DNA from: Magnetococcales bacterium | Lineage (GTDB): Bacteria > Pseudomonadota > Magnetococcia > Magnetococcales > Magnetaquicoccaceae | DNA: 32,610 nucleotides | Assembly: GCA_015231915.1 (NCBI GenBank) | Contig: JADGAR010000041.1 | Span: 1 to 32,610, forward strand | Reading direction: 5' to 3' | Part shown: piece by piece, positions 1 through 32,610 of the stretch | How positions within the stretch are numbered: position 1 is the stretch's first letter | Layout of the letters: each line of letters begins with the position of its first letter | Made by a program: the position numbers and the translations under genes | Notes under the pieces: model-generated | What the model was told of the DNA's origin: nothing | The model's input: the letters and a program-made list of their open reading frames with translations, nothing else | Databases searched by the model: none

Positions 1-2
1 TG

Positions 3-2363
3 GCGGGCCTGACCACCACCTTCCTGGGTCAGTTGAACACGACCCAGTCGGCGAGCCTGACGACCACCGAGATCATCACCCTCAGCACCACGCAGTTGAG
101 CGGCCTGAAATCGACCCACGCGGCGTCGCTCAACACCACGCTGGTGAGCGCACTGACCACGACCCAGGTGGGCGGTCTGACCACCACCGTGGTTGCCGGC
201 CTGACCACGACCGGGATTGCGACCCTGACCACGAGTCAGGTGGGCGAGATGACCTCGACCCAGCTGGGTGGGCTTTCCACGACGCAGACCGGCAAGATCT
301 CGGTGGCGGATGTGGCCTATCTCACCACGACCCAGGTGAAGGGTCTGAAATCGACCCATGTGGGTGCCCTGACCACCACGCAGTTGGTGTCCATGACCAC
401 GACGAACCTGGCCAATCTCGCCACGACGCAGGTGTCGGGTCTGACCAGCACCGGGGTGGGTGGTTTGACCACGACCCAGGTGAACATTCTCACCACGACG
501 CATCTGGCGGGCTTCACCTCGGTGCAGGTGGGGGGTCTGACCACCACGGAGATTGCGAATCTGGTCACCACCTCGCTGGCGGGGCTGACCACGACGTTCC
601 TGGGGCAGTTGAACACCACCCAGTCGTCGATCCTGACCACGACGGAGATCATCAACCTCAGCACCACGCAGTTGAGCGGTCTGAAAGCGACCCATGCCGG
701 GGTGATGAGCGCCACGCAGGTGGGCGCCCTGACCACCACCCAGGTGGGCGGTTTGACCACGACCGTGGTCTCCGGTCTGACCACGACCGGGATTGCGACC
801 CTCACCACCAGCCAGGTGGGTCAGATGTCCACGACCCAGCTGGGCGGTCTGTCCACGGCGCAGACCGGCAAGATCGCGGTGGCGGACGTGGCCTATCTCA
901 CCACGACCCAGTTGACCGGTCTGAAATCGACGCATCTGGGCGCGCTGAGCACCACGCAGATGGACTACATGACCAGCACGCAGCTGGGGAACCTGAGCAC
1001 CACGCAGATTGCCGGGGTGAACAGCACGGGCATGTCCGGACTGGATACCACCCAGATCGGCGTTCTCAATACGACCCAGCTCAGGAATCTGACTGCGACC
1101 CAGATGGGCGGGTTGACCACCACGGTGGTTGAAAACCTCTCCACCACGCAGGTCACTGGTCTGAGCAGCACCCAGGTGGGCGGGTTCGCCGCCACCCAAC
1201 TGGTCGTCCTGACCACCACCGGGTTGTCGGCCTTGTCCACGACCCAGGTGGGTGGGCTGAAGTCCACGCAGATCGGCCAGTTGACCAATACCCAGTGGGG
1301 CTTCGTCTCCACGACCCAGCTGGGCGTGCTGACCGCCACCCAGGTCACCGGCATGACCACCACCGAGGTGGCCGGGCTGACGACGACGCAGATGGGCGGG
1401 CTGGGCACGACCCAGATCGGTGGGTTGACCACGAATCAGGTCGGCGGCATGGAGACCACGGATATCGAGGTGCTGACCACCACCCAGGTGTCCGGCCTCA
1501 AGTCCACGCAGGTGGCGGCCATGTCCACGACGCAGTTGGGCAATCTGACCACCACCGGTCTTGGTGCCTTCTCCACCACGCAGATCGGTGGCCTGAACAG
1601 CACGAAGATGGGTAATCTGAGCACCACCCAGGTCTCCAATCTGAGCACCACGCAGATCACCGGCCTGACTTCCACGGTGCTGTCCGGTATGAGCGTGCAG
1701 GGGGTGGCGATGTTGTCCACCACGCAGGTGGAAGTCTTCCGCACCACGCAGTTGAGTGGCTTGACCACCACCCAGGTGGGGAGTCTGACCACCACCTCGG
1801 TCCTCACGTTGACCACGACGCAGATGAGCGGGCTGAAGTCCACCCATGTGGCGGCCCTCACCACCGCGCACGTCGGCAACCTGACCACGACCCAGGTGAC
1901 CGGGCTGACCACGACTCATGTCGCCGGTCTGGAGTCCACCGACGTGCCGATGTTGAGCACGACCCAGGTGAGTGTCTTCACCTCAACCCAGTTGAGTGCT
2001 CTGACCACCACCACGGTGGGCAGCCTCACCACCACCGATGTGGATTATCTGACTGCCGTGCAGTTTGGCGGGTTCACCTCGGCGCAGGTGGGTGCTTTGA
2101 CCGGCTTGCAGGTCACCATGGTGAGCACCACCGCGATTTCTTCCCTGACGACCACGCAGGTCAAGGGCTTCGAGCGGACGGACATCCCGTATCTGACCAC
2201 CTCGCAGGTCACGTCGATGACCACCACGGCCATCGGCGGGTTCACCGCCACTCAGGTCCAGACCGGTACAGTCAACGGTGTGGCGGTCGGTTTGACCTCG
2301 ACGCAAATGGGGGTCATGGACAGCAACCAACTGGCGACGCTGCTGGCAATCCCCGGCATGTGA
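3..2363 (+). CDS. Giant octapeptide-repeat protein, 3' part
   Basis: The open reading frame enters from the left edge, so the true start lies outside the window; the first in-frame TTG at 33 is only an internal codon. The visible 786 residues are almost entirely consecutive octapeptides of the form L-(T/S)-T-T-Q-(V/L/I)-x-(G/x). The array ends with a short non-repetitive tail of about 32 residues finishing LLAIPGM. No signal peptide, membrane segment or catalytic motif is visible in this part. The low-complexity Thr/Gln/Gly-rich make-up, lack of Cys and large size suggest a surface or structural protein, but that is inference. The gene ends just before a strong terminator, so it is the last gene of its transcript. 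I do not recognise a named family. Repeats of similar T-T-Q character occur in other large proteobacterial hypothetical proteins, as far as I recall. Confidence 0.85.
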   Translation, partial: AGLTTTFLGQLNTTQSASLTTTEIITLSTTQLSGLKSTHAASLNTTLVSALTTTQVGGLTTTVVAGLTTTGIATLTTSQVGEMTSTQLGGLSTTQTGKISVADVAYLTTTQVKGLKSTHVGALTTTQLVSMTTTNLANLATTQVSGLTSTGVGGLTTTQVNILTTTHLAGFTSVQVGGLTTTEIANLVTTSLAGLTTTFLGQLNTTQSSILTTTEIINLSTTQLSGLKATHAGVMSATQVGALTTTQVGGLTTTVVSGLTTTGIATLTTSQVGQMSTTQLGGLSTAQTGKIAVADVAYLTTTQLTGLKSTHLGALSTTQMDYMTSTQLGNLSTTQIAGVNSTGMSGLDTTQIGVLNTTQLRNLTATQMGGLTTTVVENLSTTQVTGLSSTQVGGFAATQLVVLTTTGLSALSTTQVGGLKSTQIGQLTNTQWGFVSTTQLGVLTATQVTGMTTTEVAGLTTTQMGGLGTTQIGGLTTNQVGGMETTDIEVLTTTQVSGLKSTQVAAMSTTQLGNLTTTGLGAFSTTQIGGLNSTKMGNLSTTQVSNLSTTQITGLTSTVLSGMSVQGVAMLSTTQVEVFRTTQLSGLTTTQVGSLTTTSVLTLTTTQMSGLKSTHVAALTTAHVGNLTTTQVTGLTTTHVAGLESTDVPMLSTTQVSVFTSTQLSALTTTTVGSLTTTDVDYLTAVQFGGFTSAQVGALTGLQVTMVSTTAISSLTTTQVKGFERTDIPYLTTSQVTSMTTTAIGGFTATQVQTGTVNGVAVGLTSTQMGVMDSNQLATLLAIPGM
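9..2096 (+). repeat. Higher-order 576-bp (24-octad, 192-residue) tandem repeat
   Basis: Rare octads recur at exactly 576-base spacing. Asp-containing octads start at 297 (ISVADVAY), 873 (IAVADVAY), 1449 (METTDIEV) and 2025 (LTTTDVDY). Octads beginning LKST or LKAT start at 105, 681, 1257 and 1833, and a second LKST series is at 345, 921 and 1497; the expected fourth member at 2073 has diverged to FTSAQVGA. Units one and two (from 9 and 585) are nearly identical in protein over about 17 octads, while the later units are more diverged. The simplest reading is growth by tandem duplication of a 192-residue module. Confidence 0.88.
9..2264 (+). repeat. Array of 94 uninterrupted 24-bp (octapeptide) repeats
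   Basis: Counting from the CTG at base 9, every 24 bases begins a new octad, with no phase slip through the octad starting at 2241. Position 1 is Leu (sometimes Met, Phe, Ile or Val), positions 3-4 are mostly Thr-Thr, position 5 is mostly Gln, position 6 is Val, Leu or Ile, and position 8 is often Gly. Deviant octads contain His, Asp or Glu at position 5. The DNA varies synonymously (ACC/ACG) while the protein pattern stays fixed, which indicates selection on the protein rather than recent slippage. Confidence 0.93.
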
Positions 2364-2397
2364 CGTTTCTGACAAAGCCGGAAAAGCGGTAAAAGAG

Positions 2398-2425
2398 GGG
2401 CCTGGAGCGATCCAGGCCCTTTTTT
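2398..2425 (+). terminator. Rho-independent terminator of the repeat gene
   Basis: A perfect 9-bp stem, GGGCCTGGA with TCCAGGCCC, encloses a GCGA tetraloop and is followed by six T residues. It lies 35 bases after the stop codon of the octapeptide gene. A short A-run precedes the stem, so weak termination from the other strand is also possible. Confidence 0.93.
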
Positions 2426-2470
2426 CATGGGTGCCGTCCAACACGGTAAGCGCGCAATCAACCCCAGGGT

Positions 2471-2539
2471 TCCCATGATCTGCGGGTAGTGCGATCCTCC
2501 TGGCCGTGAAAAACATCCACCACGGAGGAGATCATGGGA
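2471..2539. repeat. 10-bp inverted repeat upstream of the higBA remnant
   Basis: TCCCATGATC at 2471-2480 is matched by its exact reverse complement GATCATGGGA at 2530-2539, with partly complementary sequence between them (CCGTG near 2505 and CACGG near 2521). It sits where the promoter or operator and 5' end of a higB gene would be expected. It could be an autoregulatory operator or a scar of the event that removed the toxin; the sequence does not decide. Confidence 0.45.
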
Positions 2540-2586
2540 GCGAAAGAAGTTGGGTTACCCCGCCAAAGGCGGAAACGGTTGGGTAA

Positions 2587-2661
2587 CTGCCGGGTTTTGA
2601 ATGGCGTGACGGCCACGCTTTCAATGTCGAGATTGTGGACTACCATGGAGGCAAGCCATGA
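2587..2661 (+). pseudogene. higB: HigB/RelE-type toxin, C-terminal remnant
   Basis: The frame reads LPGFEWRDGHAFNVEIVDYH followed by GGKP and a stop. Its second half matches the usual C-terminus of HigB-type RelE-fold toxins (W-R-D-G-x-A-x-x-V-E-I-V-D-Y-H). An in-frame TAA at 2584 cuts off everything upstream, and no recognisable toxin N-terminus is found in any frame back to the terminator. A Cys-Arg-Val sequence just upstream in another frame hints at a small deletion at about 2590-2600. The stop TGA overlaps the ATG of the antitoxin gene (ATGA), the normal coupling in higBA operons. The toxin is therefore judged inactivated. Confidence 0.68.
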
Positions 2662-2945
2662 GAATCAAGACACACCCTGGGGAGGTGCTGCGTGAGGAGT
2701 TCATGTTACCCCACAATTTGAGCGCCAATGCTCTGGCCATGCGGTTGAGGGTTCCGGCAACCCGAATCGGCGCAATCCTCCACGAGCGGCGCGGGATCAC
2801 GGCGGATACCGCCATCCGATTGGCGCGATTCTTCGGCACGACGCCTGAATTCTGGCTGAACATGCAGATCCAGTATGACCTTTCCGTGATGTTGCAGAAG
2901 ATCGGTGATGATGTGGTCCGCGACGTGTGCGTGTTGACCGCTTGA
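2658..2945 (+). CDS. higA: HigA-family antitoxin, XRE-type DNA-binding protein
   Basis: This 95-residue protein begins MRIKTHPGEVLREEF, the hallmark N-terminus of HigA/VapI addiction-module antidotes. The helix-turn-helix covers about residues 20-62 (LSANALAMRLRVPATRI, then RRGITADTAIRLARFFGTT), followed by the typical P-E-F-W-L-N motif. In intact systems HigA neutralises the HigB mRNA-cleaving toxin and represses the operon. Here the upstream toxin survives only as a C-terminal fragment, so this is an orphan antitoxin or solitary regulator. A purine-rich GGAGGCAAGCC stretch precedes the ATG. The gene is full length for the family and appears intact, so it may still repress its own promoter or protect against related toxins. 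Confidence 0.9.
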   Translation: MRIKTHPGEVLREEFMLPHNLSANALAMRLRVPATRIGAILHERRGITADTAIRLARFFGTTPEFWLNMQIQYDLSVMLQKIGDDVVRDVCVLTA

Positions 2946-3021
2946 CGAGACGCCCGGCCTGCGTCGGCCAACGGAACAGGGGACACCTTCCGTCCCTGCG
3001 GCAGAATGGGTGCTTGCGAAA

Positions 3022-3051
3022 CAAAAACGGCCTTGTGGGGACAAGGCCGTT
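3022..3051 (-). terminator. Rho-independent terminator of the minus-strand xerC operon
   Basis: AACGGCCTTGT and ACAAGGCCGTT form a perfect 11-bp stem around a four-base loop. Read on the minus strand the stem runs into TTTTTGTTTCG, a good U-tract, so it terminates transcription of the minus-strand gene that ends at 3087. There is no T-run in the plus direction, so it should not strongly stop higA transcripts. Confidence 0.88.
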
Positions 3052-3086
3052 CGGGAAGCGGGGCAGAAGATCCGGGGAGTGGCGGG

Positions 3087-4061
3087 TCAGAAGGCGGCAG
3101 GGGGGGTGGTGGCCGCTGCGCTGGTATTGACCTTGCCGGGCGTGGCGGGGGCGGGTTTTGCCTGCACCTTGTCGGCCAGTTGGCGGATTCTGCTCAGGCG
3201 CGTCTCCCGGTCGGCGTTCTCCCGGTCGCTTTCCGCCTGCACGGTGCGCAGCCGTTCCCGGGCGGCATTGGCATCCTGGTCCAGTTGATCGGCCAGTGTC
3301 CTGGCGTTGTCCAGTTCGGCCTTGCCTTCGATCATGGCCTTGTCGAGTTTCTCTGCGGCCTCCGCGATCCGCACGGTCAACTCGGCGTCCCGGTGGTTGT
3401 CCCGGACCAGATCTTCCAGGGAGGCCATGGGGTCATGCCATGCCGATGGCGAGGTGCGTTGCTGCTCGTCCGCATTCCGGTGCGCCTTGTCGAAGTCTGC
3501 CCTGGCTTCGTTGATGCGGGCCTGCCGGTTTGCCGTCATTTCTCGCACGATCCCTTGCTGTTTTTCGGCCTCCTGGCTGGCCTGTTCGGCCTGGGAGCGG
3601 GCGGTGCGCAACCGGGCATCCAGGGCCTGTTGGGTCACCTTGGCTGTTTCTGTGGCCTCCTGCAATCGTTTGAGGATTTTCTCCTTGTTTTGCTGGCTCC
3701 AGGTGGCATGCAGCCGCCTGGCTTCCATTTCGGCGGCATTGATTTGGCTCAACAGTTCCGACAGTTGCGTTTCGTTGCGGCGCCGGATCTCCTCCTGCTC
3801 CGGCCTGGCCTGCTTTTCCGCCTCCACCGCATCGGCCTGGAGGGCGTGCAGTTGCTTGCGGGCCTGGGTGGCGCGCTGGCGGGCGGCGGCGATGGCGTTT
3901 TCCGGGTAGTCGGGGATCGTTTCCTCCTGCCGCATGGCGGGCGGGGGGGCGATTTCGGCCTGGAGCGATCCCGGCAGGGCGAACAGGGTCAAGGTGGCCA
4001 GGGAGAAAATGCGTGACCGTTCGAGCGCTCCACGCGGGCGGCGGCGAGGATGGGGTTGCAT
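3087..4061 (-). CDS. Secreted coiled-coil protein of unknown function
   Basis: This 324-residue protein has an Arg-rich N-terminus followed by a hydrophobic core (about residues 18-35, SLATLTLFALPGSLQA), which looks like a cleavable signal peptide. The mature part is almost wholly charged and Ala/Glu/Gln/Arg-rich with heptad character from about residue 50 to 290, which predicts long coiled coils. It ends in a Pro/Ala/Thr tail. The start is supported by AAGGA upstream of the ATG. No enzymatic motif is visible. It is the last gene of the minus-strand run with xerC, 48 bases after the DUF218-type gene, and ends at a terminator. A periplasmic scaffold or envelope-stress role would be guesswork. 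Confidence 0.75.
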   Translation of the reverse strand: MQPHPRRRPRGALERSRIFSLATLTLFALPGSLQAEIAPPPAMRQEETIPDYPENAIAAARQRATQARKQLHALQADAVEAEKQARPEQEEIRRRNETQLSELLSQINAAEMEARRLHATWSQQNKEKILKRLQEATETAKVTQQALDARLRTARSQAEQASQEAEKQQGIVREMTANRQARINEARADFDKAHRNADEQQRTSPSAWHDPMASLEDLVRDNHRDAELTVRIAEAAEKLDKAMIEGKAELDNARTLADQLDQDANAARERLRTVQAESDRENADRETRLSRIRQLADKVQAKPAPATPGKVNTSAAATTPPAAF

Positions 4062-4109
4062 GGCGGTTCCTTGGGTGGGTTGGGTTTTGTGAACAAGTGA
4101 CGAGGCGAT

Positions 4110-4925
4110 TTATGCAATTTTTACGCCATGCATTAGCCGATACCACAGCAAACCCAACCCCTCGTGCAGGGTCACGGCCAGATGGCTCATGGCGTCGGCG
4201 TTGGGGACCCAACCCAGCAGCTTGGCCGCCAGTGGCATGTTCTCCGGTTGGCTGGGCCGCATCTGGATGGGGGCGATCAGGATCGCCATCTCCTGGCCTG
4301 CCGCCTGCCGCATCGACCAGAGCGCCCGCTCCGCGTCCCTGGCGTGGATCACCAAAACCACCCGCGAGATTCCCTCCCGGCGCAGGATCGCTGCGGCGTT
4401 GACCGCATTCTCCCAGGTGTTGCGGCTCTCCTCGTCCAGCCAGCGCACCGGGGTGGAGAACTCCTGCTCCAGCACCTCGCGCATGAGTTGCGCTTCCGAG
4501 ATCTCCTCGTCGTAGGGGCGGCCCCCGGCCAACAGGATGGGCAGCCCGGTCAGCCGGTGCAAATGGGCGCCATAGCGGGCGCGCAGCAACCCGCTGGCCG
4601 ACAGGGTGTCCCGATCGCCGTATTCCGGGGCGCGCGGGGCGCGACCGATGCCGAAGATGACGATGGCCTGCGCATCGGCCTGCCGCAGACGCTCCGGGGT
4701 GACGGGGGGAAAGCGCTCCTGGGGGGTGATGAGATCCGCCGCCAGGCGGGAGGTCACCGGCAGGGAGACGATCCAGGTCAGGCAGAAGGTGGCCAGGAGG
4801 AGCCGGCGGACGGCGCGCGGCGTGGCGGAATGGCGGACCAGGAACAAAAGCGTCAGCAGGGCGGTGAGGATCACGCCGGGCGGCAGGAAGATCTGCTCCA
4901 GGAAACGGTAGACGATGGCGTTCAC
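4110..4925 (-). CDS. DUF218 (YdcF/ElyC/SanA-like) membrane protein
   Basis: This 271-residue protein starts at a GTG that overlaps the xerC stop (GTGA), so it is probably translationally coupled to xerC. Two hydrophobic segments (about residues 13-31 and 41-62) anchor it in the inner membrane. The remainder matches the DUF218 fold: an AIVIFGIGR strand-loop, the polar loop GGRPYDEEISEAQLM, and RNTWENAVNAAAIL followed by RVVLVIHARDAERALW. Relatives such as ElyC and SanA influence peptidoglycan or envelope-lipid intermediates, but the reaction of this subgroup is not established. Alternative starts inside the first membrane segment would destroy it, so the GTG is preferred. Confidence 0.85.
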   Translation of the reverse strand: MNAIVYRFLEQIFLPPGVILTALLTLLFLVRHSATPRAVRRLLLATFCLTWIVSLPVTSRLAADLITPQERFPPVTPERLRQADAQAIVIFGIGRAPRAPEYGDRDTLSASGLLRARYGAHLHRLTGLPILLAGGRPYDEEISEAQLMREVLEQEFSTPVRWLDEESRNTWENAVNAAAILRREGISRVVLVIHARDAERALWSMRQAAGQEMAILIAPIQMRPSQPENMPLAAKLLGWVPNADAMSHLAVTLHEGLGLLWYRLMHGVKIA

Positions 4926-5905
4926 GTGGGGGGGGCTTCCCGTTGCGCGTGGGGATGGGCATTCCGGTGGATGCGGGCGAGTGAGGCGAGGTCCAGATGG
5001 GCATAACGCTGGGTGGTGGAGAGGGAGGCATGCCCCAGCAGTTCCTGAATCGAGCGCAGATCCGCGCCGGCCTGAAGCAGATGGGTGGCAAAGGCGTGGC
5101 GCAGGGAGTGGGGGGTGATCTTCTCCGGCAGCCCGAGTTGCCGGCGCAGATCCCGGACCAGGCGCTGGACCTGGCGGGGATTGAGACGGCGATCCCCGGC
5201 GGTACGGTTGACCCCGATGAAGAGCGGTGAGGCGGCGGGTTGTCCGGGGAGATCCCGGTCGAGCAGGCGCAGATAGCGTTCCAGCGCTTGCACCGTGGGT
5301 TCGGTGAGCAGGGCGATCCGTTCCTTGCCTCCCTTGCCCATGACCCGGGCCGTACCGCCGGCCAGGTCGAGATCCATGCGGTCGAGGCCGCACGCCTCGC
5401 CGACGCGCAGGCCGGAACCGTAGAGGATTTCCAGAATCGCGGTGTCGCGGGCCTCGCTCCAGTCCGGGAGCTGGCGGCCATTGCTCGGACCCGGGGGCAG
5501 GGGGGCGTCGAGGATGGAGAGGGTCTCGTCCTGGCTGGGGGCGCGGGGCAGGCGCAGGCCGGCCTTGGGTGCGGCGACCAGTGCCGCCGGATTGGTGGTC
5601 ACCAGGCCGCGGCGCTCCAGAAAGCGGAACCAGGAACGCACCGAGGCCATGCGCCGTTGCATGGTGGTCTTGGCCATCCCTTCCCGGAGTTCCCGACCGA
5701 GAAAGGCGCGCATGTCGGCGGGCCGGATGTCGGCCAGGGAGGCTTCCGTAAGAGGGGTTTTTTTCCACGCCTGCCAGAATGCGGCGAAGCGGGTCAGATC
5801 CGCGAGATAGGCGGCCACGGTGTGGCGCGAGTAGCGGCGCTCCGTGGCCAGATAACGGAAGAAGGGGGCGAAAAGGGGATCGATATCGGTGGTGCTGGTG
5901 GTCAT
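4922..5905 (-). CDS. xerC: Site-specific tyrosine recombinase XerC
   Basis: This 327-residue recombinase resolves chromosome dimers at dif together with XerD. The N-terminal SAM-like core-binding domain spans about residues 10-105 and the catalytic domain 120-310. All catalytic residues are visible: Arg167 (SGLRVGE), Lys191 (MGKGGKER), His266 and Arg269 (HSLRH), His292 (LGHASL) and Tyr301 (TQRYAH). The start at MTTSTTDID is chosen because GGAG lies about eight bases upstream. A start 15 codons earlier (ATG at 5948-5950) has poorer spacing. The gene follows DUF484, the same neighbour order as in many proteobacteria, which supports XerC over XerD. No dif-like site was noticed nearby. Confidence 0.94.
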   Translation of the reverse strand: MTTSTTDIDPLFAPFFRYLATERRYSRHTVAAYLADLTRFAAFWQAWKKTPLTEASLADIRPADMRAFLGRELREGMAKTTMQRRMASVRSWFRFLERRGLVTTNPAALVAAPKAGLRLPRAPSQDETLSILDAPLPPGPSNGRQLPDWSEARDTAILEILYGSGLRVGEACGLDRMDLDLAGGTARVMGKGGKERIALLTEPTVQALERYLRLLDRDLPGQPAASPLFIGVNRTAGDRRLNPRQVQRLVRDLRRQLGLPEKITPHSLRHAFATHLLQAGADLRSIQELLGHASLSTTQRYAHLDLASLARIHRNAHPHAQREAPPT

Positions 5906-5953
5906 GGGAGGCGCTCCGTCTTTGTTGAGAGAACGCCGCAGATCAAGCATGCC

Positions 5954-6691
5954 TCATGCCAGCATTGGCGACAGGCGGGCCAGACAGAGTCCCAGGATAT
6001 CGGCCAGATCCCGCAGCAGATCCGTGGAGTCGCTGGGCAGGAACCGGTTGGGGGTCTGTCCCCCCAGGTTGAGCGAGCCGATGAGGCTGTTCGCTCCGGC
6101 ATCGGGACGGGAATACAGGGGAACCAGGGCTTCGGAGCGGATCTCGTGGGCGATGGTCCCGAAAAAGAGGTCGCGGTTTTTTCCCTCCAGACCTACCCGG
6201 ATGACCGGTCGCGGGGAGTCGCGGAAGGTTTCCACCAGAAGCTTGTGTTCGATGGGAAAGAGCCGCTCCCTGGCCTCCTCCTGGTTCGGCGGGGTGGCGA
6301 AGAGGGCGAGCAGTTCCGTGGCGCGGCTGCTGATGGTCACGGTGGCGCGATGGATGTCGAAGAGCCGTTCCGGTTTCCATGTGGCGGCCATCAGCATTTC
6401 CCAGGGGGCGCTGGCGGTCATGAGTTGGACCTGGATGTCGTGGAAGGCGGTGTAGATCCCCTCGTTGCGCCGGATCCGTTCCAGCATGGCGTCGAGGTCC
6501 TGGGAGAGCTGGTCGTTGCGGCGGCGCAGGGCGTTCAATTGTCCCGCCTCCAGGCTCAGCACCTTGCCGGAGGCGGAGATGGCCGCAGGCAGAAGCTCTG
6601 GATAAAGGTCGAAGAATCGGGGATTGGCCGCGAGCCAGTGGCGAACCTGTTCCGGGGTCAGATCGTCGGGCGGGTGGGTGGCGGGGTCCAT
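5954..6691 (-). CDS. DUF484 family protein (GAF-like)
   Basis: This 245-residue protein begins with the DUF484 signature: LTPEQVRHWLAANPRFFDLYP at the start, a short coiled coil near residues 45-80 (SLEAGQLNALRRRNDQLSQD), then a GAF-like domain to the C-terminus with LGGQTPNRFLPSDSTDLLRD near residue 210. The family is conserved next to xerC across Proteobacteria, but its ligand and function remain undefined. It is the first gene of the minus-strand operon DUF484-xerC-DUF218-coiled-coil and diverges from the ArsR gene over a 144-bp intergenic region that must hold both promoters. The length is normal. Confidence 0.92.
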   Translation of the reverse strand: MDPATHPPDDLTPEQVRHWLAANPRFFDLYPELLPAAISASGKVLSLEAGQLNALRRRNDQLSQDLDAMLERIRRNEGIYTAFHDIQVQLMTASAPWEMLMAATWKPERLFDIHRATVTISSRATELLALFATPPNQEEARERLFPIEHKLLVETFRDSPRPVIRVGLEGKNRDLFFGTIAHEIRSEALVPLYSRPDAGANSLIGSLNLGGQTPNRFLPSDSTDLLRDLADILGLCLARLSPMLA

Positions 6692-6716
6692 CCTGGGGGT
6701 GCTCCGTGTTGAGGTG

Positions 6717-6745
6717 TTGACGAACCGGGGAAAAGCCCCTATTTT
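6717..6745 (+). promoter_or_regulatory. Likely sigma-70 promoter of the arsR-rhodanese-CYTH genes
   Basis: TTGACG at 6717-6722 and TATTTT at 6740-6745 are separated by the ideal 17 bases. The element lies 91 bases upstream of the ArsR-family start codon in the divergent intergenic region. The spacer contains a small GGGG-AAAA-GCCCC inverted repeat. No transcript data support it, so this rests on the match alone. Confidence 0.5.
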
Positions 6746-6765
6746 TAGCCAATACTAATAAACAA

Positions 6766-6780
6766 TGCGCAGGTTGCGCA
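6766..6780 (+). promoter_or_regulatory. Possible ArsR operator, TGCGCA-GGT-TGCGCA
   Basis: Two copies of the self-complementary hexamer TGCGCA are separated by three bases, giving an extended dyad. It lies about 20 bases beyond the proposed -10 element, a suitable place for repression by the ArsR protein encoded immediately downstream. Nearby TTAG and CTAA (6746-6759) form another small dyad. The assignment to this regulator is inference from position. Confidence 0.4.
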
Positions 6781-6835
6781 GGGAAAAAAGTGCGTGCTGG
6801 CGGTTTTTTTCACAGAAGGAGCGAAATGAGGCGTC

Positions 6836-7201
6836 ATGGCTAACGAGATTGATGAAGCCAACATTGAAAAGGTCGCCCGATGCATGAAGGCCTTGGCGCA
6901 CCCCTTGCGTTTGAAGGTGATCGTCGCCTTGCGGGATCGGGAGTTGAGCGTGCAGGACCTGGTCGATGCGGTGGGGACCACCCAGTCGAATGTCTCGCAG
7001 CATCTGACCATCATGCGGGACAAGAACATCCTGGAATCCCGCAGGGAGGCCAACCAGGTCTTTTATCGGGTCGGGGACTGCAAGGTGCTGGACCTGGTGG
7101 CCCTGACGCGCAGCATCTTCTGCGAGGGGCATGGCGCGGTGGGGGTGGGGATTTCCCTGCCGTCCCTGCCCCCCGGCGGGGATGCGGTCGCTGCGGAATG
7201 A
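6836..7201 (+). CDS. ArsR/SmtB-family transcriptional regulator
   Basis: This 121-residue winged helix-turn-helix repressor has the core MKALAHPLRLKVIVAL, recognition-helix region VGTTQSNVSQHLTIMRDKNIL (about residues 46-66), and wing SRREANQVFYRVGD. Cysteines are at 16, 82 and 96. There is no metal-binding CxC of classical ArsR, and the first sensing Cys usual in sulfide-responsive BigR/SqrR proteins is Val here. The rhodanese gene immediately downstream nevertheless suggests control of a sulfur-related function. A Gly/Pro-rich tail follows residue 98. GAGG lies five bases before the ATG, and a dyad upstream may be its operator. The ligand cannot be read from the sequence. Confidence 0.9.
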   Translation: MANEIDEANIEKVARCMKALAHPLRLKVIVALRDRELSVQDLVDAVGTTQSNVSQHLTIMRDKNILESRREANQVFYRVGDCKVLDLVALTRSIFCEGHGAVGVGISLPSLPPGGDAVAAE

Positions 7202-7223
7202 ACGAAAAACGGCGGAGGATGAC

Positions 7224-7643
7224 ATGGAGTGGTTGGCGCAAAACGGTTTGTCGGTTTTTCTGACCGTTCTGTTCATGGTATTGGTCCTGCGCGGTCCCAT
7301 CCTGGGCCGGGTGTTTCACGTGGAGTACCTTTCGGTGCATGCGCTGGCCGAACGGATGAAAGGCAACCAGCCACTCCTGATGCTCGATGTGCGCACCTCC
7401 GGCGAGTACGCCGCAGAGCACATCCAGGGCACCTGGAACTGCCCCCTGTCGGAATTGTCCGGTCGGATCGAGGAGGTGCGGGCCAAGGCCGCTTCGGGGC
7501 GGGAGGTGGTGGTGATCTGCCGCAGCGGCGCGCGCTCCCTGAACGGCGCCGTGACGCTGAAACGGGCGGGATTCGCCAAGGTCTACAATCTTTCCGGCGG
7601 CATGCTCCAATGGAAGGCGCAGGGATATCCGGTACGTTCGTAA
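7224..7643 (+). CDS. Membrane-anchored rhodanese (sulfurtransferase) domain protein
   Basis: This 139-residue protein has an N-terminal membrane helix (about residues 8-27) followed by one rhodanese domain (about 35-137). The active-site loop is intact: Cys99 begins CRSGAR, the six-residue loop of sulfur-carrying rhodaneses. LLMLDVRTSGEYAAEHIQG provides the usual CH2A-like motif. Such proteins carry persulfide sulfur or detoxify reactive sulfur at the membrane. The start is fixed by GGAGG five bases upstream of the ATG. It follows the ArsR gene by 22 bases and overlaps the next gene by 34 bases, so the three are probably cotranscribed. Confidence 0.9.
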   Translation: MEWLAQNGLSVFLTVLFMVLVLRGPILGRVFHVEYLSVHALAERMKGNQPLLMLDVRTSGEYAAEHIQGTWNCPLSELSGRIEEVRAKAASGREVVVICRSGARSLNGAVTLKRAGFAKVYNLSGGMLQWKAQGYPVRS

Positions 7644-8302
7644 TCCCGCCCCACTGGGAGGAGGAGATCAAGTTTCCGGTTTCCTCCACCGCGCTGCTCG
7701 CGACGATTCGTGCCGACGTGGGGGAGCGTCTGGCCCGTTGCTCCCCTCCCGAGGACCGCTCGTATGTGGATGCCTATCTGGATCTGGAGGACCGTCGTCT
7801 GCTGAGGGGGCATGGTCTGGCGTTGCGGCTGCGCGTTTCCGCTGGCGCGCGGGTGGTGGAGATCAAGGGAGGCGGCACCCCGATCGGCGGGTTGATCCGG
7901 CGTCCCGAATGGCGTCAGGCGGCCCCGTCCGGAGAGTTCGTCCGTGGCCGGGAACTCGGTCCTGGCCCGGTGCGTCATGAACTGGCCCGGCTCGGCCTGC
8001 TGGATGACCCCCTGAGGCATTTGTTCACCTGCGCCATCCGCCGTCTGGTCTGGTCCTGCCCCCTGCCTGGGGGCGGGAGCGCGCTGATCGCCTGCGACGA
8101 GGGCGAAGTTCGGGCCGGAACGCGGCGCGCGGTCATCCGCGAGGTGGAGGTGGAGTCGCTCGCCGCCGCCCGCGAGGCGGTGCATGCCCTGGCCGGGGAG
8201 TTGGCCGCCCGGCATGGCCTGGTCGCGGGGGGGGCGTCGAAGTTCATGGCGGGCCTGGGCCTGCTGGGGGGTGGTCTGCCGCCGGATGGCGCTTTTTTGT
8301 GA
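7610..8302 (+). CDS. CYTH-domain protein (triphosphate tunnel phosphatase family)
   Basis: This 230-residue protein carries the CYTH signature ExExK at Glu17-Lys21 (EEEIK), followed by YVDAYLDLEDRRLLRGHGLA and ALRLRV, the usual tyrosine/leucine strand and basic pair. CYTH enzymes hydrolyse inorganic triphosphate, thiamine triphosphate or similar substrates in an eight-stranded tunnel with divalent metal. The only usable start, ATG at 7610, lies inside the rhodanese gene, giving a 34-base overlap in another frame. No strong ribosome site is seen, so translation may depend on coupling. The protein is short for a fused CYTH-CHAD protein and has no CHAD domain. Confidence 0.85.
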   Translation: MEGAGISGTFVIPPHWEEEIKFPVSSTALLATIRADVGERLARCSPPEDRSYVDAYLDLEDRRLLRGHGLALRLRVSAGARVVEIKGGGTPIGGLIRRPEWRQAAPSGEFVRGRELGPGPVRHELARLGLLDDPLRHLFTCAIRRLVWSCPLPGGGSALIACDEGEVRAGTRRAVIREVEVESLAAAREAVHALAGELAARHGLVAGGASKFMAGLGLLGGGLPPDGAFL

Positions 8303-8307
8303 AGTTC

Positions 8308-8325
8308 CGGTCGATTTTTCGACCG
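8308..8325 (+). other. 7-bp hairpin between the CYTH and threonine synthase genes
   Basis: CGGTCGA and TCGACCG pair around a TTTT loop just after the CYTH stop codon. No T-run follows on the plus strand, so it is not a good intrinsic terminator. It may stabilise mRNA ends or be incidental. The 85-base gap otherwise holds only the ribosome site of the next gene. Confidence 0.35.
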
Positions 8326-8387
8326 TGATGGGTTATTCTGTGGCAGGTGAATGTCAACATCCGAAGCGTCTGGCAAGGAGTAGTGGC

Positions 8388-9770
8388 GTGCGATATGTGA
8401 GTACCCGGGGCGGGGTCGAACCCATGACCTTTTCCCAGGCCGTGATGATGGGATTGGCCACGGATGGCGGCCTGCTGCTGCCGGAACGGATTCCCGTCGT
8501 GGCGCCTGACGTGTTGCGGCGCTGGTCCGGCCTGACCTTCCAGCAACTCGCGGTGGAGGTGATGGCACTGTTCATGACCCCCGGCGATCCGGTTGCCGGG
8601 CAGCTCGATGAGCTGGTCCACCGTTCCTTTGCCACCTTTTCCCACCCGGAGGTCACCCCGGTGACGCCGGTCGGGGAGCAATGGCTGCTGGAACTCTTCC
8701 ACGGCCCCACCCTGGCCTTCAAGGACGTGGCCCTCCAGTTGCTCGGCAACCTGTTCGAGGCGCTGCTCGTGGCCAATGGCGGTCACATGAACATTCTCGG
8801 CGCCACCTCCGGGGACACCGGTTCCGCCGCCATTCACGGGGTGCGGGGCAAACAGGGGATTCGGATCTTCATCCTCCACCCCCATGGCCGGGTCTCGCCG
8901 ATCCAGGAACGCCAGATGACCACCGTGTTGGACTCGAATGTGCATAACATCGCCATCCGGGGTTCCTTCGACGACGGGCAGCGCATTGTCAAGGAGTTGT
9001 TCAACGACCTGACCTTCAAGGAGACCTATCGGCTGGGTGCGGTGAACTCCATCAACTGGGCGCGCATTCTGGCACAGATCGTCTATTATTTTTACGCCTG
9101 GGCCAGGGTCACCGATGGCAATCCGCAACGCCAGGCCGCTTTTTCCGTGCCCACCGGCAATTTCGGCGACATTTTCGCCGGATACATGGCCATGCGCATG
9201 GGGCTGCCCGTGGAACGGCTGGTGCTGGCCACCAATTGCAACGACATCCTGGTCCGCTTCATGGAGACCGGGGTGTATCAGGCCGGGTCGGTGCAACCCT
9301 CCCTCAGCCCATCGATGGATATTCAGATCTCCTCCAATTTCGAGCGTTTTCTTTATTATTTGCTCGGAGAAGATCCGGAAGCGGTTCGGGACAGGATGGC
9401 CCGGCTGCAACGCGAGGGTCTGTTCACCATCGGGGAGGAAAAAAGGCGCGAGGCGGCGGCAATTTTTACCGCCAGGCGGGTGAGCGAGGAGGCAACCTTG
9501 CAGCGGATCCATGCCACCTGGATGGCGCATGGCGTCCTGCTCGACCCCCACACCGCTGTGGGCGTCGAGGCGGCGCGGGAGTTTCCCGGCACGATTTGTC
9601 TGGCGACCGCCCATCCCGCAAAATTTGGCATGGCAGTGGAAAGGGCGATCGGCATGCCCCCCGCCATGCCCCCTGCGCTGGCGGGGCTGCTCACCCTGCC
9701 GGCCCGTTGCCGGGTCATCGGCCCGGAAACCGAGGCAGTGCGGGAATGCATCCGGGAGGCTGCGGGATGA
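8388..9770 (+). CDS. thrC: Threonine synthase
   Basis: This 460-residue PLP enzyme converts O-phosphohomoserine to threonine, the last step of threonine biosynthesis. The N-terminus RYVSTRG and the segment FHGPTLAFKDVALQLLG, with the Schiff-base Lys112, are diagnostic. The phosphate-binding loop SGDTG is at residues 141-145, and the family motif SVPTGNFGDIFAGY lies mid-protein. A GTG start at 8388 is chosen because AAGGAG lies seven bases upstream and the product then begins at the conserved N-terminus. Length is normal for the bacterial type. The stop overlaps the PilZ gene start (ATGA), so this housekeeping enzyme is translationally coupled to a c-di-GMP receptor-like protein. Confidence 0.97.
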   Translation: MRYVSTRGGVEPMTFSQAVMMGLATDGGLLLPERIPVVAPDVLRRWSGLTFQQLAVEVMALFMTPGDPVAGQLDELVHRSFATFSHPEVTPVTPVGEQWLLELFHGPTLAFKDVALQLLGNLFEALLVANGGHMNILGATSGDTGSAAIHGVRGKQGIRIFILHPHGRVSPIQERQMTTVLDSNVHNIAIRGSFDDGQRIVKELFNDLTFKETYRLGAVNSINWARILAQIVYYFYAWARVTDGNPQRQAAFSVPTGNFGDIFAGYMAMRMGLPVERLVLATNCNDILVRFMETGVYQAGSVQPSLSPSMDIQISSNFERFLYYLLGEDPEAVRDRMARLQREGLFTIGEEKRREAAAIFTARRVSEEATLQRIHATWMAHGVLLDPHTAVGVEAAREFPGTICLATAHPAKFGMAVERAIGMPPAMPPALAGLLTLPARCRVIGPETEAVRECIREAAG

Positions 9771-10141
9771 TGGCGCTGCTCAAACGCCCCCGTGTCCGCC
9801 CGGACGACAGCCGGAGCGCGCACCGTTTCCCGATACGCCCGGAGGTCAGCCTGATCCTGGCCAACGGCGCCATGGCACGGGGGCGGCTCATGGACATGAG
9901 CGTAGGCGGGGCCTTTCTGGAAACGCCGGAGCGTCCCTTCGGCCTGGAGCCGGGTGAAACCGGCACCCTGGGCCTGTTGCTCCCCCCGGAGGCCCCGGAT
10001 GGGGATCATCGCTTCTGGTGCGAGGTCATCCGCGTGACCAGCCGGGGCGTGGCGCTGCGTTTCATCAGCGAGCGGGAGTATGCGGAACATGGCACTGCGG
10101 GACCGTTGCGTCAGCTGATGCCGGATGATTTTATGGAGTGA
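9767..10141 (+). CDS. PilZ-domain c-di-GMP-binding protein
   Basis: This 124-residue single-domain PilZ protein retains both ligand motifs: RxxxR at Arg16-Arg20 (RSAHR) and DxSxxG at Asp43-Gly48 (DMSVGG). It should therefore bind cyclic di-GMP and act as a small receptor. GGGAGG lies seven bases before the first ATG, which is preferred to a second ATG at 9770. It overlaps thrC by four bases and is followed after 30 bases by a lytic transglycosylase gene, so it may be expressed with cell-wall functions. The target is unknown. Confidence 0.9.
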   Translation: MMALLKRPRVRPDDSRSAHRFPIRPEVSLILANGAMARGRLMDMSVGGAFLETPERPFGLEPGETGTLGLLLPPEAPDGDHRFWCEVIRVTSRGVALRFISEREYAEHGTAGPLRQLMPDDFME

Positions 10142-10171
10142 TCTGGACGGAGTTCTTTCGGCGGGCGAACC

Positions 10172-10888
10172 ATGAGATACCATCGGATCAAGGGCCTGGC
10201 GGCCTGGGCATGTGGATTGCTGCTGCTGTGGGCGCACGCGGCGGCGGCGGACATCTATACCTTCACCGACAGCAATGGCGTCATTCATTTGACGGATCGT
10301 CCCCTGAACTCCGCCTACCGTTTGCTGATCTCTTCGGGTGGCCGGCAGATCAAGAAATGGGAAGGGTTCCCGGAGAAATCCAGCCGGCGGTATGCCTCGT
10401 CGAGGGTCATCACCTACGATGGCCGCGCCAAGACCCTGCCCAGGACCGTCTCCCTTGGCCAGAACACCTATCCCCGCTATCTGACCCCCAACCGGGACGC
10501 CTTTTCCGACACGATTCAGGACGCCTCCATGCGGTTTCAGATTCACTCGGCCCTCATCAAGGCGGTGATCAAGGCCGAGTCGGATTTCAATCCCCTGGCC
10601 GTTTCCCCCAAGGGGGCGGTGGGGTTGATGCAACTCATGCCGGGAACCGCCCAGGACATGGGGGTTTCCGACCGGACCGATCCGGTGGCCAACATCCATG
10701 GCGGGGTTCGTTACCTCAGGGAACTCCTCGGACAGTTCGACAACAACCTGATCCTCTCCCTGGCCGCCTACAATGCCGGACCAGGGTCGGTGAAGAAATA
10801 CGGCAACACGGTTCCCCCATTCGAGGAAACGCAACAATATGTGGCCAGGGTGCTTCATTATTACCGGACCTACCGTGGCATCATGTGA
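10172..10888 (+). CDS. Lytic transglycosylase with DUF4124 and SLT domains
   Basis: This 238-residue secreted enzyme cleaves peptidoglycan glycan strands with formation of anhydro-muramic ends. A signal peptide covers about residues 1-26 (GLAAWACGLLLLWAHAAAA). The mature N-terminus DIYTFTDSNGVIHLTDRP is a DUF4124-type module. The SLT domain starts near residue 112: catalytic Glu136 lies in KAESDFNP, followed by GAVGLMQLMPGTAQDMG and AAYNAGPGSV. All core motifs are intact. The arrangement matches short proteobacterial SLT proteins often linked to flagella, pili or envelope assembly. It sits between the PilZ gene and two further secreted-protein genes on the same strand. Confidence 0.94.
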   Translation: MRYHRIKGLAAWACGLLLLWAHAAAADIYTFTDSNGVIHLTDRPLNSAYRLLISSGGRQIKKWEGFPEKSSRRYASSRVITYDGRAKTLPRTVSLGQNTYPRYLTPNRDAFSDTIQDASMRFQIHSALIKAVIKAESDFNPLAVSPKGAVGLMQLMPGTAQDMGVSDRTDPVANIHGGVRYLRELLGQFDNNLILSLAAYNAGPGSVKKYGNTVPPFEETQQYVARVLHYYRTYRGIM

Positions 10889-10907
10889 CGCTCCCGGTCG
10901 CGGGGGC

Positions 10908-11957
10908 ATGACCGGGTGGGTGCGGGGAGTGTTGATGGCGGTATGGCTCTGCCTGCCGCTGGCCGCGAGTGGCGAAACCCGTTTCCGGGACGACTTCAAC
11001 CGTCCGGACAGCGAGACCCTGGGCAATGGCTGGAACCCCATGCCCCAGCAGAACGCCTGCGCGGTACCCCCCCCCGGAGAGACGAAAAAGGCGAAATACG
11101 CCGACATTTCGGATCAGATCGACAAAAAGACCGCCCAACCACCCTCGGACAAGGAGGCGCAGGTGAAAAAAGCGCCCCGCAAGGAAGGGGTGACCCACGC
11201 GCGTGTCCAGGATGGCCAGTTGTTGTTCCAGTACGAGCAGCCGCAGGATGTGCAGATGGTCCAGCAGGATTTTCCCAAGAAGGTGCTGCGGCTCTCCTAT
11301 GACTTCACCCCGCTCTATGCCATGGGGGGGCTGGACGACCGGGCCTGGATCGGCGTGCGGATCTATTATCTGGACGCCGAGGGGTTGATCCTTGGGGAGA
11401 TTCGGCATTTTTATTATCAGGCCCTTTTCGAGGAGCGGGACAATACCCAGGTGATCCATACCGAGGTGCAACAGGGCAGCTTCGACAGCACGCCCCGTCA
11501 CGTCACGGTGGCGGCTGGACAGATCCTGGAGCAGCGTCTGACCGGCGTGGACCGGAAGCGGATCGCCAAGACCCGGGTCTCGTTCGAGATCTCCTCCGGG
11601 TTGTGCGAATCCTCCCTGGAGGGGGCGGTGGACAATGTGGAGATCCTCATGGAGGATATCGTGGAGCCGTTCCGTTTCACCCGCGAGACCCTCCAGGAGT
11701 TGACGGAATTGAGCCAGAAGGCCTATGCCGCCGAGGAGCGGAAATTTCCCGACAACGCGAAACGGGCGGTTTTCGAAAAGCTGGGTCGTCAGAACCTCCT
11801 GGGCTGGCTGAACAACGACATCCCGCGCGATGCGCGGGAGGATCTGGGGCGGTTGACCGGATGGCTCGCCGAGCGCTACCGGGTGACGGGCAGGGATGCC
11901 TGGCTGTCCGGTTATGCGGTTTACATGTTGCTGCAATCCACCAGAACGGAAAAGTGA
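10908..11957 (+). CDS. Secreted protein with a lectin/glucanase-like N-terminal motif
   Basis: This 349-residue protein starts with a signal peptide (about residues 1-22, ending LPLAASG). The mature start FRDDFNRPDSETLGNGW resembles the first strand of concanavalin-A-like (LamG/glucanase) sandwiches. A charged Lys-rich segment (residues about 55-90) interrupts the domain, and the strands resume with LRLSYDFTPL and AWIGVRIYYLD. The C-terminal third is helical and charged. I recognise no catalytic residues, so binding rather than hydrolysis is likelier. The ATG at 10908 has only a G-rich upstream sequence; an alternative ATG nine codons later would shorten the signal peptide. It is followed after eight bases by the aspartic-protease gene, suggesting joint function. 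Confidence 0.7.
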   Translation: MTGWVRGVLMAVWLCLPLAASGETRFRDDFNRPDSETLGNGWNPMPQQNACAVPPPGETKKAKYADISDQIDKKTAQPPSDKEAQVKKAPRKEGVTHARVQDGQLLFQYEQPQDVQMVQQDFPKKVLRLSYDFTPLYAMGGLDDRAWIGVRIYYLDAEGLILGEIRHFYYQALFEERDNTQVIHTEVQQGSFDSTPRHVTVAAGQILEQRLTGVDRKRIAKTRVSFEISSGLCESSLEGAVDNVEILMEDIVEPFRFTRETLQELTELSQKAYAAEERKFPDNAKRAVFEKLGRQNLLGWLNNDIPRDAREDLGRLTGWLAERYRVTGRDAWLSGYAVYMLLQSTRTEK

Positions 11958-11965
11958 CCCACGCC

Positions 11966-13234
11966 ATGGTTGCCAACAAGCTTCCAATGCTGCTCGCGGG
12001 CCTGACTGCGCTGGTTCCGGCGGGGGTGTTGGCGGGTGACGAGATGTTGCAGTGCGCCGACAAAAAGGGGGATCCGGCCATCTATCGCAAGGGGGAGTGC
12101 CAGCCCCTGGACGATCCGACCCGTCCTGCCGGGTATGTGCCGCAGCCCGGTTCCGGCGGGACGTCCGCCTCTGGCGGGGACGCCGCTGCGCGGGCCGAGG
12201 TGGAGGAGCTGCGTCGCCGCCTGGAGGAGTCCAACGACCGCCATTTTCTCGAAGTGGAGGAGCTGAGGAAAAAACTGGAGGAGGTCAAGGAGAAGAAGGG
12301 CGAGGCCGACACCTTGCGCGACGAGGTGGAGGATCTCAAGCGGCGCTTGACCGAGGCCACGGAGCAGCATTTCGAGGAGGTGGAGACCATCCGCAAGGAG
12401 TTGGTGGAGGCCAGGGAGAAGGAACAGGCGAAACAACAGGAGAGGATCGAGGCCGCCAAGGCGAAGGAAGCCCTGTCCGTCAACACCACCCGATTCGAGG
12501 AAATGCCTCCCCTGGGTGCGCCGGGTCCCTGGCGGGTGACGCAGATCGTGGTCCCGGCGCAGGGAGGGGCTGGCAAGAGCACGCCGATGACCGCCACGAT
12601 CAACGGCGTTCGCTACCATGTGGGGGAACGGGTGGATGGCGGCGGCGTGGTCAAGGGGATCCAGCGGGACCGGGTGGTCATGCTCCACGATGGTCGGGAA
12701 TACGAGGTTCAGTTCCACAAGAAGTCCCATGCCCTGATGGCGGGCCGGGTGGGGGTCGTGCCATTGAAAAGATCGTTTGGCGATGCCTATATCGTCAAGA
12801 TCCGGATCAACAACAATATGGAGATCGATGCCATACTGGACACCGGTGCGAGCGTGGTGTCCCTTCCGGAGGATGTGGTGTTGTGGTTGCGCCGCTCTGG
12901 CACCCTCAAGCCGAACGATTACCTGGGAAAAGGCAAAGTGTCGATCGCGGATGGCAGCGTGAAGGATTCCAAGGAATACCTGATACGATATCTGCGCGTT
13001 GGGGATATGGAGGTCCGCAACGTGATTGCCTTGGAGATCGTCGGTGAAAAGGGCGACGGGAAGAATAAGGACGAGAAGAAGGATAAGGACAAAAAGGATG
13101 ACAATCCCAAGAAGGAAGAAGAAAAGCCGGATGTCCTGGAGGTGCAGCATGTCCTGCTGGGGATCAATGTCCTGAAGGAGTTGGGTCGCTGGCGCATCGA
13201 CCACGCCAACGACCTGCTCATTGTGGAGCGCTGA
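11966..13234 (+). CDS. Secreted retropepsin-like aspartic protease with coiled coil
   Basis: This 422-residue protein has a signal peptide (about residues 1-23), a DUF4124-like start (GDEMLQCADKKGDPAIYRKG), then a long coiled coil (about 75-170). A small beta domain follows (about 188-250: INGVRYHVGERV, VVMLHDGREYEV), resembling the periplasmic domains of secretion-system proteins. The protease domain has the catalytic motif DTGAS at 292-296 in IDAILDTGASVVSLPEDV, and the usual family ending LLGINVLKEL near 397-406. A Lys/Asp/Glu-rich insertion (about 361-389) lies between them, probably a flexible surface loop. As in retroviral proteases, one DTG motif implies dimerisation for activity. The last 17 bases overlap the convergent nuclease gene. 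Confidence 0.86.
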   Translation: MVANKLPMLLAGLTALVPAGVLAGDEMLQCADKKGDPAIYRKGECQPLDDPTRPAGYVPQPGSGGTSASGGDAAARAEVEELRRRLEESNDRHFLEVEELRKKLEEVKEKKGEADTLRDEVEDLKRRLTEATEQHFEEVETIRKELVEAREKEQAKQQERIEAAKAKEALSVNTTRFEEMPPLGAPGPWRVTQIVVPAQGGAGKSTPMTATINGVRYHVGERVDGGGVVKGIQRDRVVMLHDGREYEVQFHKKSHALMAGRVGVVPLKRSFGDAYIVKIRINNNMEIDAILDTGASVVSLPEDVVLWLRRSGTLKPNDYLGKGKVSIADGSVKDSKEYLIRYLRVGDMEVRNVIALEIVGEKGDGKNKDEKKDKDKKDDNPKKEEEKPDVLEVQHVLLGINVLKELGRWRIDHANDLLIVER

Positions 13235-14321
13235 GCTGGCCTGATGAGCAGGTGGCGGTCATCTCCTGGAGGGCGCCGTCATCCGTCTGGCTGATGGAGA
13301 GGCCGTATTTCGTGACGATGTTGCGCCAGCGGTAGCCGTAGTCGCACCACGCCTCTTTTTCCGGCGGTTTCCAGCCGGCAGGTCCGTTGTCCTTTTTCTC
13401 CCGGGCGGTCCCTGATGTCGTGACTTGCAGATTGTCGAAATCGTTGGCGAATTTTTTTTTCATCTCCTGTGGCCACAGGTCGCCCCCGTGTCGGGATGCG
13501 TAGGCCAGGGGGACCACATGATCCAGGCCCACGTCGGCGGCACGGGTCATGGTCTTGCCATGGTAGGGATCCAGCCATTTGCCGCGCATGACCTTGCAGT
13601 CTGGTTCTGTTTCGAATGCGACCGGCTCCAGGCTGTGGCGGATCAGCATTTTTTCGCGGGTGTTTTGGCAATCCCCGGATTCCTTGCTCCAGTGGGGCCA
13701 GTCGGTGGGGGTGAAGGTATTGCGTTCTCGCGCCGGTTGCGGACGGGGCTTCCAGGTGCGCGCCATCTCCTGTGCCTTGGCGATCTGTTCGGGGGTCATC
13801 TGTTTGGCCAGATCGTCCCGGTCGGCGGTGGCGCCCGAGGCCTGTTTGGACTCCATTTGCGCCACCTTTTCAAACTCCTCCAGCGATTTTTTGGCGAATT
13901 TCTCCCCTGCGTGGGAGGCCTTTTCCAGATTTTCGGCAGTGGCAAGATTCATCCACATGTGGGCCAGAATCAGATCCTTGGGGACCCCTGTTCCCTTGGC
14001 GTACAGTTTGCCCAGTTGCAATTGGGCTTCGTTATGCCCCTGTTCGGCGGCCTTGCGGAACCAGCGCGCCGCATTGTCCACATCCGGCGGGATGCCGATG
14101 CCGTTTTGATACATCCTGCCGAGATTGACGCAGGCGTCCAGGTTGCCCATTCTGGCGGCCCGCAGATAGAGATAGCGCGCCTCCCGGTAGTTCTGGGGCA
14201 CGGTCTTGCCCTCTTCGTACATCTTGCCGCGGCGGTTTTCCGCGCTGCCGGTCCCTTCCCGCTCCCCGGCCTGCGCCGTGACGGCAAGCGCCCACACCAG
14301 CAGAAAAATTCGGATGATCAT
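13218..14321 (-). CDS. Secreted Sel1-repeat protein with C-terminal HNH nuclease domain
   Basis: This 367-residue protein has a signal peptide (about residues 1-18). Sel1-type repeats fill about 25-132, for example CVNLGRMYQNGIGIPPDVDN and AARWFRKAAEQGHNEAQLQL. A charged linker leads to an HNH domain of the secreted DUF1524-like type (about 200-360): GKWLDPYHG, then LDHVVPLAYA with His268, FANDFDNLQV with Asn297, and the conserved WCDYGYRW. Four cysteines in this half (218, 242, 326, 358) could form disulfides in the periplasm. It is predicted to be a DNase acting outside the cytoplasm. Its ATG overlaps the stop of the methyltransferase gene (ATGA), making it the last gene of a glycan operon, and it overlaps the convergent protease gene. 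Confidence 0.87.
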   Translation of the reverse strand: MIIRIFLLVWALAVTAQAGEREGTGSAENRRGKMYEEGKTVPQNYREARYLYLRAARMGNLDACVNLGRMYQNGIGIPPDVDNAARWFRKAAEQGHNEAQLQLGKLYAKGTGVPKDLILAHMWMNLATAENLEKASHAGEKFAKKSLEEFEKVAQMESKQASGATADRDDLAKQMTPEQIAKAQEMARTWKPRPQPARERNTFTPTDWPHWSKESGDCQNTREKMLIRHSLEPVAFETEPDCKVMRGKWLDPYHGKTMTRAADVGLDHVVPLAYASRHGGDLWPQEMKKKFANDFDNLQVTTSGTAREKKDNGPAGWKPPEKEAWCDYGYRWRNIVTKYGLSISQTDDGALQEMTATCSSGQLSAPQ

Positions 14322-15169
14322 GCTTCACGCTCCATGCGCGCTTTGAAGGCGACCAGGCGAATGCCCAACAGATTGCGCAGAGGAAAGGCCCCGGCCAGTT
14401 TGCGGCGCAACCCGTGCGGGAGGATTGCCACCATTTTTTCGCATATCATGCCGGGCCACAAGGGCCACAAACCGGACCAGGCGCGCATTTCGACCTGAAG
14501 CGATAAATCGACAAAACCCGCCTCTCGGAACCGGGCGGCCAACTCCCCGATGGCGTATTCCTGCAAATGCAAACCCGTGGCCACTTCGTCGAACATCCCG
14601 GAGATGTCGTGGGGACCAGCAGCGCGATGCGGCGTGACGCACAGGTAGATCCCGCCAGGGGCCAGGATCCGGTGAATTTCCCGCAATTGCGCCATGGCGT
14701 CGTCCGGGTGGAGGTGCTCCATCAGTTGATGGCTGTAGGCCACGTCGATCCGTCCATCCGGGAGCGGCAGCCGCGTTGCGTCCGTGATGATCACCCGCAG
14801 GTTTTCCGGCAGGGGGTCCCCGGAGCGGCTGATCACGTCGGAGACATCCACCGCGATCACCTCTGCCGCGTGACGCGCCATCCGCCGGGAAAGCGCGCCA
14901 TCCCCGCAGCCGATCTCCAGAAAGACCCCGCCCGGTGCGAGCAGCGGCAGCAAACGTGCGGCCTGCCGTTCGATGCGTGCCGCCAGTTCCTCAGGGGTCT
15001 GGCGCCGGGTCCATTGGGGATGATCCGGCACGCGCCGGAACAGTTCGTCGTACACCGCGACATAGAGTGCGCTGCGCTCATGGGCCGGGGCGGCCCGCAA
15101 CCGATCCGCCAGTTCCCGTTCGATCACGTAGTGGGCGCGCATGCGATCCCATGTTCTGACGTCAGTCAT
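14318..15169 (-). CDS. SAM-dependent class I methyltransferase
   Basis: This 283-residue protein has a Rossmann methyltransferase core: motif I VFLEIGCGDGALSRR (Gly-rich loop near residues 84-91), acidic end of strand two VIAVDVSD, then YSHQLMEHLHPDD and ILAPGGIYLCVTPHR, all as in the methyltransf_11/25 group. Lineage with sugar or polysaccharide O-methyltransferases is suggested by its operon rather than by sequence. GGAG lies six bases upstream of the ATG, and start and stop each overlap the neighbouring genes in ATGA form. A hydrophobic, aromatic stretch near residues 235-250 (WSGLWPLWPGMICEKMVA) may contact the membrane. Confidence 0.88.
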   Translation of the reverse strand: MTDVRTWDRMRAHYVIERELADRLRAAPAHERSALYVAVYDELFRRVPDHPQWTRRQTPEELAARIERQAARLLPLLAPGGVFLEIGCGDGALSRRMARHAAEVIAVDVSDVISRSGDPLPENLRVIITDATRLPLPDGRIDVAYSHQLMEHLHPDDAMAQLREIHRILAPGGIYLCVTPHRAAGPHDISGMFDEVATGLHLQEYAIGELAARFREAGFVDLSLQVEMRAWSGLWPLWPGMICEKMVAILPHGLRRKLAGAFPLRNLLGIRLVAFKARMEREA

Positions 15170-16617
15170 CGGGATCTCCATTTCGGCTGGCTTCGCATTG
15201 GCTGCGCGCTTTTGCCTGCTGGCGCCTCGGCCAGTCGTTTTTGGAGAGCCGTGTCCGTATACGCCTTCAAAATCGCCACGATGGCGATCAGATGATAGGG
15301 CAGGTCGAAATAGGCCATCCCCAGAAAGGCCCCGGCGCTGTAATAGCCGAACAGTCCCACCCAGATCATGCCGGAGAGGTCGCGGACCCAGTGCAATTCC
15401 GGCACGTAGCGGGTGCGCCGGTTCAGCCGGATGATGGTGTACAGCACCGATATGTGCATGCACAGCCAGAGTATGAAGCCGACATATCCCTGCTCGCCGA
15501 GGACTTCGAAGTAGATGCTGTGCGCCGCGTGTTTCATGACGCCTGGGGTGTATTTGTCAAAGGTTTGCTGTTCGAATGCCCCCAATCCCCCCCCCAGGAT
15601 GGGTCGGTCTTCCACGATGAGCAGGGCCACCCGCCAGGCGTGCAGGCGACCGGCCATGGATTTGTCTTGAATGATGTTTGGGGCGGAACTGAAGGTTTCC
15701 ATCATTTGATCGGTCAGATCCTGCTCTATTGCCCCTTTTTTGAAGATGGTCAGATTTTTTTCATTATTCAGATTGGTTTCTTCTTCTTCCATCATGCGCA
15801 TGGTTTCCAAAGAAGATCCGATGACATCGTGCATGCGATTCAACCATTTGGTCGGCATGAAAAAGTAGGAAGAAGTAACGATGGCAACAACTAATACTCC
15901 TGTCATTATTTTTTGTCTTGATTTCATCCAGAAGATCAAGAGCACGACAGAAAGGCCGATAAAGCCCCCTCTGGAATAGCTCCCCAGGATGGCGGCAAGC
16001 GAAAAAACAATCATTAACAGCATAAATATTTTAATGAGATACGACCGGGTGTTGCGCATGAAAAATACAAATAAAGGTGCGTTCACCATCTGGGCCAGGG
16101 CGAATGCATTGTTATCCTCGAAAAAACTCAACGCCGGTCCCATCACGCGATAGTTGCCGCCGGACATGATGGTGAAGAGACCTCCCTTCAAACCGAAAAA
16201 ACCGACCGAAAAGGCAATCACCATCACGATCGAGATGATCTGTCGACGCGTCTGCGTCAGGATGATCGTCGCGAAAATCATGATCTGAATCTTGATGAAA
16301 CGGTCGAGCAATTCCAAAGCCGCAGTGGGACGAAAGGCAAACTGGGAGGTGAAAATCGTCCACACGGCGAACAAGGCCATGAAGAGGATCGGCAACGTCC
16401 ATGGGATCCTGATCTTGACACGGGACGAGAACAGAATCCCGATGATGGTGGCCAGGGCGATGAGCAGATTGAAACGAAAATTATAAGCAAAGCTCCAGGT
16501 CAGCCGGTGAGGGTTCATGTAGCCGATCCAGGCCCACAACATCAATCCGATGAAGGGTCTGGCCACGGCCACCGGCAACATCATCAGCACGAACAGGGTC
16601 AGGGCCAGGTCTCTCAT
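15166..16617 (-). CDS. O-antigen-ligase-like protein, exosortase-A-associated type
   Basis: This 483-residue polytopic membrane protein has about 10-12 hydrophobic segments. The N-terminus (RPFIGLMLWAWIGYMNPHRL followed by WSFAYNF) closely resembles the putative O-glycosylation ligases associated with exosortase A systems, as I remember that family. The Wzy_C/O-antigen-ligase core shows GSYSRGGFIGL and a long periplasmic loop (about residues 255-350) ending in HSIYFEVLGEQGYVGF. Such enzymes transfer a lipid-linked glycan to protein or lipid at the periplasmic face. Neighbours are the matching glycosyltransferase upstream and a methyltransferase downstream, joined by ATGA overlaps. The middle (about 15700-16110) is visibly AT-richer than the surrounding DNA. 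Confidence 0.87.
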   Translation of the reverse strand: MRDLALTLFVLMMLPVAVARPFIGLMLWAWIGYMNPHRLTWSFAYNFRFNLLIALATIIGILFSSRVKIRIPWTLPILFMALFAVWTIFTSQFAFRPTAALELLDRFIKIQIMIFATIILTQTRRQIISIVMVIAFSVGFFGLKGGLFTIMSGGNYRVMGPALSFFEDNNAFALAQMVNAPLFVFFMRNTRSYLIKIFMLLMIVFSLAAILGSYSRGGFIGLSVVLLIFWMKSRQKIMTGVLVVAIVTSSYFFMPTKWLNRMHDVIGSSLETMRMMEEEETNLNNEKNLTIFKKGAIEQDLTDQMMETFSSAPNIIQDKSMAGRLHAWRVALLIVEDRPILGGGLGAFEQQTFDKYTPGVMKHAAHSIYFEVLGEQGYVGFILWLCMHISVLYTIIRLNRRTRYVPELHWVRDLSGMIWVGLFGYYSAGAFLGMAYFDLPYHLIAIVAILKAYTDTALQKRLAEAPAGKSAQPMRSQPKWRSR

Positions 16618-17828
16618 GCGTCAGGATTCCTTGGCGCCGGACAGGCGGCGTCGTACACCTGGCGATAGCCGGCCACGCTCATGCGCCAGTTGCGCGCCTC
16701 GCGCACGAACTGCCCGGCGCGGCGCAGGACCGGTTCCCAGCGGGAGCGATCCTCCAGGAGGGCGACAATCGTATCCGCCAGCGCCCCGGCCCGGCCTGCC
16801 GGGAAAAGAAAACCGGTCTCGCCGTGGGCGATCAGTTCCTGGTGTCCCCCCACGTTCGAGGCCACCACCAGGCGTCCGGCTGCCATCGCTTCCAGGGGTT
16901 TCAAGGGTGTGACCAGCTGGGTCAGCCGCATGGGCAGACGCGGGTAGACCAGCAGATCCGCCAGGGCATAATACCGCGTTGTCAACTCCGGCGGCGCGCG
17001 ACCTGTAAAAAGGACATGGCCGGTCACGCCCATCCTGTCGGCTTGCAGGCGCAGCCGTTCCTCCTCCGGTCCGCCTCCCACCAGGACCAGCCTGGCCCGG
17101 GGACGACGCGCCAGAATCGCAGGCAGGGCATCCAGCAGCAACGACAACCCCTCGTAGGCGTAGAACGAACCGAGATACAGAAGAATCTCCCCGTCGCCCG
17201 GCGTCAGACCGGGCAACGGCGCGGGAGGCGGTGGCCGGAACCGTTCGGCATCCACCGCGTTGGGCACGATGGTGATCTTGTCCGCCGGGATGCCCCTGTC
17301 GGTCAAATCGCGGCGCAGCCCTTCGCAGATGACGGTCACCGCCCTGGCCCGCCGCGCCACCAGGGTCTCCAGGGCGCGGGTCAGACGGTAGCGCGCTCCC
17401 CATGCCCGTCCCGTGCCATGACTGGCTGCGGCGTCTTCCCAGAAGGCACGGATTTCATACACCACCGGAATCCCCAGCCGTCGGCCCGCCCGCAGGGCCG
17501 CCAGGCCGTTGAGGACCGGCGAGTGGGCGTGCAGCAGATCGGGCCGGTACGCCTCGGCCAGCTCCAGAATCCGTTTTTCCAGGGCCGTGACCACCGCCGA
17601 CTGCCTGAGGATCGGCAGCCGGGCAGCCAGTGTCCGTTCCGGCGCGGTGCGGTGAAAAAGCCATTCGCCTTCCTGGTCCGCCATGCTGGTGGCAAAGGGG
17701 TGCTTGGGGCCGGTCATTGGAATCGGCTCCCAGCCGAACTCCCGCTGCTGCCGCAAAATGGCCAGGGTACGAAAGACATAGCCACTTTGCAGGGGGGCGG
17801 AATGGTCGAGAATATGCAGGATGCGCAT
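16614..17828 (-). CDS. Group 4 glycosyltransferase, exosortase-A-associated type
   Basis: This 404-residue GT-B glycosyltransferase begins MRILHILDHSAPLQSGYVFR, the characteristic start of the exosortase/PEP-CTERM-associated glycosyltransferases; this fixes the start although the ribosome site (AAAGAAA) is weak and a longer frame to 17900 exists. The N-terminal half contains LLHAHSPVLNGLAAL. The donor-binding half has IVPNAVDAERF, LYLGSFYAYEGLSLLLDAL and PLEAMAAGRLVVASNVGGHQ, with a Glu-rich nucleotide-sugar site. It probably adds a sugar to a lipid-linked intermediate on the cytoplasmic face. It is the first gene of the four-gene operon and diverges from the radical SAM gene. Confidence 0.89.
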   Translation of the reverse strand: MRILHILDHSAPLQSGYVFRTLAILRQQREFGWEPIPMTGPKHPFATSMADQEGEWLFHRTAPERTLAARLPILRQSAVVTALEKRILELAEAYRPDLLHAHSPVLNGLAALRAGRRLGIPVVYEIRAFWEDAAASHGTGRAWGARYRLTRALETLVARRARAVTVICEGLRRDLTDRGIPADKITIVPNAVDAERFRPPPPAPLPGLTPGDGEILLYLGSFYAYEGLSLLLDALPAILARRPRARLVLVGGGPEEERLRLQADRMGVTGHVLFTGRAPPELTTRYYALADLLVYPRLPMRLTQLVTPLKPLEAMAAGRLVVASNVGGHQELIAHGETGFLFPAGRAGALADTIVALLEDRSRWEPVLRRAGQFVREARNWRMSVAGYRQVYDAACPAPRNPDA

Positions 17829-17920
17829 GGCCGTTTCTTTGCTGTCGGCAATCGGTTGGCGGTAGCGCATAGTGTCGTTCCCCCGCAGCGTCTCTGTCAA
17901 TGCCGGGGACGCCGCTTCCC

Positions 17921-17949
17921 TTGTCGGGAGCGAAAATTCGGATTAACCT
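17921..17949 (+). promoter_or_regulatory. Candidate promoter of the radical SAM gene
   Basis: TTGTCG at 17921-17926 and TAACCT at 17944-17949 are separated by 17 bases in the 175-bp divergent gap between the glycosyltransferase and radical SAM genes. The -10 match is modest. I see no clear counterpart for the minus-strand operon in the same gap. Confidence 0.38.
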
Positions 17950-18003
17950 GCTTGCGTCGAAAGCGCGCCTCGTCTCCATCCCTCCCTTGCAAAAGTGAAG
18001 ACC

Positions 18004-19044
18004 ATGCCCCTCATCCCCCGTTCCCTGCGGCGTTATCTCATCGGAGATTCCACGAGTGTGCTCAATCTGCTGCGTCGCAGCCCGCGGCTCTTCTTTCTCT
18101 CCTCCATCAATATCTATCCCACCAACATCTGCAACTACGACTGCATGATGTGCGAAAGCGCCAAGTCCATCCTCCGGGAGAAAAACCGGATGGATTTCGC
18201 CCTGATGCAAAAGATTCTCCGGGAGTGCGGCGCCCTGACGCACAAGCCGGTGCTCCATTTCGCCGGCCATGGGGAGCCGCTGGTCTACGAGCACATTCGT
18301 CCCTCCATGGAACTGTGTCGGGAACTGGACCTGAAATGGACCATGAATACCAACGGCGACCTGTTGGGACGCCACGCGGAAGAGATCATCGACAACCGCG
18401 CCTACGCCATCAACCTCTCCTTTCATGGCACTTCCGCGACCCATGACCAGGTGGTGAAGATCCCTGGCTCGTACCAACGGGTCATCAAGGGGCTGATGAA
18501 AATCGACGAACTCAAGAAGGCCAGGGGCTTGAAGACCCCCATCATCAGCGTCAACTGCGTCATCAACACCCCCAATCTGGAGCATCTGGAACGCATCGCC
18601 GAAGAGTACACCGCCCTGCCCATCGACCGGCTGAGCTTCCAGCACCTCATTTTCGGCGAACAGGAGCTGGACGATCCGGCCAGCTTCGTCATCCGTGGCC
18701 AAGAGCGCCTCGCCATGTTGACGGAGTTCTGCCGGAAAATGGAGCAGGGGGGGGGCTATCGCATCCCGGTCACCCTGATTCCCAAGATCAAAACCGGGGA
18801 TGTCCAAGGTTACTATACCGACCGCTGCCACCCGTTCGCCAAATCCTGCCTCAACCCCTGGCTGTCGGTGCGGGTCCATTACAACGGGGACGTGGAGGTG
18901 TGCAAGCAGATCCTCGGCAACGTGCGTGATCACACCCTGCGGGAGGTCATCAACAGTGAAAAGGCCAAGGCGTTCCGGCGCATGATCCGGGACGGCGGTT
19001 CCATTCCCGCCTGCTTCCGCTGCTGTCATCGGCACTATTACTGA
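18004..19044 (+). CDS. Radical SAM/SPASM-domain protein
   Basis: This 346-residue enzyme binds a 4Fe-4S cluster through the radical SAM motif CxxxCxxC at Cys43, Cys47 and Cys50 (CNYDCMMC). The SAM-binding GEP-like motif is HGEPLVYE. A C-terminal SPASM-type region supplies further cluster ligands: CHPFAKSCLNPW, DVEVCKQILG and CFRCCHRHYY at the very end. SPASM proteins modify peptides, but many also occur in sugar and polysaccharide loci. The context of glycosyltransferases favours a glycan or lipid-carrier reaction, although a peptide substrate cannot be excluded. ATG at 18004 is preferred to GTG at 17995. The last seven bases overlap the convergent glycosyltransferase gene. Confidence 0.88.
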   Translation: MPLIPRSLRRYLIGDSTSVLNLLRRSPRLFFLSSINIYPTNICNYDCMMCESAKSILREKNRMDFALMQKILRECGALTHKPVLHFAGHGEPLVYEHIRPSMELCRELDLKWTMNTNGDLLGRHAEEIIDNRAYAINLSFHGTSATHDQVVKIPGSYQRVIKGLMKIDELKKARGLKTPIISVNCVINTPNLEHLERIAEEYTALPIDRLSFQHLIFGEQELDDPASFVIRGQERLAMLTEFCRKMEQGGGYRIPVTLIPKIKTGDVQGYYTDRCHPFAKSCLNPWLSVRVHYNGDVEVCKQILGNVRDHTLREVINSEKAKAFRRMIRDGGSIPACFRCCHRHYY

Positions 19045-20693
19045 TGCCGGCCAATGGTTACCTGAAAGGTCTTGCCAATCAGGGGAATCGAAATGGCCAG
19101 ATCCTGTCTGGTCGGCGGCTTGGCGTGTTTGTACCGATAGACGAGCAGCTTCTGGCCGCGCAGCGCGCTGCGACCGGACTCCACGGGGATGCTTTGCAGC
19201 AGTTCGAAGTCGTCGCCCTTCAGATCGTCGCGCAGCATCTGGTGAATGGGCAGGTTGGCATAGTTCGCCTCCTCCACGACGATGATGTCGATGCCGTACC
19301 GGTCGAAGTGGTTTCTGATCGCCGCCACATCCTGGACATGCACTTCGGTCCAGGCGTTGGCGAAAATGGCCGACGAGTGCAGCAGTTTGTCGCCGCGGAT
19401 CACATGGTGTCGTCTCTCCGGGTCGTTGAGTCGCACATAATAGATGAAATAACCATTATTGACGCCGTCCATGAAGATCATCCCATGGCGCGTATGCTGC
19501 ATCGCCAGGCGCGCCGCCTCCTGATAGCCTCGGGTCGCGGTCGGGGTCTGGGCATGGCTGACCTGGACCTGCCAGAGAATGACCAGCGTCAGCGTCAGCC
19601 AGGTCGCGTTGCGGACCAGGGGATTGTGGCGCAGGTAGTGGCCGGGCAGGGCCGCGAGCAGGGCAAAGGCCGGCACCCAGAAAATGGTGTAACGGTCCAC
19701 CCGGTCACTGCGGATCACGGTGAAGAAAATATAGGTCGTAACGATCAGCAACAGATAAAAAAGCACCCGCCGATCCCGTCGCCACCCCGCCAGCACCACC
19801 CCGACCAGCGCCAACATGAGCACCGGCCAGGTCACCTGAGTCTGCCACAACAGGTCCAGATATTTGCGCAGGTAGACCCAGTCCGTCAGACCCAGCCCGC
19901 GCAGGGCAGGGTCCATCCCCTCGAAAGCCAGGGTGATGTTCAACTTGCCCAGCAACAGCGTGGCGATCCCCAGGGGCAGAACCAGGAGCAGACACAGGAG
20001 CATGGCCCACCAGGTGGCGCGCTGCCGGAACGCAATCCGCGCCTGACCGGTGATCAAGAGCCAGCCAAGAAACCAGATGGCCATGAAAAGGGCAGTCTGC
20101 TTGGTCCAGATGGTCAGGGCGAGGCCGATGGCAGTGGCAAACAGCCATTGCGGTCGTCCGGACTCGGAATAACGCCAGAAAAAATTGGTGGTCAGCAGGC
20201 TCATGGCCAGCACCGGGATTTCCAGCATGGGATACCAGCCCCACTGGGCGATGAAGGGGGTGGAAAAGAGCAGACACGAGGCCAGCAGGGCGGTCGGACG
20301 GTCGAAGGAGCGGCGTATCAGGTCATGCCATGCCACGGCCCCGCACAAGGCCATGGCCAGCACCGCCAGCTTGCCGCTGAAGTCCCGCACCCCGAACCAG
20401 GAGAAAAAAAGCGCCTCGATCAGGGGAAAAAACGGGGGTCTGGACCCCATCAGGCTCAGGGCCGGGTACTGGGCGTAGTACTCCAGGGCATACCGATAGG
20501 CATTTTGTACGAAATCGGCAGAGAGGAGGGCAGGCAGTTCGCGCAGGAAATCGTACAGGAACAGGCCGTCCATCAGGACGCGGTCGGCATCCGGCCAGCC
20601 GACATCCGGGTCGTGCAGTCCCTTGGAGAAGAGCAGCAGGATGATGCCGGCAACCAGCAGCCCGGCCAGGGGAGTGAGGAGTTTGTCTTTCAC
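19038..20693 (-). CDS. GT-C (ArnT/PMT-like) membrane glycosyltransferase
   Basis: This 551-residue protein has an N-terminal membrane helix, an acidic first loop with DPDVGWPDADRVLMDG, then about ten more hydrophobic segments and a soluble C-terminal region from about residue 395. The layout is that of GT39/GT83 enzymes, which use polyprenyl-phosphate sugars on the periplasmic side. The segment SRPPFFPLIEALFFSWFG is typical of the family. It starts with GTG overlapping the stop of the GT2 gene (GTGA). The pair fits a pathway in which the GT2 makes the polyprenyl-phosphate sugar and this protein transfers it. The acceptor is unknown. Confidence 0.85.
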   Translation of the reverse strand: MKDKLLTPLAGLLVAGIILLLFSKGLHDPDVGWPDADRVLMDGLFLYDFLRELPALLSADFVQNAYRYALEYYAQYPALSLMGSRPPFFPLIEALFFSWFGVRDFSGKLAVLAMALCGAVAWHDLIRRSFDRPTALLASCLLFSTPFIAQWGWYPMLEIPVLAMSLLTTNFFWRYSESGRPQWLFATAIGLALTIWTKQTALFMAIWFLGWLLITGQARIAFRQRATWWAMLLCLLLVLPLGIATLLLGKLNITLAFEGMDPALRGLGLTDWVYLRKYLDLLWQTQVTWPVLMLALVGVVLAGWRRDRRVLFYLLLIVTTYIFFTVIRSDRVDRYTIFWVPAFALLAALPGHYLRHNPLVRNATWLTLTLVILWQVQVSHAQTPTATRGYQEAARLAMQHTRHGMIFMDGVNNGYFIYYVRLNDPERRHHVIRGDKLLHSSAIFANAWTEVHVQDVAAIRNHFDRYGIDIIVVEEANYANLPIHQMLRDDLKGDDFELLQSIPVESGRSALRGQKLLVYRYKHAKPPTRQDLAISIPLIGKTFQVTIGRHQ

Positions 20694-21634
20694 GGGCAGC
20701 GCTGATCGGGAGGGGGGTGGCGCAGGTAGTGCAGGCGATGCATTTCGAAACGGATGTGGCGCATGCCGTCCAGGATGATGCCGCAGGTGAGACTGATGGC
20801 AGCCATGAGCATCATCCCGACACAGAGGGAGGCGGTCGGAATGCGGGGGACCAGACCGGTATGAAAGAACGTGATGAAGAGCGGAATGGACAACAGAATC
20901 GAGGTGGTCGCCAGAATGACGGCAATGACGCCAAAAAAGGCGAACGGACGGATCTCCTTGGTGAGCAACAGGATGGTCCGCAAGATCCGCAGACCGTCGC
21001 GTATGGTGTGGAGTTTGCTGATGGAACCGACCGGTCGGGCGAAATAACGGGTGGGAATCTCCTGGCAGGGCAGGCGCAGGTGCAGGGCGTGGATGTTCAG
21101 CTCGGTTTCGATTTCGAAGCCTTCCGAGATGGCGGGAAAGGTCTTGACGAAACGGCGGGAAAAGGCACGATATCCGGAGAGCATGTCCGCGAAACCGTAT
21201 CCGAAGAGCCAGGAGACGACATTGGAAAACAGCCGGTTGCCCAGGCGATGGCCGGGGCGATAGAGGGTCGTCTCTCCGGCATCCTGACGTGCCCCCACCA
21301 CCATGTCGAGCTGGTTGGCGAGCAGTCGTTCCACCAGCAGGGGCGCGCTGTGGGCATCATAGGTGCCGTCGCCGTCCGCCATGACGTAGATGTCGGCTTC
21401 GACATCGGCGAACATCCGGCGCACGACGTTGCCCTTGCCCTGTCTGGGTTCATGTCGTACCTCGGCGCCCGCTTCCCGGGCGTTGGCGGCGGTCTGGTCG
21501 CTGCTGTTGTTGTCATAGACGAAAATGGTGGCGGTGGGCAATGCCTGCCGGAAGTCCGCGACCACCTGGCCAATGGTGGCCGCTTCGTTGTAGCACGGCA
21601 ACAGCACGGCGATTTTCGTGGGTGTCATGCGCAT
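20690..21634 (-). CDS. GT2 glycosyltransferase, polyprenol-phosphate sugar synthase type
   Basis: This 314-residue protein has a GT-A domain beginning KIAVLLPCYNEAATIGQVV, with the nucleotide-sugar/metal motif VMADGDGTYDAH and the downstream SGYRAFSRRFVK. Two C-terminal membrane helices (about residues 225-250 and 268-292) fit the DPM1/GtrB-like group, which charges polyprenyl phosphate with a sugar. The frame is open to an ATG at 21667, but starts at 21634 or 21628 fit the family better; 21634 is chosen tentatively since no strong ribosome site decides. It overlaps the downstream GT-C gene by four bases. It diverges from the ACP operon. Confidence 0.87.
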   Translation of the reverse strand: MRMTPTKIAVLLPCYNEAATIGQVVADFRQALPTATIFVYDNNSSDQTAANAREAGAEVRHEPRQGKGNVVRRMFADVEADIYVMADGDGTYDAHSAPLLVERLLANQLDMVVGARQDAGETTLYRPGHRLGNRLFSNVVSWLFGYGFADMLSGYRAFSRRFVKTFPAISEGFEIETELNIHALHLRLPCQEIPTRYFARPVGSISKLHTIRDGLRILRTILLLTKEIRPFAFFGVIAVILATTSILLSIPLFITFFHTGLVPRIPTASLCVGMMLMAAISLTCGIILDGMRHIRFEMHRLHYLRHPPPDQRCP

Positions 21635-21703
21635 CGTCGCAACCGGATTCTCGAGTGGGGTGAGCATGCTTGAACATGCCGCCTCGAACGTCGCTTGTCA
21701 AGG

Positions 21704-21732
21704 TTGCCGGTTCGACGCGGGTCGTGTAAGAT
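21704..21732 (+). promoter_or_regulatory. Likely promoter of the ACP/MaoC-SDR/FkbH/GNAT operon
   Basis: TTGCCG at 21704-21709 and TAAGAT at 21727-21732 are spaced by exactly 17 bases and lie 46 bases upstream of the ACP start codon. No other good match is seen in the 144-bp divergent gap. This rests on sequence alone. Confidence 0.48.
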
Positions 21733-21778
21733 CGACCAAAAAAGAACGCGAACCGCACTTTTACCAGGCCACGACACC

Positions 21779-22018
21779 ATGCGACCCGATACCGAACAGC
21801 AATTGCGGGAGATCTTCCGCGCCGTTCTGGAACTCGACCCTGCCGAGTCCCCGGACGGAATCCGCAACCTGACCGAACCCCGTTGGAACTCCCTGGCCCA
21901 TGTCACCCTGCTGGCGGCCATCGAGAGCGAATTCGGCCTCTCCCTCTCCATCGAGGAGATGGACCGGGTCACCTCCTTCGCCGCCGCCCGCCTGCTGCTG
22001 GAAGAAAAGGGGTCATGA
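21779..22018 (+). CDS. Acyl carrier protein
   Basis: This 79-residue acidic helical protein has the phosphopantetheine-attachment segment RWNSLAHVTLLAAIESEFG, with Ser38 as the expected attachment site. The usual Asp before this Ser is replaced by Asn, a variation seen in some specialised carrier proteins. It is not the fatty-acid ACP: it lacks the acidic helix II start and is embedded in a specialised operon. Its stop overlaps the MaoC-SDR start by ATGA. It presumably carries the acyl or glyceryl unit processed by the three downstream enzymes. The first in-frame ATG has only a poor ribosome site upstream. Confidence 0.88.
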   Translation: MRPDTEQQLREIFRAVLELDPAESPDGIRNLTEPRWNSLAHVTLLAAIESEFGLSLSIEEMDRVTSFAAARLLLEEKGS

Positions 22019-23082
22019 GCACTGCCGGCTTCGAGGTCCGCGTCACCTACGAGGATGCCCTGCGCTTCGCCGACCTTTCCGGAGACCACAACCCGTTGCA
22101 TACCGATCCCGCCTACGCGGCGGGCACCACCTTCGGGCGTCCCATCCTGCACGGGGCCTTTTCCGCCGCCCTGTTCTCCCGCCTGGCCGGGATGCACCTG
22201 CCCGGACGGGAGTGCCTGCTCCACGGCATGCGGCTGCGCTTCGTCGCCCCGGTCCACCCTCCGGCCACCCTGCGGGTGACCGGCCTGCTGCGGCATGCCA
22301 CCCCGGACGGCGGCGAGGTGGCGGTCACCATCGACGATGCCCAGACCGGCACCCGCTGCGTCGAGGGGAGCTATCAGTTCGGCTATCACCACGCGGCACC
22401 CGTCGAGGATGCCCCTGCCCCGGAGACGACAGGCGCCAATCCGCATGCCCCGGTGGTCCTGGTCACCGGCGGCTCCGGCGGCCTCGGAGCCGCGCTGCTG
22501 ACCCTGTTGGGACCCTCCGGCCTGCCCTGGTCCCGCGCAGGGGACGCCATGGACCCCCTGCCGGATCGACCCGTTGCCGGCATCGTCCATTGCGGCTGGC
22601 CCAAGCCCGACAACCAGCGCCTCATCCAGTTGGCCGCCTCCACCCGCGAGGCGGTCCACCATCACGTCGCCGCGCCCCTGGAGCAGATGATCTCCCTGGC
22701 CGCCACCCTGGCCAAACATGGCCTGCCGGGCGCGCCATTGATCCTGGTCGGCTCCACCATGGCCGATCCGGGCTGGCACCACTACCGCATGCCCCTCTAC
22801 AGCCTGGCCAAGTCCCTGATCCCCACCCTGACCCGCATCCTCGCCCTGGAACTGGGCGCCGGGGGACGCAAGTGCATGAGCCTGATCCTCGACATCATCG
22901 AGGGACCGGGCATGAACGCCGGCATCCATCCGGCCATCCTCCGGAAACACGCTGACCGCTCCCCCTTCGGTCGCCTGATCACCCCAGGCGAGGCCGCCGC
23001 CCAGATTCGCTGGCTGCTGGACAACCCCTCGCTCTTCACCTCCGGGGCCGTGCTCAACCTCTCCGGGGGCATGGTGCCATGA
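22015..23082 (+). CDS. MaoC-like hydratase fused to a short-chain dehydrogenase/reductase
   Basis: This 355-residue protein joins two domains. Residues about 5-125 form a MaoC/(R)-hydratase hotdog with the active-site motif SGDHNPLHTDPAYA (Asp24, Asn26, His29) and FGRPILHG. Residues about 145-355 form an SDR: cofactor loop TGGSGGLG at 151-158, Ser247 in LVGSTMAD, catalytic Tyr262 and Lys266 in YSLAKS, and the C-terminal SGGMVP. The fusion could hydrate or dehydrate and reduce or oxidise the same acyl-ACP, acting on the ACP encoded just upstream. The start overlaps the ACP stop and its stop overlaps the FkbH start (both ATGA). Substrate and direction are inferred from context only. Confidence 0.88.
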   Translation: MSTAGFEVRVTYEDALRFADLSGDHNPLHTDPAYAAGTTFGRPILHGAFSAALFSRLAGMHLPGRECLLHGMRLRFVAPVHPPATLRVTGLLRHATPDGGEVAVTIDDAQTGTRCVEGSYQFGYHHAAPVEDAPAPETTGANPHAPVVLVTGGSGGLGAALLTLLGPSGLPWSRAGDAMDPLPDRPVAGIVHCGWPKPDNQRLIQLAASTREAVHHHVAAPLEQMISLAATLAKHGLPGAPLILVGSTMADPGWHHYRMPLYSLAKSLIPTLTRILALELGAGGRKCMSLILDIIEGPGMNAGIHPAILRKHADRSPFGRLITPGEAAAQIRWLLDNPSLFTSGAVLNLSGGMVP

Positions 23083-24719
23083 ATTTCCTGGAAGCCAGAA
23101 AAATCCTCGCCACCCCCCTGGACGATCTGCCCGTCCGCCGCCTGCTGTTGGGCGGCTCCGGCATGCTGGACGGGTTGACCCTGTTCCTGCGCGCCCAGGC
23201 TGCCACCCGCCGCATCCGACTGGAGCCGGAAACGTTGCCCTTCGGCACGCTGATCCAGTCCCTGGTCACCCTGCCGACGCTGCCCGACCGTCAGGAGCTT
23301 TATTTGCTCCTGCCCTGGGACCTGATCCCGGAGTGCGACTGGCGCACCGGCAATCGCACCCTGGTGGACGAGGAGGGCCTGCTGGCCGAGGCCATGCGCC
23401 GCATGGAGCTGGTCACAAACCGCCCCGGGGCACGCATCGCCTGGCTGCCCGCCCCCATGCCACCCCTGCTGCCCAATCACGCCGCCTCGCGCTCCTTGAC
23501 CGGTGAACTGCTGAAACGGACCGCCCGCCAGGGTGCCCTGCTTCTGGATGCGCGGGATTTCTCCCTGGCCGGTTATCTGGCCAGCGGCCAGCCCATCGCC
23601 GGCAGCCGCCTGGGAACCCTGGCCGGGGAGTTGCTGGATTGGCTCTCTCTCCCCCCGGCAGGGTCCATCAAGGTGATCGTCACCGATTTGGACCACACCC
23701 TCTGGCGCGGCATCGTCGGCGAGGATGGCCCGGACGGTGTGTCGGCTGCCCCGGAGGCCGCGAGTTTTCGCCATTTTCTGTTTCAGGCGCTGCTCAAGCG
23801 GCTGAAAAGCCAGGGTCTGCTGCTGGCCGCCGTCACCCGCAACGACGAGGATCTGGCGCGCGCGCCGTTCAAGACCGGACGCATGCCATTGACTGAGGAG
23901 GATTTCGTGGCCTTCCGGGCCGGCTACGGGGCCAAATCCACCCAGATTCGCCACCTGGCCACCACCCTCAATCTCGGGCTGGACGCCTTTCTCTTCGTGG
24001 ACGACAACCCGGTGGAACTGGCGGAAGTGCGGGCCAACCTGCCACAAGTGGTCTTTCTCCAATTTCCGGGCGACGAAGAGGGTTTTCCCCATTTTCTGGA
24101 TCGGATAGCCTGGTTGGCCTCGCGGCACACCCTCACCGCCGAGGACGGGGAACGCACCGCACTCTATCACCGCATGCTGGCCGATCAACCCCCCCCGGAG
24201 TCCGGCGGCGCGCCATTGACCGCCTTTCTGCGCGGCCTGGCCATGGTCCTGACCATCCGCGAGCCGCAAGCCGGAGCGCGCACACGCGCCCACCAGCTCA
24301 TCAACAAGACCAACCAGTTCAACCTCAACGGCATCCGCTTCGGCGAAGAGGAGATGGAGGCCATCCTCGCCGCAGGGGGCAGGCTGTTCGTGGCCACCCT
24401 GGAGGACCGCAGCGGCAGCCACGGCGAAATCCTCTCCTGCCTCGTGGACACGACGGGGCGGGTGCGCTCCCTGGTCATCTCCTGCCGGGTGTTGCAACGC
24501 CGGGTGGAATACGTTTTTCTGGCATGCCTGATCGAACGGTGGCAAGGGCCACCGTTGATCCTCGATTTTCTCCCCACGGAGCGCAACGCCCCCTTGCGGC
24601 TCTTTCTGGAGGACCCGGCCTTCGTTCCGGGCGAGGAGGGGGTGCGTCTGGACCCGGCTGCCTTCCGGGAGGCCCACGCCGGGGATTGTGCCCTCTTCAC
24701 CATCCGGGAAAGCCCATGA
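23079..24719 (+). CDS. FkbH-like HAD-family protein
   Basis: This 546-residue protein has an N-terminal region (1-190) as in long FkbH-like proteins, then a HAD phosphatase-type domain. HAD motif I is VTDLDHTLWRGIVGEDG with Asp203 and Asp205; the later HAD acidic motif is FLFVDDNPVEL. The C-terminal domain contains HQLINKTNQFNLNGIRF, the FkbH signature of the GNAT-like part. Characterised FkbH proteins dephosphorylate 1,3-bisphosphoglycerate and load the glyceryl unit on an ACP. That reaction is likely here because the ACP gene is in the same operon, but relatives also serve in polysaccharide loci with other units. All catalytic Asp residues seem present. Confidence 0.89.
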   Translation: MNFLEARKILATPLDDLPVRRLLLGGSGMLDGLTLFLRAQAATRRIRLEPETLPFGTLIQSLVTLPTLPDRQELYLLLPWDLIPECDWRTGNRTLVDEEGLLAEAMRRMELVTNRPGARIAWLPAPMPPLLPNHAASRSLTGELLKRTARQGALLLDARDFSLAGYLASGQPIAGSRLGTLAGELLDWLSLPPAGSIKVIVTDLDHTLWRGIVGEDGPDGVSAAPEAASFRHFLFQALLKRLKSQGLLLAAVTRNDEDLARAPFKTGRMPLTEEDFVAFRAGYGAKSTQIRHLATTLNLGLDAFLFVDDNPVELAEVRANLPQVVFLQFPGDEEGFPHFLDRIAWLASRHTLTAEDGERTALYHRMLADQPPPESGGAPLTAFLRGLAMVLTIREPQAGARTRAHQLINKTNQFNLNGIRFGEEEMEAILAAGGRLFVATLEDRSGSHGEILSCLVDTTGRVRSLVISCRVLQRRVEYVFLACLIERWQGPPLILDFLPTERNAPLRLFLEDPAFVPGEEGVRLDPAAFREAHAGDCALFTIRESP

Positions 24720-25576
24720 CCGCCAGCGCCGAACTCCTGCCGATCCTGGACCAGGACCTGGAGGCCGCCTGCCGCTTCCTGCACGAAAACATCAACCGCA
24801 CCATCTCCCCGCAAGCCTGGCAACTCGCCTATTCCCAGCCCTGGCTGGCGGACGCCCCCAATCACGGCTTCATGCTCGTGGACCAGGGGCGCGTGGTGGG
24901 GGTGTTCATGGCCATCTACTCGGCACAGACGATACGCGGGGCGACGGAGCGTTTTTGCAATCAAAACAGTTGGGTCGTGCTGGAACCCTATCGCCATCTG
25001 GGCCTGGGGTTGTGGCGCGCCCTGCAGGCCCAGAGCGGGTATCACGTCACCATGCTGACCCCCAATCCCACCGTGGCCAAGGTCTACCAAACCCGGCGCT
25101 ACCGCCCGATCGGCGCTGCCGTGACGGTCCTGCCCGCCCCCCTGCCATGGCCGCTGGCCCGCCAGGCGCGGGTGGTGGTGGAGGAAGAGGCCCAGGCGGT
25201 ATTGCCAGCCGCAGCCGCCAGGGATCTGGTCAATCATCGGCCTTTTCCCTGGCTGACGCAATTGGCCCTCGGCGATGCGGAAAGGGGCTATTGCCTGGTG
25301 GTCGGCAAGCTGGGGCGCTGGAAACGGTTGCCCGCCCTGCGGGTGCTGCATGTCAGCGACGGGGCGATTTTTGCTTCTCTCCATCCTGCGCTGGGGCGCC
25401 ATCTTTTCCGGCGGTACGGGGTGATCACCCTGCACGTCCCGTCCCGTTGTCTTCCCACCCGGACGGGGTTCGAGATCACCGATACCCAGCCGCGCCTGTT
25501 CCTCTCCGACCGGCTGGAGGAACGCGACATCACCTGGCTTTATACCGAACTGGTGGCGCTGGACCTGCCGATGTGA
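24716..25576 (+). CDS. GNAT-family acyltransferase
   Basis: This 286-residue protein shows a GNAT-type core in its first half: the strand FMLVDQGRVVGVFMAIYS, then VVLEPYRHLGLGLWRAL containing the R-x-x-G-x-G acyl-CoA/pantetheine loop, and LTPNPTVAKVYQTRRYRP. The second half (about 140-286) is a less recognisable domain with LRVLHVSDGAIFASL. It probably moves the acyl unit built by the ACP, MaoC-SDR and FkbH proteins to an amine or hydroxyl on a sugar. The start overlaps the FkbH stop by ATGA. The 3' end overlaps the convergent deacetylase gene by 37 bases. Confidence 0.8.
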   Translation: MTASAELLPILDQDLEAACRFLHENINRTISPQAWQLAYSQPWLADAPNHGFMLVDQGRVVGVFMAIYSAQTIRGATERFCNQNSWVVLEPYRHLGLGLWRALQAQSGYHVTMLTPNPTVAKVYQTRRYRPIGAAVTVLPAPLPWPLARQARVVVEEEAQAVLPAAAARDLVNHRPFPWLTQLALGDAERGYCLVVGKLGRWKRLPALRVLHVSDGAIFASLHPALGRHLFRRYGVITLHVPSRCLPTRTGFEITDTQPRLFLSDRLEERDITWLYTELVALDLPM

Positions 25577-26523
25577 GGCGGCAATTCCATGGGCGTTGTG
25601 CAGCGACCGCCCAACTCCGTGGTGAAAAATGCCAGATACCCCCGCAGCCTTTGCAAAAATCCCCGCAACTCGGCCTGGTCCCGCACGTAGGGGGTGTGTC
25701 CCGGACAAAGCGTGGGCGAGTGAAAACTGATTGAAAAAAGCCCCGTGCCCCGCGCGAGCAGTGCCCTGGTCAGCCGCTTCATTTCCTCCAGCGTCGCCCC
25801 CTCTGGCGAGAGGCGGATGCGGTTGAGCAACCCGCCACGGGCCAGCAGACCCGGCAGCCGCAAGGCGACAGCCAGGGGATGACGGCTGGCGCGAAACCGC
25901 GCATGGGCGCTTCGTCCGGCAAGCAGACCGTAATAGCCCCCGGTGGTGGGCAGGGTGAGCAGGCCCCCCGCCAGGGAAGGTTGGGTGTCGTGATGGGAAA
26001 AATCCGGTCCTCCCTCCGGGGAGAGGTCGAAGGGGGGAGAGGGGCTGAGATCGAACCGGTAGCCCAACTCCGTGAGGATGGCATGGGTGTTGGGACCGAT
26101 GCCGTAACGGCCCGCCTTGTAGATGACGGGTCGTTGGCCCAGGGCGCTTTCGATGGCCAGGGTCAGGGTGAGCAGCTTGGCGCGCTCCAGCGCAGGGGGA
26201 AGATTGCCGGGAAAGGAGAGACGGGGGGAGAGTTCCTCGTCCCAGGGCGGGGTGTTCCAGGGGTGGAGATGGGCGCCCGCCACGGCGCGCCCCGCTGCGA
26301 GAAAAGGACGCAAGGGGGCGATGCCCGCCTCCCGGGAGACCACCGCATGGCTCATCACGTAGACCGGTTTGGCGCCGAAGGGTTCGCACACCTCCTGACC
26401 CAGGCCGATGCCGGCCATGGCGGCAACCGAGACCGCCTCGCGCCTCACCGGCAGGTTCCAGTCGAACTCCTCCTCGGTATCCACCACCACCATCAGCAAA
26501 GGCGGGTCAGGGGCAGGCGGCAT
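25540..26523 (-). CDS. Polysaccharide deacetylase (NodB-fold) family protein
   Basis: This 327-residue protein shows the catalytic start LLMVVVDTEEEFDWN (Asp15 as likely base/metal residue), the His-pair region AGAHLHPWNTPPWDEE, and downstream HHDTQPS and SISFHSPTLCPGHTPYVR, typical of the WbmS/WalW-like branch found in O-antigen loci. It probably removes N-acetyl groups from a sugar precursor or glycan. No signal peptide is visible, so it may act in the cytoplasm. The ATG at 26523 is inside the preceding hydrolase gene (17-base overlap); an ATG at 26493 is possible but would leave only a few residues before the catalytic Asp. It converges on the GNAT gene. Confidence 0.86.
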   Translation of the reverse strand: MPPAPDPPLLMVVVDTEEEFDWNLPVRREAVSVAAMAGIGLGQEVCEPFGAKPVYVMSHAVVSREAGIAPLRPFLAAGRAVAGAHLHPWNTPPWDEELSPRLSFPGNLPPALERAKLLTLTLAIESALGQRPVIYKAGRYGIGPNTHAILTELGYRFDLSPSPPFDLSPEGGPDFSHHDTQPSLAGGLLTLPTTGGYYGLLAGRSAHARFRASRHPLAVALRLPGLLARGGLLNRIRLSPEGATLEEMKRLTRALLARGTGLFSISFHSPTLCPGHTPYVRDQAELRGFLQRLRGYLAFFTTELGGRCTTPMELPPHIGRSSATSSV

Positions 26524-27478
26524 CGGGGGCGCGGTCCAGGACAATGGAGAAAAACAGCTCCGCCTCGGCCTGGGAGCCATCCCCCTCGTGCAGGATGCCG
26601 GGATGGACGCGCAAGCCGTACCAGGCGCGCTTGCGATGGTAGACCTCCAGCAGTCGGTAGGCGTGCCCGGAGAATTCGTTGACCGGGTCGTAGAGATTCT
26701 GGATCAGAAACAAAGGGGGCAAGGTTTCCCGTTCCGCCGCCAGGCCCAGGAGATCCGGGAGGGAATCGGTGGATGCGCCTTGCAGGAAGCCGTAAGGGTT
26801 GTTGCGGTTGTCGCTGCCGTAATCGGCGATCTTGGCGGCGAGATCCACTTGCGGGGCCATGGCATAGATGGCGCGGCACCCCAGGGAGATGCCATGCCAG
26901 AGTGCGCCGAACCCCCCCATGGAACTGCCCATGCAAAAGAGCGGGACCGCAGGGTCGGGGTGGTGTTCCCGGATCAGCGCCTGAATCATCTCCGCCACGA
27001 AGCCGTTGCCCTTTTCCCCCCAGAACCAGCTGCCCTGGCGTTTCCAGCCGAAGGTGTCCCACGGGGCGAGCAGATCGAAATGCTCGAAGGGTTGCAGCGG
27101 CCCGGTGTGAAACCAGGAGTTGAAGCCATGAAAAAACACCACCAGCCCCTTGGACTCCTTGCGCGCCGGGATGCGGGCGTAGCGGATCAGGCGCTCGCCG
27201 TGATGAAAGACCAAAGGATAGATCCGGTCGATGTTGGAGGCGTCGTGCAGGGAGAGGGCCGCATCCTCCCTGGCGCGGCGCAGGTTTTTTTGTTGGGCGC
27301 GGTCTTCCTGGCTTTTGCGCGGGAAATAATTTTTCGTGTTGCAGTTGGCCAGGGGGACCACATCGGCGGGGGTGCGCAGGGCATTCATCAGGGAGACGCG
27401 CAGGGCCTCCCGCCAGCCCATGGCGTCGGCGCGGGTGGCAAGGAGGCGCCATTTTTCCGGGATGGCGCGCCAGTTCAT
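26507..27478 (-). CDS. Alpha/beta hydrolase
   Basis: This 323-residue protein has an alpha/beta-hydrolase core: oxyanion strand GLVVFFHGFNSWFHTG, nucleophile elbow MGSSMGGFGALWHG with Ser186, a likely acid residue in LYDPVNEFSGH, and His in VHPGILHEGDGS. The nucleophile GSSMGG suits esterases and acyl-transfer enzymes. The first 80 residues form an uncharacterised, basic leader without a signal peptide. It is coupled to the carbamoyltransferase by ATGA and to the deacetylase by overlap. Its substrate may be the same glycan or its acyl donor; this is inference from position. Confidence 0.85.
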   Translation of the reverse strand: MNWRAIPEKWRLLATRADAMGWREALRVSLMNALRTPADVVPLANCNTKNYFPRKSQEDRAQQKNLRRAREDAALSLHDASNIDRIYPLVFHHGERLIRYARIPARKESKGLVVFFHGFNSWFHTGPLQPFEHFDLLAPWDTFGWKRQGSWFWGEKGNGFVAEMIQALIREHHPDPAVPLFCMGSSMGGFGALWHGISLGCRAIYAMAPQVDLAAKIADYGSDNRNNPYGFLQGASTDSLPDLLGLAAERETLPPLFLIQNLYDPVNEFSGHAYRLLEVYHRKRAWYGLRVHPGILHEGDGSQAEAELFFSIVLDRAPDAACP

Positions 27479-29103
27479 GACTTGTAGCCCAGCAGATTGC
27501 CGATGCACAACAGGTCCATGTCCGCCTTCAGGAAGGTCTGCACCGCCTCTTCCGGGGCCTCGACGATGGGATCGCCCTGATCGTTGAAGCTGGTGTTCAA
27601 CAAGACCGGCACACCGGTCAACTCGCCGAAACGGCGGATCAGCCGGGCATAGGGACGCTCATCGCTCGCGCGCAGGACCTGCAGCCGGGCCGTGCCATCC
27701 ACGTGGACGACAGCGGGGCATGCCTCCCTGGCCGACGGACGGGCAGGGGTGGTGAAGGTCATGAAGTCCAGGTCCGCCACCTCCGGGGGATAGTCGAAAT
27801 AGGTTGGGGCATCCCCGGCCAGGGCCACCGGGGCGAAGGGGCGGAACCACTCCCGATGCTTGACCCGGGCGTTGATGATATCTTTCATGGCCGCCTGGCG
27901 GGGGTCGGCCAGGATGCTGCGATTGCCCAGGGCGCGGGCGCCCATCTCCGAGCGTCCGTGAAACCAGCCGACGATCTTGCCCTCGGCCAGGGCACGCGCC
28001 GCAGTCTCGATGACATCGTCCCCCTTGACGACCCGCAGGCCGGCGCGCCGCATGGCGGCCTCGCCCACCTTGTCGGCGAAGGTCTGGCCGTGAAAGACCG
28101 AATCGAGCTTGAAGAACCGTTCCTCCCCCAGGACCTGATGGACGTAATAGAGGGCCGCCCCCAGACCGATGCCGCGATCCGAGGCCATGGGCAGGGGAAA
28201 GATTTTGCGAAACCCTTGCTCCAGGAGTTTGCCGTTGAGGGAGGAGTTCATGGTCACACCCCCCCCCAGGACCAGATCGGCCTCGCCGGTGCGTTCCCTG
28301 GCAATGGCGCACAGACGGCCCGCCACGGTCTCCAGGGTCTTTTGGATGCTGGCGGCCAGATTCATGTGGTCGCGGGTGATGGGTTCCGGATCGATGCGGC
28401 GGGGCAACTGCTCGTCGAGGAAGTCGTTGTTGAGCAGCATGGCGTTCAGGTAGCCCCCCTCCACCGCCAGCCGGGAGGCCTGGGTGCGCAGCGCCTCGCC
28501 CAGGCGCATCTGGCCGTTGGGGAGGATCTCGATCTGCTCCATGTAGCGTTCGAAGAGGGTGGGTTCCCCATAGGGGGCCAGGCCTTGCGTCTTGCCTTCG
28601 GCCCCGTAGCCTCCCAGGCCCAGGTGATAGGTGGCGCGGGTGTATTCCAGGCCGATGCTGTCCTGATCGCTCAACCGCTCCAGCACATCGATGGAGCGTC
28701 CGCGTCCGTGGGCCAGGATGCCGCAGGCGCCGTCGCCGAAGCCGTCCAGGGTGACGATGGCGGCTGACTCCAGTCCGGATGCGAAGAAGGCCCCGGCGGC
28801 GTGGCAGAGGTGGTGGTCCAGGTCGATGTACTTCTTGCCGCGTCCGAGCCGCTCTTTGATCCACTCCCGGCAGGGGAAGGGGTCGGTGTGACCGAAGACC
28901 ACCACGTCGATGTGGCGCAAGGCGATCTCCAGGGTGTCGCAGCAGTGACGGATGGGTGCCAGCAGGTCGTCCTCCTTGCGGATGACGTGGTGTTTGCGCC
29001 GGGAGAGACGTTCGGCCTCGAACATGGCCACCCGTTTCTTCTTGAGGTCGATGATGGCGCAGTTGTAGTCGTGCATGAAACCGCCGATTCCCAGTACGAC
29101 CAT
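27475..29103 (-). CDS. Carbamoyltransferase (NodU/CmcH family)
   Basis: This 542-residue enzyme resembles the NodU/TobZ/CmcH carbamoyltransferases, which transfer a carbamoyl group from carbamoyl phosphate to a hydroxyl group via carbamoyl-AMP. The start MVVLGIGGFMHDYNCAIIDL has the family His. DHHLCHAAGAFFASG, TLDGFGDGACG and GLEYTRATYHLG follow in the HypF-like Kae1 domain, and NRSILADPR and WFRPFAPVAL belong to the C-terminal domain, which ends in VLLNTSFNDQGDPIVE. All conserved blocks are present. AAGGA about nine bases upstream of the ATG is a good ribosome site. In this locus it would carbamoylate a sugar of the surface glycan. Confidence 0.94.
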   Translation of the reverse strand: MVVLGIGGFMHDYNCAIIDLKKKRVAMFEAERLSRRKHHVIRKEDDLLAPIRHCCDTLEIALRHIDVVVFGHTDPFPCREWIKERLGRGKKYIDLDHHLCHAAGAFFASGLESAAIVTLDGFGDGACGILAHGRGRSIDVLERLSDQDSIGLEYTRATYHLGLGGYGAEGKTQGLAPYGEPTLFERYMEQIEILPNGQMRLGEALRTQASRLAVEGGYLNAMLLNNDFLDEQLPRRIDPEPITRDHMNLAASIQKTLETVAGRLCAIARERTGEADLVLGGGVTMNSSLNGKLLEQGFRKIFPLPMASDRGIGLGAALYYVHQVLGEERFFKLDSVFHGQTFADKVGEAAMRRAGLRVVKGDDVIETAARALAEGKIVGWFHGRSEMGARALGNRSILADPRQAAMKDIINARVKHREWFRPFAPVALAGDAPTYFDYPPEVADLDFMTFTTPARPSAREACPAVVHVDGTARLQVLRASDERPYARLIRRFGELTGVPVLLNTSFNDQGDPIVEAPEEAVQTFLKADMDLLCIGNLLGYKS

Positions 29104-29178
29104 GTATCTTTGTCCTTTGTCGAGGGTGGAACGAAAACACCGGGGCAGGGTGCAGGATTTCCCCGGAGTGCCGGAAAG

Positions 29179-30342
29179 TCAAGGAGAAAACCGGGGCGCG
29201 AAGATGTCGGGTTTGCCCGCCACGAAGCGTTGGGTGTAGAGCGCTTTGAAGCGGGGGGCGATATGCCACTGGTCGTAGTAGTGTTCGGGCGTCCAGCGGT
29301 CGTCCGGATTGTCGTCGTGCAGGCCGGCGCCATGGGCAGCCAGATAATCCCGCAAGTCGGCCAGATAGCGCAGTTCGTAGTCCGGGCGGATCAGAGGGGC
29401 GCCGTCGAGGTTGGGACGTTGCTTTACCAGGACGAATTCCAGGCGCAGCCCGTGTTCTTTGGCCAGGCGCAGCATGGCCGGAAGCAACGAGTGAGGGAGT
29501 TGTTCGGCAAAGGTGGGAGGAGCGGGTCTGGTTTGGGCATCCGTTGCCGGGCGGGGGGCGGGTCTGGGGCGGAAGCCGTTGGCATTGAAGAGCGTCTCCT
29601 TGATCTCCCGCTTGAACTCCTGGCGGCTTGCGAAGAGCGCGTACTCCTCTTCCGGGGTCACGGGCGGGGAGCCGAATTTCTTGCGCCACATCATGCCGGG
29701 AAAATCGGGCAGGGCAGGGAGCAGGGCCAGGGAATCCAGGCTCCAGTCCAGGTCGTTGCGCTTGAGCTGGATGGGATAAAGATCATAAAAAAACGTTTCC
29801 AACCGGTCGATGAAGGGGCGATGGAAGGCCAGCACCCGTTGGAGTTCCGGTTCGTCGTCCACCGAGGCCTTGGCCAGCAGGGCGCGCTCTTCCGGGGTGG
29901 AGACCGAGCGGTAGGGGGTGGTCAGTTCGTCGTCCCGGAAGAAGAGGAAGGTGGCACGGGGCCGGTGCCCGGAGGCGATGAGATCGTTTTTGAGCCAGAG
30001 ATACCAGTGGGCCGAGAAGACGCCCCCCATGGACAGAAGCATGCCGGTTGCGCCTGGCAGGGTGTTCAGGGTCGGCAGGTCGATGCGGGAGAAGAGCATG
30101 GAGTTGCCGATGAAGACGAAAGTGGGCTTTTTTTGCGCCAGTTCCTGGCGATTGGCGGGGTTGAAGGGGATGGTGGGGGAAAACCGACCCGGCAGGGCAG
30201 GGAGCAGGAGCATGCATGCCAAGAGGAGCAGGACCGTTGTTTTGCCAGCAAGCCAGGGGACGGCAGCGCTTTCCGTGGCTGGGTGACTTTGATAGACTCC
30301 TTGCGGACCTGGGGACGGATTTGGCGCGGATGGTTCGCTCAT
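29179..30342 (-). CDS. Membrane-anchored SGNH-hydrolase-like protein, MBOAT partner
   Basis: This 387-residue protein has a short cytoplasmic start, a membrane helix (about residues 34-51) and a periplasmic domain. VFIGNSMLFSRID gives the SGNH nucleophile region (Ser81), and YYDQWHIAP near the C-terminus gives the Asp-x-x-His pair. Such proteins often work with MBOAT acyltransferases (as AlgX/AlgJ with AlgI, or PatB with PatA), and the divergent neighbour is an MBOAT gene. It probably places an acyl group on the glycan in the periplasm. Its start codon overlaps that of the MBOAT gene head-to-head, and no strong ribosome site is seen upstream (only GAAA). Confidence 0.82.
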   Translation of the reverse strand: MSEPSAPNPSPGPQGVYQSHPATESAAVPWLAGKTTVLLLLACMLLLPALPGRFSPTIPFNPANRQELAQKKPTFVFIGNSMLFSRIDLPTLNTLPGATGMLLSMGGVFSAHWYLWLKNDLIASGHRPRATFLFFRDDELTTPYRSVSTPEERALLAKASVDDEPELQRVLAFHRPFIDRLETFFYDLYPIQLKRNDLDWSLDSLALLPALPDFPGMMWRKKFGSPPVTPEEEYALFASRQEFKREIKETLFNANGFRPRPAPRPATDAQTRPAPPTFAEQLPHSLLPAMLRLAKEHGLRLEFVLVKQRPNLDGAPLIRPDYELRYLADLRDYLAAHGAGLHDDNPDDRWTPEHYYDQWHIAPRFKALYTQRFVAGKPDIFAPRFSP

Positions 30343-31753
30343 GATATTTCATTCGATCGATTTTCTGGTGTTTTTGCTGGCCGTCCTGACGATCTACTGG
30401 CGGCTGCCCCATCGCCCTCAGCAATATTTTTTATTGGTGGCGAGCGGTTTTTTTTACGGGTATGTCCACCCGTGGTTTCTGTATCCATTGCTGGCGACCG
30501 CCAGCATCGATTTTCTGGTGGCGCGGGCCATGGAGCGGCATCCCGGTCTGCGTTGGCGTCTGTTGCTGGTGAGTCTGACGGCCAATCTGGGTCTGTTGGC
30601 CATTTTCAAGTATTTCGGCTTTTTTGTCGAGAACGTGGCTGCGCTGTTCGCCTGGTTCGGATGGGTCCCGCCGCGTTTGGTGCTGGAGATCGTGTTGCCG
30701 GTCGGGATCTCTTTTTACACGTTCCAGTCGATCAGTTACACCACGGATGTTTATCGGGGGAAGATCCGGGCCTGTCACGACTTTGTTGAATTCGGCATTT
30801 ATGTGAGCTTTTTTGCCCAGTTGGTGGCTGGTCCCATCGGTCGCGGGGGTGACATTCTGCCCCAGGTGCGCCGGGAAAAGCGTGTGGATTTCGCTGCCGT
30901 TCGTTCCGGGATCGTGTTGATGGTCTGGGGGTTTTTCGAGAAACTGGTGATCGCCGACAATGCCGCATTGATCGTCAACAACGTTTTTTTATTGGAGAAT
31001 CCGCCTTTTGCGGTGTTGTGGGCCGGGGTGTTCGCCTTTACCGTGCAGATTCTGGCCGATTTTTCCGGTTACACCGACATTGCCCGCGGGGTGGCACGTC
31101 TGTTCGGTTATGAATTGAGTCGCAATTTCAATCATCCCTATCTGGCCACCTCCCCGGGGGAGTTCTGGAAGCGTTGGCACATGTCGTTGTCCGGTTGGAT
31201 CCGGGATTATCTATACATTCCGCTGGGCGGTTCCCGTGTGGGTCCTGTCCGCTATCTTTTCAATATTCTGGTGACTTTTTTCCTGTGCGGCCTGTGGCAT
31301 GGCGCGAGTTGGAATTTCGTGTTGTGGGGCTTGTTTCACGGGGGTTTGATCGCGCTGTATCGTGCGGCTGGCGCCGTGGGTTTCCTGGTTGCCCTGGGCC
31401 GGGTTCCCGGAGTGGTCGTGCTGCAATGGCTGCTGATGTTCGCCCTGACCCAGCTGGGCTGGCTGATCTTCCGCGAGACCGACCTGACCCATCTGCTGCA
31501 TTATCTGACCCTCTCCCCCTTCGCCGACACCGCGCGGGAGCGTCAGTACGCCATGTTTCTGTTCACCAAGGCCTTTTTCTACTCGCTGTTTTTGTGGCTG
31601 CACGCCGTTGTGGACCTTTATGTGCTTTCCCGTCTGGCCTCCTCTCCCCGAATGCGCTTCTGGTCGGAAACGGTTCTGGTCACCTGCCTGTTTCTGGGGA
31701 TTTTGAACATGCGGGCATTTCAGCGGGTGGATTTTATTTATTTTCAGTTTTGA
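30341..31753 (+). CDS. MBOAT O-acyltransferase (AlgI/DltB-like)
   Basis: This 470-residue polytopic protein begins MIFHSIDFLVFLLAVLTIYW, the usual start of AlgI-type MBOAT proteins. The catalytic region has WKRWHMSLSGWIRDYLYIPL with His280 and CGLWHGASWNFVLWGLFHG with His320. These enzymes pass an acyl group across the inner membrane for attachment to a polysaccharide or peptidoglycan. Length and topology are normal. It is transcribed away from the SGNH partner gene with a two-base overlap of start codons. A stretch at 31228-31282 is duplicated in inverted orientation at the right edge of the window. GGATGG about eight bases upstream may be the ribosome site. Confidence 0.95.
   Translation: MIFHSIDFLVFLLAVLTIYWRLPHRPQQYFLLVASGFFYGYVHPWFLYPLLATASIDFLVARAMERHPGLRWRLLLVSLTANLGLLAIFKYFGFFVENVAALFAWFGWVPPRLVLEIVLPVGISFYTFQSISYTTDVYRGKIRACHDFVEFGIYVSFFAQLVAGPIGRGGDILPQVRREKRVDFAAVRSGIVLMVWGFFEKLVIADNAALIVNNVFLLENPPFAVLWAGVFAFTVQILADFSGYTDIARGVARLFGYELSRNFNHPYLATSPGEFWKRWHMSLSGWIRDYLYIPLGGSRVGPVRYLFNILVTFFLCGLWHGASWNFVLWGLFHGGLIALYRAAGAVGFLVALGRVPGVVVLQWLLMFALTQLGWLIFRETDLTHLLHYLTLSPFADTARERQYAMFLFTKAFFYSLFLWLHAVVDLYVLSRLASSPRMRFWSETVLVTCLFLGILNMRAFQRVDFIYFQF
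31228..31282 (+). repeat. 55-bp exact inverted repeat, MBOAT copy
   Basis: This segment encodes GSRVGPVRYLFNILVTFF of the MBOAT protein. Its exact reverse complement occupies 32556-32610, the very end of the window, with 55 of 55 bases identical. The match stops at 31282, the end of the codon for Phe314, and may continue past the window's right edge. The spacer between the copies is 1273 bases. Confidence 0.95.
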
Positions 31754-31783
31754 TTGACTCCATGCTTGACGACTCCTTAATAT
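31754..31783 (+). promoter_or_regulatory. Likely promoter of the DUF4160-DUF2442 pair
   Basis: TTGACT at 31754-31759 and TAATAT at 31778-31783 are separated by 18 bases. The element starts at the first base after the MBOAT stop codon, in a clearly AT-rich stretch, and ends seven bases before the ATG of the broken DUF4160 gene. No terminator for the MBOAT gene is seen before it. Confidence 0.5.
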
Positions 31784-31789
31784 AGATTC

Positions 31790-31901
31790 ATGCCGACGAT
31801 ATTCATTCAAGGAATGAACCATGGTGTGCTTCTTGTTGCTGGAGCGCCGGGAATGGCTGTTGGAGAGTTGGCATGGGTATTTTGGCACTCAGAGCGGATG
31901 A
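31790..31901 (+). pseudogene. DUF4160 gene with internal deletion and frameshift
   Basis: The N-terminal signature MPTIF begins at the ATG at 31790. The C-terminal signature LLLERREWLLESWHGYFG followed by TQSG and a stop at 31899-31901 is in a different frame from about 31833. The middle of the family, including the HVH region and about 40 residues, is missing. DUF4160 genes usually precede and overlap a DUF2442 gene, as here. The remnant suggests an old deletion that kept the promoter and the downstream gene. Confidence 0.72.
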
Positions 31902-32139
31902 GCGCGTTTCCGATGTGGAATGCACTGACGACTTCATTATCGTCCGTTTGCAGGATGGGCGCATCATCTCCGTTCCCCTGGCATGGTTTCCCAGGCTCGC
32001 CATGGCCACTCCGGCACAGCGCAGCCAATGGGAGATTTGCGGCGGTGGTTATGGTATCCATTGGGAAGAGATTGATGAGGATCTGTCAACGGAAGGTTTG
32101 CTGCGTGGCGCGCCCGCACCGCAGGGGAGAAACGTATGA
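31873..32139 (+). CDS. DUF2442 family protein
   Basis: This 88-residue protein matches DUF2442: VECTDDFIIVRLQDGRIISV, then PLAWFPRLAMATPAQRSQWE and YGIHWEEIDEDLSTEGLL. It is normally paired with DUF4160, and such pairs have been discussed as toxin-antitoxin-like, though the mechanism is not settled to my knowledge. The ATG at 31873 has GGAG seven bases upstream and lies inside the remains of the DUF4160 gene. The gene is intact although its partner is broken. The C-terminus is a short Ala/Pro/Gly tail. Confidence 0.88.
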   Translation: MGILALRADERVSDVECTDDFIIVRLQDGRIISVPLAWFPRLAMATPAQRSQWEICGGGYGIHWEEIDEDLSTEGLLRGAPAPQGRNV

Positions 32140-32242
32140 AACAATGCAAACCGGTCAGTTTTTTTTGCTGGCTGTTCCGGAGCAGTTGGCGGAATATGCA
32201 AAGAAAAAGTCACGGTGAGGAAAGAGGAATGGAAGATGCCGC

Positions 32243-32586
32243 GTGAACGACCCCGGCACAAAGACCTGCTGGCACTGCCTGGTGGGTGCGACCCTCAAGG
32301 CGCTGCTGGAGCCGGTTGGCATCGATGTCCACACCGAGGTGCCGCTCTTTCCTTGCCGCCCAAGGCGGACATCATCCTGATGCAACGCCAGTCGGAAGGC
32401 CGGACGGAGGCGCAGCGCATGCTCTTGGCGGATGGGTTGCGGGATTTGGATGCCGACCGGATTCTGCTCGAAATCAAGATCACGCAAAGCCTGAACGAAG
32501 CGGCACTCAGGCAGGCCTCCAGATATGACGACTGGTACCGGATATGCGCACAATTGAAAAAAGTCACCAGAATATTGAAAAGATAG
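32243..32586 (+). pseudogene. PD-(D/E)XK-like protein gene broken by a frameshift
   Basis: A GTG at 32243 with GGAAG upstream opens a frame reading NDPGTKTCWHCLVGATLKAL then LEPVGIDVHTEVPLF. Near 32350 the sense continues one frame over as LPPKADIILMQR and LLEIKITQSLNEAALRQASR, ending at the TAG at 32584-32586. Joining them needs a one-base deletion (or two-base insertion) around 32350-32355. The pattern P-x-x-D-I-I-L followed by L-L-E-I-K is that of PD-(D/E)XK nuclease-fold proteins, but I do not recognise a named family. The last residues (about IC-AQLKKVTRILKR) run into the inverted MBOAT repeat, so the original C-terminus may be lost too. Confidence 0.55.
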
Positions 32587-32610
32587 CGGACAGGACCCAC
32601 ACGGGAACCG
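32556..32610 (-). pseudogene. Inverted copy of an MBOAT gene fragment, partial at the window edge
   Basis: Read on the minus strand from the right edge, the sequence is identical to 31228-31282 and encodes GSRVGPVRYLFNILVTFF in frame. It then leaves MBOAT sequence abruptly and runs into the antisense of the PD-(D/E)XK-like gene. It is either the 3'-truncated end of a second MBOAT gene lying mostly outside the window, or an assembly junction. The upstream extent cannot be seen. Confidence 0.7.

Follow-up and report, generated by a model that had tools for sequence, protein, structure and literature searches.

Known FkbH systems and acylated amino sugars

Loading modules of the bryostatin and patellazole type combine FkbH, DH and KR activities and provide a D-lactate starter; for the bryostatin loading module, it is this FkbH, DH and KR set that has been proposed to make D-lactate. 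Among glycan pathways, viosamine-type islands direct the synthesis of 3-hydroxybutyryl amino sugars with a dedicated ACP, reductase and ketosynthase. Known producers of N-lactoyl groups are P. marincola and Simiduia litorea.

FkbH proteins load a glyceryl group from 1,3-bisphosphoglycerate onto an ACP (PMC7489565). The nearest biological precedent for an FkbH in a glycan locus, although a partial one, is the flagellin locus of C. jejuni: its gene cj1302 has an fkbH domain (PMC7099621), and its Cj1295 is required for di-O-methylglyceroyl pseudaminic acid (PMC3068675). Amide-linked lactate has been reported on Rha4N, Fuc3N and Pse (PMC9912281), and the lactate on Pse in Psychrobacter marincola has the (R) configuration (PMC7281560). 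Our literature search found no described biosynthesis of N-lactoyl amino sugars and no paper in which FkbH appears together with MaoC, while the only relevant match for FkbH and polysaccharide was the C. jejuni work.

A four-gene cassette in a magnetotactic-type bacterium

The window that we analysed is one entire contig of 32.6 kb, taken from the 4.02 Mb genome of a member of the Magnetococcales, a magnetotactic-type bacterium. Within it, ORFs for an ACP, a MaoC-SDR fusion, an FkbH and a GNAT-like protein form a head-to-tail array at 21779-25576. A sequence-only reading had described these four ORFs and their three ATGA junctions, and all of them proved exact when the sequence was checked again. 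The features, with the evidence for each, are as follows.

21779-22018, plus strand: ACP, 79 aa (PF00550; invariant residues)
22015-22018, plus strand: ATGA overlap of ACP and MaoC-SDR genes (sequence; kept in relatives)
22015-23082, plus strand: MaoC-SDR fusion, 355 aa (Pfam; alignments; AlphaFold2; Foldseek)
23079-23082, plus strand: ATGA overlap of MaoC-SDR and FkbH genes (sequence)
23079-24719, plus strand: FkbH, 546 aa (TIGR01686, TIGR01681; invariant residues)
24716-24719, plus strand: ATGA overlap of FkbH and GNAT-like genes (sequence)
24716-25576, plus strand: GNAT-like N-acyltransferase, probably tandem GNAT, 286 aa (weak: Pfam, hhalign, Foldseek)

The overlaps suggest that the genes are co-transcribed and translationally coupled. 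We do not take them as a sign of fixed stoichiometry, as had been proposed, because such overlaps are ordinary and two further 4-base overlaps are found in the window (16614-16617 and 20690-20693).

The cassette has in common with the bryostatin- and patellazole-type modules the four activities expected of an FkbH, a carrier, a hot-dog dehydratase and an SDR-type ketoreductase. It differs from them in that these are separate small proteins, a candidate acyltransferase replaces the ketosynthase and the dehydratase is of the MaoC/PhaJ type. Whereas methoxymalonyl-ACP cassettes (FkbG-K type) and the tetronate glycerate-utilisation operon use dehydrogenases or a FabH-like enzyme, the window cassette has MaoC-SDR instead, it is without an O-methyltransferase or a PKS, and its last gene probably encodes an N-acyltransferase. 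Neither an FkbI-type dehydrogenase nor an O-methyltransferase was recognised in the unit at the loci examined. With the viosamine-type islands it has in common a dedicated ACP, a reductase and a putative N-acyltransferase in a glycan island, but an FkbH takes the place of the ketosynthase as the carbon source. The C. jejuni flagellin locus (cj1295, the cj1296/7 acetyltransferase and cj1302) likewise brings together an FkbH-domain protein and an N-acetyltransferase in a glycan locus, and Cj1295-like neighbours are present, as there, in two of the related loci described below (L128 and L050). Its product is a methylated glyceroyl rather than a lactoyl group, and no mention of a MaoC-SDR was found for it; no Cj1295-like protein was recognised in the window.

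Residues of the core proteins

The ACP matches PF00550 (PP-binding) with 24 bits against a cut-off of 20.8. Its phosphopantetheine Ser38 lies within a WNSL motif that reads WDSL in most relatives, and Trp36 and Ser38 are invariant among 10 ACPs from such cassettes. Both halves of the MaoC-SDR fusion are recognised by Pfam (MaoC_dehydratas, 71 bits; adh_short_C2, 45 bits), and its AlphaFold2 model has a mean pLDDT of 83.9. The hydratase residues Asp24 and His29 of the SGDxNPLH motif are present and invariant across 17 proteins, and in Foldseek searches the MaoC domain, which has a hot-dog fold, matched PhaJ (1iq6) with 35% identity and a TM-score of 0.82 by target. We conclude that it is a PhaJ-type (R)-hydratase/dehydratase. 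The SDR domain is shorter than a classical SDR, with Pfam coverage of 90-235 of 236; in alignments the TGxxGGxG motif and Ser247, Tyr262 and Lys266 are all present, and its Foldseek matches are FabG-type SDRs.

FkbH scores 212.9 bits against TIGR01686 (cut-off 146.65) and 59.5 bits against TIGR01681. It has the HAD-IIIC phosphatase domain residues D203, D205, K286 and D308 and the SCR motif S468-C469-R470; D203, D205, D308 and the whole SCR motif are invariant in 11 sequences. From its family, the window's FkbH is predicted to load a glyceryl group.

The core is co-inherited and is fused in some loci

MaoC-SDR was found in 9 of 61 related genomes, its own included, and was beside FkbH every time. 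Across these 61 genomes, 31 of 76 FkbH matches had a MaoC on the same strand at a distance of at most 6 kb, where about 0.13 would be expected if relatedness is ignored; the genomes being related, the P value of this excess carries no meaning in itself. Outside the relatives, the ACP-MaoC/SDR-FkbH core is scattered among alpha- and gammaproteobacteria, a gemmatimonad and a Bacteroidia MAG; a scan of prokaryotes, with one genome per species, found the same MaoC-SDR in Micavibrio, Desertibaculum, the gemmatimonad, a gammaproteobacterium, the Bacteroidia MAG and a proteobacterial MAG. The Desertibaculum locus, L052, belongs to the cultured D. subflavum. Searches of plasmids with MaoC-SDR gave no place with 80% query coverage.

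Loci with a window-like MaoC-SDR were classed as type 1 (n=15). An ACP was identified in 14 of them (the exception being L039) and FkbH also in 14 (the exception being L048), and MaoC and SDR are kept in every one with their catalytic residues intact. At L048 an ACP, MaoC-SDR and AAC(3) occupy 5750-8110, and FkbH was found neither at this locus nor in its genome, which may be incomplete. Distances in the FkbH and MaoC-SDR trees are closely correlated (r=0.88, Mantel p=0.0002, 12 loci). The ACP/MaoC-SDR/FkbH core is thus conserved and co-inherited. In a Magnetococcales MAG of the same genus as the host (G001), the MaoC-SDR frame of one copy (L034; contig 30, 19601-20666) is broken near residue 270 by a frameshift or an assembly error.

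More divergent loci, classed as type 2, mostly have the order FkbH-ACP-MaoC-SDR and come from Acidobacteria, Planctomycetes, a deltaproteobacterium and a Rhodospirillaceae MAG; in Omnitrophota the order is MaoC-SDR, FkbH, ACP. MaoC has a gene of its own in a Patescibacteria MAG and a Nitrosopumilales archaeon, where it adjoins the FkbH and ACP genes and, by ORF reading, a putative holo-ACP synthase gene. Such a putative synthase gene is read next to the cassette in L062 and in the archaeal locus L064. In the latter, FkbH, ACP, MaoC and the putative synthase lie in a row at 3925-6696, and this archaeon has three FkbH matches in a genome of 1.6 Mb.

In two loci (L128, 1948-5920; L129, 814-4855) an AAC(3)-FkbH fusion of 831-848 aa adjoins a MaoC/SDR protein of 494-509 aa, which also matches ACP in phmmer searches and is read as a MaoC-SDR-ACP fusion; a Cj1295-like DUF4910 gene lies beside (recognised by Pfam in L128 and by ORF reading in L129). 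The activities predicted here are those of the bryostatin-type modules, and they are partly fused. To judge from these fusions, the acyltransferase would take what FkbH produces, and MaoC-SDR would act on the carrier.

The host genome itself has a second, divergent cassette (L041; contig 33, 8673-14111) with genes for MaoC-SDR, a protein of about 450 aa, AAC(3), FkbH and ACP. PF02522 was confirmed on the equivalent of its AAC(3) gene in L043, where the homologue of the 450 aa protein had no Pfam match.

The acyltransferase is exchangeable

The window's fourth protein matches Pfam Acetyltransf_1 with E=0.08 and 13.6 bits, under the cut-off of 20.7. Aligned by hhalign with the GNAT-like neighbour of a related cassette (L056/L057) it shows weak similarity (E=4e-5, probability 69%), and the top Foldseek matches of its low-confidence AlphaFold model (pLDDT 42) are GNAT/NMT-fold enzymes; a PDB search gave no useful match. 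These profile and model comparisons make it likely that the protein belongs to GNAT.

An acyltransferase gene adjoins the core in all 14 type-1 loci that could be resolved, L038 being left out because a contig edge cuts it. Half of the 14 have a GNAT-like protein: the host-genus type is confined to the window, L033, L034 and L035, and L052, L053 and L054 carry GNAT-like proteins of different types. The other seven (L036, L037, L039, L040, L048, L050 and L055) have AAC(3)/PF02522, whose gene sits in the overlapping fourth position in L036 and L050. The GNAT-bearing host clade and L036, which bears AAC(3), are sister groups in both the FkbH and the MaoC-SDR trees, which makes it probable that one N-acyltransferase took the place of another. 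The view that the unit is a three-gene core with an exchangeable acyltransferase, of which the window's four-gene set is one variant, is well supported. The exact four genes had earlier been taken as the unit, and homologous loci without the GNAT gene were named as evidence against that reading. Such loci do occur to the letter, the window's GNAT being confined to the host genus, but they carry AAC(3) or another GNAT-like protein in its stead.

Genomic setting

Three genes on the opposite strand mark the surroundings of the cassette.

15166-17900, minus strand: exosortase A-associated O-glycosylation ligase (TIGR03097, 431.8 bits) and XrtA-type glycosyltransferase (TIGR04063, 550 bits)
25540-26580, minus strand: putative polysaccharide deacetylase, convergent, overlapping the 3' end of the GNAT gene by 37 bp

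Because of the exosortase-A-associated O-ligase and glycosyltransferase genes nearby, we regard the setting as a surface glycan or glycoprotein cluster. Beside the window cassette we recognised no gene for amino-sugar biosynthesis; DegT aminotransferases are encoded elsewhere in the host genome. By ORF reading, two other cassettes are not part of a sugar cluster: L033 adjoins a DnaK-like gene and L036 adjoins NusA/InfB-like genes.

The convergent deacetylase-like gene had been suggested to be a member of the pathway. Its product matched no family in any profile library searched, and the gene is found only in the host and G001, which have the whole region in common; a place for it in the conserved unit is therefore not supported. 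Deacetylase-family genes are located near other cassettes in L059, L064, L066 and L138.

Two other parts of the window may be mentioned. Genes for a carbamoyltransferase, an SGNH-like protein and an MBOAT (27475-31753) lie near the cassette and could make further sugar modifications, and at 33-2363 a long threonine-rich protein with short, near-identical LTTTQVGGL-like repeats is encoded from a TTG start.

A possible route to N-lactoyl amino sugars

The explanation that we favour, at close to but short of an even chance, is that the four genes form a carrier-protein route by which a C3 acyl group is made and put on the amino group of a surface-glycan sugar. As expected of its family, FkbH would move the glyceryl part of 1,3-bisphosphoglycerate, a glycolysis intermediate, to the ACP. 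Judged by enzyme type, MaoC would then dehydrate glyceryl-ACP with loss of the 3-hydroxyl, giving 2-hydroxyacryloyl (the enol) and hence pyruvoyl-ACP, a conversion that would drive the dehydration forward, and SDR would reduce pyruvoyl to lactoyl, probably (R)-lactoyl. Finally, the GNAT, or an AAC(3)-type enzyme elsewhere, would pass lactoyl from the ACP to the amino sugar, as the exchange and fusion of these enzymes imply. The sequence-only reading had not settled on a product. Of the possible acyl groups, lactoyl is the simplest to derive from this enzyme set and, as predicted from the domains, the most likely.

Support for the cassette acting as one pathway comes from the co-inheritance of the core, the acyltransferase beside it in every type-1 locus that could be resolved, the intact catalytic residues and the putative holo-ACP synthase genes at L062 and L064; the fusions, the acyltransferase exchange and the second cassette in the host's own genome tie the parts together. 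The PhaJ-like MaoC, the FabG-like SDR, the amide-bound lactate known from glycans and the D-lactate proposed for the bryostatin loading module also count in favour of our explanation. What survives of the earlier scheme is that FkbH would load the ACP, MaoC-SDR modify the unit and an N-acyltransferase transfer it; fixed stoichiometry, the exact four-gene unit and the role of the deacetylase are not supported. Several observations count against our explanation. The SDR resembles 3-oxoacyl reductases and not known 2-oxoacyl reductases; the GNAT similarity is weak, no adjoining amino-sugar gene was recognised, L033 and L036 are away from sugar clusters, no FkbH was found for L048 and several distant loci pair with MBOAT or SGNH genes.

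Were MaoC-SDR not to dehydrate and reduce, the cassette could supply another glycerate-derived group, either N-glyceroyl itself or a 3-oxidised or epimerised glyceryl. Bacterial polysaccharides are known to contain glyceric acid amides, Qui4N being one sugar that bears them, and a glyceroyl derivative of Pse is also known; the C. jejuni di-O-methylglyceroyl-Pse locus contains cj1302, and Cj1295-like DUF4910/DUF2172 genes flank some cassettes (L050 and L128 by Pfam, L055 and L129 by ORF reading). We nevertheless consider this unlikely, as the MaoC and SDR domains that are intact in every type-1 locus would be pointless if glyceryl were passed directly to the sugar, and the unit is without an O-methyltransferase. 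It could also be that FkbH plays no part or acts on a different substrate and that MaoC-SDR makes (R)-3-hydroxybutyryl or a similar group from fatty-acid intermediates on the ACP. A PhaJ-like MaoC, a FabG-like SDR, the 3-hydroxybutyryl amides known on amino sugars and L048 without FkbH would all suit such a role. It is made distinctly improbable by a unit that is without a ketosynthase or CoA ligase and by an FkbH that is present in 14 of 15 type-1 loci, co-inherited and, in L128/L129, fused to the acyltransferase.

Polyketide pathways are where FkbH is most familiar, and the copies in L033 and L036 outside sugar clusters would fit a cassette that feeds a glycerate-derived extender or starter unit (cf. 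methoxymalonyl-ACP) to a secondary metabolite and not to a glycan. This we judge very improbable, given a unit without ketosynthase, FkbI-type dehydrogenase or O-methyltransferase, an acyltransferase wherever the flank is readable, and the place of the window cassette among exosortase-associated glycan genes. That the genes are an ordinary ATGA-coupled operon of unrelated enzymes with no joint function is scarcely credible: 4-base overlaps are common, with two more in the window, but order and content are kept across several phyla with changes only by fusion or acyltransferase swap, and the pairing of FkbH with MaoC so far above expectation contradicts it.

N-lactoyl and N-glyceroyl amino sugars are already known chemically, and the cassette is a candidate source of such groups. 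If the lactoyl route is correct, the cassette could explain the origin of rare lactate-decorated bacterial sugars, and a recognisable cassette would allow N-lactoyl or N-glyceroyl groups to be predicted from genomes. FkbH chemistry would then extend past antibiotics, to the glycans on the cell surfaces of many phyla. The design is modular: the core that would make the acyl group is constant, and the attaching enzyme is swapped. More tentatively, ACP-MaoC/SDR-FkbH might be a general pathway, spread across phyla, that turns 1,3-bisphosphoglycerate into (R)-lactoyl-ACP with which glycans are decorated. Its last step would be a plug-in, amides being formed by GNAT or AAC(3) and esters by MBOAT or SGNH, and the pathway would be the source of N-lactoyl amino sugars that has so far been missing. 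The wider group may include an O-acyl variant, as distant FkbH-MaoC loci with MBOAT/SGNH genes hint. FkbH and MaoC/SDR lie beside MBOAT and/or SGNH-like genes in L127, L130, L132, L133 and L137, and in L137 MaoC and SDR are on separate genes.
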